DNA of 64,000 nt, taken from Sphingobacterium thalpophilum (lineage in GTDB: Bacteria > Bacteroidota > Bacteroidia > Sphingobacteriales > Sphingobacteriaceae). Positions 1 to 64,000 of this stretch are shown here, in pieces (the stretch's first letter is position 1; the number at the start of each line of letters is the position of its first letter). The stretch lies in assembly GCA_945878525.1 (NCBI GenBank), contig CAMCTU010000001.1, forward strand, positions 1 through 64,000, written 5' to 3'. A model generated the notes under the pieces. It worked only from the letters and a program-made list of their open reading frames with translations, searched no databases and was not told the origin of the DNA. A program made the position numbers and the translations under genes.

Positions 1-54
1 AGTTGAGAATTGATAGCTGTTAACTCTCCACTTTCAATTCTCCATTCTCAATTG

Positions 55-1443
55 TTAAAGGTGAATCACTTCCCCATAAGCATCAGCAGCCGCTTCCATG
101 ATTGCTTCACTCATAGTAGGATGTGGGTGCACAGTTTTTACAATATCCATACCGGTAGTTTCCAGTTTCCTTGCCACAACAACTTCAGCAATCATTTCAG
201 TTACATTCGCTCCGATCATGTGAGCACCGAGAAACTCGCCATATTTGGCATCAAATATTACTTTAACGAACCCATCTTTCACACCTGCTGCACTTGCCTT
301 TCCTGAAGCAGAGAATGGAAATTTACCAACTTTAATCTCATATCCAGCGTCTTTTGCAGCTTTTTCTGTATAGCCAACTGATGCAATTTCAGGAGTGCAA
401 TAGGTGCAACCAGGTATATTGTTATAGTTCAGAGGCTCAGGATGATGGCCTGCAATTTTTTCCACACAAATAATACCTTCAGCAGACGCAACATGTGCCA
501 AAGCCTGCCCTTTTACAACGTCTCCTATCGCATAAACTCCTTCAATATTGGTTTTGTAAAAATCATCAACCTGTACACGTCCTTTTTCTACAATGACACC
601 AACATCTTCTAAACCGATATTCTCAATGTTCGGACTATAACCAATAGCGGAAAGTACAATGTCACACTCAATGGTCTCAGTCCCTATAGCTGTTTTTACC
701 AGGACTTTACATCCACTTCCTGAAGTGTCAACCGATTCTACATTAGTTCCGGTCATCACGTTAATGCCTGATTTTTTAAAGCTTCGAAGCAATTGTTTAG
801 ATATATCTTCATCTTCAACCGGAACTATATTATCCAGATATTCAACGATAGTAACTTTGGTACCAATTGCGTTATAGAAATATGCAAATTCAACACCGAT
901 GGCGCCTGAACCAACAATGATCATAGATTTCGGCTGCTGGGCTAAAACCATTGCCTGACGGTAACCAATTACTTTCTTGCCATCTTGTTGTAGGTTTGGT
1001 AATTCCCTGGATCTGCCTCCGGTTGCAAGAATGATGTGGTTAGCAGTATATTCTTTGTCTGATCCATCCGAATCTTTCACAGCAACTTTACCACCTTTTT
1101 TAATTTTCCCGGTTCCGGTAATTACATCGATTTTATTTTTCTTCATCAGGAATTGAACACCTTTACTCATTCCATCGGCAACTCCACGGCTTCTTTTTAC
1201 CATAGCACCAAAATCAGCACTTGCATCCTTTACATTTATGCCATAATCTGTAGCATGGCTTATGTATTCAAAAACATTTGCGCTCTTTAAAAGTGCTTTG
1301 GTGGGGATACAACCCCAGTTTAAACAGACCCCTCCAAGGGATTCACGTTCTACTACTGCAACTTTTAATCCTAACTGAGATGCACGAATAGCTGCCACGT
1401 ATCCACCTGGTCCGCTTCCTATAATTATGATATCGTAATTCAT
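55..1443 (-). CDS. lpdA: Dihydrolipoyl dehydrogenase (E3)
   Basis: GxGxxG FAD motif (IIIGSGPGGYVAAIRASQLG), redox disulfide GGVCLNWGCIPTK, C-terminal HPHPTMSE. Confidence 0.97.
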   Translation of the reverse strand: MNYDIIIIGSGPGGYVAAIRASQLGLKVAVVERESLGGVCLNWGCIPTKALLKSANVFEYISHATDYGINVKDASADFGAMVKRSRGVADGMSKGVQFLMKKNKIDVITGTGKIKKGGKVAVKDSDGSDKEYTANHIILATGGRSRELPNLQQDGKKVIGYRQAMVLAQQPKSMIIVGSGAIGVEFAYFYNAIGTKVTIVEYLDNIVPVEDEDISKQLLRSFKKSGINVMTGTNVESVDTSGSGCKVLVKTAIGTETIECDIVLSAIGYSPNIENIGLEDVGVIVEKGRVQVDDFYKTNIEGVYAIGDVVKGQALAHVASAEGIICVEKIAGHHPEPLNYNNIPGCTYCTPEIASVGYTEKAAKDAGYEIKVGKFPFSASGKASAAGVKDGFVKVIFDAKYGEFLGAHMIGANVTEMIAEVVVARKLETTGMDIVKTVHPHPTMSEAIMEAAADAYGEVIHL

Positions 1444-1687
1444 AGCCTATATTATAAATACATTGAGATTCAGTACAAATCTAACAAAATACTTATCGGG
1501 TTGGAAATATTTGATAGCACTATCCATTCAGATTAAATCAAAGAATGTTGATAAGTGTGAATTGTCGAAAAATTTCTTGAAATTTAACATTAAATTAACA
1601 TAATGGCTACTTAATCTTCAAAAGAGCTCAATACCTTTGACATGATTAAAAAAAATCAATTAATCATTCTCACTTAAAGTATAATTT

Positions 1688-4600
1688 ATGAAGAAGTTTT
1701 TACTCTCAACACTTGTTGTTTTACTTATTGCATTTAATTTGAATGCACAAGTTACAACCAGTAGCTTGTCGGGTACTATCCGCGATTCCAAGGAATCATT
1801 AATAGGTGCTACGATAAAAGCCACACACCAACCTACCGGTACCGTTTATGGTTCCTCTTCCGGTGTAGACGGAAGATTTAACATCCCTAACATGCGTGTT
1901 GGTGGTCCATATCTTATTGTGGTGACATACATAGGATATCAATCTGAGTCATTCAGCGAGGTTAAACTTAAGTTGGGTGAGCCTTTTGTTTTAAACGTTT
2001 TATTGAATAATTCCGGCAGGGAACTTCAGGAAGTAGTGATTACAGCTCAGGATCCAAATTCTGTATTGAATGCAAACCGGACCGGTTCTACAACTAACCT
2101 TGGGCGTAACGAAATCTATAACGTTCCTACAGTTAGTAGAAGTGTAAACGACTTAACTAAATTTACTCCTCAGGCAAATGGTCCATCCATTGGTGGTGGT
2201 AATTATCGTCAAAATAACTTCACTGTGGATGGTTCCGACTTTAACAACCAATTTGGTATTGGAAGTAATTTACCTGCAGGTGGTTCACCAATTTCTATTG
2301 ATGCGATTGAAGAAATATCAGTGAATGTAACGCCTTATGATGTTAGAATGTCTGGTTTTGTTGGTAGTGCAATTAATGCTATTACCAGATCAGGTAGAAA
2401 TGATTTTTTCGGAAATGCTTTTTTTGGCTTTAGAAATGAAGGTAATCAAGGAGATAAAGTTGATGGAAGTAAAATTGTCTTACAGTCTTTTGATGAAAAA
2501 CAATTTTCTTTGAGTTTAGGTGGTCCAATCATAAAAGACAAACTATTTTTCTTCGCAAACATCGATCGTCAATCTCAGATTAGACCTGGGCAAACCAGGG
2601 TGGCTGCTACACCATCTGCTCCTTTTGGGTCTAATCCAAATATTGCTCGACCAACAATGGGAGAAATGGATAATATTCGCAATTATTTACTAAGAACCTA
2701 TAATTATGATACAGGAGCTTATGAGGGATATTCTAATGAAAGCTACAACAATAAAATTTTAGCCAGATTAGACTGGAACATCAATAAGGATCATCGTTTT
2801 AATATCCGTTATAACCAGGTTGAGAGTGCTTCTCCATTTTTTATCAGCACCTCAACTAGTGGATTAGGATTTAATTTTCCAAACAATGGTGGAAGAACCA
2901 ATCCTGGACATTTACACTTCAGTAACTCTAATTACACACAAGAAGCCAATCAATATTCTCTGGCGGCAGAATTGAACTCAACCTTTGGTTCTAAATTTTC
3001 CAATACGCTAAGAGGTAGTTATACGCACCAGAATGATCCAAGAGGTTCAGAAAGTGATGTTTTTCCATTGGTTGATATCATGAAAGATGGTACAGCTTTT
3101 ACATCTTTCGGGTATGAGCCTTTTACTTATGGAAATTTAAGAGATGTTAAAACCTATAGCTTCACTGATAACTTAACCATGAGTTTAGGGAATCATGAAT
3201 TAACAGCTGGAGTTCAGCTTGACTTCAGTACCACAAAGAATGGTTTCCAACGTTTTGGAACAGGTGCATATCGTTTCAATTCATGGGATGATTTTGTAAG
3301 CGGTGCAAAACCAACCGATTATGGAATAACTTATTCCCTATCACCTGGTTATGCGCAGGCATTCCCATCTTTTCAATTCCAGCAGTATTCTGCCTATTTA
3401 CAGGATAATTTCCGTGTAGGAGAGAAGTTGAATATTACAGCCGGTTTACGTTTGGAATTACCAACTTATCCGGATGTACCTGAAATCAAAACTCACCCTT
3501 TGATAGCCCCTTTAACCTTCTCTGAAGGTAGAAAAATAGATACCGGAGTATTACCTAAAGAAAGGATTATGTTATCCCCAAGAGTAGGTTTTAATTATGA
3601 TGTAAAAGGTGATCGTTCATTACAATTAAGAGGTGGAACGGGTATTTTCACTACTAGAATTCCTTTTGTTTGGATTGTTGCTCAATCAGGTGATGCCGGT
3701 TTGATCCAATTTACTCAAAACTTTAATGGTACCGCAAATACTCCTGGTCCATTTAGCCCGGATGTTAGAAAGTATCTTCCGGCTACTCCACCAACCGCAG
3801 GTACATCAATTCCTGCAACGATTAGTGCAATTGATCCTGACTTTAGATTTCCTCAAACATGGAAAAGTAGTTTAGCCTTGGATGCAAAGTTACCCTGGGG
3901 AATAATTGGTACTGTGGAGGGAATTTTTAACCAAGACCTCAATATTGCCAAAGGTATTAATCCAAATCTGGTAAATCCTGTTCCTTTGAATGTTTCAGGT
4001 TACCCCGACAATCGTCCGATGTACCCAAATGCGAATGTTGATAAATTTATTAATAAATTAACTCCTACAGGACAAGCAAGCGCCACAGGAACCAATGCAT
4101 TGAATCCTGTTGTACTTGATAATGCTAAGGATGGTCATTCATGGTTTCTAACTGCCTCATTGAATAAGAGCTTTAGCAAAGGTCTCTCTGCTCAGCTATC
4201 TTACACCAGAAGCGATCAACAGTTGCTTTTTGATGGAAACGGTGATCAGTTATTCAACACCTGGTCATTAAACAGAACTGCTAACACCGGAAATGATCCG
4301 GGTTTGAGTTATTCCAACTTTAATATACCACATCGTTTGGTTGCAGCTCTTACTTATCGTAAAGAATACATTAAAAATCTTGCTACGTCTGTGTCTATGT
4401 TTTACGAAGCTGCTCACCAAGGTAGATTCTCTTACACCTATACTTCAGATTTCAACCGTGACGGTCAGACTAATGATTTGATTTATATTCCAAAAGATGC
4501 AAGCGAAATTACATTCGCAGCCCGTCCGGCCTCGGTAGCAACAAGTAACGTTGCTTACACTGCACAACAGCAAAGTGATTTATTTTTCGCCTATATCGAG

Positions 4601-4984
4601 CAGGATGATTACCTAAGAGAAAATAAGGGTAAGTTCGCAGAGCGTAATGGTGCAAAACTACCATGGAGAAATCAGGTTGATGTAAGATTTACACAAGAGA
4701 TTTTTAAGAATTTTGGTAAAAGTAAGAACAACTTCCAGTTTACTATGGATATAATGAATTTTGGTAATATGCTAAACAGTAGCTGGGGTACTTATGATTT
4801 TGTTAAATCTGCAGGTTTACTTACGCCACAAAACGTATCAACTTTAACTCCAGGAGGAGCAGTTAGGCCAACATTCTGGTTAAATACGTTTGATAATAAG
4901 CCTATAGATTCCACCTTTGGAACTACCCAAACTTTTTCTTCTACTTATTATATGCAGTTTGGTTTCCGTTATAATTTCCAGTAA
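1688..4984 (+). CDS. Oar-like TonB-dependent receptor with N-terminal carboxypeptidase-regulatory-like domain
   Basis: Signal peptide, CarboxypepD_reg-like SGTIRDSKESLIGATIKA, plug domain and long beta-barrel ending in aromatic FRYNFQ. Confidence 0.9.
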   Translation: MKKFLLSTLVVLLIAFNLNAQVTTSSLSGTIRDSKESLIGATIKATHQPTGTVYGSSSGVDGRFNIPNMRVGGPYLIVVTYIGYQSESFSEVKLKLGEPFVLNVLLNNSGRELQEVVITAQDPNSVLNANRTGSTTNLGRNEIYNVPTVSRSVNDLTKFTPQANGPSIGGGNYRQNNFTVDGSDFNNQFGIGSNLPAGGSPISIDAIEEISVNVTPYDVRMSGFVGSAINAITRSGRNDFFGNAFFGFRNEGNQGDKVDGSKIVLQSFDEKQFSLSLGGPIIKDKLFFFANIDRQSQIRPGQTRVAATPSAPFGSNPNIARPTMGEMDNIRNYLLRTYNYDTGAYEGYSNESYNNKILARLDWNINKDHRFNIRYNQVESASPFFISTSTSGLGFNFPNNGGRTNPGHLHFSNSNYTQEANQYSLAAELNSTFGSKFSNTLRGSYTHQNDPRGSESDVFPLVDIMKDGTAFTSFGYEPFTYGNLRDVKTYSFTDNLTMSLGNHELTAGVQLDFSTTKNGFQRFGTGAYRFNSWDDFVSGAKPTDYGITYSLSPGYAQAFPSFQFQQYSAYLQDNFRVGEKLNITAGLRLELPTYPDVPEIKTHPLIAPLTFSEGRKIDTGVLPKERIMLSPRVGFNYDVKGDRSLQLRGGTGIFTTRIPFVWIVAQSGDAGLIQFTQNFNGTANTPGPFSPDVRKYLPATPPTAGTSIPATISAIDPDFRFPQTWKSSLALDAKLPWGIIGTVEGIFNQDLNIAKGINPNLVNPVPLNVSGYPDNRPMYPNANVDKFINKLTPTGQASATGTNALNPVVLDNAKDGHSWFLTASLNKSFSKGLSAQLSYTRSDQQLLFDGNGDQLFNTWSLNRTANTGNDPGLSYSNFNIPHRLVAALTYRKEYIKNLATSVSMFYEAAHQGRFSYTYTSDFNRDGQTNDLIYIPKDASEITFAARPASVATSNVAYTAQQQSDLFFAYIEQDDYLRENKGKFAERNGAKLPWRNQVDVRFTQEIFKNFGKSKNNFQFTMDIMNFGNMLNSSWGTYDFVKSAGLLTPQNVSTLTPGGAVRPTFWLNTFDNKPIDSTFGTTQTFSSTYYMQFGFRYNFQ

Positions 4985-4999
4985 CAGATTCCACTCAAG

Positions 5000-5035
5000 A
5001 AAAAAGCTTCGGATTGTATCCGGAGCTTTTTTTTT
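5000..5035 (+). terminator. Intrinsic terminator after TonB receptor
   Basis: AGCTTCGGAT-TGT-ATCCGGAGCT stem followed by T9. Confidence 0.9.
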
Positions 5036-5116
5036 GAAATTTAACAGGGGTACAATCTGCTTTTCTTTCTTTAGGCTGTATATTTGCTTTAACCAATTAA
5101 TTTAAAAATTCAATTT

Positions 5117-7330
5117 ATGAAAAGACTGAATTATGTAGTGGCTATGCTGCTGGTATTTGTGCTGGGTTTTGGAAACCTGGTTAAAGCTGATGAAGGAATG
5201 TGGCTGCCAATGCTTATTGGCAAGAATTACGATCAAATGAAAAAGCAGGGCTTTAAGTTAACCCCTGAAGACCTCTATAGTGTCAATAAAGCAAGTATCA
5301 AAGATGCTATTGTTTCTTTCGGCGGTTTTTGCACTGGTGAAATTATTTCAAAAAATGGTCTGATTTTAACGAATCATCATTGTGGATATGATGCCATTGC
5401 ATCTAACTCAACGGTAAAGAATAACATTCTTGATAATGGATTCTATGCCATGTCTAATCAGGAAGAGAAGCCAATTCAAGGCCTTTTTGTCCGTTTTTTA
5501 GTCCGTATGGAAGATGTAACACCAAAAGTAATGGCTGCTATAAATGGTGTTGATGAGAAAGACAGAGCAGCAAAAATTGCAGAAATCAGTAAAACGCTCA
5601 CTGCTGATGCTACTGCAGGTAGTACCTTGGAAGCTGATGTTAGAGATGTGTATAAAGCCAACCAATTCCTGCTTTTTATTTACGAACGTTTTAATGATGT
5701 TCGCCTGGTAGGCACCCCACCTCAGTCAATCGGTAAATTTGGTGGTGATACCGATAATTGGGAATGGCCTCGTCATACTGGTGATTTCTCACTTTTTCGC
5801 GTTTATGCAGATCAGAATAATAAGTCGGCGACGTATGCTGCCAACAATAAGCCTTACACTCCTAAAAAATCACTTCCTATTTCTATCAAAGGTGTAAAAA
5901 ATGGTGATTTTTCTATTGTTTATGGCTTTCCTGGCCGCACAGATCGCTATCTAACTTCTTATGGAGTTCAAATGGCTGTCGAAAAAACAAATCCTACCAT
6001 TGTTAAGTTGCGTGATATTCGTTTAAAAGCATGGAAAGAGGAGATGGATAAAAGTGACGATATCAGACTTGCGCTTTCATCAATCCATGCCAATATTGCT
6101 AATTACTGGAAGTATTTTATTGGTCAGACCGAGCAGCTAAAGCGATTGAAAATTTTTGAAGAAAAGCAAAAACAAGAACATGAATTCAGTCAATGGGCTG
6201 TGTCAACACCTGAAAATGTAAGTCTAATGGTTCAATACAAAAATGCATATTCAGCCTTCGAACCCTATGCTGTCCATTTTACTTACCTCAATGAAGGTCT
6301 GTTGGCCACGCCATGGATTAGAAACGCTTCTCAACTTGGAAATGCCATCAAGGCTATGAATGCCCGTAAAGATGATGCAGCATATACAGCACAGCTTAAA
6401 CAGAATTTAAACGCTACAGTTAATGCATATGAAAAGACTTATAATGAAATTGCTGATAAGAAGATCTTTGCTCAGATATTGACTTCATTTTACCATGATG
6501 TTCCCAAATCACAACATCCGAAGTTTATTACATTAATCTTAGAAGATTTCTGGAAGGGGTCCCCTGAGGCTACTTTCCAAAATTATGCAGAAAATTTATG
6601 GAAAAACAGTAAACTTATTGAACCTGCAAGCGTGAGAAAGTTTTTAGATAATCCTTCAATGGAAGATCTTCAAAATGACCCAGCTTATAAATATGCGGTA
6701 AATTTAAATCCTCAGGACTATATAAAAAATAATTTCGGTACTCTTTACAGTCAGTTTCAGGCAGAGAAAAATCGTTTAGATAATTTGTACCTCAAAGCCC
6801 TTTTGTCAAAAAATAAAGGTGCTTTAATTTATCCTGATGCCAATTCTACTATGCGTATCAGTTACGGACAAATTCAGAATTATAGTCCGAAAGATGGAAT
6901 TACCTATAATATTACGACTACAATTGATGGTATGATGGCAAAATATCAACCGGGGGATGATGAATTTGATCTACCTCAATCGTTAATTGATGCGTATGCA
7001 AAACGCGATTTCAGGCAATATGCCGAAAATGGAACCTTAAATGTTGGGTTTATAAGCAATAATGATATTACCGGAGGTAATTCAGGGTCTCCGGTTATTA
7101 ATGGAGATGGAGAGCTTATCGGTGTAGCTTTTGATGGCAACTGGGAAGCCATGAGCGGAGATATTGCCTTTGATAAAGAATATAAGCGTACAATCTCATT
7201 AGACATTAGATTTGTACTTTGGTGTATTGATGTATTGGGAGGAGCGAAGAATATTATCAATGAATTGGACATCAGGACTAACAAATTACCCGTCCCAAAA
7301 GATAAATTGGTATTAAAGAAAACGGACTGA
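5117..7330 (+). CDS. S46 family dipeptidyl-peptidase, DPP7-like
   Basis: TNHHCGYDAI catalytic His region, GGNSGSP serine motif, FDGNWEAMSGD; signal peptide. Confidence 0.93.
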   Translation: MKRLNYVVAMLLVFVLGFGNLVKADEGMWLPMLIGKNYDQMKKQGFKLTPEDLYSVNKASIKDAIVSFGGFCTGEIISKNGLILTNHHCGYDAIASNSTVKNNILDNGFYAMSNQEEKPIQGLFVRFLVRMEDVTPKVMAAINGVDEKDRAAKIAEISKTLTADATAGSTLEADVRDVYKANQFLLFIYERFNDVRLVGTPPQSIGKFGGDTDNWEWPRHTGDFSLFRVYADQNNKSATYAANNKPYTPKKSLPISIKGVKNGDFSIVYGFPGRTDRYLTSYGVQMAVEKTNPTIVKLRDIRLKAWKEEMDKSDDIRLALSSIHANIANYWKYFIGQTEQLKRLKIFEEKQKQEHEFSQWAVSTPENVSLMVQYKNAYSAFEPYAVHFTYLNEGLLATPWIRNASQLGNAIKAMNARKDDAAYTAQLKQNLNATVNAYEKTYNEIADKKIFAQILTSFYHDVPKSQHPKFITLILEDFWKGSPEATFQNYAENLWKNSKLIEPASVRKFLDNPSMEDLQNDPAYKYAVNLNPQDYIKNNFGTLYSQFQAEKNRLDNLYLKALLSKNKGALIYPDANSTMRISYGQIQNYSPKDGITYNITTTIDGMMAKYQPGDDEFDLPQSLIDAYAKRDFRQYAENGTLNVGFISNNDITGGNSGSPVINGDGELIGVAFDGNWEAMSGDIAFDKEYKRTISLDIRFVLWCIDVLGGAKNIINELDIRTNKLPVPKDKLVLKKTD

Positions 7331-7388
7331 GTTATTGTCTGTTGTCGGTTATCAGCCTGGCAAAAATAATAGACAAAATTTAGAAAGA

Positions 7389-7419
7389 AGGCTGAAAGGG
7401 TTTCAAACCTTTTCAGCCT
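7389..7419. terminator. Bidirectional hairpin between convergent genes
   Basis: AGGCTGAAAGG...CCTTTTCAGCCT inverted repeat (one-base bulge). Confidence 0.65.
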
Positions 7420-7458
7420 ACTTTAAATCCTTTCATCCTCTTATCTTACAATCCTATC

Positions 7459-8652
7459 TCAAACATAGTTGAATTCCCCGTAGGCAGAACGAATAGTGAC
7501 TTGTTTCCTGATGGAATCTTCAACGCGACCGATAATCTGTGCATCAACATTAAATTGCTTTGAAATTCTAATAATATCATTTGCAATTTCTGATGGTACA
7601 TAGAATTCCATTCTGTGCCCCATATTGAAGACTTTATACATCTCTTTCCATTCTGTTCCTGATTCCTCCTGAATTAAGCTAAAAAGTGGTGGAACGGCCA
7701 TCATATTATCTTTTATAATATGAAATCTATCAATAAAGTGGAGAATCTTAGTTTGAGCGCCTCCGCTGCAGTGCACCATACCATGAATCCTGGACCGGTA
7801 TTGATCAAGAATCATTTTAATGATGGGAGCATAAGTTCGGGTTGGGGATAAAACAAGTTTTCCTGTGCTGATACTTTGGCTTTCATTAAAATCAGTAGGA
7901 GGGATATCAATACGATCTGTCAATTTTTTATTGCCTGAGAAAAGCAGCTCGTAAGGAACTGCAGGATCATAGCTTTCTGGGTATTTTTCGGCGATGTATT
8001 TATGAAAAACATCATGTCTTGCCGAGGTTAAACCATTGGAACCCATTCCTCCATTGTACTCTGTTTCGTAACTGGCTTTACCATAAGATGAAAGTCCCAC
8101 AATGACATCACCTTTTTGGATTTTATCATTCGAAATAATTTCCGATCTTTTCATCCTGCATGTTACAGTAGAATCCACAATCAAGGTTCTGACTATATCG
8201 CCAACATCAGCAGTTTCTCCCCCGGTTGAATAGATACCTATACCTAGTTCTCGTAATTCCTTGAGGATATCTTCGGTTCCATTTATCAGTTCGGCAATAA
8301 CCTCTCCTGGAATTAGATTTTTATTTCTGCCAATCGTTGATGACAATAAAATATTGTCTGTAGCACCAACACAAAGCAGATCGTCAAGATTCATGATGAT
8401 CGCATCTTGTGCGATTCCTCTCCATACGGATAAGTCGCCGGTTTCCCGCCAGTAAACATATGCCAATGATGATTTTGTACCGGCACCATCTGCATGCATT
8501 ATATTACAATAATCATCATCAGATCCAAGAATATCAGGAATAATCTTACAAAAAGCCTTTGGAAAAATACCTTTATCTATATTTTTAATGGCATTATGTA
8601 CATCTTCTTTATCGGCAGAAACGCCCCGTTGGTTATATTTTAAATCTGACAT
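7459..8652 (-). CDS. purM: Phosphoribosylformylglycinamidine cyclo-ligase (AIR synthase)
   Basis: HADGAGTKSSLAY, GGETADVGDIVRT and PurM-family layout. Confidence 0.9.
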   Translation of the reverse strand: MSDLKYNQRGVSADKEDVHNAIKNIDKGIFPKAFCKIIPDILGSDDDYCNIMHADGAGTKSSLAYVYWRETGDLSVWRGIAQDAIIMNLDDLLCVGATDNILLSSTIGRNKNLIPGEVIAELINGTEDILKELRELGIGIYSTGGETADVGDIVRTLIVDSTVTCRMKRSEIISNDKIQKGDVIVGLSSYGKASYETEYNGGMGSNGLTSARHDVFHKYIAEKYPESYDPAVPYELLFSGNKKLTDRIDIPPTDFNESQSISTGKLVLSPTRTYAPIIKMILDQYRSRIHGMVHCSGGAQTKILHFIDRFHIIKDNMMAVPPLFSLIQEESGTEWKEMYKVFNMGHRMEFYVPSEIANDIIRISKQFNVDAQIIGRVEDSIRKQVTIRSAYGEFNYV

Positions 8653-8671
8653 TGATGTAAAAATAATACTT

Positions 8672-8708
8672 AGTATTGAGTATTGAGTATTGAGTATCGA
8701 GTATTTAG
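8672..8708. repeat. Short degenerate 7-bp tandem repeat (TATTGAG)n
   Basis: agtattgagtattgagtattgagtatcgagtattt. Confidence 0.7.
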
Positions 8709-8855
8709 TGCTAAATACAAGAATTTCAGTTCATGAATATCTTAGAAAACTTAAAAAATAAAGTATTATGCTAATTCAGGATTATATTAAGGGGCCAAAA
8801 AAAATGAGCCCCCCAGAAGAGGGACTCACTTCGAAAATAGCACAATTTTTCAAAT

Positions 8856-8885
8856 CTCAATACTCTGTACTCAATACTCTGTATT
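8856..8885. repeat. Opposite-strand (CTCAATA/CTCTGTA)n microrepeat
   Basis: ctcaatactctgtactcaatactctgtatt, reverse-complement style of the 8672 repeat. Confidence 0.65.
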
Positions 8886-11058
8886 ACTTAATAAACAGCA
8901 ACTCTCTGAATTTCGGAAGTGGCCATTTTGTATCATCAACCAGCTGTTCCAATTTATCAACATGATAACGGATTGGTTCAAAGTATGATTTCACTTTTTC
9001 ATCGTAAGCAATAGACTTGTCACGGATATCTTCAATATTATTTGCTTTTTTACGTTCATTTACCATTTCCAGATTGGAGGTTCTGATAAAGTTTACATGC
9101 ATAGAGATTTTTTTAATAATTTCTAACTGAGCATGATAGGTGTCTTCTCCAAGACCTATTTCTTTCAAACCTTTTACGTTTTCGATTAAGGTTGTTTGAT
9201 AACTGATTGCAGTAGGTATAATCACATTATCTATTAAATCACCCATAACCCGAGCCTCTATCTGTAATTTTTTGTAGTAACTTTCCAGTAAGATTTCATG
9301 ACGGGCATGCGACTCACGCTTGCTAAATACGCCGGTATCTTCGAATAACTTATCGGTTTTAGGATCTAATAATACATCCAGAGCTTTTGGTGTAGTTTTA
9401 ATATTTGATAAACCTCTTTTTTCAGCTTCTATTGCCCATTCTTCACTATAACCATTACCTTCAAACCGAATGTTTTTCGATTCTTTTATGTAACGTTTGA
9501 TCATGGTCATGATAGCTACATCTTTCTTTTCGCCTTTTTTAATCAGTTTATCTACTTCCGCTTTAAACTTATTCAACTGATCAGCTACAATAACATTTAA
9601 CACCGTCATTGGATTGGCCGAATTTGCCGAAGAACCAACTGCACGCAGCTCGAATTTATTTCCAGTAAATGCCATAGGAGAAGTACGGTTACGATCCGTA
9701 TTATCCAAAAGGATTGAAGGAATTTTTGGAATATTTGTCCATAAGGCTGAGTCCTGCTTCATTTTTGAAGTAACTCTTGAAGTTTCTATCTCATCTAGCA
9801 CATCGCTTAACTGACTTCCGAGGAAGGTAGAGATAATAGCAGGTGGAGCTTCATTAGCACCAAGGCGATGATCATTGTTAACTGAAGCTATTGATGCCCT
9901 TAATAAATCTGAATATTCATATACAGCTCTGATTGTATTTACAAAGAATGTAAGGAACATTAAATTATTTTTCGGTGTTTTACCCGGCGAAAGCAGATTT
10001 TTGCCAGTGTTTGTAATCATTGACCAGTTATTGTGTTTACCTGATCCATTGATACCTGCATATGGTTTTTCATGTAATAAAACTTTGAAATGATGTCTTC
10101 TTGCAACTTTATCCATCAAATCCATTAACAATGAATTATGATCAATGGCAAGGTTCATTTCTTCATACAAAGGAGCACATTCAAATTGAGAAGGCGCTAC
10201 TTCATTATGACGGGTCTTTAAGGGTATTCCAAGTTTTATTGCTTCAATTTCAAGATCTTCCATAAATGCGAGAACACGTTCCGGTATTGATCCAAAATAG
10301 TGATCATCTAATTGCTGATTTTTAGCAGACATGTGGCCGAATAATGTTCTACCTGTTAAATACATATCAGGTCTTGCATTAAATAAAGCAATGTCAACCA
10401 GGAAATACTCTTGCTCGATACCAAGTGAACTATTTACTTTTTCAATTCCTTTATCAAAATACTGGGCAACAGCAACTGCGGCTTTATCCATCAGACTGAT
10501 GGCCTTTAATAGGGGAGCTTTATAATCAAGTGCTTCACCGGTATATGAGATAAATACTGTAGGAATACACAAGGTGGATCCAATTATAAATGCTGGAGAT
10601 GATGGATCCCATGCAGTATATCCGCGAGCTTCAAAAGTACTTCTTATACCACCATTAGGAAAACTTGATGCATCCGGTTCCTGTTGTGCCAAAGCCTCAC
10701 CTGAAAATTTTTCAATGCCGTGTCCATCTGAACCTGGCTCAAAAAAGGAATCATGCTTTTCAGCTGTGCTTCCTGTTAAGGGCTGGAACCAGTGTGTATA
10801 ATGTGTTGCACCTTTTGACATGGCCCATGATTTCATGGCTGAAGCCACTTGCTCTGAAATACTTCTGTCAATCGGGGTTCCCGAATTCACAGAATCAATG
10901 ATACCGTTATAAGCTTCCTTGGATAAAGTGTCCTTCATTTTCTTCTGGTCGAACACATTTACACCATATAAATCAGAAAGTTTTGTTGTAGGAGATTTGG
11001 CTTCAGGAATAGTCCTGGAAAGTACAGCATTTAATGCTTGGAATCTTAAAGATGACAT
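8884..11058 (-). CDS. glnN: Glutamine synthetase type III
   Basis: 724 aa, GSIII features: THWFQPLTGSTAEKHDSF, NGSGKHNNWSM, RLGANEAPPAIIS. Confidence 0.95.
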   Translation of the reverse strand: MSSLRFQALNAVLSRTIPEAKSPTTKLSDLYGVNVFDQKKMKDTLSKEAYNGIIDSVNSGTPIDRSISEQVASAMKSWAMSKGATHYTHWFQPLTGSTAEKHDSFFEPGSDGHGIEKFSGEALAQQEPDASSFPNGGIRSTFEARGYTAWDPSSPAFIIGSTLCIPTVFISYTGEALDYKAPLLKAISLMDKAAVAVAQYFDKGIEKVNSSLGIEQEYFLVDIALFNARPDMYLTGRTLFGHMSAKNQQLDDHYFGSIPERVLAFMEDLEIEAIKLGIPLKTRHNEVAPSQFECAPLYEEMNLAIDHNSLLMDLMDKVARRHHFKVLLHEKPYAGINGSGKHNNWSMITNTGKNLLSPGKTPKNNLMFLTFFVNTIRAVYEYSDLLRASIASVNNDHRLGANEAPPAIISTFLGSQLSDVLDEIETSRVTSKMKQDSALWTNIPKIPSILLDNTDRNRTSPMAFTGNKFELRAVGSSANSANPMTVLNVIVADQLNKFKAEVDKLIKKGEKKDVAIMTMIKRYIKESKNIRFEGNGYSEEWAIEAEKRGLSNIKTTPKALDVLLDPKTDKLFEDTGVFSKRESHARHEILLESYYKKLQIEARVMGDLIDNVIIPTAISYQTTLIENVKGLKEIGLGEDTYHAQLEIIKKISMHVNFIRTSNLEMVNERKKANNIEDIRDKSIAYDEKVKSYFEPIRYHVDKLEQLVDDTKWPLPKFRELLFIK

Positions 11059-11415
11059 CGTTTTGCTAAGTTTTGATTAAGTTTTGATAAAAATAAATGT
11101 TTTGAGACATAAAAGCATAAAAAATGTTTAAAAAACATAAAAAAGATCAAAAAAAAAGGTAGATTCTTGATAATTGATTAGAATTTCAGTTTAGAAAGCT
11201 GTATGTCTTTTAGAATTCTGGATTTTGTATATAAAAACGCAAGACTTTCGCTACATTCAATCATGTAATGATTATGTATTTTAATACTTGCCATACGCTG
11301 TGATTACTAGATAGAAAGCAAAGCTTTTTTCTAATTTTGGGTTTCCAGATATCAAGAATTCCAGTAAATGACTTTTTCAATTTCAACACTTTTATCTTAA
11401 TCACGGAGAAATAAT

Positions 11416-11805
11416 ATGCTCAAATTAAATTCTATACATCATGTGGCTATAATCTGTTCTAATTATCAGGTCTCAAAAATTTTTTATACAGAAGTGTTAG
11501 GTTTAAAAATTTTAAAAGAAACTTACAGAGCAAATCGAAGTTCTTACAAACTGGATCTTTTAGTTAATGGTAAGTATCAGATCGAATTATTCTCTTTTCC
11601 TGATCCACCCGAGCGCGTAACAGCACCGGAGGCCAAAGGATTACGGCATCTTTCATTTGAAGTCGATAATTTGACAGAAGCGTTGCACGAATTAAACAGT
11701 ATGAAGGTGATCACTGAATCAATAAGGCTGGATGAGCTCACAGGAAAGAAGTTTTTGTTTTTTTCTGATCCGGATGGATTGCCTATAGAATTGTACGAGA
11801 AATAA
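11416..11805 (+). CDS. VOC family protein (glyoxalase-like)
   Basis: HHVAIICSNYQVSKIFYTEVLGLKI ... FSDPDGLPIELYE. Confidence 0.92.
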   Translation: MLKLNSIHHVAIICSNYQVSKIFYTEVLGLKILKETYRANRSSYKLDLLVNGKYQIELFSFPDPPERVTAPEAKGLRHLSFEVDNLTEALHELNSMKVITESIRLDELTGKKFLFFSDPDGLPIELYEK

Positions 11806-12518
11806 TGTCTTCTATTTTTCATTTTAAGCAGTTCAGAATCGATCAGGCGAATTGTGCAATGAAGGTTAATACTGATGGGGTTCTTATTGCTGCAATTGCA
11901 GATTTTGAGAATCCTGCCAGTATTCTTGATGTGGGTACAGGTACCGGATTGATTGCATTAATGCTGGCTCAAAAATATAGTGTAGCATTGATTGATGCTG
12001 TTGAAATAGATAAAAATGCGGCTGTAACTGCGCTAAAAAATTTTTCTGTTTCTCCCTTTTCTGATAGGATTAAATTAATTCCTGACTCAATCAAGGATTA
12101 TTTTGAAAACGAAGACAAAAAATATGATCTTATTATATCTAATCCTCCATTTTTCATTAATTCCTTAAGTTCCATAAATCCCAAAAAAGGTATTGCCCGA
12201 CATACTGATCTATCATTTTTCGATATCTTATTAACAGAATCAGTGAATCATTTAAATCAAACAGGTCATCTTTGCCTTATACTTCCTCTGGAAACAGCTG
12301 CAAACCTTGAAAAAATACTTAGACGACTTGGAGTTCTAAAAGTTCAAAAGGAGATATTGATTTACTCATTTAAAGACTCAAAACCACATCGTAAAATTAT
12401 TACCTTAGGTTTTGAAAATTCTGTTCTAATTCAAGATAAACTCGTTATTTATGAAGAAAAAGGTATTTATTCTGAAGATTATCGTATTTTATTAAAGGAT
12501 TACCTTACAATTTTTTGA
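11805..12518 (+). CDS. tRNA1(Val) (adenine-37-N6)-methyltransferase-like
   Basis: SAM motif LDVGTGTGLIALMLAQ, N6A motif SNPPFF; stop/start overlap TAATG with preceding gene. Confidence 0.88.
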   Translation: MSSIFHFKQFRIDQANCAMKVNTDGVLIAAIADFENPASILDVGTGTGLIALMLAQKYSVALIDAVEIDKNAAVTALKNFSVSPFSDRIKLIPDSIKDYFENEDKKYDLIISNPPFFINSLSSINPKKGIARHTDLSFFDILLTESVNHLNQTGHLCLILPLETAANLEKILRRLGVLKVQKEILIYSFKDSKPHRKIITLGFENSVLIQDKLVIYEEKGIYSEDYRILLKDYLTIF

Positions 12519-12530
12519 TACAATTTTTTT

Positions 12531-13025
12531 ATGAAAACAATCGGACTAATTTCAGATACGCATGGATTTTTAGATGATTCTGTGTTTAAACATTTTGAAA
12601 ATTGCGATGAGATCTGGCACGCAGGCGATTTTGGTACGCTAGACCTTGCTGTGAAGTTGAGAGCATTTAAACCTCTGAGAGGAGTTTATGGAAATATTGA
12701 CGGACAGGATATAAGATCCCAATATCCTGAACATTTAAGATTTAATTGTGAAGAATTAAATGTTTGGATGACTCATATAGGAGGTTATCCCGGAAAATAT
12801 TCCTCTGGAATTAGGGAAGAAATATACCGTAATCCACCCGGGCTTTTCATCAGTGGTCATTCGCATATTCTTAAGGTTATTTTCGATAAAAAAATTAGTT
12901 GTTTACACTTAAATCCTGGTGCCGCAGGAAAGCAAGGTTGGCAAAAAGTTCGCACATTGCTTCGATTTTCGATTTCTGTAAAAAAAATTCATAACTTAGA
13001 TGTTATAGAATTATTAAAAATATAG
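12531..13025 (+). CDS. YfcE/MJ0936-type metallophosphoesterase
   Basis: ISDTHG, HAGDFG, YGNIDG, SGHSH motifs. Confidence 0.93.
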   Translation: MKTIGLISDTHGFLDDSVFKHFENCDEIWHAGDFGTLDLAVKLRAFKPLRGVYGNIDGQDIRSQYPEHLRFNCEELNVWMTHIGGYPGKYSSGIREEIYRNPPGLFISGHSHILKVIFDKKISCLHLNPGAAGKQGWQKVRTLLRFSISVKKIHNLDVIELLKI

Positions 13026-13046
13026 CGTAAAAAGTACACTAAGTAT

Positions 13047-14117
13047 ATGAAGGGAATTTTAACATTAGGACAATTTATAATAGAAAAGCAAAGCGATTTT
13101 CCATATTCAAAAGGGGAATTATCACGATTGTTAAGAGATATTGGAATCGCAGCAAAAATTGTTAATCGTGAAGTCAATAAGGCTGGACTAATGGATATTC
13201 TAGGAGATGTTGGTACGGTAAATATACAGGGAGAATCACAAAAAAAATTAGATGTTTTTGCAAATGAGCAATTTATAGCCGCACTTAAAAGTGGGGGAGA
13301 ATGTTGCATTGTGGCTTCAGAAGAGAATGACAAGATTATTCAAATTGACGGAGAAGTGTCAAAAAATGCAAAATACATAGTCGCTATGGATCCTCTGGAT
13401 GGATCATCCAATATTGATGTAAATGTAGCGGTAGGAACAATTTTTTCTATTTATAGAAGATTTTCGACCGACGGGAAAGCAACACTAAAGGATGTACTTC
13501 AGAAAGGTACCGAGCAGGTAGCTGCAGGCTATATCATTTATGGATCCTCAACTATGCTGGTATATACAACTGGCAAAGGAGTAAATGGATTTACCCTCGA
13601 TCCTTCAATCGGTGAGTTTTGCCTTTCACATCCAGAGATGAAAATTCCTGAAGATGGTGTAATCTATTCAATTAATGAAGGAAACTATATTCATTTTCCA
13701 GAAGGCGTAAAGAAGTATTTAAAGTATTGTCAAGTTGAGGATGAACAAACTTTACGCCCATATACCTCTCGTTATATTGGTTCAATGGTGGCAGATGTTC
13801 ATAGAAATATGATTAAAGGCGGGATATTTATTTATCCAACCACTTCAAGTGCGCCAAATGGTAAGCTGCGTCTGGTTTATGAGTGTAATCCCATGGCATT
13901 TATTATCGAACAAGCAGGAGGTAGGGCAACAGATGGATTTAACAGAATACTTGATAAAAACGTTACAACACTCCATCAACGTTCGGCTATTTTTATTGGA
14001 TCAAAAAACATGGTCCTTAAAGTAGAGGAGTTAATGCAAACCTATTCATCAAAAACACCAGATGAAAAAGCTGAGGCAAGGATGGAAAAATTGGGGATAA
14101 TTGGTGGTGTAGATTAA
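13047..14117 (+). CDS. fbp: Class 1 fructose-1,6-bisphosphatase
   Basis: [30 protein letters not shown]. Confidence 0.96.
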
Positions 14118-14581
14118 AGGTTCAATTTCAATTCCTCTTTTTCAAAATAAATATCAATAAGGAGGTTCATTTGTTTAGAAGCCTGAACTGCCAGTTCATC
14201 ACATCGCTCATTCTCAGGGTGACCATTATGCCCTTTTACCCAGGTAAATTGAATTTGATGTTTTTTATAGACCTCTAAAAATCTCAACCAGAGATCTTTG
14301 TTTTTCTTATCTTTAAAATTAGTTCTGACCCAGTTAAATACCCATTTTTTCTCGACCGCGTCGATAATATATTTAGAATCTGAATAGATCATGATCACTT
14401 GCCCCGGATTCTTAATACTTTCCAGTCCGGTGATTACAGCCATTAACTCCATGCGATTATTGGTTGTTTTTCGATAACCCTCCGAAATTTCTTTGTAATG
14501 CTTACCTGAATGTAGTATTACTCCAAATCCACCGGGACCCGGATTACCACTTGATGCACCATCAGTATAGATATTAATCAT
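14114..14581 (-). CDS. rnhA: Ribonuclease HI
   Basis: [46 protein letters not shown]. Confidence 0.96.
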
Positions 14582-14603
14582 TAAAATAGCTTTTAATGCG
14601 CAA

Positions 14604-16703
14604 TTATAATGTTTTAGTTTTTAACCGAATCGAATTGCCAATCACAATTATATCAGAAAATGCCATTGTTAGCGCACCTACCATTGGATTGAGAAAACCA
14701 AATGCCGCAATGGGTATAGCTACAACATTGTAGAAAAAAGCCCAAAACAGGTTTTGCTTTATTGTCAGGAGGGTATGATTACCGATTCTGAGCATGTTAT
14801 CAATTAAGTTTAGATCATTTTTCAATAAGACTACCTCGGCAGACTGAATCGCAATCTGACTTGCATTACTCATTGAAATTCCTACATCCGCAGTAGTTAG
14901 GGCAGGAGCATCGTTTATTCCATCACCTACCATTGCTGTTTTACCTCTTTTTTTAATTTTTTCGATAATTTCAAGCTTCTGATCTGGTTTGGTTTCGGCA
15001 TACACTTCTTCAATGCCTAAATCAGCAGCCAAGTTATCACATTTTATTTTAAGATCACCACTAAGTAAAATAGGCTGAATACCCATTTTTTTTAAGGTTT
15101 TGATGATTCTTGTAGCCTCTGGTTTAACTTCGTCTTCTATTGAAATTCTTGCAATAAGATCTTCATTCATTTTTAGAAATAGGCTGTAGTCCTTCTGGTC
15201 ATTTTCAGAATTTAAGATCTGTAATGATCCAAATTGATAAGTATTACCATCTGAATCTGATCCGGTCATTCCAACTCCTTTTTCTTCTGATACCTGAGTA
15301 AAAATTATTTTTTCAGGTGCTTTTGAACCCAATTCTGAAACCAAGGAACGGGCAATTGGATGATTTGAATAAGCCTCAATACCATAAATAATAGATTCAA
15401 CTTTCTGAATGGAGGAATTAATGATATCAATCTTTTTGATTTTGAAATTACCTGTAGTGAGCGTACCTGTTTTATCAAAGACCATATATTTTATCTTGGC
15501 TATCTCTTCCAATGTATTTCCGCCTTTGATTAATATACCATTTTTGGCAGCCCTGCCTAAACCAACCATTACCGCAGTTGGTGTGGCTAGACCCATTGCA
15601 CAAGGACATGAAATAACTAGAACGGCAATTGCATTAAGCATCGATTTTTGAAAACTCAGATCAAAGGAATAATAAGCTAAAATGAAGGTCAGAACAGCAA
15701 TGCCGACAACAACAGGAACAAATATCGCAGCAACCTGATCTCCAAGTTTTTGAATGGAAGGCTTGGCTGATTGTGCACGCTTCATCAAATCTATGATTTG
15801 CGACAAAATGGTATGCTTTCCTGTTTTACTTACCAAAATATGTATGCTTCCCTTTTCTATAATTGTACCACCAATTACCTGACCGTATTTCGTTTTTTCA
15901 ACCGGCAAACTTTCTCCTGTTAACATAGATTCGTTTATAGAAGCTTCACCCCAGATAATTTCTCCATCAACAGGAATTTTATCACCAGATTTTATCACCA
16001 AAATATCTCCCGGAATTACTTCCTGAGAATTAATGGTCAATATTTCTCCATTTACCAGTTTATTAGCATTCACCCTTTGAAATTTCATTAGTTCCTTAAC
16101 AGCGGAGCTTGTTTGTGACACAGATCTCTTCTCCAAAACATTGCCTAATAAAACCAATGAAATAATGGTGGCGGCAGTCTCATAAAATAGAAAATCAGGC
16201 CCCAGATTTTGAATAGTTCCAAACAGACTATAGGCAAAAGCGGCACTTGAACCAATAAAAATGAGGACATCCATGTTAGGAATGCCATTTTTCAATGAAT
16301 TGTAAGCACTTTTTCCAAAATGGATGCAGCCTAATGTGTAAACCGGGATACATAAAATTAATTGTACAATTGGATTGTGTAGAAAATGAAATGGAAGAAA
16401 CATGTGGGAGAACAAGGGAATAGTAAAAATTAAACTGAAATAGAACTTGTTCTCAATTTTTTCATTAAACTTTTCCTCAATTGGGACACTTTCTTCGCTT
16501 ACTTTAAAACCCAATCCTTCAATATCCTTAATTATTAAGGAGTTTTCAATATGCTTGCTTGATTTAAATTTTACTTCGTCGTTAGCAAAATCTACATAAA
16601 TGTCATGAAGGCCTTTTTTTTCCAGTAGTTTATAAATTGACATCGCACAATTATTGCAATGCATACCGCTTACCTGAAGTTCAATCAATTCTTCTTTTTC
16701 CAT
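14604..16703 (-). CDS. copA: Heavy-metal (copper) translocating P-type ATPase
   Basis: N-terminal HMA GMHCNNC, CPCAMGLATP, DKTGTLT, MVGDGINDAPAL. Confidence 0.95.
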   Translation of the reverse strand: MEKEELIELQVSGMHCNNCAMSIYKLLEKKGLHDIYVDFANDEVKFKSSKHIENSLIIKDIEGLGFKVSEESVPIEEKFNEKIENKFYFSLIFTIPLFSHMFLPFHFLHNPIVQLILCIPVYTLGCIHFGKSAYNSLKNGIPNMDVLIFIGSSAAFAYSLFGTIQNLGPDFLFYETAATIISLVLLGNVLEKRSVSQTSSAVKELMKFQRVNANKLVNGEILTINSQEVIPGDILVIKSGDKIPVDGEIIWGEASINESMLTGESLPVEKTKYGQVIGGTIIEKGSIHILVSKTGKHTILSQIIDLMKRAQSAKPSIQKLGDQVAAIFVPVVVGIAVLTFILAYYSFDLSFQKSMLNAIAVLVISCPCAMGLATPTAVMVGLGRAAKNGILIKGGNTLEEIAKIKYMVFDKTGTLTTGNFKIKKIDIINSSIQKVESIIYGIEAYSNHPIARSLVSELGSKAPEKIIFTQVSEEKGVGMTGSDSDGNTYQFGSLQILNSENDQKDYSLFLKMNEDLIARISIEDEVKPEATRIIKTLKKMGIQPILLSGDLKIKCDNLAADLGIEEVYAETKPDQKLEIIEKIKKRGKTAMVGDGINDAPALTTADVGISMSNASQIAIQSAEVVLLKNDLNLIDNMLRIGNHTLLTIKQNLFWAFFYNVVAIPIAAFGFLNPMVGALTMAFSDIIVIGNSIRLKTKTL

Positions 16704-16882
16704 AACAGCTATTAAAATGTGGTTTAAACAAATTTAATTATATAAGGAATAAATTTATTAGCCCCAAATATTATGTTTTATATTAAACAGTATTACCGAA
16801 TATTAATTGCACTTAATTAACCAGGATACCATTAATAGTCGCCATCTTGCTGATAATCAGGGTAGAATTTTAATACAATAAA

Positions 16883-16913
16883 TTTGCAATATCTGCCGAA
16901 ATGCTTAGTTTTG
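16883..16913 (+). promoter_or_regulatory. Bacteroidetes-type promoter for tRNA-His
   Basis: TTTG - 19 nt - TAGTTTTG (TAnnTTTG), ending about 13 nt before the mature tRNA. Confidence 0.8.
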
Positions 16914-16925
16914 CAATAGTTAAAC

Positions 16926-17000
16926 GGTGGTTGTAGCTCAGTTGGTTAGAGTATTGGTTTGTGGTGCCGAGGGTCGTGGGTTCGAGCCCCATCAGCCACC
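16926..17000 (+). tRNA. tRNA-His (anticodon GTG)
   Basis: Cloverleaf: GTGGTTG/CAGCCAC acceptor, TTGTGGT anticodon loop, GGGTTCGAGCCCC T-arm; extra 5' G (G-1) opposite C73, typical of tRNA-His. Confidence 0.95.
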
Positions 17001-17010
17001 CATTTTAGAG

Positions 17011-17043
17011 AAGCTTTTTTCAGAACGAAAAAAGCTTTTTTTT
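17011..17043 (+). terminator. Intrinsic terminator after tRNA-His
   Basis: AAGCTTTTTTC-AGAAC-GAAAAAAGCTT then T-run. Confidence 0.88.
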
Positions 17044-17440
17044 ATCATATTCTTTTTGATCTCTTATTTAAGAATCAGTCTTAGATTTTCGTTAATCCTT
17101 TCATGGCTGTTATCGCGATTACTCTTAAAAGTTTAAAGCTAAGCAAAAGGAAAACACCTTAAATATTAGGATATATTGTCTACATTTCGGGTATTTATAC
17201 TTGTGATTATTATAGATTTATTGCTATTGGCATTGTTTGATAAATGGCATATTAAATTGTTTCTCATGATTGTACCCAAAGGGTATGTTTTTCTTAGGTG
17301 GATGTAGAATCGAATACTAATTATTCGACTCTTTTTTTACCGTTGTTATAGAAGAAAATGAATTACTGTTATCTATTTAAAAAATAATAACAGTTGCAAC
17401 AAGATAATAAATAGATTTAGTTAGAGACAGGATCAGATTA

Positions 17441-18250
17441 TCAGATACTTCCGATAGCCATCATTTGATCCATATTGGGATTTGCACTTCCACCACGAAT
17501 TTCTAAAGTAACTGCAAAAGCCTGAGCGTTTTTGATGAACTTCATTTTTTTCATTCCTGTGCTATCTACTTCTGAGTCGAAAACGCCAAGATCTACAGGT
17601 TTTCCATCAACCATTGCCCATAATTGATATTGATGGTCTACATCATTTGAAGGCATTTTGATAGAAGATAGATCAATCATAACTTCTTCTTGTTCAAGAT
17701 TGAAAGCAATGAGCATACTGGCTTTCGGTGCTTTGGCTGAACCTTTGAGCGTCACTAGCTTATATGAAGCTTGATTTTGATAAAAATGCAAGGCGTTTCG
17801 GGTATCTCTTAATTCTTCATCAATAAAATTCACCTGACTTGAAAACCGCTCATTACCAGTCTGAAGAATTGCAATCTGACTATAAGAATCAGTTAATTTA
17901 TTGTTTAGATCGATTAGCAAAACTATGCTGATAAATAGAAGTGCAAGACTCGCAGCGAATGCATATTTATAGAATTGCCCGAATTTTGGCGATGAAACAT
18001 TAAGCGGTCTTGTTTCTGATTCTGAATTTTTAAGCGCATTCAATACTTTTTTCCGCAACGATTTTGACGGTTCAATTGCATTTGAAATAGCATAATTTGA
18101 GAGGGCAGATTCAATTTCAATGATTTCTGATTTAATTTCAGGATATTTTAAAGCATTCTGTTCTACTTCAAGCCTTTCTTCATTGCTTAAATCTCCCAGA
18201 ACATAATGTTCCAGGATGCCATTTTCCAGATATGATTTTAGGTCCTTCAC
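17441..18250 (-). CDS. RskA-like anti-sigma factor
   Basis: N-terminal zinc-less anti-sigma region, one TM (FAASLALLFISIVLLI), C-terminal YQLWAMVDGKPVDLGVF typical of anti-sigma-K factors; next to ECF sigma. Confidence 0.9.
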   Translation of the reverse strand: MKDLKSYLENGILEHYVLGDLSNEERLEVEQNALKYPEIKSEIIEIESALSNYAISNAIEPSKSLRKKVLNALKNSESETRPLNVSSPKFGQFYKYAFAASLALLFISIVLLIDLNNKLTDSYSQIAILQTGNERFSSQVNFIDEELRDTRNALHFYQNQASYKLVTLKGSAKAPKASMLIAFNLEQEEVMIDLSSIKMPSNDVDHQYQLWAMVDGKPVDLGVFDSEVDSTGMKKMKFIKNAQAFAVTLEIRGGSANPNMDQMMAIGSI

Positions 18251-18802
18251 TTAATTAAATACCTTTCTTAAACTGATAATAGCATTCCTTAACCTTGTTT
18301 TAACTGTTCCCAGTGGAATTTCAAGTTCTTCTGAGACCTCTGCATGTGTAAACCCACGGAAATAAACCAGATCAAGAACAATTTTCTGTTCGGGCTTCAA
18401 TTTAGCAACAAGTTCCTTTAATCCCATAACTTCAGGATTTAAAGTATTCCCCGAACGCATTTCCATAGTTAATACGTTATTTTCTATGTCTTCGGTTTTT
18501 GAACTGTTGCGAAAATCTTTTGAACGGGTTTTGTCAATAGAAATATTTCGTGCAATATTAACCATCCAGGTAAATAATCTTCCTTTGTTTGAATCATACG
18601 AAGAGAATGAATTCCAGATTCTTATAAAAGTATCTTGTAAGAGATCTTCAGCTATTTCTTCATGCTGAATTATCCTGTAAATAACACCATATAGTGAGGA
18701 TGAATACATCTCATATAATGCTTCAGCACCGACATTTTCCTTGTTACGGATAGCCTTTACTAATTCTTCTTCAGTCAGGAATATTTTTGTTTTAAGGCTC
18801 AA
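18251..18802 (-). CDS. ECF RNA polymerase sigma factor (SigK-like)
   Basis: Region 2 IAEDLLQDTFIRIWNSFSSYD, region 4 VYFRGFTHAEVSEELEIPLGTVKTRLRNAI. Confidence 0.94.
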   Translation of the reverse strand: MSLKTKIFLTEEELVKAIRNKENVGAEALYEMYSSSLYGVIYRIIQHEEIAEDLLQDTFIRIWNSFSSYDSNKGRLFTWMVNIARNISIDKTRSKDFRNSSKTEDIENNVLTMEMRSGNTLNPEVMGLKELVAKLKPEQKIVLDLVYFRGFTHAEVSEELEIPLGTVKTRLRNAIISLRKVFN

Positions 18803-18903
18803 GGCTTAAATATGTTCATCTCAGTTTTTGAACTGATCTACAAATATATAAAAACAAAATTCCCCGCGATTATCTGGGGATTATTTGACATTTTTTTGAT
18901 TAA

Positions 18904-19180
18904 TTATTTTGATAAAGAATTAATTAAATGAATAAGGCCATTTTTTTGCTTAATTTCTGCAATAGTAACAGTAGCAATGCCTCCATTTTCATTTTTTAGT
19001 ACAACATTTTATCGTTCAGCATCGCAGATATTTATCCACCACGCACATTGATGAATACTGATGTTCTATTTCCTGCCTTTATAGCTTTTATTACACCTGC
19101 TGCAAGGAATTTTCCGGAAAGTACGTGTTAGGTTAGGATTTTTTGTCAATGTTGCTTTATTCCCCTATTCAAAAATATTA
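18904..19180 (-). pseudogene. Decayed, 5'-truncated fasciclin (FAS1) domain gene
   Basis: Manual minus-strand reading with frameshifts and stops: NKATLTKILT*HVLSGKFLAAGVIKAIKAGNRTSVFINVRGG*ISAMLNDKMLY..NENGGIATVTIAEIKQKNGLIHLINSLSK*, matching the FAS1 H2-box pattern (LTYHVLPGKF..AIKAG ... I.A.NGVIHVID). Confidence 0.75.
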
Positions 19181-19219
19181 CTGATGGTATTTCAATATCT
19201 TTAATTTTATAGTTAAATT

Positions 19220-19233
19220 CGGGTACGTACACG
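19220..19233 (+). promoter_or_regulatory. Putative LacI-family operator site 1
   Basis: CGGGTACGTACACG, 13/14 to palindrome CGTGTACGTACACG. Confidence 0.8.
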
Positions 19234-19265
19234 ATTCTTATTAATTCCAACATAAATTGCAGATC

Positions 19266-21761
19266 ATGATTAACAGATTTTTTAAAGTTTTCCTATTCAT
19301 GGTATTTCTTATGCCTGCAGTTGTTCACGGACAGCAGAAAGCTCAAAATATAGAAGCTTACATTGCATCTGTTGAACCTTTATTAAAGATATCTCTGACC
19401 GATGTTAAGAATCTGGTACCACTGGGATCGGGTATTTTTTTTATCGGTTGCCCGAATTGTAAGGGAGGTGCTCAGGAGATGGGAATATTAAACTGGGAGC
19501 CTGGAATGGGGGATCAGGTAAAATGTAAATTTTGCAGTATGACTTTCCCAAATGTAAAATACCCAAATAGTGGCGAAAAAGTAATTATTGCACCAAGTGG
19601 CGCAAAACAGGTTTACCGTTATTTTGAGGACGCCAGTGGTACTCAATATTTCTATGAGGCACATGCTTGGTTTGAACGCTGGAAATGGATTCAGCAAATG
19701 GCTGTCCAGCTGTCTCAGGTATGGTTCCAGACAAAAGATCCTGCTTATGGCGACAGGGCTGCAATCATTGCGGGTCGTTTTGCACAGCTGTTTCCTGATT
19801 ATGCTATTCGGTACGATTATCCAAATGCTCCCAAGAAGTTTTTTCCTGCAAATCAAAAATGGCCTTATGAAGGTCTAGTTCCTTATCGTGGGGCCAAATG
19901 GAATTGGTGGGCTTATGGGGATATTCCGGTACAGATTGCCTTAACATACGAAAACTTGCAGAAGGGAGCTTATGACTGGAAGAGAATGGATTCACAAATT
20001 GGAAAGGACACGGACCAAAGAATCGTAAAAGATCTGTTGATTTCGGGCTATGAGTTTACTGCGGCTAACCCTGAAGTTTATACCAATATGTCGCCCGGTA
20101 TGTACAGGGATATGGTAATGGTAGGCCGGATACTTAACAGGCCCGACATGGTTCACGATGGAGTGAATCGCTTCAGGGAATTTTTAAAACTCGGTTTTTT
20201 TGCTGATGGCTGGTGGAAAGAGGGTACTGTTTCTTATCATGATCAGACGATTGGAGGCCTGGAGAGTGTGGCGAAGGCAGCGAAGGGGTATACAGATCCT
20301 GTGGACTTGAATGGGGAGCGTTTTGAAAATCTTGATCTGAGCAATGCTATGCCTTTTTATAAAAGTGCATTAAATGTAAGCCAGCAGGCAGTATTTCCAA
20401 ATGGTCACAAACTCCCTCTTAATGATACATGGGCAAACCGGGCTAAACCAGTAAAAGTGGATGGAATTGCTGTATCACGACTGTGGCCATCACTCGGGAA
20501 TGCAGCTTTGGCTGCTGGTACCGGAAACGATCAAACTATGCTCAATGTAAACTGGAGTGGTAATTATGGACATTCCCACTTAGACAATGCTTCCATAATC
20601 TTATTTGCCAATGGGGCTGAATTACTTTCGGATATTGGTTACACACATTCAAAATATCGCGGCTGGACCCTACATACAGCATCACATAATACAGTGGTTA
20701 TAGATCAGAAAGCACAGGATCTGGGCACCTTAGCAAAGCCTGTTACTGGTCGCCTGATGTTTTATGATGATCAGAACCCTCAGGTTAAAGTTATTGATCT
20801 TGATGCCTCTCCGGCTTATTCTACAGCTGCCCAGTACAGGAGAAGGCTGATATTTGTTCATGCGGCCGAAGGCAAGGATTATGTGATTGACCGGTTTGAT
20901 GTGGAAGGTGGACAGACACATGATTGGTTTTTGCATGGTATGTGCGAAGAAGAAGGAAAACTGGTGACCAGCATTTCAATGGATCGGGTGGTTAAAACGC
21001 TGGTACCCGATTGGGGAGGCACTGCTGTACCCATGAACCAGTATGATTCCGATATTATTGGAAAGAAAATTCATGCCTATTCCTATATGAGAGATATTAA
21101 GAAAGGCATAGTAAGTAAACCATGGACTGCAACTTGGAACTATCAAAATTCGGGGCTGCGCACTCATAATATACCCCAAAAAGATACAGAGGTATTTAGT
21201 TTTCGTGCCCCATCGGTTAGGCTCGCAGCCGAGGATGACAATAAACTTGACAATTTTATGCGCCTTGGAATAATGCAAAGGCATACCGGTAGCAAATCTA
21301 GTTTTGTGGCCATTCATGAACCTTTTCAAAGTAAACCATGGATTAAATCTGTTCGTGCCGACAGTGATACCTATCTAATTGATTATGAATTGAATGGTAA
21401 AAATATTCAGGACAGGATTAACCTGAAAGGAGATGATATTAGTCTTGTTTCGAGTGCGGGTTGGAAATATTCAAAGGGAAAGACAAAGTTGGGGATTTTA
21501 AATGGAATCAAATACTCAGGAGGAAAGCTTAATCTGGAATTGGATTCATCTCAACCTGATGTTTCCCATGTTCGTTTGGATTTTCCGGATGGATTAAGTT
21601 TGTATTTTCCAGCCAGAAACGTTTCTGGAAATGTGATTCAATTGGATAATGATCCTGGTTTTTCTATGGATAAGGGTGGAAAACTCCGTTTCTATACCTT
21701 TCCACATAATGAATATTCAGAACCGATACGTTATACGGTGTTCAGTAAATCCATCCAATAA
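19266..21761 (+). CDS. Heparinase II/III family protein with N-terminal zinc-ribbon-like CxxC pairs
   Basis: Signal peptide; CPNC...CKFC; GHSHLDNASIILFANGAELLSDIGY heparinase II/III motif. ATG at 19266 preferred over the TTG at 19257. Confidence 0.85.
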   Translation: MINRFFKVFLFMVFLMPAVVHGQQKAQNIEAYIASVEPLLKISLTDVKNLVPLGSGIFFIGCPNCKGGAQEMGILNWEPGMGDQVKCKFCSMTFPNVKYPNSGEKVIIAPSGAKQVYRYFEDASGTQYFYEAHAWFERWKWIQQMAVQLSQVWFQTKDPAYGDRAAIIAGRFAQLFPDYAIRYDYPNAPKKFFPANQKWPYEGLVPYRGAKWNWWAYGDIPVQIALTYENLQKGAYDWKRMDSQIGKDTDQRIVKDLLISGYEFTAANPEVYTNMSPGMYRDMVMVGRILNRPDMVHDGVNRFREFLKLGFFADGWWKEGTVSYHDQTIGGLESVAKAAKGYTDPVDLNGERFENLDLSNAMPFYKSALNVSQQAVFPNGHKLPLNDTWANRAKPVKVDGIAVSRLWPSLGNAALAAGTGNDQTMLNVNWSGNYGHSHLDNASIILFANGAELLSDIGYTHSKYRGWTLHTASHNTVVIDQKAQDLGTLAKPVTGRLMFYDDQNPQVKVIDLDASPAYSTAAQYRRRLIFVHAAEGKDYVIDRFDVEGGQTHDWFLHGMCEEEGKLVTSISMDRVVKTLVPDWGGTAVPMNQYDSDIIGKKIHAYSYMRDIKKGIVSKPWTATWNYQNSGLRTHNIPQKDTEVFSFRAPSVRLAAEDDNKLDNFMRLGIMQRHTGSKSSFVAIHEPFQSKPWIKSVRADSDTYLIDYELNGKNIQDRINLKGDDISLVSSAGWKYSKGKTKLGILNGIKYSGGKLNLELDSSQPDVSHVRLDFPDGLSLYFPARNVSGNVIQLDNDPGFSMDKGGKLRFYTFPHNEYSEPIRYTVFSKSIQ

Positions 21762-21867
21762 TTTTTATCGTAGATTATCAGATGTTTTTATATTTACAGA
21801 AAAACAAATAATTCTTACAAAAGGTAAATAAATAAAATTTGGATATTTATTTATTATATCTAATTTT

Positions 21868-21881
21868 CGGGTACGTTACCG
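21868..21881 (+). promoter_or_regulatory. Putative LacI-family operator site 2
   Basis: CGGGTACGTTACCG, 10/14 to the ideal palindrome; right half GTTACCG mirrors the CGGTAAC half at site 8. Confidence 0.65.
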
Positions 21882-22065
21882 ATGTATAAATTTATCAATA
21901 TCTGAGGTGATTTTTTTAATTAAAACGTACTCTTGTAAAGAGAAATTGTTGTTCTGAGCTTAAATCAGAATACTTAAACTAATATTATTTTAATAACAAG
22001 CTTACTCAATCTGTTTAGGAAAGGGGATGTTAAAAATTACCATATTATACATAATCAAGCAGGGA

Positions 22066-24168
22066 ATGAAGACTAAATTCAATAGACGTTCAACCGTATT
22101 ATTTATTTCATTTATTTTATTAGCAGTAAACAGCATGGCTCAGCGTTATCCAGGGCCATTAAGTCCAGAAGAGTCAATGAAGAAACTTAATGTGGCTAAG
22201 GGCTATAAGGTTTCTTTATTTGCATCAGAGCCTCATGTTTTTGACCCGGTATCGCTAGAATTTGACGAACAGGGTAATGCCTATGTGATTGAAATGCCTG
22301 ATTATCCCTATGAGGTTGAACCCGGCAAGGGCCATGGACGTATCCGTATACTGAAAGATACGGATGGTGATGGTAAAATTGATCAGTCGATCATATTTGC
22401 TGAAAATGTAACCGAAGCAACCAGTATGCTGCCATGGAAAGGTGGACTTATCGTGACTGCTGCTCCCAATATTCTTTACCTGAAGGATACCAATGGGGAT
22501 GGTATATCAGATACCAGAGAAATTTTGTTCTCAGGATTTTTTCAGAATAATTCCGAGGCTCAGGTTACCAGTTTGAAATTGGGAATCGATAACTGGATTT
22601 ACGCAAATAATCGTGGTCAGAGTGGTAAAGTAGTTTTCGGTAAGACATCGGATGCTAAACCGGTTGAAGTCAGGGGTGCAGACTTTCGCTTCAGACTTGA
22701 CCGCGATGTATTTGAGCTTGAGACTGGTCCGGGACAGTTTGGACAAACTATTAACGACTGGGGACATCGGTTTTTTACTGAAAACTCAATTCACTTGCAG
22801 CAGGCAGTTATTCCATGGAGATATACGCACAGGCATGCATATATGCCAAGCACTAAGTTTAACACATCAATTACCGATCATGAAGAAATTATGTTTCAGG
22901 AAATCCCCCCCGCATATTGGAGAGCAGAACGAAGTGCGCGTAGAAACAGAGTATTCAAAGAAACAAATCTTAAACGAATAGAATGGGCAGAGGATCACTT
23001 TTCTGGGGCCGCCGGAGGAACTATTTATAATGGTGATGCCATGCCAAAGGAATTTTATGGCAACATTTTTACAACAGATGTTTCCGGTAGTTTGATCCAC
23101 AGAGATATTTTAAGTCCAAGTGAAATAAGTCCGGTTTTGGTTGCAAAACGTGCAGAATCTGAAAAGAACAGAGAATTTATCTATTCAACTGATACCTGGT
23201 TCCGACCTGTAACATTTTCTGTTGGCCCTGACGGATACTTATATATATTGGATTATTACAGACAGCATATCGAAACACCGGTTTCAATTCCTGATGACCT
23301 TAAAGCTGAAATGGATTTTATGGCGGGTAGTGATATGGGCAGGATTTATCGTCTCCTACCTGAAAATGGTACTTACCAGGGAGTAAAAGTAGATCTGAAA
23401 AATGCCAGCGGACTTCAATTGGTCGATTATTTGTCTCACAAGAACGGATGGTATCGCAGTAGCGCCCAGCGTCTGTTGCTCGAACGTCAGGATAAAACTG
23501 TTATTCCAGATGTGATTTCATTGTTTTCAAATAGTCCGGATGCAAGAACAAGACTACACGCACTTTACGTACTTGAAGGTTTGAATGCACTTACAGAAAA
23601 GATCGTTAAAAAGTCCTTATTGGATCCTGAACCTGGTGTTCGTGAAAATGGTATTATACTTGCTGAAAGATATCCAAAAACAACTAAGCTGTTAATTTCA
23701 ATGGTTAATGACCCATCTAAACGTGTTGCTTTACAAGCTGCACTTAGTCTGGGACAGTTTAATGGAAAGAAAGTGATTGAAACTTTGGCTGAAGTAATCA
23801 GAAAATATGGACAGAATGATTGGTTCAGGAGTGCAGTAATAAGCTCTGTACCCGGTTCCTCAGTTGAAATTTTAAATTCACTGGTACAGGATAATCTATT
23901 CTTCAGTAATCAAGAAAGCTGGAAACTTAGTTTCATGCAGGATTTGTCAAATATTATTGGTGCCAGATATAATAAGGAACAGTTTTCAGCTTATTTAAAT
24001 ACGCTGTCGTCTGGGGCATTATCTGCAGCAGATGTCCAGCAAGCTGCCTTAAAGGGGCTTAAAGCAGGATTAAATAAAAACGAGACTACAAAAGAGCTTG
24101 CAGCCCAGTTAAATCCGGGCACAATAGAAGGAGTGAAAGAAGGATTTCAAAAACTAAGAAAAAATTAG
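22066..24168 (+). CDS. DUF7133/membrane-bound-dehydrogenase-like beta-propeller plus HEAT-like repeats, no CxxCH
   Basis: GYKVSLFASEPHVFDPVSLEFDEQGNAYVIEMPDYPYE, DTDGDGKID; signal peptide starting MKTKFNRRS; no cysteine seen. Confidence 0.8.
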   Translation: MKTKFNRRSTVLFISFILLAVNSMAQRYPGPLSPEESMKKLNVAKGYKVSLFASEPHVFDPVSLEFDEQGNAYVIEMPDYPYEVEPGKGHGRIRILKDTDGDGKIDQSIIFAENVTEATSMLPWKGGLIVTAAPNILYLKDTNGDGISDTREILFSGFFQNNSEAQVTSLKLGIDNWIYANNRGQSGKVVFGKTSDAKPVEVRGADFRFRLDRDVFELETGPGQFGQTINDWGHRFFTENSIHLQQAVIPWRYTHRHAYMPSTKFNTSITDHEEIMFQEIPPAYWRAERSARRNRVFKETNLKRIEWAEDHFSGAAGGTIYNGDAMPKEFYGNIFTTDVSGSLIHRDILSPSEISPVLVAKRAESEKNREFIYSTDTWFRPVTFSVGPDGYLYILDYYRQHIETPVSIPDDLKAEMDFMAGSDMGRIYRLLPENGTYQGVKVDLKNASGLQLVDYLSHKNGWYRSSAQRLLLERQDKTVIPDVISLFSNSPDARTRLHALYVLEGLNALTEKIVKKSLLDPEPGVRENGIILAERYPKTTKLLISMVNDPSKRVALQAALSLGQFNGKKVIETLAEVIRKYGQNDWFRSAVISSVPGSSVEILNSLVQDNLFFSNQESWKLSFMQDLSNIIGARYNKEQFSAYLNTLSSGALSAADVQQAALKGLKAGLNKNETTKELAAQLNPGTIEGVKEGFQKLRKN

Positions 24169-24208
24169 AATATACTGATAAAGAAGTTGACGGGTAGAAA
24201 TTAGAAAG

Positions 24209-24592
24209 ATGGAAGAACAAAAATATTCAAGAAGAAGGTTCATTGGTAAGTATGTACTTGCCGGATCACTTGCAATAGGATCAGGACTATTGATTGCAGG
24301 TAATACAGCTAGAAGTATGGCTAATGAAGGGGACTCAAAAAAACATCCTAAAAACCATCAGCCTTTACAAAAAAATCCTTGTGATGATCTTACCGGGGTT
24401 AGTGCTGATGAAGTTGCAAAACGAAAAAAGCTTGCTTATGTAAACAAAACACCAATTCCGGATAGTCATTGCAGTAATTGTGCACTTTACCTGCCGCCTG
24501 CTAAGGATAAACCATGTGGTGGTTGTATGTTGTTTAAAGGTCCGGTTCGTGCTGAAGGGTATTGTGCTTACTGGGCGCCGGTTAATAATTAG
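24209..24592 (+). CDS. High-potential iron-sulfur protein (HiPIP), Tat leader
   Basis: SRRRFIGKYVLAG leader; CSNCALYLPPAKDKPCGGCMLFKGPVRAEGYCAYWAP matches the HiPIP Cys pattern. Confidence 0.92.
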   Translation: MEEQKYSRRRFIGKYVLAGSLAIGSGLLIAGNTARSMANEGDSKKHPKNHQPLQKNPCDDLTGVSADEVAKRKKLAYVNKTPIPDSHCSNCALYLPPAKDKPCGGCMLFKGPVRAEGYCAYWAPVNN

Positions 24593-24595
24593 GGT

Positions 24596-24618
24596 AGTAT
24601 TGAGTATTGAGTACTGAG
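24596..24618. repeat. Short (TATTGAG)n microrepeat
   Basis: agtattgagtattgagtactgag, same unit as at 8672. Confidence 0.65.
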
Positions 24619-24748
24619 ACTAAATCCTGATTCATTGAAAAATGAGGATCTGGGACAATGATTAAAGAATAATTGTTATTACCTTTTTTGCAGGATATTT
24701 CTGACATCAGACATCAGACAACTTATAACTAAAAACAGACAACTAAAT

Positions 24749-25951
24749 ATGAAAGCTCTGATCTGCATTTTTTTCTTATCTCTGGGTTTTTCCTGCTTTG
24801 CTCAGAAAGGGCAACAAATTCAATATTTAGGATCTGCGAATTTTCCGGGAGCTACGGATGCAGTAATTGTTGATGATATACCGCTTGTTCATACTACTCA
24901 ATTTTTGCCTTTCGATAAATCCGGTAATATTGTTGGAACCGATGATATCAATACGCAGATCAATCAGGTTTTTTTTAATATTTCATCTTCGTTGAAACAA
25001 GCTGGCTCAAGAATAGATCAAATTGTTAAACTTAATATCTATATCAGGAACTCAAGCCTGATTCCCGCAGTTCAGGAACAGATCAATAAGCGCTTTAAGT
25101 CAGGTAAGCGTCCTGCCTTAAGTTTCGTTGCCGGGGATCTTTCTCATCCTGTTGCATTAATTTCAATGGATGCTATTGCAGTTTCAGCTATAATCAATAC
25201 GACAGGTGTTAATTATCTGATAAATAAGAATTTATCCTCAGCTTCGGATGTTGTACAATCTGCAATTTTACCCGCTGGTCCGGTTGTTTATGTTTCAGGT
25301 CAGGCGGTTATAGGTGAACTTGCAGAAGCAACACGCGGTACATTAGAGCAGCTACAAGCTACACTTGTCTCACTGGGATTGGAGAAAAAGGATATTGTTC
25401 AGATCAAATCTTTCATCAGACCAATGTCTGACCTGAAAGTAGTAGAGAAGGAGTTTGCTAAATTCTTTAAAGGAAATACTATTCCACCGATGGTTAATGT
25501 TGAATGGACGAGTAAAGATCCGGTAATTGAAATAGAGCTGATTGCTTCATCTCCAAATATAGGACCTCAACCAGCTCAACAGCTTGATTTTATAACTCCT
25601 GCTGGAATGAAAACTTCACCCGTTTACTGTAAGGTTACCCGGATTAATTATGGGCAAAAGATCTATATATCAGGATTATACGGACAAGTTTCCGGAAATG
25701 CTGATTCTGAATTGGCATCTATCTTCAATCTAATGGGTGTCATTTTAAAAAACACCGGAAGTGATTTCAGACATCTTGTTAAAGCAACCTATTATGTTAG
25801 TAATGATGTTCACAGTGCTAAATTAAATGAAATTCGTCCAAAATATTATGACCCGCTTCGTCCGCCGGCTGCCTCAAAAGCTATGGTTAAAGACGTTGGA
25901 AAGCCTGAGGCGGGAATTTCTATTGATATGATTGGGGTTGTGATCAGGTAG
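24749..25951 (+). CDS. Secreted protein with three tandem RidA/YjgF-like domains
   Basis: Signal peptide (FFLSLGFSCFAQ) followed by three ~120-aa YjgF-type segments. Confidence 0.8.
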   Translation: MKALICIFFLSLGFSCFAQKGQQIQYLGSANFPGATDAVIVDDIPLVHTTQFLPFDKSGNIVGTDDINTQINQVFFNISSSLKQAGSRIDQIVKLNIYIRNSSLIPAVQEQINKRFKSGKRPALSFVAGDLSHPVALISMDAIAVSAIINTTGVNYLINKNLSSASDVVQSAILPAGPVVYVSGQAVIGELAEATRGTLEQLQATLVSLGLEKKDIVQIKSFIRPMSDLKVVEKEFAKFFKGNTIPPMVNVEWTSKDPVIEIELIASSPNIGPQPAQQLDFITPAGMKTSPVYCKVTRINYGQKIYISGLYGQVSGNADSELASIFNLMGVILKNTGSDFRHLVKATYYVSNDVHSAKLNEIRPKYYDPLRPPAASKAMVKDVGKPEAGISIDMIGVVIR

Positions 25952-26029
25952 ATAAATTCTATTTTGACTTACATTTATCTTGATAATTCTACCTGTAATC
26001 TATTGTTTTAATAAAATAGTTTATATATT

Positions 26030-26043
26030 CGGGTACGTAAACG
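26030..26043 (+). promoter_or_regulatory. Putative LacI-family operator site 3
   Basis: CGGGTACGTAAACG, 12/14. Confidence 0.78.
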
Positions 26044-26192
26044 TTAGTATATATAAAATTTTTATAATAGCAGACTCTTATTAAGCAGAAGGGTTCTCTT
26101 TACATATTATCTAGACTACTCTTTTAACCTGAACATTAATTAAAGCTCAAACCTTAGACCAAGGCCGATATTTGAACAGAAAAAAAATAGCC

Positions 26193-27581
26193 ATGAAAAA
26201 TAAAAAAACTGATTCATCGAGACGCAAGTTTTTAAAACAGAGCTCTGTGGCTGGGGTAGGGGCTGTGCTGACGATGGGTATGACACCTTCCCTGCTTGCA
26301 GGAAATTTAAACGGTACTGCAAGTCCAGCGATTTTAGGCGGCCCTTCAGCATGGGATAAGTCCAAATGGGTCAAATGGCCTATCTGGATACCTGAAACAG
26401 ATGAGAAGCGCGTTCTTGAAGTTCTCAGAAGCGGAATTTGGTCGCGGGCAGGAGTGGTCAATGAGTTTGAAGCTGCCTGGGCGAATGTCAACGGTGCTAA
26501 ACGTTGTTTGGTTGTAAATAATGGAACCAATGCTTTGATCATTGCAATGAACCAATTGGATATTAAAGTGGGTGATGAAGTGCTTGTTCCGCCTTATACC
26601 TTTATATCAACGGTGCAGGCTATTCTTATGAATGGTGCAATGCCGGTGTTTGTGGATATCGATCCTGAAACATATCAGATCGATCCAGCAAAAATTGAAG
26701 CAAAAATAACACCACGTACAAAAGCTATTTTGCCCGTACATATTTTAGGTATGCCCGCAGATATGCCAAGAATAATGGAAATTGCAAAAAAGCATAATCT
26801 GTTTGTGATTGAAGATGCCTGTCAGGCTCCATTGACTGAAGTGAACAATCAAAAAGTTGGCACGATTGGCAATGCGGGTTGTTTTAGCTTTCAAAACTCA
26901 AAAAACATACCGATTGGTGAAGGAGGAGCAATTCTGAGTAATGATGTATCTTTTATGGACCGCTGTGTTTCTTTTCAGAATCTCGGCCTGCCTTTTGGTA
27001 CCGCGGTAGGAACATTCAATGCAGGAAGTATAAGGATGGGTACTAAGGTTCGTATTACTGAATATCAGGCAGCAATTGGTTTGGCGCAGTTACAAAGGCT
27101 AGATGCACAAACCACTGTTCGTGAGGAGAATGCAAAGTATTTAAAATCGAAGATTCAGGATATTCCAGGGATTATTCCATATAAATTATATGATTGTGCA
27201 ACCCGGGTTTCATTCCACTTATTTTCATTCAGATATAAAAAGGAGGAATTTAAAGGTTTGTCAAGAAATTCTTTTTTACAGGCCTTACGTGCTGAAGGAG
27301 TACCATGTTCTGGTGGCTATACACCATTAAATAAGCAGGAATTTCTCAAGGAAGCTTTCGAATCAAAGAATTTTAAAAGGATGTATCACAAGGATATGCT
27401 CGATTATAATAAATATATGGAGCAAAATCAATGCCCTGAGAATGACCTTTTATGTACCGAAATGGTATGGTTTACTCAAAACCTGCTTCTTGGCAGCAGG
27501 GAAGACATGGATTCAATTGCTTATGCAATCAGTAAGATACAAGCCAGTGCAGAATCTGTTAAAAAATCATTGGAAAAATAA
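26193..27581 (+). CDS. DegT/DnrJ/EryC1/StrS-type PLP aminotransferase with Tat leader
   Basis: SRRKFLKQSSVAG leader; VNNGTNALIIAM; catalytic-Lys motif CFSFQNSKNIPIGEGGAI. Confidence 0.9.
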   Translation: MKNKKTDSSRRKFLKQSSVAGVGAVLTMGMTPSLLAGNLNGTASPAILGGPSAWDKSKWVKWPIWIPETDEKRVLEVLRSGIWSRAGVVNEFEAAWANVNGAKRCLVVNNGTNALIIAMNQLDIKVGDEVLVPPYTFISTVQAILMNGAMPVFVDIDPETYQIDPAKIEAKITPRTKAILPVHILGMPADMPRIMEIAKKHNLFVIEDACQAPLTEVNNQKVGTIGNAGCFSFQNSKNIPIGEGGAILSNDVSFMDRCVSFQNLGLPFGTAVGTFNAGSIRMGTKVRITEYQAAIGLAQLQRLDAQTTVREENAKYLKSKIQDIPGIIPYKLYDCATRVSFHLFSFRYKKEEFKGLSRNSFLQALRAEGVPCSGGYTPLNKQEFLKEAFESKNFKRMYHKDMLDYNKYMEQNQCPENDLLCTEMVWFTQNLLLGSREDMDSIAYAISKIQASAESVKKSLEK

Positions 27582-27644
27582 AAAATTAAAAAGAATTTAG
27601 GCCAATGGTATTTTTGGAAATATCTTGCTACAAAATACTACTGC

Positions 27645-29003
27645 ATGGACAAATTAGACGGAGTTGTTGAGTTGAATCAATTTAAAGCTGATACTTATAT
27701 TAATGGAATTGATGAAGTAAATCATCTTTCCGCCACCACTTATAATTCGGGATTTCAAGAAGCCCACGATACTTACAATGCACTATCAATTGCCAGTGAT
27801 GGAAATATTTATTATGTATTATCATCAGACCAGATCCATGTTGGAGGTAAAATGTACTTGTTAGATCCCAAAACTGATAAGACTGAGTTTCTTGGAGATC
27901 TGACTGAAATTTGTGGCGAAAAAGAACAGATGTTTATCCCACAGGGAAAAAGTCATGTAAGATTCTATGAAAGAAATGGAAAGCTTTATTTCTCAACTCA
28001 TGTTGGTTATTATGAACTCATCAATGGAATGGATCGGCTTCCGGTTAATCCTCCACCAGGTTATAAGTTGTATCCAGGCGGTAAAATTCTTTCCTACGAT
28101 CTAATCACGAAAAAATTTGAAAACCTTGCGCAAATTCCAAATGGAGAAGGAATGGTTTCCATGACGATGGATTGTAACAGGGGGCAAATTTTTGGTATCT
28201 CTTGGCCAATAGGTAATTTCATTCATTATAATGTTGATAAAAATGAATTAAAGAATCTCGGCCAGATATCCGGAAATGGTGAGGGAGGCCAACCTGGCGA
28301 TGATTTTCGTTCATTATGTCGTTCACTGGTTGTAGACCCTTCTGATGGGATCGTCTATTTTTCAACCTCTGAGGGAGGTATATTTAGTTATAATCCTGAA
28401 GAATCCCAGGTAAAAAATCTTGAAGATGTTAACCTTAGGCTCGATTATTTTGGCAAATACGATCCCACAAGACCAGGCAGTATGGGGTATAACTGGAGAG
28501 AAATCTTTTGGTACAAACCTGAGAATTTAGCCTTTGGAGTACATGGAAATTCCGGTTATTTATTTAAGTTCGATCCCAAAAACTCTAAAGTAGAACTGGT
28601 TAGGAGAATTACATCAGAGCCATCAGCAAAAAGTGGAATGTTCGATCAGTTTAGCTATGGTTATCTTGGCTATCAACTGGGTCCAGATGGTAAAACCATT
28701 TATTATTTAACTGGAGGCCCGATTTATATTAACGGAAAGCGTGTTGCTGGTCAATCTGAAATAGCTAAAGGTGCAGCAAAAGCTCTTGAGAACCTTCATT
28801 TAATTACGTACAATATACCTGAAAATAAATATCAGGACCACGGCCCGATTTTTTATTCAAATGGAGATCGTCCTTTATATGTTAATTCGATTGCCGTTGC
28901 AGATGGGGGCGAGGTTTATGCACTTGCAAGGATTACGGAAGAAGGACACACGAGAACTGATCTTATAAAAATTCCTAACCCTTTTAAAAAGAAATTACTG
29001 TAA
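27645..29003 (+). CDS. Beta-propeller-like protein of unknown function, no signal peptide
   Basis: Recurrent DGNIYYVLSSD / GKLYFSTHVGYYE / DGIVYFSTSEGG / DGKTIYYLTGG blades. Confidence 0.65.
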   Translation: MDKLDGVVELNQFKADTYINGIDEVNHLSATTYNSGFQEAHDTYNALSIASDGNIYYVLSSDQIHVGGKMYLLDPKTDKTEFLGDLTEICGEKEQMFIPQGKSHVRFYERNGKLYFSTHVGYYELINGMDRLPVNPPPGYKLYPGGKILSYDLITKKFENLAQIPNGEGMVSMTMDCNRGQIFGISWPIGNFIHYNVDKNELKNLGQISGNGEGGQPGDDFRSLCRSLVVDPSDGIVYFSTSEGGIFSYNPEESQVKNLEDVNLRLDYFGKYDPTRPGSMGYNWREIFWYKPENLAFGVHGNSGYLFKFDPKNSKVELVRRITSEPSAKSGMFDQFSYGYLGYQLGPDGKTIYYLTGGPIYINGKRVAGQSEIAKGAAKALENLHLITYNIPENKYQDHGPIFYSNGDRPLYVNSIAVADGGEVYALARITEEGHTRTDLIKIPNPFKKKLL

Positions 29004-29090
29004 TTGTCATTGAACCAATTTAGAAAAAGCTTAAAAATTAAATTATGATTTTTAAAATATTTATATTTTGGTCAACCTGAACGTTTCTTA

Positions 29091-29124
29091 GTTTTCTTGT
29101 GTTTCAGCACCAGAAAACGTTTTT
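29091..29124 (+). terminator. Terminator-like hairpin upstream of susC-like gene
   Basis: GTTTTCTTGTG-TTTCAG-CACCAGAAAAC then GTTTTT; one internal mismatch. Confidence 0.6.
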
Positions 29125-29285
29125 GTTTATTTGTTTCTACATTGATTAAATTTTTTATATTTTTCGCTATTCATTCTTGTAAGCTTTAAAGCAGTAACGT
29201 TTAGCTGATTTTACTTGAACTAACTCATATTAATCCACTTATTTTTTTTTTTAATAGAATAGAATTATATTTATTTTCATATTTT

Positions 29286-29299
29286 CGGGTACGCACACG
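29286..29299 (+). promoter_or_regulatory. Putative LacI-family operator site 4 (upstream of susC-like gene)
   Basis: CGGGTACGCACACG, 12/14. Confidence 0.78.
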
Positions 29300-29341
29300 A
29301 TGTGCCATATTGCCCATTTATTTACTAATTAACTATAAACT

Positions 29342-32300
29342 ATGTTAAAAATTTACATGATGAAGTTTAAAAAACAAAGTTATTATACCTCCGGAGCAGG
29401 GATAGTAATGCTGCTTATGCTGTTGCTGAGTTTCTCAGATCAGGCTTTATCGCAGCAATTAAAAAGTATAACCGGAACAGTACTTGAAGCTGGTCAGCCA
29501 CTTCCAGGCGTGACAGTTAGAGTAAAGGGAACTAATAGAGGAACAACTACATTGGCAAACGGAAAGTACAGTATTGAAGCTGCCAATAATGAAACCCTTG
29601 TTTTTGCTTTTCTAGGGATGGTAACTCAAGAAACTGTCGTTGGTAATCGTTCAACTGTTAACGTTACTCTACAAGTTTCAAGTGCTTCTTTAAGTGAAGT
29701 AGTTGTTATTGGTTATGGAACTGTAAAAAAACCAGATCTTACTGGTTCTGTGGGTGTGGTGCCGATGGATGACATGATGAAAGCTCCTGTTGGTACATTT
29801 GCTGAAGCCCTTGCTGGCCGTGTGGCTGGTGTAAAGGTTAATGCTTCTGATGGTCAGCCTGGTGGCGGTATAAACATTGTAATTAGAGGTGCTGGTTCTT
29901 TAACCCAAAGTACAGCTCCTTTATATGTAATTGATGGTTTTCCTGTCGAAAATCCAGATCCTGCAAGTATCAATCCTGAAGAGATTGAATCAATGACCAT
30001 ATTGAAGGATGCATCATCTACTGCAATTTATGGATCAAGAGCAGCAAATGGAGTAATTCTTATACAAACAAAACGCGGTTCGGTAGGAAAACCAGTGGTT
30101 AATTTTTCAAGTTCTTATGGTATTCAAGAAATGCCAAAAGCTATGGAAGTTATGAGTCCCTATGAGTTTATAAAATATCAAACGGAGTTAAATCCATTAA
30201 TAGCAACAACGAGAGCGTTTTTTGCAGGTGGCAAAACTCTAGAAGATTATAAATCTGCTGCAGGTGTAAATTTCCAGGATTATGTATTACAGCAGGGTGC
30301 TATACAGAATTATAATCTTGCATTACGAGGTGGAACCGATCAAACTAAATATTCTATTTCTGGTTCTTTATTTGATCAGATTGGTTCAATTATAAACACT
30401 GGTTTAAATCGTTATTCAGGAAGAGCAACGCTTGATCAGAATATTAGTAATAAAATAAAGGCTGGTGTAACAGTTAATTATAGTGGAATTAAACAATACG
30501 GTCAGGTAATCAATCAGGGAGCTGTAACCCAAGGAAACCCAACAGCTTTTGCATTAGCTAGAGCATGGTTATATCGTCCAATCTCTCCTAATCCAAATGA
30601 CGATCTTCTTGCTGATGCAGTAGATGATGATGCCTTAAATGCTTCTGATTTTAGAGTAAATCCATTTATTGATCTTCAGAATCAGCATTCATTCAATATT
30701 ACTAATCTTGTTGAAACTAATGGATACTTAAGCTATGAAATCAATAAAAACTTAAATATTCAGTCAAATGCTGGTATTCGTCATAATAAGTTAACGCTAG
30801 AACGATTCTATAATTCAAAAACCGCACAGGGAGGTCCTAGTCCGAATAACGTGAATGGGGTAAATGGTTCAATTAGTAATCTTTTCTCGAATAGCTTCTC
30901 GAATGAAACTACCTTGAACTATAAGAAAACCTTCAAGAAAGATCATACCATTACTGGATTGGGCTTATTTGCAATAAATAGTAACAATACCAATACTAAA
31001 GGATATGCTGGAAGACTATTACCTAATGAGAATTTGGGAATGGATGGCCTGGAAGAAGGTTTGGCCTTCAATCCTGTATCTTCTTCAAGTGTTAATACAA
31101 TGGCTTCCTATGCTGGAAGGTTAGATTATAATTATAAATCTAAGTATATAGTAACAGGTACATTTAGAGCAGATGGTTCCTCAAAGTTCAGAGACCATTG
31201 GGGATATTTCCCTGGTGCTGCCTTAGCATGGAATATGCATAAAGAAGGATTCTTTGCCAAGTTATTACCTGGTGTTTCTACCTCCAAAATTAGATCCAGT
31301 TATGGTAGTAATGGTAACAATAGGGTTGGTGATTTTGATACCTATGCGCGTTTATTACAGAGTGTGAATGGTTATTCATTTAATAATGGAACACCAATAG
31401 CTTCTAATTCTGTTTCTTCAATAGGCAATCCTGATCTAGCATGGGAAAAGGTTACTACAATTGATTTAGGTTATGAGATTGGTATTTTGAAAGACAGGGT
31501 TGTTCTTGAAATGGATCTGTACAGAAAAACTACTGAAAATCTATTATTGAATGCAATTCTACCTTCTTCTACTGGATTTGGTTCTGCTGTAAAGAATATT
31601 GGTAAATTAAGAAATGATGGTCTTGAATTCACTTTGAATACTGTTAATGTACAGACCAAAGACTTTTCATGGGAAAGTAACCTGAATATTAGTTTCAATA
31701 AAAATAAGGTTATGGAGCTTACACGTGGGCAACGTGCTTTAACTTCTAATTCAGACTATGTTTCTCAATTTAATAAGCCTTTATATGTAGCTGAAATTGG
31801 AAAACCTGCTGGAATGATGATTGGATTTATATGGGAAGGTAATTATCAGTATTCAGATTTTGATAATCCTTCGCCCGGTGTTTATATCTTGAAACCTTCT
31901 GTGCCTACTAATGGAGCTGTTCGAAATACTATTTTGCCAGGCGATATCAAATACAAAGACATCAATGGAGACGGTATTATGAATGATGCAGATTTAACTT
32001 TTATTGGTAATGGACAGCCAATTCATACTGGTGGTTTTTCAAATAATTTCAACTATAAGGCATTTAGTTTAAATGTATTCTTTCAATGGTCTTATGGTAA
32101 TGATATCTATAATGCTAATAGGTTGATCATGGAAGGAAATAGTAATGGTTGGGCTAATATCAATCAGTTTGCTAGTTATTCTAATCGTTGGACTCCTGAA
32201 AACCCGACCAATGCTAATTATCGCACACGTGGACAAGGGCCAATTGGTTTTCACTCTTCTAGAGTGGTAGAAGATGGTTCATTTATTCGTATGAAAACTG

Positions 32301-32518
32301 TTTCTTTAAACTATAACTTACCTGCTAAACTAATTAAGACTGCCTATTTGAGTAATTTAAGCCTGAATGTTTCTGCACAGAATCTTATAACATGGACAAA
32401 TTACTCAGGTATGGACCCTGAAGTTTCTACCCGTAATAACACCTTGACTCCAGGTTTTGACTATTCGTCCTATCCAAAGTCACCAACAATTGCCTTTGGA
32501 ATTAAAGCAGGATTTTAA
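29342..32518 (+). CDS. SusC/RagA-type TonB-dependent outer membrane receptor
   Basis: CarboxypepD_reg-like domain, SEVVVIGYGTVKKPDLTGSV, IKDASSTAIYGSRAANGVI. Confidence 0.96.
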   Translation: MLKIYMMKFKKQSYYTSGAGIVMLLMLLLSFSDQALSQQLKSITGTVLEAGQPLPGVTVRVKGTNRGTTTLANGKYSIEAANNETLVFAFLGMVTQETVVGNRSTVNVTLQVSSASLSEVVVIGYGTVKKPDLTGSVGVVPMDDMMKAPVGTFAEALAGRVAGVKVNASDGQPGGGINIVIRGAGSLTQSTAPLYVIDGFPVENPDPASINPEEIESMTILKDASSTAIYGSRAANGVILIQTKRGSVGKPVVNFSSSYGIQEMPKAMEVMSPYEFIKYQTELNPLIATTRAFFAGGKTLEDYKSAAGVNFQDYVLQQGAIQNYNLALRGGTDQTKYSISGSLFDQIGSIINTGLNRYSGRATLDQNISNKIKAGVTVNYSGIKQYGQVINQGAVTQGNPTAFALARAWLYRPISPNPNDDLLADAVDDDALNASDFRVNPFIDLQNQHSFNITNLVETNGYLSYEINKNLNIQSNAGIRHNKLTLERFYNSKTAQGGPSPNNVNGVNGSISNLFSNSFSNETTLNYKKTFKKDHTITGLGLFAINSNNTNTKGYAGRLLPNENLGMDGLEEGLAFNPVSSSSVNTMASYAGRLDYNYKSKYIVTGTFRADGSSKFRDHWGYFPGAALAWNMHKEGFFAKLLPGVSTSKIRSSYGSNGNNRVGDFDTYARLLQSVNGYSFNNGTPIASNSVSSIGNPDLAWEKVTTIDLGYEIGILKDRVVLEMDLYRKTTENLLLNAILPSSTGFGSAVKNIGKLRNDGLEFTLNTVNVQTKDFSWESNLNISFNKNKVMELTRGQRALTSNSDYVSQFNKPLYVAEIGKPAGMMIGFIWEGNYQYSDFDNPSPGVYILKPSVPTNGAVRNTILPGDIKYKDINGDGIMNDADLTFIGNGQPIHTGGFSNNFNYKAFSLNVFFQWSYGNDIYNANRLIMEGNSNGWANINQFASYSNRWTPENPTNANYRTRGQGPIGFHSSRVVEDGSFIRMKTVSLNYNLPAKLIKTAYLSNLSLNVSAQNLITWTNYSGMDPEVSTRNNTLTPGFDYSSYPKSPTIAFGIKAGF

Positions 32519-32537
32519 TTAAATTAATCTTAAGAAA

Positions 32538-34352
32538 ATGAAAGTAAAATATTTATTAATCGCAATACTTTTCTTAACGAGTTTAGGCTCTTGTAAGAAA
32601 TATCTGGAAACAGAACCAACTGATTTCCTTAATCCGAAAAACTATTATGAAACTGAAGCACAGTTGCAATTTGCGCGTGCTGGGGTTTATCATCATCTAG
32701 GTGCAGGTAACCTTCATGGTACTTATGCTAGTTATCTTCTTGCATGGCATGGTGATGAAGGCTATATGAACAGGGCTACATTGACTACTGGTCCTTGGAA
32801 TTATTTCTATTCTTCTGCAGATCAGTATAATAATGGTTTATGGTCTAACCTTTGGCAAGGAATAAATAAAGCCAATGTTTTGATTGCCAATGTGGATAAA
32901 AATCCAGCTATTGCCCAGTCTAAGCGCGATGCAATCAGGGGTGAAATGCTATTCCTTAGAGGTTATTATTACTTCACTCTTGTTCAATATTATGGTGGTG
33001 TTCCATTGAAACTTACTCCTACAACATCAGTTATTGATGTTGAATCTACTAGAGCGCCCGCAAAGGATGTTTATTTGCAAATCTTAAAAGATATGGAAGC
33101 AGCTGAAAAATTAGTCCCAAGTATTAAAACTTTAGGCTATGGAGGCGCTATCAGTAAGTCGGCAGTTCGTGGGCTATTAGCGCGTGTGAACCTGCACATG
33201 GCTGGTGCACCCATTAAGGATGCTACTAGATATGCAGAAGCTAGCAAATGGGCAAAAATGGTAATAGATGATGCAGAGGCTGGTCATTCACTTAATCCAA
33301 GCTACTCACAAATATTCATTAATCTGGCTGCCGATAAATACGATATCAAAGAAAGTATCTGGGAGGTTGAATTTTATGGAAATGGTCTTGATCAATATGT
33401 GGAAACCGGAAATATAGGATGGATTAATGGTCCTGCGGCTGCTGTTTCGTCGCCAACTGGAAGGGCTGATGCCTACATGAACATCACATCTGAACTCTAT
33501 AATGCATTTGAACCTGGTGATAATAGAAAATGGTTCAGTATTGCTCATTTTACTTATACTGGTACAGGCGCCAAAACAATGAGTTTATTGCCTGTTTCAG
33601 AAGATGCAAAAAACAATTTAAAGCCAGCAAAATGGAGAAGAGAGTATGAAACTTTATTGCCGAAAAGTCCAACAAATACTCCTATAAACATGGTCCTTCT
33701 TAGATATTCAGATATTCTTTTAATGTACGCTGAAGCACAAAATGAAATAAATGGTCCAACTGCTGAAGCTGTAGCAGCATTTAATCAAGTAAAAAGAAGA
33801 GGGTGGTCAACAGGAATTAAAGCCATCAGCATTACTAACGGCGGTGCTGGATATACTACTGCTCCAACTGTAACTTTTAGTGGTACCGGAGGTGCTACAG
33901 CAACTGCTACTGTAACCGCTGGAAAGGTTACAGAAATAACTTTGGATCGTGATCCTGCTGCAATTACCTTTTTCAATGAGGGTAAATATACTACTGTTCC
34001 TACAATTACGCTTAGCGGTGGAGGAGGTTCTGGAGCAACAGCAACAGCAACAATCTGGAAATCAACTGATGGAGATATAAATCCTACATCCAAAACAGCC
34101 TTCTTGGAAGCCATTCAAGTTGAAAGAATGAGAGAGTTCAACTTTGAAAATACAAGAAAAGCTGATTTACTTCGCTGGGGAATATTCTTAAAAGTACATC
34201 AGGACATGGGTAATAAATTACAGCAGCAAAGTCCAGGTCAATATTTTGTTAAGTATTATTCAAATGTTAGTGCTAGAGATCTTTTGATGCCAATTCCTAT
34301 CAATGAAATGTCTTCAAACTCAAAAATGACACAAAATCCTGGTTGGGAATAA
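32538..34352 (+). CDS. SusD/RagB-type lipoprotein with internal repeat insertion
   Basis: Lipobox LGSCKKYLETEPTDFLNP, FLRGYYYFTLVQYYGGVPL, VERMREFNFENTRKADLLRWG. Confidence 0.95.
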   Translation: MKVKYLLIAILFLTSLGSCKKYLETEPTDFLNPKNYYETEAQLQFARAGVYHHLGAGNLHGTYASYLLAWHGDEGYMNRATLTTGPWNYFYSSADQYNNGLWSNLWQGINKANVLIANVDKNPAIAQSKRDAIRGEMLFLRGYYYFTLVQYYGGVPLKLTPTTSVIDVESTRAPAKDVYLQILKDMEAAEKLVPSIKTLGYGGAISKSAVRGLLARVNLHMAGAPIKDATRYAEASKWAKMVIDDAEAGHSLNPSYSQIFINLAADKYDIKESIWEVEFYGNGLDQYVETGNIGWINGPAAAVSSPTGRADAYMNITSELYNAFEPGDNRKWFSIAHFTYTGTGAKTMSLLPVSEDAKNNLKPAKWRREYETLLPKSPTNTPINMVLLRYSDILLMYAEAQNEINGPTAEAVAAFNQVKRRGWSTGIKAISITNGGAGYTTAPTVTFSGTGGATATATVTAGKVTEITLDRDPAAITFFNEGKYTTVPTITLSGGGGSGATATATIWKSTDGDINPTSKTAFLEAIQVERMREFNFENTRKADLLRWGIFLKVHQDMGNKLQQQSPGQYFVKYYSNVSARDLLMPIPINEMSSNSKMTQNPGWE

Positions 34353-34373
34353 CATTAATTCAAATTAGAAATT

Positions 34374-35447
34374 ATGAAAATTAAATTATATAGCATTGTA
34401 GCAGCGGCCTTATTGATGGCTTCCTGCGAAAAGCCCACTATTGAAGCAGAGGCTCCGGTTTTTGATGTTAATACTGAAAAAGCGACCTATAAAGTAGGAG
34501 AGACCATTAAATTCATGATTATTGGTGGTGAAACACAGAATATTTCTTTTTATTCTGGAGAGTTACTTAAGGATTATTATTCAAGAACTGGACGTGTGGT
34601 TGATGTTGTGGGTGCTGGAGCAAATCTTACCTTCAGCAGTAGCGTTCAGTTAGGAACACAGGCTGATCAAGTAACACTTTTGGCATCAACTAATTTTTCT
34701 GGTGATTATTCTAGCCTTGCTAAAGTAAAAGCGGCTACATGGGTAGATATTACCAGCAGATTTAAATTAGGTACAAGTGCAACCTTACTTACTTCGGGTA
34801 CAGTTAATATTTCTGACTTATTACTTGCCGGAAAACCAATCTATTTTGCTTTCCGTTACAATACAAAGTCTCAAGCTGTCAGTGGTGTTAATCGTCAATG
34901 GTTTATTCAGTCGTTCACTGTTAATAGCCTTAAATTACTTAATAATACGCTAGCTCTAACTATTGCAGATCAGGCTAGTGCGGGCTTTAGAATTGTAGAT
35001 GATTTAAAAGATAAAGCTCCTGCATTGTCTTCAGTTACTGCAACTAGATTAACGCTTCAGGGCAATACTTATCTGACTGCAGGCCTACCTCAGTTTAATC
35101 CTGCTAATCCAATTTTTGATCCTAAGAATGTAATATATAATCCACAGGATCCGGCATATCAGCCTTCAGCTGTTTATAAGCCATTTGTTGCTTTTGATCC
35201 AGCTAGTCCATTCAATGATCCTATATCTGAGCATTGGGCTATAAGTAAAGGGATATCTATTGACAAGGTAGATTTAGGACCAGATTGGTCATTAGCTATT
35301 AAAGGATTAACAAATCCCGTATTACCAGAATACCGTTATTCGTATCCTGTTGCAGGTACTTTTAAAGCCGTTTTTGTTGCCTCAAATGGTAATATTGATC
35401 AAAGTCGTGAAGTTACTAAAGAGATTACTCTTACAATAACTCCTTAA
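34374..35447 (+). CDS. DUF5017-type SusE/F-position surface lipoprotein
   Basis: Lipobox MASCEKP; third gene after SusC/SusD; DVNTEKATYKVGETIKFMI..FYSGE. Confidence 0.8.
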   Translation: MKIKLYSIVAAALLMASCEKPTIEAEAPVFDVNTEKATYKVGETIKFMIIGGETQNISFYSGELLKDYYSRTGRVVDVVGAGANLTFSSSVQLGTQADQVTLLASTNFSGDYSSLAKVKAATWVDITSRFKLGTSATLLTSGTVNISDLLLAGKPIYFAFRYNTKSQAVSGVNRQWFIQSFTVNSLKLLNNTLALTIADQASAGFRIVDDLKDKAPALSSVTATRLTLQGNTYLTAGLPQFNPANPIFDPKNVIYNPQDPAYQPSAVYKPFVAFDPASPFNDPISEHWAISKGISIDKVDLGPDWSLAIKGLTNPVLPEYRYSYPVAGTFKAVFVASNGNIDQSREVTKEITLTITP

Positions 35448-35464
35448 TTTAATTTGTTTGTTTG

Positions 35465-35500
35465 AAAAGGATTAATCCATTCTTGGATTAATCCTTTTTT
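35465..35500 (+). terminator. Strong intrinsic terminator after susCD-DUF5017
   Basis: AAAAGGATTAATCCA-TTCT-TGGATTAATCCTTTTTT. Confidence 0.9.
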
Positions 35501-35528
35501 ATTAGAAATTTTGCCAAATCTCCTTAAA

Positions 35529-36626
35529 ATGATTATTTCGGGTAAATTGAAGATTCTGTTTATTTGCCTTTTGATCATCTTTCCTCATATAAATTTTGCT
35601 CAAACTGAACTGGCCGATCAGAAATATAGTAAGAACGCTATTTTTTTAAATCATAAGCGTGAAAGGTTGAGAATTCTTACTAATATGGAGAAGGTAATGG
35701 GCAAATTACCTAGACGTAATAAAAACCTTCCATTCGATTTACAAATTACTGATAGTATCATTGAAGATAATTTTACTCGCTATAACCTTACTTTAAATGT
35801 GACAGATAAAGAGCGTTTACCTGTTTACCTGTATATACCTAAACAAATTGGAATTCCAAAAAAACTCCCGGCCATGCTTGTGCTTCACGGCACTCATGCA
35901 TTAGGTAAGGGTGTTGTTGATGGACAAGGAGATAAACCTAACCGCGCTCATGCCAGAGAACTAGCAGAACGTGGCTATGTTGTTATTGCCCCTGATTACC
36001 CTAGTTTTGGTGATATGAATGATCATAATTTTGATACCGACAGATATGAATCAGCCACTATGCAGGCTATATATAATCATATGCGTTGTGTTGATCTGCT
36101 TCAGAGCAGAACTGATGTTGATCCTGAAAATATTGGTGTGCTTGGTCACTCACTTGGGGGACATAACGCAATGTTTGTTGCCGCATTTGATACCCGTTTA
36201 AAGGTTGCTGTTTCAAGCAGCGGATGGACCCAGTTTGAATTTTATAATATAGGTGATGAAGCATCTAAAAAATATGGTGGCAGACTTGGTCCCTGGGCTC
36301 AAACAAGGTATATGCCGCTGATACGCACAAAATATAAGCTTGATGCGAAACTGATTCCCTTCAATTTTGATGATATTATAACAGCTATTGCTCCACGAGC
36401 ATTTTTCTCTGTGTCACCTCTCAAGGATGCAAACTTTGATGTGAATGGTGTAAGAGAAGGTATCCTACTAGCTGCAAAAGCTTACAATAATTTGGGAGCA
36501 TCGGATATGCTTCAGATCCGATATCCGGATGCTGGCCATGATTTTCCGGTTGAAAATCGCAAAGAGGTTTATGGCTTTTTGGATAGAATACTTGGACACA
36601 CAGCATTATATGCACCGGTAAAGTAA
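35529..36626 (+). CDS. Secreted alpha/beta hydrolase (dienelactone hydrolase-like), paralogue 1
   Basis: PAMLVLHGT, nucleophile elbow GHSLGGHN, C-terminal DAGHDFP. Confidence 0.88.
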   Translation: MIISGKLKILFICLLIIFPHINFAQTELADQKYSKNAIFLNHKRERLRILTNMEKVMGKLPRRNKNLPFDLQITDSIIEDNFTRYNLTLNVTDKERLPVYLYIPKQIGIPKKLPAMLVLHGTHALGKGVVDGQGDKPNRAHARELAERGYVVIAPDYPSFGDMNDHNFDTDRYESATMQAIYNHMRCVDLLQSRTDVDPENIGVLGHSLGGHNAMFVAAFDTRLKVAVSSSGWTQFEFYNIGDEASKKYGGRLGPWAQTRYMPLIRTKYKLDAKLIPFNFDDIITAIAPRAFFSVSPLKDANFDVNGVREGILLAAKAYNNLGASDMLQIRYPDAGHDFPVENRKEVYGFLDRILGHTALYAPVK

Positions 36627-36674
36627 TTCGTTTCTAATTTTTGATTATATATTTATTAAAACTAATTACATCCT

Positions 36675-37760
36675 ATGACAAAATCGACAAGCCGTCAGAT
36701 TGCAGTTATCAAACAAATTTTTATCACTCTCTTTTTAGTATTTCCTGCATGGGCCATTGCCCAGGAAAATATTGTTTCAGAAAATCATCAAAATTATAGA
36801 AAAGTAGTCCTGCAAAATATGCAAAAGGTAATGGGTGATTTACCTGAGAGAGCCGCTATAAAGCGTTCTGATATTCACGTGATTGATAGTGTAAAAGAAT
36901 CGAGTTTTATTCGTTATAATATACTTTTTACAGTCGAAAAAAATGAGATCATTCCATTGTATCTGTATATTCCGGTACAAACCCTTACTCCCCAAAAATT
37001 ACCTGCCATGCTGGTTTTACATGAGACTGACCCTTTAGGTAGAAAGGCAGTGGATGGACAGGGAAATAAGGCTAACCGTTCGCATGCCCGGGAATTGGCT
37101 CAACGGGGATATATTGTAATTGCTCCTGATTTCCCCAGCTTTGGAGAAACTGAAGATTATAATTTCGAAACAGATCGTTATAAATCAGGTACCATGAAAG
37201 GTGTTTTTAACCATATGCGTTGTATTGATTTGCTTCAAAGCCGGGCTGATGTGGATGCCGAAAATATTGGTGTAATAGGACATTCCCTTGGTGGACATAA
37301 TTCTATTTTCCTTGCAGCAATGGATGAGCGCATAAAAGTCGCTGTTAGCAGTTGCGGATGGACACAATTAGATTTTTACAATATTGGAGCCGATGCCGAA
37401 AAGAAGTATGGGGGGAGACTTGGTCCCTGGGCTCAAACCCGCTACATGCCATTATTGAGAACAAAGTATAATCTGGAAAATAAGAAGGTTCCTTTTGACT
37501 TTAATCTTATGATTGCAGCAATTGCTCCAAGAGCATTCTTTTCAGTTTCTCCAACGAGGGATGGCAACTTTGATTATAAGGGAGTTCAGGCAGGAATTGC
37601 CTTGATAGAACCGATATACCGGAACCTCAATTCATTAGATAAACTGCAGGTTCGCTATCCTGACGATGAACACGATTTTCCTCTCGAAAACCGTAAAGAA
37701 GCCTATGCTTTTATTGATAAAATACTAGGCCATACACCCAGAAATACTGAATTCAAATAA
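36675..37760 (+). CDS. Secreted alpha/beta hydrolase, paralogue 2
   Basis: GHSLGGHNSIF, PDDEHDFPLENRKEAY; closely similar to preceding gene along its length. Confidence 0.88.
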   Translation: MTKSTSRQIAVIKQIFITLFLVFPAWAIAQENIVSENHQNYRKVVLQNMQKVMGDLPERAAIKRSDIHVIDSVKESSFIRYNILFTVEKNEIIPLYLYIPVQTLTPQKLPAMLVLHETDPLGRKAVDGQGNKANRSHARELAQRGYIVIAPDFPSFGETEDYNFETDRYKSGTMKGVFNHMRCIDLLQSRADVDAENIGVIGHSLGGHNSIFLAAMDERIKVAVSSCGWTQLDFYNIGADAEKKYGGRLGPWAQTRYMPLLRTKYNLENKKVPFDFNLMIAAIAPRAFFSVSPTRDGNFDYKGVQAGIALIEPIYRNLNSLDKLQVRYPDDEHDFPLENRKEAYAFIDKILGHTPRNTEFK

Positions 37761-37777
37761 TATAATCAGCTTTCGGA

Positions 37778-38776
37778 ATGCTCAAAAAAGAATACTCAAG
37801 ACGTGAATTTATAATTAAAAATTCATTTGCAGGACTCGGTGCTGCTCTATCGATGGGATTTGTTCCCAACCTGATTGCAAATACTTTGGATCAGAATGCT
37901 TTGTTGGATCGTAGAAATGCTGCCGAACCCATTATTGATATACATCAGCATACAGATTATAGCGGAAGATCAAATGATCTGCTGATACCTCATCAGCGTG
38001 CAATGGGAGTGACTAAAACAATTTTATTGCCTGCAGGTCGTCCGCTGAGTTATGGCTCTACCTATTATGGCTATAGCAATGGACTGCAGGCGCAAGCCAC
38101 AGGTAATGAAGTATGTTTTCAATTTGCAAAAGCCCATTCTGATGAATTTATTTTTGGGGCAAATGAAGTTCCGGATATGCCGGGTGCAGTACGGGAAATT
38201 GAAAAATATCTAAAGCTCGGTGCTCCTGTTATTGGGGAGCTCAAATTCGGACTTGATTGTGACTCCCCGGCAATGCAGCGTATTTATGAACTGGCAACTT
38301 CTTATAATGTTCCTGTTTTGATGCATTGGCAACACAATATGTATAACAGAGGTATAGAACGCTTCCACATAATGCTGAAGAAATACCCAAAAGTGAATTT
38401 TATTGGTCATGCACAAACCTGGTGGGCAGATATTGATAAGAATCATATTGATCAGAATATTCTTTATCCTAAGGGTAATGTGAGCAGGGGAGGACTAACA
38501 GATCGTCTGCTTACTGAATATCCGAATATGTTTGGTGATTTCTCAGCAGGTTCCGGATTGGGCTCACTGACCAGAGATGAGGATCATGCCCGCGGATTTT
38601 TAGAACGTCACCAGGATAAATTGCTTTTTGGTAGTGATTGCTCTGATTTTCTGGGTGCCGGGAAGTCCTGCCTTGGGGCTAATATCATACCTGCCATCCG
38701 TAAATTAGCTCCAAATAAGGCTGTCGAGCGGAAAATACTGTATGAGAATGCCCAAAAACTATTCAAACTTTCATAA
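37778..38776 (+). CDS. Amidohydrolase (PF04909-like) with Tat leader
   Basis: SRREFIIKNSFAG; IIDIHQHTDY metal motif; FGSDCSDF. Confidence 0.87.
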   Translation: MLKKEYSRREFIIKNSFAGLGAALSMGFVPNLIANTLDQNALLDRRNAAEPIIDIHQHTDYSGRSNDLLIPHQRAMGVTKTILLPAGRPLSYGSTYYGYSNGLQAQATGNEVCFQFAKAHSDEFIFGANEVPDMPGAVREIEKYLKLGAPVIGELKFGLDCDSPAMQRIYELATSYNVPVLMHWQHNMYNRGIERFHIMLKKYPKVNFIGHAQTWWADIDKNHIDQNILYPKGNVSRGGLTDRLLTEYPNMFGDFSAGSGLGSLTRDEDHARGFLERHQDKLLFGSDCSDFLGAGKSCLGANIIPAIRKLAPNKAVERKILYENAQKLFKLS

Positions 38777-38819
38777 ATGTCCAAAATTTATTCAAAATAA
38801 ATATATTATAACCTTCAAA

Positions 38820-40190
38820 ATGAAAATTTTAATCATTAATCTGCTAATAGTTCTAGTCACATTCCTAATTCCGGTTCAGGCACAAAATACCGCTAACCTT
38901 GAATGGAAAGCCGGTGTTAGTAAAGCCGATATTACCCCAAAGATGGCCATGCCTATGGCAGGTTTTGCTGCCCGTACTCACTCATCAGATGGCACTTTGC
39001 ATCGCATCTGGGCAAAGGCTTTGGCTATCGAAGATTCAAAGGGAAATAAAGCTGTAATGGTCAGTTCTGATCTTTTGGGCTTCCCTAAAGATGTATCCGA
39101 CCGGATCAGAGATCGGGTAAAATCGAACTATGGATTAGATCGTGCTCAGATTTTGCTCAATAGTTCCCATACCCATTCCGGACCTGTAATTGGGGACGCC
39201 CTGATGGATATTTACGTTCTTGACAATCAGCAAATTGAAAGTATTAAGCAATACACCAAAATTCTCGAGGATCAGATTGTAAATATGGTTGGAGAGGCTC
39301 TTAAGGATATGGAGCCGGCAGGACTATTTGCTCAAAATGGAGTTACACGATTTCAGGTGAACCGCCGGAATAATGCAGCAAATTTACTTACCCAGTTAAC
39401 AGAGCTTCAGGGTCCAAATGATTATGCAGTTCCGGTAATCAAGGTTATGAATGCAAAAGGAGATATTAAAGCAATTGCTTTTGGATATGCCTGTCATCCA
39501 ACAGTTTTAAGTGGCTATGACTGGTCTGGTGATTATCCAGGATTTACACAGATTGAGCTTGAAAATACATATCCTGGCGCCACCGCATTATTTTTTCAAA
39601 GTGCAGGTGCTGATCAAAATCCCTTACCAAGACATACCGTACCTTTGGCTAAGCAATATGGAAAGGAACTTGCTGCAGCAGTTGAGCGGGTACTGGAAGA
39701 AGATATGCGCAAATTGCCTTCAGGTTTGATGACAAGCTACTCAGAATTGGATCTTCCACTGGCAACTCCACCAACTGAAGCAGAATATACAAAATTCATA
39801 GGTACAAGTACTGTTCCTTATCAAAAGAGATGGGCCGAACGTATGAGGGGGAAGATCAGATCAGGTGAAAAATTAATTACTTCTTACCCATATCCTGTTC
39901 AGGTATGGTCGATCGGCGATCAGCCTATTGTGAGCCTTGGTGGTGAGCTTTTAATTGAATATGCTATAAAAATAAAACAAATGCTGGGTGCTGATGCATT
40001 TGTATATGGATATTCAAATGATGTTATGGCCTATGTTCCTTCATCCCTTGTGCTAAAAGAAGGCTCTTATGAAGGGGAATCACATACTGTTTATGGTCTC
40101 CCTTCCAAATGGCAGGTAGGAATCGAAACAAGGATACTGAATGAGGTAATTAAACTATCAGAGAAGAACGGTCTCATTAAAAATAAATAA
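38820..40190 (+). CDS. Neutral/alkaline non-lysosomal ceramidase-like protein (copy 1)
   Basis: AGVSKADITPKMAMPMAGF, LNSSHTHSGP, SGDYPGF; likely start at internal ATG after ORF-track start. Confidence 0.88.
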   Translation: MKILIINLLIVLVTFLIPVQAQNTANLEWKAGVSKADITPKMAMPMAGFAARTHSSDGTLHRIWAKALAIEDSKGNKAVMVSSDLLGFPKDVSDRIRDRVKSNYGLDRAQILLNSSHTHSGPVIGDALMDIYVLDNQQIESIKQYTKILEDQIVNMVGEALKDMEPAGLFAQNGVTRFQVNRRNNAANLLTQLTELQGPNDYAVPVIKVMNAKGDIKAIAFGYACHPTVLSGYDWSGDYPGFTQIELENTYPGATALFFQSAGADQNPLPRHTVPLAKQYGKELAAAVERVLEEDMRKLPSGLMTSYSELDLPLATPPTEAEYTKFIGTSTVPYQKRWAERMRGKIRSGEKLITSYPYPVQVWSIGDQPIVSLGGELLIEYAIKIKQMLGADAFVYGYSNDVMAYVPSSLVLKEGSYEGESHTVYGLPSKWQVGIETRILNEVIKLSEKNGLIKNK

Positions 40191-40200
40191 TCCTGCCTAG

Positions 40201-40231
40201 ATTTCATCCTGATTAAAATTCAGGATGAAAT
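40201..40231. repeat. Perfect 12-bp inverted repeat
   Basis: ATTTCATCCTGA-ttaaaat-TCAGGATGAAAT, no T-tract. Confidence 0.9.
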
Positions 40232-40243
40232 CTCATATATTTA

Positions 40244-40257
40244 CGTGTACGTAAACG
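40244..40257 (+). promoter_or_regulatory. Putative LacI-family operator site 5
   Basis: CGTGTACGTAAACG, 13/14; ends 9 nt before ATG of DUF1080 gene. Confidence 0.8.
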
Positions 40258-40266
40258 GAAAATGTA

Positions 40267-40950
40267 ATGAAACGAGTCTTCTTGCTTTTAACCCTTATTT
40301 TTGTTATTCATACTTCAAAAGCTAATCCCGGGAAAGGATGGATCAGTCTTTTTGATGGAAAAAGTTTGGATGGCTGGCATCACTTTAACAGTACCAAAGA
40401 AATTAAAAGCTGGAAGATAGAAAATGGCTCGCTGGTATGTTTGGGAGCTAAAGGTCCGAGTGGATCAGGAGATCTTATCAGTAATCGTTCATTCCGGAAT
40501 TTTGAATTAAGATGGGAATGGAAAGTTGATAAAGGAAGCAATAGTGGTGTTTTCTATCATATTGTTGAGGATCCAAAGTACAAAAGGGCAATTGAGACCT
40601 CGCCTGAATATCAGATTATTGATGACGTAAACTTTCCTGCTAAACTAGAAGATTCACAAAAGGCCGGTGCCGATTATTCAATGTATTCTCCAGTTGAAAA
40701 TAAGATACTTAAACCGATAGGGGAATGGAATAATTCCCGGATTATCTTCAATAATGGGCGTGTAGAACATTGGCTCAATGGTGTTCGTATTGTTAAATTT
40801 AAAGCATGGACCAAGGCCTGGTATAAGCTTAGATCTGAGGGTAAATGGAAAGAATACCCGGATTATGGATTATCTCCAGATGGTAAGATTGGACTTCAGG
40901 ATCATGGCAATAAGGCCTATTTTAAGAATATTCAAATAAGGGAATTATAA
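40267..40950 (+). CDS. DUF1080 (3-keto-disaccharide hydrolase family) protein
   Basis: GWISLFDGKSLDGWHHFN, ENGSLVCLGAKG, SGVFYHIVED. Confidence 0.93.
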   Translation: MKRVFLLLTLIFVIHTSKANPGKGWISLFDGKSLDGWHHFNSTKEIKSWKIENGSLVCLGAKGPSGSGDLISNRSFRNFELRWEWKVDKGSNSGVFYHIVEDPKYKRAIETSPEYQIIDDVNFPAKLEDSQKAGADYSMYSPVENKILKPIGEWNNSRIIFNNGRVEHWLNGVRIVKFKAWTKAWYKLRSEGKWKEYPDYGLSPDGKIGLQDHGNKAYFKNIQIREL

Positions 40951-40955
40951 AAACA

Positions 40956-42380
40956 ATGAACATTAAAGTTCGATTTATGAAGAATAAACAGACATTTCTA
41001 TGCGCCAGAAATACATTCCTGATACTTGGAACAGCTTTGTTGCTCATAGGTAGCAGTTGTGGCAATAAAGAGCTTAAGAGTGATATGAAAGATGAGAAAA
41101 TTCGAATTATCACGCTTGACCCAGGTCATTTTCATGCAGCCTTACTACAAAAATCAATGTATGATGAGATCGATTCAGTGGTTCATATCTATGCTCCAGA
41201 GGGATTAGAATTAGATAATCACATGAAACTGGTGGATAGTTATAATTCAAGGGAGGAGAATCCGACATCATGGAAACATGAAATTTACCGTGGTACTGAT
41301 TACCTCGAAAAAATGTTCAGTGATAAGGCGGGTAATGTGGTTATTATTTCAGGTAACAATAAATTAAAGACGAATTATATTAGTCGAGCTATTGATTCTG
41401 GAATGAATGTGCTTGCTGATAAGCCACTGGCAATTAATGAGGATGGGTTCAGGTCGCTAGAAAATGCCTTTGCAAAAGCAAAAGAGAAAAATGTTGTTTT
41501 GTACGATATCATGACAGAAAGATATAATATTTACTATGTGCTTCAGCGTGCATTAAGTCAGGATACCTCATTTTTTGGCTCTTTGGAAAAGGGGACTCCA
41601 GATAATCCGGCAGTGATGCAGGAAAGTGTTCATCATTTCTATAAGAATGTATCAGGTAAGCCTCTGGTAAGACCAGCATGGTTTTTTGATGTGGAGCAGG
41701 AGGGTCGCGGACTGGTTGATATTACAACTCACATGGTGGATCTTATTCAATGGGAATGTTTTCCTGATGTGGTCATTGATTATAAAAAGGATATCACTAT
41801 GCTTTCAGCAAAAGAATGGGCTACTCAGCTCAACCTGGAACAGTTTCAGAAATCGACTAATAAGGACCAGTTTCCGGAATACCTTCATAAATACCTCAAA
41901 AATGGAATATTGAAGGTAATGTCAAATGGTGAAATGAATTATACAATTAAAGGGGTTCATGCACGTGTTGGGATAAAATGGAATTATGAAGCACCTGAAG
42001 GATCTGGAGACACACATTTTGCCAAAATGAGAGGAACTAAAGCCAATATTTTAATTAGGCAGGGTAAAGAGCAAAACTATAAGCCGGTGGTTTATCTTGA
42101 ATTACTTAATTCAGAACCAACTTCTGCAAAACAATTAATGGATGCAATAGGAAAGTTGCAGGCTTTATATCCTGGTCTTGCTGTGAAGAAAGCTGCTAAT
42201 GAATGGGAGTTGATCATACCTGAGAAGCTTAAAGTGCCTCATGAAGAACATTTTGCTGAAGTTGTAAAAAAATATCTGACTTATTTAAAAGGAGCAGAGC
42301 TTCCAGGCTGGGAGGTTCCAAACATGCTTGCTAAGTATTACACAACTATAAAAGCAGCAGAAATGGCCTCAAAGAAGTAA
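40956..42380 (+). CDS. Gfo/Idh/MocA-like lipoprotein with oxidoreductase C-terminal domain
   Basis: Lipobox LLIGSSCGNKE; ITLDPGHFHAALLQ; MNVLADKPLAI. Confidence 0.85.
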   Translation: MNIKVRFMKNKQTFLCARNTFLILGTALLLIGSSCGNKELKSDMKDEKIRIITLDPGHFHAALLQKSMYDEIDSVVHIYAPEGLELDNHMKLVDSYNSREENPTSWKHEIYRGTDYLEKMFSDKAGNVVIISGNNKLKTNYISRAIDSGMNVLADKPLAINEDGFRSLENAFAKAKEKNVVLYDIMTERYNIYYVLQRALSQDTSFFGSLEKGTPDNPAVMQESVHHFYKNVSGKPLVRPAWFFDVEQEGRGLVDITTHMVDLIQWECFPDVVIDYKKDITMLSAKEWATQLNLEQFQKSTNKDQFPEYLHKYLKNGILKVMSNGEMNYTIKGVHARVGIKWNYEAPEGSGDTHFAKMRGTKANILIRQGKEQNYKPVVYLELLNSEPTSAKQLMDAIGKLQALYPGLAVKKAANEWELIIPEKLKVPHEEHFAEVVKKYLTYLKGAELPGWEVPNMLAKYYTTIKAAEMASKK

Positions 42381-42547
42381 ATTTAAAATAATAACTGAGT
42401 TAAATTGAGCTGCAGGGCTCTGCTCAGATAGAATATAGGTTACAAGAATAGTTTTGTATTTTTCAGCATTAACTAGAGCATAGACTTTTGTTACCTGATT
42501 GTCATCCTGTAAGATGATCATGTTATTGAATTGTTATATAATTAAGA

Positions 42548-43570
42548 TTGAAAATGACTGATTTAGAAGTATTAGAACAAGAATTATTAAAGCCGACAGA
42601 TGCCTTAATCAACGATATTACAAAGATTGAAGGGGACCTAATTCTGTTGGGTGTTGGTGGGAAAATGGGGCCGAGTATGGCAAAATTGGCTCGAAGGGCC
42701 ATCACTCAGGCGGGAATCAACAAAAAAGTCATTGGAATTTCTCGTTTTTCGGAAGCAGGTACTCGTGAAGAACTCGAAGCAGATGGTATTGAAACGATTT
42801 CTGCTGATCTGCTGAATGAAAAAGAACTTGCCGCTTTACCTGATGCTCCAAACATTATTTATCTGGCCGGTACCAAGTTTGGAACCACAGGGAAAGAGCC
42901 TTTTACATGGGCGATGAATTCGTATCTGCCGGGTCGAGTCGCTGAGCGTTACAAAAACTCACGAATTGTGGCCTTTTCAACGGGGAATGTTTATCCCTTC
43001 ACACCAATTGGCTCTGGTGGTCTTTCTGAAGATCATGTTCCAGCGCCTGTAGGTGAATATGGTCAGTCATGTTTAGGCAGAGAACGTATTTTTCAGTATT
43101 TCTCTGAAAGATACCAGATTCCGACTTTGATTTACCGACTAAATTACGCGATTGACCTTCGTTACGGCGTCTTGCTTGAGATTGCAAAATCTGTAAATGA
43201 AGGAAGAGCCATTGATCTCACCACTGGCAGTGTGAATGTGATCTGGCAAGGTGATGCGAATGAGATCGCAATTCGTTCATTGCTGCATTGCGAAGTTCCA
43301 GCTAATATTCTGAATGTAACTGGTCCGGAGACTTTATCAGTTAAATGGCTTGCAGAGCAGTTTGGACTTTTAATGAATAAGGAGCCATTGTTTATTAATG
43401 ATCCTCAGGCCAATGCATTATTGAATAATGCCTCCAAAGCACATAAGTTATTTGGCTATCCGAGAGTAACAGTCCGTGATATGATTGAAATGACTGTCGC
43501 ATGGATTCAGGGTGGTGGTAAAATGATTAATAAGCCAACTCATTTTCAGGAAAGAAAAGGTCAGTTTTAA
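42548..43570 (+). CDS. NAD-dependent epimerase/SDR family protein
   Basis: LLGVGGKMGPSMAKL, IIYLAGTKFGTTG, STGNVYPF, GEYGQSCLGRE. Confidence 0.85.
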   Translation: MKMTDLEVLEQELLKPTDALINDITKIEGDLILLGVGGKMGPSMAKLARRAITQAGINKKVIGISRFSEAGTREELEADGIETISADLLNEKELAALPDAPNIIYLAGTKFGTTGKEPFTWAMNSYLPGRVAERYKNSRIVAFSTGNVYPFTPIGSGGLSEDHVPAPVGEYGQSCLGRERIFQYFSERYQIPTLIYRLNYAIDLRYGVLLEIAKSVNEGRAIDLTTGSVNVIWQGDANEIAIRSLLHCEVPANILNVTGPETLSVKWLAEQFGLLMNKEPLFINDPQANALLNNASKAHKLFGYPRVTVRDMIEMTVAWIQGGGKMINKPTHFQERKGQF

Positions 43571-43588
43571 CTAAATATTGAAGATAAA

Positions 43589-44674
43589 TTGTTTAGAAGT
43601 ATGTCAACCAAAACCTTAGATCCGGCGCTTAAAAGTTTACTGCAAAGTGGAACTGTTCTACCCGCAATTCCATTGGCTTTAAACTCTTCCCGACAGTTTG
43701 ATGAGGCTCGTCAGAGAGGACTTGCGAGATATTATGTAGCCACAGGTGCAGGTGGTCTGGCTGTTGCGGTGCATTCAACGCAGTTTGAGATCAGAAATCC
43801 GGAAATTAACTTATTTGAAACAGTTTTGAGAGTTGTCTCAGAAGAGATAGATAATTCAAATCCGGATAGACCATTTATTAAGATTGCGGGAATTTGCGGA
43901 CCAACTACACAAGCAGTTAAGGAAGCTGAAACTGCATTGAAATATGGATTTGATCTTGGGCTGCTTAGTATGGGCGGACTACAATCCTGGACTGAAAAAG
44001 CCATTCTTCAGCGGGTACGAGATGTTGCTGAAATAATGCCTTTAATTGGATTTTACCTGCAGCCATCAGTTGGAGGGAGAATTTTCAGTTATGAATTTTG
44101 GCAGGAATTTGCAGAAATTAAGAATATTGAAGCAATTAAAGTTGCTGCATTCAACCGTTATCAGACTCTTGATGTAGTCAGAGCCGTGTGCGCATCGTCA
44201 AGATCCAATGAAATTGATTTATACACTGGTAATGATGATAATATCATACCTGATCTGTTGACTAAATATAGTTTCGCAGTCAATGGTAACAGGGTTGAAA
44301 AGGAGTTTGTTGGTGGCTTGCTTGGTCATTGGGCTGTATGGACAAGAGCAGCTGTTAAATTACTTGATGAAATAAAAGCTTGTAAAGCTAATGGTAATAA
44401 GGGAATAGCGGAATTACTGACGAAAGGAATTGAGGTAACGGATATGAATGCTGCGATCTTTGATCCTGCAAATAATTTCCATGGATGTATTCCGGGTATT
44501 CATGAGGTTTTACGTAGACAGGGTTTATTGGAAGGTCGCTGGTGTCTGAATCCTCAGGAAGAATTATCACCAGGACAGATGGAAGAAATTGATCGCGTGT
44601 GTAAAGCCTATCCTCATCTTATTGATGATCAGTTTGTTAAAGAGCTATTGCTTGCGGAATTTCAGTCTAAATAG
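43589..44674 (+). CDS. Dihydrodipicolinate synthase (DapA)-family aldolase/lyase
   Basis: TIM-barrel DapA pattern, GFYLQPSVGG, Schiff-base Lys candidate IEAIKVAAFNRY. Confidence 0.82.
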   Translation: MFRSMSTKTLDPALKSLLQSGTVLPAIPLALNSSRQFDEARQRGLARYYVATGAGGLAVAVHSTQFEIRNPEINLFETVLRVVSEEIDNSNPDRPFIKIAGICGPTTQAVKEAETALKYGFDLGLLSMGGLQSWTEKAILQRVRDVAEIMPLIGFYLQPSVGGRIFSYEFWQEFAEIKNIEAIKVAAFNRYQTLDVVRAVCASSRSNEIDLYTGNDDNIIPDLLTKYSFAVNGNRVEKEFVGGLLGHWAVWTRAAVKLLDEIKACKANGNKGIAELLTKGIEVTDMNAAIFDPANNFHGCIPGIHEVLRRQGLLEGRWCLNPQEELSPGQMEEIDRVCKAYPHLIDDQFVKELLLAEFQSK

Positions 44675-44708
44675 CTACCATGTTTTACTAATTGTTATAA
44701 ATTACAAT

Positions 44709-46082
44709 ATGGACAGAAGAAGATTTGTTAAAAGCGCCGGAATTTTGGCTGCATTAAGTACTATGGATCCCTCTCATCTTAGTGGCGCTGACTCTGCTGC
44801 CTTGAAGATGATAAAGATTATCCGGACCCAGTCGTATTTTGAACGCGAGAAGCTTATTCGTCCATTCGGATTTAAGGGTGGATTCCTGACCGAGTTATGG
44901 CAGGTTGCTTCCAAAATGCATTCTGATTCAGGAATATCCAGGATAGGGTTAAGTACACAAAGTGTACTCTACGGAGATGCTGATTTATTTTCCCACCACT
45001 CAGAATCAGATGGAAATGCGATGATGTTTGATTTGGTCAATAAATCACTCGAGCATGTTAAGAATACGCCATTTAGAACACCTGTTGAGTTATTGGATAA
45101 AATTCTTCCAGCTGTTATTCAGGATGGAAAAAGTATTACGGGAAAGCAAGATCTGAATACCAATTTTGTTTTTAATGCTTTAGTAGGAGTTGATAATGCT
45201 GCCTGGCTTACCTATGCTGCTGAAAATAAGTTCAGCAGCTTTGAAGAAATGATTCCTGAGCAATATAAAAAGGCTTTATCACACAGGAATAAAAAAATTG
45301 CTATCATGTACCAGATTCCGTACGGCATGCCTATGGAGGATTTAAAAAATGCTGTCAAACAAGGATATTTCGTCTTTAAAATTAAAACTGGTGCTCCAGG
45401 TTCTCAATCTGAGATGATTCAAGCTGACATAGAAAGACTCAGTCTTATCCATGAAACCCTTAAAGAATATCGCACCGAACAAACCGATAACGGAAAATTG
45501 ATTTATACGATGGATGCCAATGCCCGTTATGAGAAGAAAGAAACTCTCTTGAGATATCTTGATCATGCCCGTAAAATCGGTGCCATTGATCAAATTCTAC
45601 TGATTGAAGAACCTTTGAATGAAAAAAATGAAGAAAGTGTGGCAGATATTGACATTAGAATCGGTGCAGATGAAAGCGTTCATGATGAGCAATCTGCAAT
45701 AAATCGTTTGGATCTTGGATATAAAGTCATGGTATTGAAAGGCATCGCAAAAACACTTAGTATGTCGGTAAAAATTGCCAAACTTGCCGCAGAAAGAAAT
45801 GTTCCTTGTATGTGTGCGGATCTTACTGTAAATCCTATTTTGATTGACTGGAATAAAAATCTGGCAGCCCATCTTGCACCATTTCCTGTTATAAATATGG
45901 GTATGATGGAAACAAACGGGGATATGAACTATGTCAACTGGAAAAACATGGTTAATTACCATCCTGCTGCACACGCTTCCTGGATGATTCCAAACAAAGG
46001 GGTTTTTGAATTGAGTCCAGATTTTTATGAGAGAAGTGGTGGGATTTTTGACACTTCAACTCATTATCAGTCAATGTTTTAA
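44709..46082 (+). CDS. Enolase-superfamily (MLE-like) dehydratase/racemase with Tat leader
   Basis: MDRRRFVKSAGILAALS; KIK, MDAN, IEEP, GADES, VLKG ligand/catalytic series. Confidence 0.87.
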   Translation: MDRRRFVKSAGILAALSTMDPSHLSGADSAALKMIKIIRTQSYFEREKLIRPFGFKGGFLTELWQVASKMHSDSGISRIGLSTQSVLYGDADLFSHHSESDGNAMMFDLVNKSLEHVKNTPFRTPVELLDKILPAVIQDGKSITGKQDLNTNFVFNALVGVDNAAWLTYAAENKFSSFEEMIPEQYKKALSHRNKKIAIMYQIPYGMPMEDLKNAVKQGYFVFKIKTGAPGSQSEMIQADIERLSLIHETLKEYRTEQTDNGKLIYTMDANARYEKKETLLRYLDHARKIGAIDQILLIEEPLNEKNEESVADIDIRIGADESVHDEQSAINRLDLGYKVMVLKGIAKTLSMSVKIAKLAAERNVPCMCADLTVNPILIDWNKNLAAHLAPFPVINMGMMETNGDMNYVNWKNMVNYHPAAHASWMIPNKGVFELSPDFYERSGGIFDTSTHYQSMF

Positions 46083-46110
46083 CTATATAATCTATTATTA
46101 TAAAAATTTG

Positions 46111-47259
46111 ATGAGGCAGTATAAAAAGATATTTTCCTTAATACTGATCTTTCTGTCGATCGGGCATGCGTTTGCACAAAATAATGATACAGTTAGAACA
46201 ATAAAAATAGATGTGCTAGTTGGCCTGCAGTTTGATCTGGTCAGATTTAATGTCAAACCCGGTGAAAATTTGAAACTAATTTTCAGCAACAGTGATGATA
46301 TGAGTCATAATCTGCTCATTACTAAACCCGGAGCAAGGCTTGAAGTTTTAAATGAGGCAATTAAATTAGGTCAAAAAGGTCCGGAATTAGACTATATTCC
46401 AGTTTCCTCTTCTGTTTTGTGGTCAATCCCTGTTGTCAATCCCAATCAGTCCAAAACGCTGACTTTTACTGCACCCAAACAGGAAGGTGTATATCCTTAT
46501 TTATGTACGCTTCCAGGACATGGCTTTATTATGTTTGGTGCAATGTATGTTAGCTCTGAGGCCAGAATGCCCGAACTAAAAGATGATCCCAATATTCCCC
46601 AAAACCGAAGAACCGGGGATAATTCTATATCGGGTACTGAACATATTAATCATTCGGGTAAGGTTAAGGATCAGGGTGTAAAAATCAAAACCTTACATCC
46701 TTACAACCCTATATCGCCATATATTTATCGGGTTTTTATCGATGGGGCGAGTCCTGCGGCAATTGCAGTTAGTCTTCCTGGTGATTTATCTTACTGTTGG
46801 GATGCCGGTACCTGTAAGTTGCGTTTTGCATGGAGTGGCGGCTTCCTCGATAATTCTGAGCTTTGGAAAGGTAAAGGCGATGTATCAGCAAAAGTTGTTG
46901 GAAATGTCTTTTTTAAGGATAAAACTCATTTTCCTTTATCATTTAGTTCGGATAACAAAGCGGAAAAATTAGATTACAGAGGATATAAACTCATTAACCG
47001 CTATCCTGAATTTCACTATACAATAAACGGAATTGATGTTTATGAACTGATTCTACCAAAAGCTAATGGCAATGGTCTGAACAGGATCTTCAGAATCCCT
47101 GATGTTAAAAACACAGTCTGGTTTAATACCGATTCGTTTGATGGGATACAATATGAGGCTTCAAAGGGAGTATGGAAAGGGAATAGATTAAAATTAACCC
47201 CCAAAGAGGCCGAAAAATTTAGCATTACAATGACTATGAAGGAAGGGGGCCTGTTATGA
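46111..47259 (+). CDS. Exported azurin/plastocyanin-like cupredoxin with C-terminal extension
   Basis: SHNLLITKPG His ligand; CTLPGHGFIM gives Cys-x4-His-x3-Met (azurin spacing). Confidence 0.85.
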   Translation: MRQYKKIFSLILIFLSIGHAFAQNNDTVRTIKIDVLVGLQFDLVRFNVKPGENLKLIFSNSDDMSHNLLITKPGARLEVLNEAIKLGQKGPELDYIPVSSSVLWSIPVVNPNQSKTLTFTAPKQEGVYPYLCTLPGHGFIMFGAMYVSSEARMPELKDDPNIPQNRRTGDNSISGTEHINHSGKVKDQGVKIKTLHPYNPISPYIYRVFIDGASPAAIAVSLPGDLSYCWDAGTCKLRFAWSGGFLDNSELWKGKGDVSAKVVGNVFFKDKTHFPLSFSSDNKAEKLDYRGYKLINRYPEFHYTINGIDVYELILPKANGNGLNRIFRIPDVKNTVWFNTDSFDGIQYEASKGVWKGNRLKLTPKEAEKFSITMTMKEGGLL

Positions 47260-48758
47260 ACTATAAAGTGATTTCCTTTTACATAACAGGATTACTGGTT
47301 TTTACCTTCATTGACTCTATTCTTGCCCAGAAAATAAATGATTCCTATAGGGTTGAAACCATCAAAATGCCTGAAGGACTAACAAGTGAGACTGGCGCTG
47401 TTGAATTCTTACCCGATGGCCGCCTTGTTGCATGCTTTACCAGAGGAGAGGTAATGACCTACAATACCTTAACTAAAGAGTGGAAATTGTTCGCTGAAGG
47501 CCTGCATGATCCATTAGGGATTCTTGTGGTAAGTAATTCTGAATTATTAATCATGCAACGTCCTGAATTAACAAGGGTTAAAGATACAGATGGGGATGGG
47601 ATTGCGGATCTTTATGAAAAAGTTACGGATGAATTCGGGCTTTCAGGTAATTACCATGAATTTAATTACGGCCCTGTTAAAGATAAGGATGGAAATATTT
47701 TTATTGCTCTCAATTCCTCTTCTGGTGGTGGTGATATCAGATCTGAAGTCCGGGGTGAAATTAATCCCCTTGGTCGTGAGAGTGGCAGCAAAGGCCAGAT
47801 GTTTTCGAATTTACCATATCGCGGATGGATGATGAAATTAGGCAAAGATGGTATTTTGCGGCCTTTTGCATCTGGTTTTCGATCTCCAAATGGAATTGGT
47901 TTTGATCTTGAAGGTAATTTGTTTTCAACTGATAACCAGGGCGACTGGATTGGTACCAGTCCGCTGCATCACGTAAAGGAAGGAAAGTTTTATGGTCATC
48001 CAGGAAGTCTGGTTTGGCAAAAGGGATGGAACAGAGGTAATCCATTTTTACTATCAATACCGGTCTTGGATAGCATGCGAACCAGAGGAGCTGTCTTATT
48101 TCCGCATGGTATTATTGCAAACTCGCCAACCCAGCCTGTCTGCGATAACACCTCAGGTAAATTTGGACCTTTCTCGGGACAGTTGATCATCGGTGAGATG
48201 AATAAGGAAAAGATTGTTAGAGTAATGCTAGAGCGGATTGGTGGTGAGTTACAAGGAGCTTGTATTCCCTTTCTCGAAGGAAACGGTCTACGAAAGGGGA
48301 ATAACAGATTAGTATTTGCTCCGGATGGCAGTTTATGGATTGGTCAGAACGCTCATGGATGGCTGGGAGATCTGGGTATTCAAAGAATCGTTTTCACAGG
48401 TAAGCAACCTGCGGATATTTATAGTATGAATCTGACTGAAAAAGGCTTTGAACTGACTTTCACTGAGCCCATGGAAGAGTCTGCTGCTACAAATCCTGAA
48501 AATTTTAAATTCAGACACTACTATTATAAGTACCAAAGCAAATATGGTTCCGATCAGTTTGATATTCAAAATGTTCCTGTTACCGAAATCAAAATTTCTA
48601 ATGACCGCAAGAAAGTATCACTGACTCTGGCAAACTTGAAGCCCGGTTATGTTTATGAATTGAATTTGGGAGATATTAAAACTTCAACCGGTGATTCAGT
48701 GAACAATAAACTGATATGTTATACCCTGAATAAATTAAAATCTTCCTCTGTTAATTGA
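47256..48758 (+). CDS. Glucose/sorbosone dehydrogenase-like (DUF7133-like) beta-propeller protein
   Basis: ETGAVEFLPDGRLVACFTRGEV, VKDTDGDGIADLYEKVTDEFGLSGNYHEF, GFRSPNGIGFD. Confidence 0.82.
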   Translation: MNYKVISFYITGLLVFTFIDSILAQKINDSYRVETIKMPEGLTSETGAVEFLPDGRLVACFTRGEVMTYNTLTKEWKLFAEGLHDPLGILVVSNSELLIMQRPELTRVKDTDGDGIADLYEKVTDEFGLSGNYHEFNYGPVKDKDGNIFIALNSSSGGGDIRSEVRGEINPLGRESGSKGQMFSNLPYRGWMMKLGKDGILRPFASGFRSPNGIGFDLEGNLFSTDNQGDWIGTSPLHHVKEGKFYGHPGSLVWQKGWNRGNPFLLSIPVLDSMRTRGAVLFPHGIIANSPTQPVCDNTSGKFGPFSGQLIIGEMNKEKIVRVMLERIGGELQGACIPFLEGNGLRKGNNRLVFAPDGSLWIGQNAHGWLGDLGIQRIVFTGKQPADIYSMNLTEKGFELTFTEPMEESAATNPENFKFRHYYYKYQSKYGSDQFDIQNVPVTEIKISNDRKKVSLTLANLKPGYVYELNLGDIKTSTGDSVNNKLICYTLNKLKSSSVN

Positions 48759-48810
48759 GAAATTACGCAGTAAAAACGCCTGATAATAGTAATACTTATT
48801 GAATTTTAAG

Positions 48811-50073
48811 ATGAGAAACAAAATTGCTGTTTTTTTATTGTTCGGAATATCCCTATTTATCTCTGCACCAAATAGTTCAGCTGCTGAATTGACTCCGAAT
48901 AATATACCGAATAAGTCCCATACTCAGCCTTCTGATACACTGAAAAGCAGATTAAAATATATCAGTACAAATTTTGAAAACGCTTCACAACTTGATTGGG
49001 AAATTGATTCCTTGGGTATTGTTAATGTGAGTCTTATTTATGACCATGAGCGCGCATCCCCAAATCGAGCGAATGGGCACTGGTTTTTTAAACTTGAGGC
49101 AGATTCCGGTTCAGAAGTAACTGTAATCCTGGAAAATTTTGAGAATGTTTGGAATGGTATCAAGGGCGTTCCTGTTTCTGAAAAAACCAATTGTTTGATT
49201 TCAAAGGACGGTAAAAACTGGTCAGTTATTCCAACCGACTTTATATCAGGAAATCGATTAAAGTTCAAAGTTCCAATGTATAATGATCAAATGTATTTGG
49301 CCAGTGTCGAGCCATATAGAATCAGTGATCTTGATCAACTATTAATTGAAATCAAGGGAAAACCACAAGTGAATATTATGAAGGTGGGTAACACAACTGA
49401 AGGGCGTCCTCTTGAAATAATCAGAATTGGAAACTCTGATGCTCCATTTAGTGTATTTCTAAGGGCAAGGGCTCATTCCTGGGAACCCGGAGGAAACTGG
49501 GTAGTACAGGGTTTGATTCGTACTCTGCTCGAGAAAGAATCTGCACATTTTTTGAGGCGTTATTGTGTTTATATCATGCCAATGACCAATAAAGATGGTG
49601 TAGCTCGCGGCAGAACTCGTTTCAATACCAATGGTAAGGACCTTAACAGGGAGTGGGACCGTCCGTCAGATCGGATTCTAACTCCTGAGAAATATGCTTT
49701 TGAAAACTGGCTGGAAATGATGATTAGTAAAGGTAAGAAGCCCCAATTAGCAATTGATCTGCATAATGACCAGGGCGGCAATATTCATGTTAACCTTCCT
49801 TCTGCAGTTAATAGCCAGTATGTATCGAATATGAAAAGAATTGAAACGCTATTATACAAACATACCTGGTTTACGGAAGGTCCATCTCATGTAAAAAATC
49901 CGGGCTCATTTGGTGAGGGACTTGCTAAACGCTATGGAATTGATGCTTTTGTATATGAACTGAACTATGAATGGATAGCCGGTTTGAAAAAAGCACCCAT
50001 GGGTAAGCATTGGGAACTCCTTGGAAAACAGCTGGCCGAGGTCTTCTATCTTTATTTTGATAAGAAAGACTAG
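48811..50073 (+). CDS. M14-family zinc carboxypeptidase
   Basis: NTTEGRPLEIIRIG, RAHSWEPGGNW (HxxE), AIDLHNDQGG third ligand; signal peptide. Confidence 0.9.
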   Translation: MRNKIAVFLLFGISLFISAPNSSAAELTPNNIPNKSHTQPSDTLKSRLKYISTNFENASQLDWEIDSLGIVNVSLIYDHERASPNRANGHWFFKLEADSGSEVTVILENFENVWNGIKGVPVSEKTNCLISKDGKNWSVIPTDFISGNRLKFKVPMYNDQMYLASVEPYRISDLDQLLIEIKGKPQVNIMKVGNTTEGRPLEIIRIGNSDAPFSVFLRARAHSWEPGGNWVVQGLIRTLLEKESAHFLRRYCVYIMPMTNKDGVARGRTRFNTNGKDLNREWDRPSDRILTPEKYAFENWLEMMISKGKKPQLAIDLHNDQGGNIHVNLPSAVNSQYVSNMKRIETLLYKHTWFTEGPSHVKNPGSFGEGLAKRYGIDAFVYELNYEWIAGLKKAPMGKHWELLGKQLAEVFYLYFDKKD

Positions 50074-50122
50074 GTTGCTACAACTAAGATTATTAGTGTA
50101 ATATCTTAAATATCATTTTGTT

Positions 50123-53100
50123 ATGTTCAAATTAAGGATGTTGAATTATTTTATCCGGGGAATTATATTATTCATTTTCTGTTATTTTAATACAGAATTA
50201 TTTGGTAAGGAATCACAATCTATTCATTTATCTGATTCCTCAAATTTAAAATCGATTGCTCCAAGGAATCTACAAAGGTCCACAAGTCTGAATGATGTTA
50301 AAATTATTGTGCCTGAAGAACAGGCATGGAAGGACCTTGCTGATGACATGCAAGGTTTTATTAAACAGAAGACAGGAAAAACCCCGGAAATCGGGCATCC
50401 AGATCCCCTTAAGTTTGTTAATGGATGGTCAGGTAATATAATCCTGCTGGGAAATCTTGGTAACAATAAGCAAATGGCTCGACTATATGGTCTTCGTTTA
50501 TCTTATGCAGATGCAATTTATCCTGGTAAGGCCGGTTACCAGTTACTTACCTTAATCAATCCTTTTGGCTTAGGGGGAAACACAATTCTGGTATCCTCAT
50601 CGGATATTGAAGGCGCTAAACGTGGTCTGGATCGTTTAAAGGTAATTTTACAATCGGGCAATAATGCACAGATACCCTGGCTTTTTGAATCTGAATTGCC
50701 TGAAGAAACAATTTCTTATTTCAGACCCAATATTAAATCTGTGAATGAAATTCTTTCTAAAATGAAGCCTGTTGTAAATAATGAACTTACTGTAGATGCC
50801 TTGTTAAATGTTTTAGCCGGAATAAAGTTATATGGAGAATACTTTCAACTCACTGCGAATCCCAAGTATGGTGAAGTTTACGCTGATTTATTGAAGGGCT
50901 TTGCCCAATTTGTGAATCAACATCCATCTGAAGCAATTTATCAGTTGAACGAGCGAAAGAATATGTGGATACAGGGTGAAAAAATATTCCAGAACTGGAC
51001 TGTTCTTGAAGCTTCCCAATTTTTCTCAGATTCAGACCGTACACAGATCCTTTCAGCACTTTACCTGGTGTGTAAGGCGAATTACATGGATAATTATTTG
51101 GTAAAGGCTCCTGAATCAGGCCCTCGCTGGAACCACGAGATATTTCCTGCGCTATCATTGGTTGGTTCCTGCCAGTATTTTCAAAAATATTATAGCTTGC
51201 CTGAAATTGTTCAATGGATCAATAGAGGAGAACGGATTTTTTCAGGAAATACTTCCTTTATTAGTTTGGACGAAGGTTCCGATTATCTTGCGCATCTTCC
51301 GGTTGCTAATATCGATTATGCGATGCTTTCAGGTGATCTGAAATTTATTAATCTAAGTCTTAGACCAAGTGCAGATCTGCATTCGATGATGGTTGATAAC
51401 CTGGGAACATTGTCAGGTGGGGGTGATACCTATCCATTTGGGATGAGCAGTGCATATTCTTGGGGGCACTCCCAATTATTGAATGCTGCATCCTGGTATT
51501 ATAACGAACCTGTATATAATTTTCTGTTGGAAAGAACCCGTACCGGTCCGTTTACCGGACAGAAGATGCCTGATCTCATTTATCCAATTCACCGCTACAT
51601 CGTAACTCTGAATAACCCGGGGCAACCCGATGGTACTTTATATGCTAAAGTTCAGGCGCAGGAGATTGAGAAGGGAGTTTATGATGATTTGATAAATCAG
51701 ATGGATAATAATGTTCCTGAATTTCAAAAAGATCCTGATGATGAGGATCAAAAAAGTAAAAAGCAGGATAGGATTAATATCGACCAAAATGACTCTTTTC
51801 ATAAATTAACATTCAGATCGGGATTCGGATTAAATGATAATTACCTTATCCTGGATGGTTTTTCTGCCGGGAAACATGGACATCAGGATGGAAACGCAAT
51901 TTTGAACTACAGTTCAAAAGGGAGATTGTTTCTGAATGACCGTGATTATATCCAGAATACTCCTGAATATCACTCGGGTTTGGTCATAGTGAAGGATGGG
52001 AAACAAGGGAAAAAGCCCCCATTGGCAAAACTGGATTGGGTTGCTGACATTGAAGGAACTGCAATTAGCAGTAGTATTGTACCTGCCTACAATGGCGCGG
52101 ACTGGAAACGTACAATTATCAGTCCGGAAGGGAAATTCTTCATCATTTTTGATGATCTGAAGTTTAATGAAGCCGGAAGTTTTCTGCTTAAAAATCACTG
52201 GCAATCACTGGGTAATCCTAAAATAGAGAAGAACAGATTTCTGGTCGAGCAAAAAGGAATTAGCATGCAGCTTCAGAGTTTAAGTCCGGCAGATCTAAGA
52301 CTTAAAGACATATACGGGCACTTTATTAAATACTGGAAAACTGTTTATTCTTATCCTTATGCCGATCATGAAACTGTTTTAACCGAAGTGATCAATGAAA
52401 AAGAGTATATAAAAGGTGATCAGGTCGGTTTTATTAACGTTTTGTCGAGCCATTCTTCAGATGCCGAGTTTGTTCGTTCTGCTAATATTGGGAAAAATAC
52501 AATTGAAATAAATTCCGGAAATCAGAAATGGATTGCAGTTAAGGATGAATTAAATAGTACGGTATTTTCCAGCAATGGAAAATTTCATCTTATTGGGGAT
52601 AAAGAACTTATTGCAGCTTCGGTGACAAAAATTAGGATCGGAAATCTGGATATTAATTTTAAAGAAGCAGTTTTTTTTAAATGGGATAGAAAAAGTGGTG
52701 AATGGAAAGCATTTGATTTATTGAAGGACAAGATTAAATACAAACAATCAGGCGAAACCTTGAGACAGTCCGCGATTGATTCAGGAAAAATTGATTGGAA
52801 AGCTGATCTGAAAAACCAGATCTTGAAACAAATTATTCCTGTTCCGGATAAAAGGCAATTAATGAGTCAAAATCAAATCAAATCTTTGCCGGTCAATAGT
52901 TCTGACAGGGTATACTCCATGAAAGAGCGTATTAGTAGCTCGTTTTCTTCAGATTTGAATGGCGATAATATTGAGGATATTTTATTGGGTGGAATAAACG
53001 GAACTGTGAATGCGATAGATTCCAAGGGAAATAAACTTTGGGCATTTTCAGCAAATGGCAGAGTCAATGAAGTTAGTCTTCAGTATGCCGGTAACAAAGC

Positions 53101-53971
53101 GCTTATTTTTATTGCCACTGAGAACTGGAATGTACATACACTAGACATCAATGGAAAAGAATTGTGGAACTATAAATTTCCGGACGATCAGCCGCATCGT
53201 GAATATAAGGGCAATTTGATAGGAATAACAAATGTCAGGATTGCACACAAAAATGGCAAAGACCAACAACCTGTAATCATGGTTGGTACTCAGTACAGGT
53301 ATATTTATGAACTGGATCTGGATGGAAAATTTAAAAACGAAACGGTCTTATATTACTATGGTATCGAGGATATGGAATATGCTGATCTGGATGCTGATGG
53401 CATGGAGGAGGGGATTTTTGCACTTGAATATTACTATTATACACTGGTAAAGGATAATGAACTGATCACAGGGAAAACCGGTGGACCGGGATGGAAAATT
53501 GCCGATGTATTGAATAAAGGTTCTCAAACTTTTAAGCCAACAGTGCTATTAGGGACAAAGCAAAGTGAGATCAGAATGATTGGTTTTGATAAAAAAATTA
53601 AGGAATACTGGAACAGTAATGTAGGTGGGGAGGTAAATGATATCCGCCACGGCGATTTTAATAATGATGGAAAGCTTGAAATTCTTGTCGGGACTGAAGG
53701 TTTCCAGTTTTATGTGCTGGATGATAAAGGAAATACAATTTTTAGAAAAACATTGTATGACAGGGTTTTGAAAGTTGAGGGATACCAAATCCAGAATAAG
53801 TCAAAATATCTTGCTGCAACGGCAGGGGGGCATTTGTTTAATTTTTCGAATTTGGGAAGTACAGAAGAATCAATTCAGTTTCCAGATGAAATTTCAAATA
53901 TTTTCACTGAAAAAGGCTCGGCAAAATCTCTAATAGTCTTAGTGAACGGGGATGTATACCGATTAATGTAA
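50123..53971 (+). CDS. 1282-aa exported heparinase II/III-like protein with C-terminal FG-GAP/beta-propeller
   Basis: FSAGKHGHQDGNAILNYSSKGRLFLNDRDY (heparinase-like) followed by DLNGDNIEDILLGG / DFNNDGKLEILVGTEG repeats. Confidence 0.75.
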   Translation: MFKLRMLNYFIRGIILFIFCYFNTELFGKESQSIHLSDSSNLKSIAPRNLQRSTSLNDVKIIVPEEQAWKDLADDMQGFIKQKTGKTPEIGHPDPLKFVNGWSGNIILLGNLGNNKQMARLYGLRLSYADAIYPGKAGYQLLTLINPFGLGGNTILVSSSDIEGAKRGLDRLKVILQSGNNAQIPWLFESELPEETISYFRPNIKSVNEILSKMKPVVNNELTVDALLNVLAGIKLYGEYFQLTANPKYGEVYADLLKGFAQFVNQHPSEAIYQLNERKNMWIQGEKIFQNWTVLEASQFFSDSDRTQILSALYLVCKANYMDNYLVKAPESGPRWNHEIFPALSLVGSCQYFQKYYSLPEIVQWINRGERIFSGNTSFISLDEGSDYLAHLPVANIDYAMLSGDLKFINLSLRPSADLHSMMVDNLGTLSGGGDTYPFGMSSAYSWGHSQLLNAASWYYNEPVYNFLLERTRTGPFTGQKMPDLIYPIHRYIVTLNNPGQPDGTLYAKVQAQEIEKGVYDDLINQMDNNVPEFQKDPDDEDQKSKKQDRINIDQNDSFHKLTFRSGFGLNDNYLILDGFSAGKHGHQDGNAILNYSSKGRLFLNDRDYIQNTPEYHSGLVIVKDGKQGKKPPLAKLDWVADIEGTAISSSIVPAYNGADWKRTIISPEGKFFIIFDDLKFNEAGSFLLKNHWQSLGNPKIEKNRFLVEQKGISMQLQSLSPADLRLKDIYGHFIKYWKTVYSYPYADHETVLTEVINEKEYIKGDQVGFINVLSSHSSDAEFVRSANIGKNTIEINSGNQKWIAVKDELNSTVFSSNGKFHLIGDKELIAASVTKIRIGNLDINFKEAVFFKWDRKSGEWKAFDLLKDKIKYKQSGETLRQSAIDSGKIDWKADLKNQILKQIIPVPDKRQLMSQNQIKSLPVNSSDRVYSMKERISSSFSSDLNGDNIEDILLGGINGTVNAIDSKGNKLWAFSANGRVNEVSLQYAGNKALIFIATENWNVHTLDINGKELWNYKFPDDQPHREYKGNLIGITNVRIAHKNGKDQQPVIMVGTQYRYIYELDLDGKFKNETVLYYYGIEDMEYADLDADGMEEGIFALEYYYYTLVKDNELITGKTGGPGWKIADVLNKGSQTFKPTVLLGTKQSEIRMIGFDKKIKEYWNSNVGGEVNDIRHGDFNNDGKLEILVGTEGFQFYVLDDKGNTIFRKTLYDRVLKVEGYQIQNKSKYLAATAGGHLFNFSNLGSTEESIQFPDEISNIFTEKGSAKSLIVLVNGDVYRLM

Positions 53972-53998
53972 TTTTAGATTTAAATTACCTGTTTAATC

Positions 53999-54817
53999 TT
54001 ATTTCCCAATCTGGTTGAAATAATCCAATGCTTTACTCACACTGCCCTGTTCTATAAGCAATTGTTTAGCTTCGGTGTATACTGTGATTCCAGTATTTTT
54101 CATAAGCATTTTCACTGCTCTGTCAACAATTTTATCATTGATCAGCTTTACATTAACCATCTGATTATCAAGTACTCTGCCAAGTTTGATCATGGTAGTC
54201 GTGCTGATCATATCAAAGATCATTTTTTGTGCAGTCCCACATTTCATTCGGGTACTTCCGGTAACAAATTCGGGTCCCGTGATCACTTCAACGGGAATAT
54301 CAGCCTGTTGCGCAATTGGAGATCCAGGATTACTTACAATGCAGGCGGTGGTGATTCCCTGTTTTTTGCATTCTTTTAATGCTGACAAAACAAATGGGGT
54401 AGTACCACTGGCCGAAATACCAATCACAATATCTTTTGTTGATACTTTTTCGTTTTGCAGCATCTGCCAAGCAGCATTAACATCATCTTCCTTTTCTTCC
54501 AAAGCTTCAATCAGATGCTCCTTTCCTCCGGCAAGAATTACATTGAAAAGCCCGGTAGAAACCCCAAAAGTTGTTGGCAATTCAATTATGTCAAGAACGG
54601 ACAATCGTCCTCCACTACCTGCTCCAACATAAAATAATCTTCCACCTTGTTCAATCTTAGATACAATTGTACTAATCAAGATATTCAGTTCGGGCAAAGC
54701 CCTTTCAATGGCCAGTGCAACTATTTTATCTTCTTTATTCAGATTTGATGTAAGTTCTTCCACAGACATTTTCTCCAAATGCCTGTACTTTGATGATTCT
54801 TCAGTAATTCTTGTCAT
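53999..54817 (-). CDS. murQ: N-acetylmuramic acid 6-phosphate etherase-like (SIS domain)
   Basis: VGAGSGGRLSVLDIIELPTTFG, GISASGTTPFV, GPEFVTGSTRMKCGTAQK. Confidence 0.88.
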   Translation of the reverse strand: MTRITEESSKYRHLEKMSVEELTSNLNKEDKIVALAIERALPELNILISTIVSKIEQGGRLFYVGAGSGGRLSVLDIIELPTTFGVSTGLFNVILAGGKEHLIEALEEKEDDVNAAWQMLQNEKVSTKDIVIGISASGTTPFVLSALKECKKQGITTACIVSNPGSPIAQQADIPVEVITGPEFVTGSTRMKCGTAQKMIFDMISTTTMIKLGRVLDNQMVNVKLINDKIVDRAVKMLMKNTGITVYTEAKQLLIEQGSVSKALDYFNQIGK

Positions 54818-55027
54818 ATTTATTTTAAGGATGTTTCAATATCCCTTTTTTGTATTTGATTATCGTTTATAATTCAATAATACGAATATTTCAGTCAACA
54901 TCATTTAGCATTTAAATTGCTTTATTCATTATACAATTCTTTCTCAAACCTTAAATTTAGTGATTTTATATAGTGCTGATGGGATACTATTCAATGAAAT
55001 TTAATTAATGCAAAAAGAAGGTTTACC

Positions 55028-55041
55028 CGTGTAAGTACCCG
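55028..55041. promoter_or_regulatory. Putative LacI-family operator site 6 (within direct repeat ACCCGTGTAA-gt-ACCCGTGTAA)
   Basis: CGTGTAAGTACCCG, 12/14; between divergent murQ and amidohydrolase genes. Confidence 0.75.
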
Positions 55042-55092
55042 TGTAAAAGTCTTAACTTGGATTTTTGAATTGAATTCCCGTAAAAATTATTT

Positions 55093-56046
55093 ATGTCAGA
55101 ATATATTAACCGCAGAAAATTTGTTAGCAGAACTGCACTATCTGCCGCCGGACTCCTGGTATCTGAACATGTTATGGGCATATCCCGGTCTGGTAGCTCA
55201 GAGGGCGCCACGAGTTTTGAAACTCCGGGCTCAACTTACAATCTGATGAAGGATGTGATGAAATACCGAAAACTAGACTCACACGTGCATGCACACCTAT
55301 TTGATGGGGGACCAGAAGGAAATGTTTCCTTTGCCGACCGTTTGGGGATAGATAAGATGTATATTTCTTTACCGGCATACAGTAGTGAAGGAACGCCCAA
55401 AGAATTCAGGTCCTACAATGATTTAATGCTTAAATGCATGAAGCAATATCCGGACCGCTTGATCGGACAGTTTACTCTGAACGCGATTTTTCAAAAAGAT
55501 TCATTGGAAGAAATAAAACGCTGTGTAGATCTGGGTATGGTAGGATTAAAAGTATATACCCAGTTAAAAATCAACGATCCATTGTTCTACCCGATCATAG
55601 AAAAGATGATTGATTTAAAGATGATCATTCATATGCATGCTTATGCCCAACTTGGCCTGGGTGGCTATAGGATGAAGTATAATATTGGGATCAGACCACA
55701 AACATCAATACCTGAAGATTTTGTAGAAATCGCTCAGAAGTACCCAGAAGCTATGTTCCAGTATGCACATATTGGAGGAGGGGGTGACTGGGAATATGCC
55801 TGTAAAATGTTTGCTAAATACCCCAATATTTATGTGGATACCTCAGGGAGTAATAATGCCGAGAACATGATCGATTTTGCGGTGAAATGCCTGGGAGAAG
55901 ATCGCCTTTTCTTTGGATCAGATAATTGCTATTACCAGAGCGTTGGAAAGATACTGGCTTCAAATCTCAGTGAAAATCAGAAGAAAAAGGTCTTTTTTGA
56001 TAATTACAATACTATTTTAAAAAAATCAGGAAGAAATGTTGATTGA
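55093..56046 (+). CDS. Amidohydrolase (PF04909-like) with Tat-like leader
   Basis: INRRKFVSRTALSAAG; SHVHAH, IHMHAY, QYAHIGG, FFGSDN metal ligands. Confidence 0.88.
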   Translation: MSEYINRRKFVSRTALSAAGLLVSEHVMGISRSGSSEGATSFETPGSTYNLMKDVMKYRKLDSHVHAHLFDGGPEGNVSFADRLGIDKMYISLPAYSSEGTPKEFRSYNDLMLKCMKQYPDRLIGQFTLNAIFQKDSLEEIKRCVDLGMVGLKVYTQLKINDPLFYPIIEKMIDLKMIIHMHAYAQLGLGGYRMKYNIGIRPQTSIPEDFVEIAQKYPEAMFQYAHIGGGGDWEYACKMFAKYPNIYVDTSGSNNAENMIDFAVKCLGEDRLFFGSDNCYYQSVGKILASNLSENQKKKVFFDNYNTILKKSGRNVD

Positions 56047-56842
56047 TATTAATGCATATGTCGGTCACTGGCCATTTATGCAGCTTAAGTATAATACCTG
56101 TGATGCCCTTCTTGAACGAATGAGCAAATTTGGAGTGGATATTTCGGTAATCAGTAACCTGAATGGAATTTTTTATAAAAATACACAGTCGGCAAACGAA
56201 GAATTGTTCGAAGAGATCAAATCAAAAGCAAAATTTCGTGATCGCTTTATTCCATTTGCAGTCATCAACCCAATTTATGCCGGCTGGCGTGATGATCTGG
56301 ATGTATGTATTAACAAATATGGGTTTAAAGGAGTTAGAATCTATCCAAAATACCATGATTTCGAAATTCTGGACACGGCATGTATTGAACTGGTAAAGCG
56401 GGTTCGCGATTATGCATTACCAGTTGCTTTTAATTTCAGGATGGTCGATAGCCGGCAACGTTCTTGGATCGACACTTCTTATGTTAAGGATAATGTAATC
56501 AGGGAATGGAATCTCAAGAATATTCTGCCAATAATAAAAGCTGTTCCAGATGCGAAATACATGGTTCTGAACTTTGCCAATGCAGCAACACTTAATGCTG
56601 AGGAGTTGGCACTGATTAAGAACACAGATTTGTTATTTGATACTTCTGGCAGGACGATAACAAATATGTCTGATTTTTTGAAAAACTATGGATATGATAA
56701 GTTTGCATTTGGTACCCATTCCCCAATTCTGGATTATCTTACCGGATTATTGCGAATAGAATCATTAAGTCCTGGAGAAGCTGATGAACTAATGAAAGAA
56801 ATGCTAAGATCTGGAAATGCTAAAAAATTATTATCTATTTAA
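56036..56842 (+). CDS. Amidohydrolase-fold paralogue lacking metal ligands (putative pseudoenzyme)
   Basis: Overall amidohydrolase-2 pattern (GVDISVISNLNG, FIPFAVINP) but DINAY for HxH and FGTHSP for FGSDxP; 11-nt overlap with previous gene. Confidence 0.78.
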   Translation: MLIDINAYVGHWPFMQLKYNTCDALLERMSKFGVDISVISNLNGIFYKNTQSANEELFEEIKSKAKFRDRFIPFAVINPIYAGWRDDLDVCINKYGFKGVRIYPKYHDFEILDTACIELVKRVRDYALPVAFNFRMVDSRQRSWIDTSYVKDNVIREWNLKNILPIIKAVPDAKYMVLNFANAATLNAEELALIKNTDLLFDTSGRTITNMSDFLKNYGYDKFAFGTHSPILDYLTGLLRIESLSPGEADELMKEMLRSGNAKKLLSI

Positions 56843-56915
56843 TTGTTAATCAATTATTTATATTACTTAAATAGATTAGTTATTTTATAATTTCCTCTTT
56901 TAAAATTAAAGTATT

Positions 56916-57920
56916 ATGAGACTTTTTTATTTATTGATGTTCTTTTCCTCTGTTCATATAAGTTCATTTGGGCAGGTACAGGAAAGGATTGCAGACTGGG
57001 TTCTTGAAACTCCAAATGCCACATGGCAGGCCAGGGATTCACAGGGTGAGCTGGTTTACAAAAACAAACTATGGATATTTGGAGGCTGGTTCAATTCACA
57101 TGAAGCACCACCGCGAGACGTATGGAGCTCCTCTGATGGTAAAATCTGGAAAAATCATACGAATTCTGCACCATGGATACATAGCGACCTGTCGATGTCA
57201 ATTACATTCAAAAATAAAATGTTTATGATGGGAGGCTGGTACAATGGACGTCTTAAGGGCCATTCAGCAAGTAATAAGGTATGGACCTCCAAAAATGGGA
57301 TTAACTGGAAGCTTGAAACCAATCAGGCAGCCTGGTCACCGAGAATAGCCGCTGCTATAGTAGAATTTAAGGGAAAAATTTGGTTGCTTGGTGGTACTGA
57401 GAACTACTATTTTGGAGATCAAACCAGTCTTAAGAATGATATCTGGTACACTTCAAATGGTCGGGACTGGAATTTAGCTACTGCTGATGCAGGCTGGTCG
57501 CCCAGGGCATATCATCAGGCTGCTGTTTTGAACGGAAAAATTTATGTCTTTGGGGGCGGGAATTACGTTCCAGACTATCATGCTAAAAATGATGTTTGGA
57601 GCTCTGATGATGGTATTCACTGGACCAAACTGACCAGTGCTGCACCCTGGCATGAGCGATTATGGTTTTCGTCGGTTGTCTATCGCGAGCGGATATGGGT
57701 CATAGCAGGATGGTCAAATAATCCATATAAAAATCATTCAGATGTTTGGAGTAGCAAAGATGGAATTACCTGGGAAGAGTTTAAATCAGAAAAAGTATGG
57801 AAAGGCCGTCATGAACAATCAGCCTTTATATTTCAGGATAAAATATGGATAGCAGGAGGTATGACTCCACCATTGGTTAATGATGTTTGGTCATTGAAAC
57901 TTCCGCAGGACTGGAGGTAA
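56916..57920 (+). CDS. Exported Kelch-like beta-propeller protein
   Basis: About six repeats of (D)VWSSxDGxxWxxxTxxAxWxxRxxxxxxxFxxKxWxxGG. Confidence 0.88.
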   Translation: MRLFYLLMFFSSVHISSFGQVQERIADWVLETPNATWQARDSQGELVYKNKLWIFGGWFNSHEAPPRDVWSSSDGKIWKNHTNSAPWIHSDLSMSITFKNKMFMMGGWYNGRLKGHSASNKVWTSKNGINWKLETNQAAWSPRIAAAIVEFKGKIWLLGGTENYYFGDQTSLKNDIWYTSNGRDWNLATADAGWSPRAYHQAAVLNGKIYVFGGGNYVPDYHAKNDVWSSDDGIHWTKLTSAAPWHERLWFSSVVYRERIWVIAGWSNNPYKNHSDVWSSKDGITWEEFKSEKVWKGRHEQSAFIFQDKIWIAGGMTPPLVNDVWSLKLPQDWR

Positions 57921-57985
57921 AAGCGCATTAAGCTAAATGTAGAAAGCTCAAAGCCAATATCGAAACATAGAGTACGATGATAATC

Positions 57986-58080
57986 TGATTTTCAATGCAC
58001 CAATATATTACTGGCAACAGGAAATACTCTGACTCAGCAATGGATATGTGATTTTCAATGAACCATTATATTGCTGACAG
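57986..58080. repeat. Imperfect ~32-bp direct repeat, copies 63 bp apart
   Basis: tgattttcaatgcaccaatatattactggcaacag and tgattttcaatgaaccattatattgctgacag. Confidence 0.75.
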
Positions 58081-58102
58081 CAGATAACTGGCAACTAAAT
58101 AA

Positions 58103-59020
58103 TTAAGCTTTTCTGGAAAATCCGCTTGTTATTTCATTTGAAGTCACTGTGTACTGACCATACATTTCAAAAAAGAGCAGAGCTCCATTAGTTTGCAGTA
58201 AACCTGCCTGAGTCTCTCTCGATTCCATACCTGTTGTACAATCGCGAATTACACTTACCTGATATCCCCGATAATTCATTTGTAATACACCGTAATCTCT
58301 GGTGATCATACAAGCATTTGTATTAAATCCAGCAAAGAACAGGAAAAGTATACCTTTTTGTTTACAATACTGGTGCAATTCCTCTCCGTATGCAACAACT
58401 GCTTCATTTTTCAGGGGTAAAACCTTAGGGTGAAAAGTCAGTGGTGCAAGTGCATTACGTTCAGCCTCTTTTGGTGTAAAAGGTCGTCTATAAGCATTAT
58501 ATGGACCACTTAAATTACGAAATTCTTTAGGTGGCCAGCTATCAGGAACTGGTTTTAGTTCGGTCTCTGTCATCAGTTTAACCCAGTTTGGATGTGTTTT
58601 TGCGACTGGGGGTGATGGACAGTGGATTACTTCCATTCCGTATTCTCTACAACTTTTTAATAAAGGAACATATTTTTCATTAATAATCTTTTCTGCCCTT
58701 TCTTCGGGTTCCTTCAGATAATGACGCTGCCATACATCAAGTAAAACAAGCGCACATTGAGAAACCGGAATATTCCAGTCGAGGCTTGCCTGTTTGGTAT
58801 TAAGTTCAAGCCATTCTTCACCTTGATCCACAATCCAGTTATGAAATCTGGGTTTTATATGAAGCTTTTCATTACTGATTGAATGTTCGAGTGAATTCAG
58901 ACTATCTTCTGTAATTGCAGGAATCGTCATTCCAATTCCTAATGCGGTCCCGAGTCCTCCCAATGAGCTTTTTTTAATAAAATCGCGTCTTGATGTATCT
59001 TTTGCAGCCATAATTATCAA
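58103..59020 (-). CDS. Isochorismatase-like cysteine hydrolase with Tat leader
   Basis: TSRRDFIKKSSLGG; ALVLLDVWQRHYL; FFAGFNTNACMITRDYG. Confidence 0.86.
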   Translation of the reverse strand: MIIMAAKDTSRRDFIKKSSLGGLGTALGIGMTIPAITEDSLNSLEHSISNEKLHIKPRFHNWIVDQGEEWLELNTKQASLDWNIPVSQCALVLLDVWQRHYLKEPEERAEKIINEKYVPLLKSCREYGMEVIHCPSPPVAKTHPNWVKLMTETELKPVPDSWPPKEFRNLSGPYNAYRRPFTPKEAERNALAPLTFHPKVLPLKNEAVVAYGEELHQYCKQKGILFLFFAGFNTNACMITRDYGVLQMNYRGYQVSVIRDCTTGMESRETQAGLLQTNGALLFFEMYGQYTVTSNEITSGFSRKA

Positions 59021-59068
59021 CGATAAAATTGAATTTAATAAATTTCTGGATTAATAGTTATTCCTGCC

Positions 59069-60631
59069 TTATTTAGAAGCTGATGAAATCGCTTTCATTT
59101 TGCGTTCCCACCTTAATAATTCTGCTGTAAATGCAAGATTTTCTTTAGCCCTGTTCAAATAGGTCTTACGGATTTCATAATACACTTCCGGATTATAAGC
59201 CGCCAATTCCAGCCATCCATGAAGAATAGGGAAGTATGCCCCATGGTCGCCACCTTTTCCATCAACAGCCCTTCGAATCCCGCTTCTGTCTGGAAGAATC
59301 ACATTCCTTAACAAGGTATTTGAAAATCTGAGGGCATCCTCTTTAGTAAATACTATTCCGGCGCGGTTGGCAGCAGTTACCATCGCGATATCAAGCACTC
59401 CATGTGAGCTGTCTTCAACATTTGGAGAGCCTTTGTAAATCATAACATTTGAAGAAAGCATATCCTCAGGTTTCCATCCTATGGTAGTCATAGGTTCATA
59501 CCAATAGGTCCATACATATAGATTTGACTCCTGATTATACTGCAAACGATTTTTTAACAGTCTTGCCATCTTTTCAGAGCGTTCCAGATATTCCTTTTTG
59601 CCGGTTAAACGATATAATGCAAGTTGAGAACTTGTATGCATACCTAGAAAATTGATAGGTTGGCCTACATTGTCAGCTGGAAATGATTCACCTCGTTCGC
59701 AGGTTAAATAATAACCCTCACCCTGATTTGGTCCATTTCGCCATAAGCGGGCTGATGCATCAAGATAAGATTCTTCAGCCGCTTTTATAAAGCGTTCAGC
59801 AGCTGGCCTTAGCTCTGTTAATTCACTTTTTTGTTTTACGATTTCGGCCAATCTGAGAAGTGGGTGATAGATGATACCCAGATAACCTGAATAAGCAAGT
59901 GTAATAGGCTCTAAGCTTATACTTTGTGCAATAGGTATAGTAGATCCTGTGACTTTAACTCTGATCAGATTTGATTTAGTATCAGCATAATCTCCCGAAC
60001 GGGTCGAATAAGGCGATAATGGATCATTAACTATTTTTTCAATGAATCTTTCATCATTAGGATTTAGACTCAGATTAAAAAAAGTCTCATTTCTTTTCCA
60101 AAAACTGTTGGTTATCTTAAGATTACAAAGACCAGTTTTTGAATCCGGGATCAGTTCAACAATGGTCAGGTTATTGTTTGCATAAGTTGTGGAGCGAATA
60201 TCTACTGCAATCTTGCCACTTGCATTTAGCAATTTACCTTTTGCAACAACATATTTTAATCCCATGCTCCATGCTGGTCTGATTTTTCCAGAACCATCGC
60301 TTACACCCAGTATATCATCACGATGGGTCAGCATACGATCACCCCGTCGTGCAACCTCCTTCAGATAAGTCGGATCATCTGTAGCTTCATACATATCTAC
60401 AAGTGTTTCAAGTGTAGCAGCTTCGCCCCATGCCAAAGCACTGCCATCCGGTCTGGCATCCCATGGATCTGATTCAGGAAGCTTAGAGATTAGCAAATCT
60501 ACTCTGGCTCGTGATATTTCTATCGAATCTACCCAAAAATCTGGGTGTATTTTTATTTCTGAATTTATCTCATATCCTGAAGCTCGAAATGATATAGTTA
60601 TCAACAGAGAAATAAGGAATATGTTTTTCAT
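59069..60631 (-). CDS. Exported six-hairpin/(alpha/alpha)6-like protein, possible carbohydrate-active enzyme
   Basis: Signal peptide; WGEAATLETLVDMYEATDDPTYLKEVARRGDRML helical-hairpin pattern; LYRLTGKKEYLERSEKMARLL. Confidence 0.6.
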   Translation of the reverse strand: MKNIFLISLLITISFRASGYEINSEIKIHPDFWVDSIEISRARVDLLISKLPESDPWDARPDGSALAWGEAATLETLVDMYEATDDPTYLKEVARRGDRMLTHRDDILGVSDGSGKIRPAWSMGLKYVVAKGKLLNASGKIAVDIRSTTYANNNLTIVELIPDSKTGLCNLKITNSFWKRNETFFNLSLNPNDERFIEKIVNDPLSPYSTRSGDYADTKSNLIRVKVTGSTIPIAQSISLEPITLAYSGYLGIIYHPLLRLAEIVKQKSELTELRPAAERFIKAAEESYLDASARLWRNGPNQGEGYYLTCERGESFPADNVGQPINFLGMHTSSQLALYRLTGKKEYLERSEKMARLLKNRLQYNQESNLYVWTYWYEPMTTIGWKPEDMLSSNVMIYKGSPNVEDSSHGVLDIAMVTAANRAGIVFTKEDALRFSNTLLRNVILPDRSGIRRAVDGKGGDHGAYFPILHGWLELAAYNPEVYYEIRKTYLNRAKENLAFTAELLRWERKMKAISSASK

Positions 60632-60680
60632 ATCGGCTAAATTTTGTTTTTGATTGCTAATTTCTTAAATATCTGATAAA

Positions 60681-60694
60681 CGGGTACATTAACG
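60681..60694 (+). promoter_or_regulatory. Putative LacI-family operator site 7 (regulator's own upstream region)
   Basis: CGGGTACATTAACG, 10/14; between divergent 59069 gene and LacI-family gene. Confidence 0.65.
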
Positions 60695-60800
60695 AATGTA
60701 TTAAAAAAATGAAATGTTTACAATAATTTGATTTGAAAAGCCAGGGATAAAGATTACTATTGTGCAAATAGGTCTCCACAAAGTATTTTTGAAATTTGTC

Positions 60801-61862
60801 ATGAAAAAGCGAGTTAATGAACTTACGGGAGTAAAAGAAATTGCCAGAAGGGCTAATGTTTCAATTGCTACCGTTGACCGCGTGCTTCATAACAGAAAAG
60901 GGGTTTCCAAACAAACCAAGGAAAAGATTCTCGGTATAATTGAGGAATTAAATTACGAGCCTAACCTGCTTGCACAAAGGCTTGCCTCCAGAAAAATCCT
61001 TCGTTTAGCTACCCTGATACCTGGAATTTCAAAGGAAACCAGTTTCTGGGATGCCCCATTGAAAGGCATAGAGCAGGCTGATAAAGAAATCAAGCAGTTT
61101 GGAATTATTATTGATAAATATTTCTACGATCAGAATAAAATTGAATCTTTTGTTGATCAAACAAAGATTATTCTTGAAAGTAACCCTGATGGAATTTTAC
61201 TTGCACCTTCTTTTGTTGAAGAGTCCGTCAGGTTTACAGATAAATGTAGGGAATTGAATATTCCATATGTTCTGATTGATTCAGATCTGCCCAATGGCGA
61301 CAGCCTGAGTTATATCGGGCCAAATCTGTATCATAGCGGCTATCTTGCTGCGCATTTGGTAAGTTACCTTGCTACAAACAATGAGAAAATACTTATAGTA
61401 AATATTTCTAGGGAGATCGACAATCATCACCATATTTTGAAAAAAGAAGAGGGATTTAGGGCCTATTTTGACAAGCATAAAAAGCCAGATAGTATTTTGA
61501 AAATTGATATCAAAGATACTGATCCTAAATCAATTGAAAAGTATTTGAGCAATACCTTTGCTGAGCATAAGGATATCAGGATTGTTTTTGTAACTAATTC
61601 AAGAGTGTCCAAGGTCGCGCATTTTATTGATAACTTTAAAAAGGATGTAATTCTGATAGGGTATGATTTTCTGAAAGAGAATATTGAGTACATGGATAGA
61701 GGAGTTATCGACTTTTTAGTTTGTCAGAAGCCGAAACAGCAGGGTTACATGGGACTAATGTCACTTTATCAGCACCTCGCTTTCTCTTCTCCAATAGAGA
61801 AGATTTATTTTATGCCTATAGATATTCTGACCAAAGAGAACAGTGCATTCTATAGAAATTAG
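60801..61862 (+). CDS. LacI-family transcriptional regulator
   Basis: VKEIARRANVSIATVDRVLHNRKGVSKQTKEKILGIIEELNYEPNLLAQRLASRK HTH/hinge; periplasmic-binding-protein-like C-terminus. Confidence 0.96.
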   Translation: MKKRVNELTGVKEIARRANVSIATVDRVLHNRKGVSKQTKEKILGIIEELNYEPNLLAQRLASRKILRLATLIPGISKETSFWDAPLKGIEQADKEIKQFGIIIDKYFYDQNKIESFVDQTKIILESNPDGILLAPSFVEESVRFTDKCRELNIPYVLIDSDLPNGDSLSYIGPNLYHSGYLAAHLVSYLATNNEKILIVNISREIDNHHHILKKEEGFRAYFDKHKKPDSILKIDIKDTDPKSIEKYLSNTFAEHKDIRIVFVTNSRVSKVAHFIDNFKKDVILIGYDFLKENIEYMDRGVIDFLVCQKPKQQGYMGLMSLYQHLAFSSPIEKIYFMPIDILTKENSAFYRN

Positions 61863-61888
61863 ATTCCCTTCATCTCTGTAAGTTTTAA

Positions 61889-61916
61889 ACCTGCGGGAAT
61901 AAACTCCCTTGCAGGT
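61889..61916 (+). terminator. Hairpin after LacI-family gene
   Basis: ACCTGCGGGA...TCCCTTGCAGGT inverted repeat with 2-nt bulge; no strong T-tract. Confidence 0.5.
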
Positions 61917-61975
61917 ATATTCATTTAACAACTACCTTTTTTTAAGAAAAATTGATATAAAAAACAGATTAAACC

Positions 61976-63376
61976 ATGAGAATTATCTTAAGATCCGTAT
62001 GTACTTTTCTTTTTTGTTTCAGCATTTTTTTATTTAATAATAACCTTGGTGTTCTTGCATCAGATTTATATCCAAATACTGTTCAGGGTCAATTGAAACT
62101 TGCAGCATTTGATGTAGATGCAACTCCACCGGTTGGCAGCAGTTTAACATATGATCCGATGATCAATAGCTGGGATTTGGGTTTGAGGGCAAAAGGTATT
62201 GTGATCTTAGGTGCCGGCGAACCAATTGTAATGTGCTCAGTAGATTGGATTGGTATTGCAAATGATAGTCAGGATGAATTTAAACGCATCATGGCTGAAG
62301 CGGCAGGTACTATTCCTTCGAGAGTGGTAGTACATGCTATTCACCAGCATGATGCACCGACTTCTGATTTTGGTGCAGAGAATATGCTCAAAACAGCTGG
62401 TTTAAGTACACTGGCATTTGATGGGAGCTATGCAAGAGATTTGATTCAACGTATTGGGCAGGCTATTCGTAAATCGATTACTAACGCTGTACCTTTTACA
62501 CATATTGGAACCGGTCAGGCTGAGGTTTATAAGGTAGCCTCAAATCGCAGGATTCTTGGTCCAGATGGAAAAGTTAAGTATACCCGAACCTCAGCAACAA
62601 AAGACTCTGTTATTCGAGCAGCTCCTGAAGGACTAATTGACCCAATGGTTTCTCTGATCAGCTTTTGGAATAATGACAAACCATTGGCAGTACTTAGTTA
62701 TTATGCGTCTCATCCACAAAGTTATTACCGCACTGGTATTTCCAATCCGGATTTCCCCGGGATTGCGCGATTTATGCGTCAGCTGGCAGTTCCTGAAGCT
62801 TTGCACATTCACTTTAATGGGGCCGGAGGTAATTTAACAGCCGGAAAATATAATGACGGTGCTAAAGAAAACAGGCTGATCCTAGCAGAGCGACTGGCGG
62901 ACGGAATGAAGCGCGCCTGGGATAATACCAAACGTGTTCCGGTAAGTCCGGCTTCTGTGAAATGGAGTGTTGAACCTATAACCTTAAAGCCAGCGGAAGG
63001 TATACATAACCTCGAAGCAGCGATGAAAACTCAGACTTCTGTATTTTTATCTAACAATCTATCCAAGCTAGTCTGGTTAAAACGCTTGGAAGCAGGTAAA
63101 AAGATTGATATTTCTTTGCTTAGTATCGGAAATACACGAATTCTGCATCTTCCGGGTGAGCCTTTTGTGGAGTATCAACTTGCTGCAAAAGCCGCGCGGC
63201 CGGATCTGTTCCTGGCTGTTGCTGGATATGGCGACTATGCTGTTGGTTATATTGGCACTGCCATAGCTTATTCGCAGGGAGGTTATGAAACCGGTCAGGC
63301 TTCTGGGGTAACTGCCGAGGCTGAAGGAGTCTTAATGAAAGCAATAAATAAACTGTTAACTGGAAAATCCAAATAA
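61976..63376 (+). CDS. Neutral/alkaline ceramidase-like protein (copy 2)
   Basis: KLAAFDVDATPPVGSSL, VVHAIHQHDAP, ASHPQSYYRTGISNPDFPG. Confidence 0.85.
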   Translation: MRIILRSVCTFLFCFSIFLFNNNLGVLASDLYPNTVQGQLKLAAFDVDATPPVGSSLTYDPMINSWDLGLRAKGIVILGAGEPIVMCSVDWIGIANDSQDEFKRIMAEAAGTIPSRVVVHAIHQHDAPTSDFGAENMLKTAGLSTLAFDGSYARDLIQRIGQAIRKSITNAVPFTHIGTGQAEVYKVASNRRILGPDGKVKYTRTSATKDSVIRAAPEGLIDPMVSLISFWNNDKPLAVLSYYASHPQSYYRTGISNPDFPGIARFMRQLAVPEALHIHFNGAGGNLTAGKYNDGAKENRLILAERLADGMKRAWDNTKRVPVSPASVKWSVEPITLKPAEGIHNLEAAMKTQTSVFLSNNLSKLVWLKRLEAGKKIDISLLSIGNTRILHLPGEPFVEYQLAAKAARPDLFLAVAGYGDYAVGYIGTAIAYSQGGYETGQASGVTAEAEGVLMKAINKLLTGKSK

Positions 63377-63419
63377 GTTCTGATACTTTTTGTTTTATTG
63401 TCTAATTTGTAAATAATTT

Positions 63420-63433
63420 CGGTAACGTACACG
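63420..63433 (+). promoter_or_regulatory. Putative LacI-family operator site 8
   Basis: CGGTAACGTACACG, 11/14. Confidence 0.75.
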
Positions 63434-63537
63434 CATATTTTTATCTTAGAATATATTTTTTAACTCAATAGCTGTTTTGAGTTGAAGAATGGATCTGAAT
63501 TTACATTCATCCCAGAAATCTGGATAAACATAACTTA

Positions 63538-64000
63538 ATGAAATTTAATGACCTAAATAGACGTGATTTTATTACTGCAGTTACTGCAACTACCGTTTCA
63601 ACTGCTTTTTCCAATGTGATTCCTGCGTTTGGAAATAGCTCGCAAAACGGGAAACTAGCGATACATGGTGGTACACCGGTAAGAGTAAAGGTTTGGCCTA
63701 AATGGCCTGCAATGATAGCAGATGAGAAACTAATTGACTCAGTTGTTAAAACAACCAAAAGCGGTATCTGGAGCCGCATTCAATCGCCAACAGGAACCGT
63801 AGCAACATTTGAGAAGGAATATGCCCGTTTAATGGGTACGCAACTTTGTATTGGAACAGGATCTGGAACTCAGGCACTCGCAACTTCCGTTGAGGCCCTG
63901 GATTTTGGACCCGGTGATGAGATCATTACTTCACCATATAGTGATTTCGGGACTGTTTCTGCTATTTTAACGAGCCGAGCCTTACCAGTATTGGTAGATC
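63538..64000 (+). CDS. DegT/DnrJ/EryC1/StrS-type aminotransferase with Tat-like leader, truncated by window end
   Basis: Manual translation: MKFNDLNRRDFITAVTATTVSTAFSNVIPAFG...SGIWSRIQSPTGTVATFEKEYARLMGTQLCIGTGSGTQALATSVEALDFGPGDEIITSPYSDF. Confidence 0.88.
   Translation, partial: MKFNDLNRRDFITAVTATTVSTAFSNVIPAFGNSSQNGKLAIHGGTPVRVKVWPKWPAMIADEKLIDSVVKTTKSGIWSRIQSPTGTVATFEKEYARLMGTQLCIGTGSGTQALATSVEALDFGPGDEIITSPYSDFGTVSAILTSRALPVLVD

Follow-up and report, generated by a model that had tools for sequence, protein, structure and literature searches.

The window, i.e., the whole stretch of 64,000 nucleotides that was analysed, stems from a soil and freshwater bacterium and carries a SusC/SusD glycan locus, in which a gene for an exported triple-Rid protein (termed tRidA in the following) lies among genes for redox and glycan-related proteins (Table 1). 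SusD was assigned by PF07980 and PF14322, the DUF5017 protein by Pfam, and SusC by its TonB-receptor-like sequence and its position before SusD. The locus also encodes a DUF1080 protein, a Gfo/Idh/MocA protein, amidohydrolases and a ceramidase-like protein. An ECF sigma factor and an RskA-type anti-sigma factor are possible regulators of the locus, their upstream position being shared by syntenic loci in the genus; a promoter scan gave no more hits than chance would (27 found against 27.3 expected). A further product of the window matches a lambda-carrageenase-type beta-propeller in its C-terminal part and gave no Pfam match in its N-terminal part.

Table 1. Coordinates of tRidA, its domains and further features of the window.
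Feature	Positions	Strand	Remarks
ECF sigma factor and RskA-type anti-sigma factor	17441-18802	-	
Heparinase II/III-like protein	19257-21761	+	exported; first gene of the locus
PVC-type/DUF7133 protein	22027-24168	+	beta-propeller-type domain and HEAT repeats; predicted to be exported; no Cys
HiPIP-type [4Fe-4S] electron carrier	24209-24592	+	PF01355; Tat-like RR leader; six invariant Cys
tRidA	24749-25951	+	400 aa; ATG start; predicted Sec/SPI export
tRidA signal peptide	24749-24802	+	residues 1-18; cleavage SCFA/Q19 (Q-rule)
tRidA Rid domain 1 (D1)	24887-25183	+	PF01042; domain extent ~residues 22-150; L124 at the Arg105 position
tRidA Rid domain 2 (D2)	25256-25546	+	PF01042; domain extent residues 151-272; M248 at the Arg105 position
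tRidA Rid domain 3 (D3)	25643-25939	+	PF01042 match; domain begins slightly earlier (Y293, ~25625); domain extent residues 273-400; A375 at the Arg105 position
DegT-family PLP aminotransferase	26172-27581	+	Tat-exported; frequent, not invariant neighbour
SusC/SusD pair and DUF5017 protein	29342-35447	+	glycan uptake
Neutral-ceramidase-like protein	38742-40190		
1282-aa protein	50123-53971		PF25292 match (E 7.7e-13), C-terminal

The open reading frame of tRidA has exactly the boundaries given in the original prediction, and the protein is real and well conserved. The Pfam model PF01042 (Ribonuc_L-PSP) matches tRidA in three stretches with 122.2 bits (cut-off 27.3; E=1.6e-35), and a whole-genome PF01042 search resolved three separate domains above the cut-off, which rules out an origin of the repeats by chance or low complexity. 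With a score above the curated cut-off and YjgF units in its structural model, tRidA is a member of the Rid superfamily. The protein had also been predicted to be secreted, which is supported by the Sec signal peptide: the Ala18-Gln19 junction is conserved and Gln19 is invariant in all 13 full-length sequences aligned, as the Q-rule would lead one to expect, so that the signal peptide is considered to be real. The Q-rule describes an Ala-Gln cleavage junction in substrates of Bacteroidetes signal peptidase I (PMC5837995).

Structure prediction with AlphaFold, based on an alignment of only six homologous sequences, resulted in three complete beta-beta-alpha-beta-alpha-beta-beta units (approximately residues 38–145, 170–267, and 293–397) with a pTM of 0.75 and a mean pLDDT of 68.7 in the one model of five that was well folded, the other four being unfolded. 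Together with the three PF01042 stretches this confirms the three YjgF-like segments read earlier from the sequence; the model contains three YjgF folds and not fewer. Prediction for the mature chain was of lower quality (pTM 0.63); units 1 and 2 could be recognised clearly, whereas unit 3 had formed only in part. The three units may close into a ring of the RidA type, but a single model in five folded and the TM-scores to multi-domain structures are low. In a Foldseek search the best full-length matches were chorismatases and Toblerone enzymes at low TM-scores of 0.20–0.25. The chorismatases 4bps, 5a3k and 5ag3, which led the full-length matches (E ~1e-9 to 1e-10), resemble tRidA as single chains with YjgF-like folds, but reach a TM-score of only 0.24–0.25 by query length, and the chorismatase model TIGR04444 scores 18.5 bits on tRidA against a cut-off of 325. 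The interpretation as a covalently fused trimer holds insofar as three YjgF units are present in one chain; the idea itself, however, was already published in 2015, when tandem triple RidA proteins such as EF_0115 were named 3x-RidA and read as trimer units joined covalently (PMC4433059). Given 3x-RidA, the chorismatases and cyanuric acid hydrolase, in which three YjgF-like units are likewise concatenated in a single chain (PMC3758960), the architecture of tRidA is not new. tRidA shares the three tandem Rid domains with 3x-RidA. Unlike 3x-RidA, which is classed within the RidA subfamily (PMC4433059), tRidA is exported, lacks the arginine in every domain, and its domains fall with the PPAST Rids described below.

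The loss of the catalytic arginine, which had been noticed in the window's protein, extends to all 13 full-length sequences aligned: the arginine of the PAR motif is replaced in D1 by Leu, Val or Ile, in D2 by Leu, Met, Val or Ile, and in D3 always by Ala. None of the domains in these sequences thus carries the Arg105 characteristic of the RidA subfamily, and the subfamily model TIGR00004 scores 84.5 bits on tRidA, below its cut-off of 106.25. The protein therefore probably does something other than classical imine deamination, be it binding or a different catalysis, as originally proposed.

The pocket residues were compared in the 13 full-length proteins by literal-anchor numbering with TdcF as the reference, for which seven residues are described: Tyr17, Gly31, Asn56, Asn88, Arg105, Pro114, and Glu120 (PMC1884159). 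D1 is the least conserved domain (51% mean pairwise identity) and retains Asn56 in 12 of the 13 proteins, nearly every other pocket residue being lost. D2 retains Gly31 (G184) and Glu120 (E261) throughout, and D3 retains Tyr17 (Y293) in all, Asn88 (N360) in 11 and Gly31 in nine of the sequences, so that Glu120 is kept in D2 only and Tyr17 in D3 only. Moreover, the site of the PAR motif in D3 is taken by an invariant PAASK, in which A375 replaces the arginine and K377 occupies the Cys107 position. Across the proteins, D2 and D3 are each conserved at 62–63% identity, and K295, K345, R363, S376, K377, and D393 are invariant. That the remaining pocket residues are distributed so unevenly suggests one composite cleft in tRidA. 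As Glu120 of TdcF spans to residue 107 of the neighboring subunit (PMC1884159), Glu261 of D2 and the PAASK of D3 would form one composite site.

The origin of the protein was addressed with a tree of 82 Rid domain sequences, for which the single-domain relatives were gathered with the profile of the triple protein itself, so that the sample favors its neighbors. Each of the domains D1, D2, and D3 makes up its own clade (100/99 or better), and all three cluster with exported single-domain Rids, the PPAST Rids, apart from canonical RidA (91/83). The stems of D2 (1.91) and D3 (2.08) are much longer than that of D1 (0.87); long stems followed by strong conservation are the pattern of a new function. 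The PPAST Rids of Sphingobacteriaceae (~155 aa) are the nearest relatives of tRidA in the tree and most have a signal peptide; Arg105 is replaced by Ser in 17 of 17, an Arg is found at the Asn88 position in 17 of 17, and Gly31, Asn56, and Glu120 (17/17) as well as Tyr17 (16/17) are kept in their single domain, whereas the triple protein splits or loses these residues. In canonical TdcF, Asn88 hydrogen-bonds Arg105 (PMC1884159), so that the pocket arginine seems to have been relocated within the pocket of the PPAST Rids. Of the two arginines of their RxxR motif only the second has an invariant counterpart in tRidA, R363 of D3. Since these tree neighbors already lack Arg105, its loss most simply predates the triplication. 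As part of our tentative overall explanation, tRidA would have arisen by internal triplication of an exported PPAST Rid that was already devoid of the arginine. The domain tree, a check proposed together with the fusion idea, places the cytoplasmic triple Rid separately and rejects for tRidA a derivation from fused canonical RidA of the kind seen in that protein. PPAST Rids are widespread and mostly exported, and their RxxR motif lies at the place of Asn88 in canonical RidA.

This second triple Rid (~408 aa; L034, 1432–2658; L056, 1024–2253, minus strand) has no signal peptide and adjoins an AraC-like regulator. It was found in two other Bacteroidota genomes, keeps the arginine in each domain and groups with canonical RidA in the tree; it is an independent triplication.

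Full-length tRidA was found in 14 of 401 genomes of the family Sphingobacteriaceae, 11 of them in the genus of the window, next to one fragment at a contig edge; among 396 genomes of the phylum the window's own genome was the only one with a full-length triple. In 13 of the 14 species the genes for the PVC protein and HiPIP lie directly upstream of tRidA in this order and on the same strand, with gaps between HiPIP and tRidA of -28 to 176 bp in the syntenic loci. The trio is also retained in two species of other genera (G239, with a tRidA 42% identical, and G703, 53%), in which most other neighbors differ. In G078, however, tRidA stands alone and the PVC-HiPIP pair is located elsewhere in the genome without a tRidA, showing that the link is not absolute; moreover, as 11 of the 14 species belong to one genus, the co-inheritance is weaker as independent evidence.

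The PVC protein is a clear member of the PVC-type dehydrogenase-like proteins (TIGR02604/DUF7133), scoring 266.6 bits with the TIGR02604 N-terminal domain model (cut-off 122.2); from its family membership it is predicted to be a sugar dehydrogenase. A PDB sequence search with it matched only artificial HEAT-like repeats. The haem-binding motif CxxCH is absent from the ten PVC copies checked, and the protein of the tRidA locus is haem-free and instead paired with the adjacent HiPIP, which would thus be the natural electron acceptor. The HiPIP matches PF01355 with 29.0 bits (cut-off 22), and C88, C91, C106, and C119 are invariant; with C58 and C103 it has two invariant cysteines more than the cluster needs. 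Among 301 genomes of the order eight more distant HiPIPs each adjoin a DUF7133 gene without a tRidA. As the HiPIP profile was made from tRidA loci and high scores there are partly due to its construction, a tree of 21 PVC proteins was used as evidence instead: those accompanied by tRidA form one clade (100/100). Their signal peptides follow the Q-rule, while other PVC proteins appear lipoprotein-like by eye. The eight pairs without tRidA and the single PVC clade with it suggest that PVC and HiPIP form the core redox pair, to which tRidA is a lineage-fixed addition. The pair is recurrent in the family, and seven of the eight such loci adjoin a neutral-ceramidase-like gene, a homologue of which is present in the window.

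The export signal, the three Rid folds, the loss of the arginine, the divided pocket and the co-inheritance with PVC and HiPIP are the observations on which a functional interpretation can build. As the tRidA gene directly follows those of the redox pair in 13 of 14 species, the protein probably handles the dehydrogenase product. Our leading, albeit tentative, explanation is that tRidA acts as a periplasmic auxiliary of the PVC-dehydrogenase/HiPIP couple in the glycan locus, binding or hydrolysing the oxidised product. The predicted PVC/DUF7133 propeller dehydrogenase would pass its electrons to the Tat-exported HiPIP, and tRidA would be a fixed accessory of one PVC-HiPIP lineage. Its three domains may form a closed ring like that of RidA. 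Of the three clefts between domains, the one in which the Glu side of D2 faces the PAASK/N360/R363 side of D3 would have been repurposed as a binding or active site. An unstable oxidised product may be bound there and then hydrolysed or handed on, a candidate being a sugar or amino sugar derived from the glycan locus, in its keto-, imino- or lactone form. Rid pockets may accommodate a sugar: the title of PDB entry 3k0t, seen among the Foldseek results, names a complex with beta-D-glucose. That a pseudo-trimeric Rid with a single site forms, together with the dehydrogenase and HiPIP, a new type of periplasmic oxidative unit for sugars or amino sugars, with a new chemistry at the D2/D3 cleft, goes further and is rather doubtful.

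Nearly as likely as a protein that binds and hydrolyses or hands on is one with a pure binding or scaffold role, a less probable yet serious possibility in which the pseudo-trimer would bind the PVC protein, HiPIP or the oxidised sugar, or act as a chaperone, with no chemistry of its own. Such a role would fit the loss of the catalytic arginine in all three domains and a D1 stripped of nearly every pocket residue, and E. coli RidA serves as an HOCl-activated chaperone (PMC4284807); however, the many invariant polar residues in D2 and D3, several of them at former pocket positions, are more suggestive of a site than of a plain surface.

Two further mechanisms are unlikely. The RidA paradigm would make tRidA a periplasmic imine/enamine deaminase that protects the PLP aminotransferase encoded next to it, and the position next to an exported PLP enzyme had been pointed out before. 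The neighbor is indeed a DegT aminotransferase with a Tat signal, adjacent in 11 of 14 species, and the arginine at the Asn88 position of the PPAST relatives might stand in for Arg105. The link is weaker than assumed, however, and the aminotransferase is dispensable: G703 and G078 lack it beside the gene, and its only counterpart in G239 is 39% identical and encoded on the opposite strand, so that it was rejected as the defining partner in favor of PVC and HiPIP, which are present in 13 of the 14 species. Moreover, Arg105 is essential for RidA deaminase activity and the Arg-less Rid7 was inactive (PMC4433059), whereas tRidA has Leu, Met and Ala at this position, and R363 is the one arginine of the ancestral RxxR motif that is still invariant, making deamination improbable. 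Less probable still is a ring-opening hydrolase with an active site in the central barrel, as in cyanuric acid hydrolase (Toblerone fold). Cyclic amide hydrolases are among the full-length Foldseek matches, AtzD probably originated by concatenation of YjgF units (PMC3758960), and Ser376-Lys377 is invariant in tRidA. The units of tRidA, however, are full YjgF folds and not the four-stranded unit of AtzD, and the Ser-Lys pair that Toblerone enzymes have in each unit is found in D3 only and not repeated in D1 and D2. A family-level sequence link is missing as well: in Pfam, tRidA matches PF01042 and one sub-threshold model only, and no cyanuric acid hydrolase/Toblerone family was matched in Pfam or NCBIfam up to E=0.1.

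If the rather doubtful reading as a new oxidative unit is true, the chemistry at the D2/D3 cleft would be the first function for Arg-less Rids of the tRidA kind; for Arg-less Rids (Rid4 to Rid7, and the Ser variant) no activity was known when the family was surveyed in 2015 (PMC4433059). A literature search returned no description of an exported Rid or of a PVC-HiPIP couple. The genomic evidence ties an Arg-less Rid to a specific redox couple and thereby yields a concrete substrate hypothesis. Furthermore, the unequal fate of the fused domains illustrates how a one-site protein could develop from a symmetric trimer. Exported Rids are common in the organism of the window: its genome contains 13 PF01042 stretches, and six other single-domain Rids carry export leaders, judged by eye to be of the Tat-like, Sec or lipoprotein type, most of these proteins keeping the arginine.
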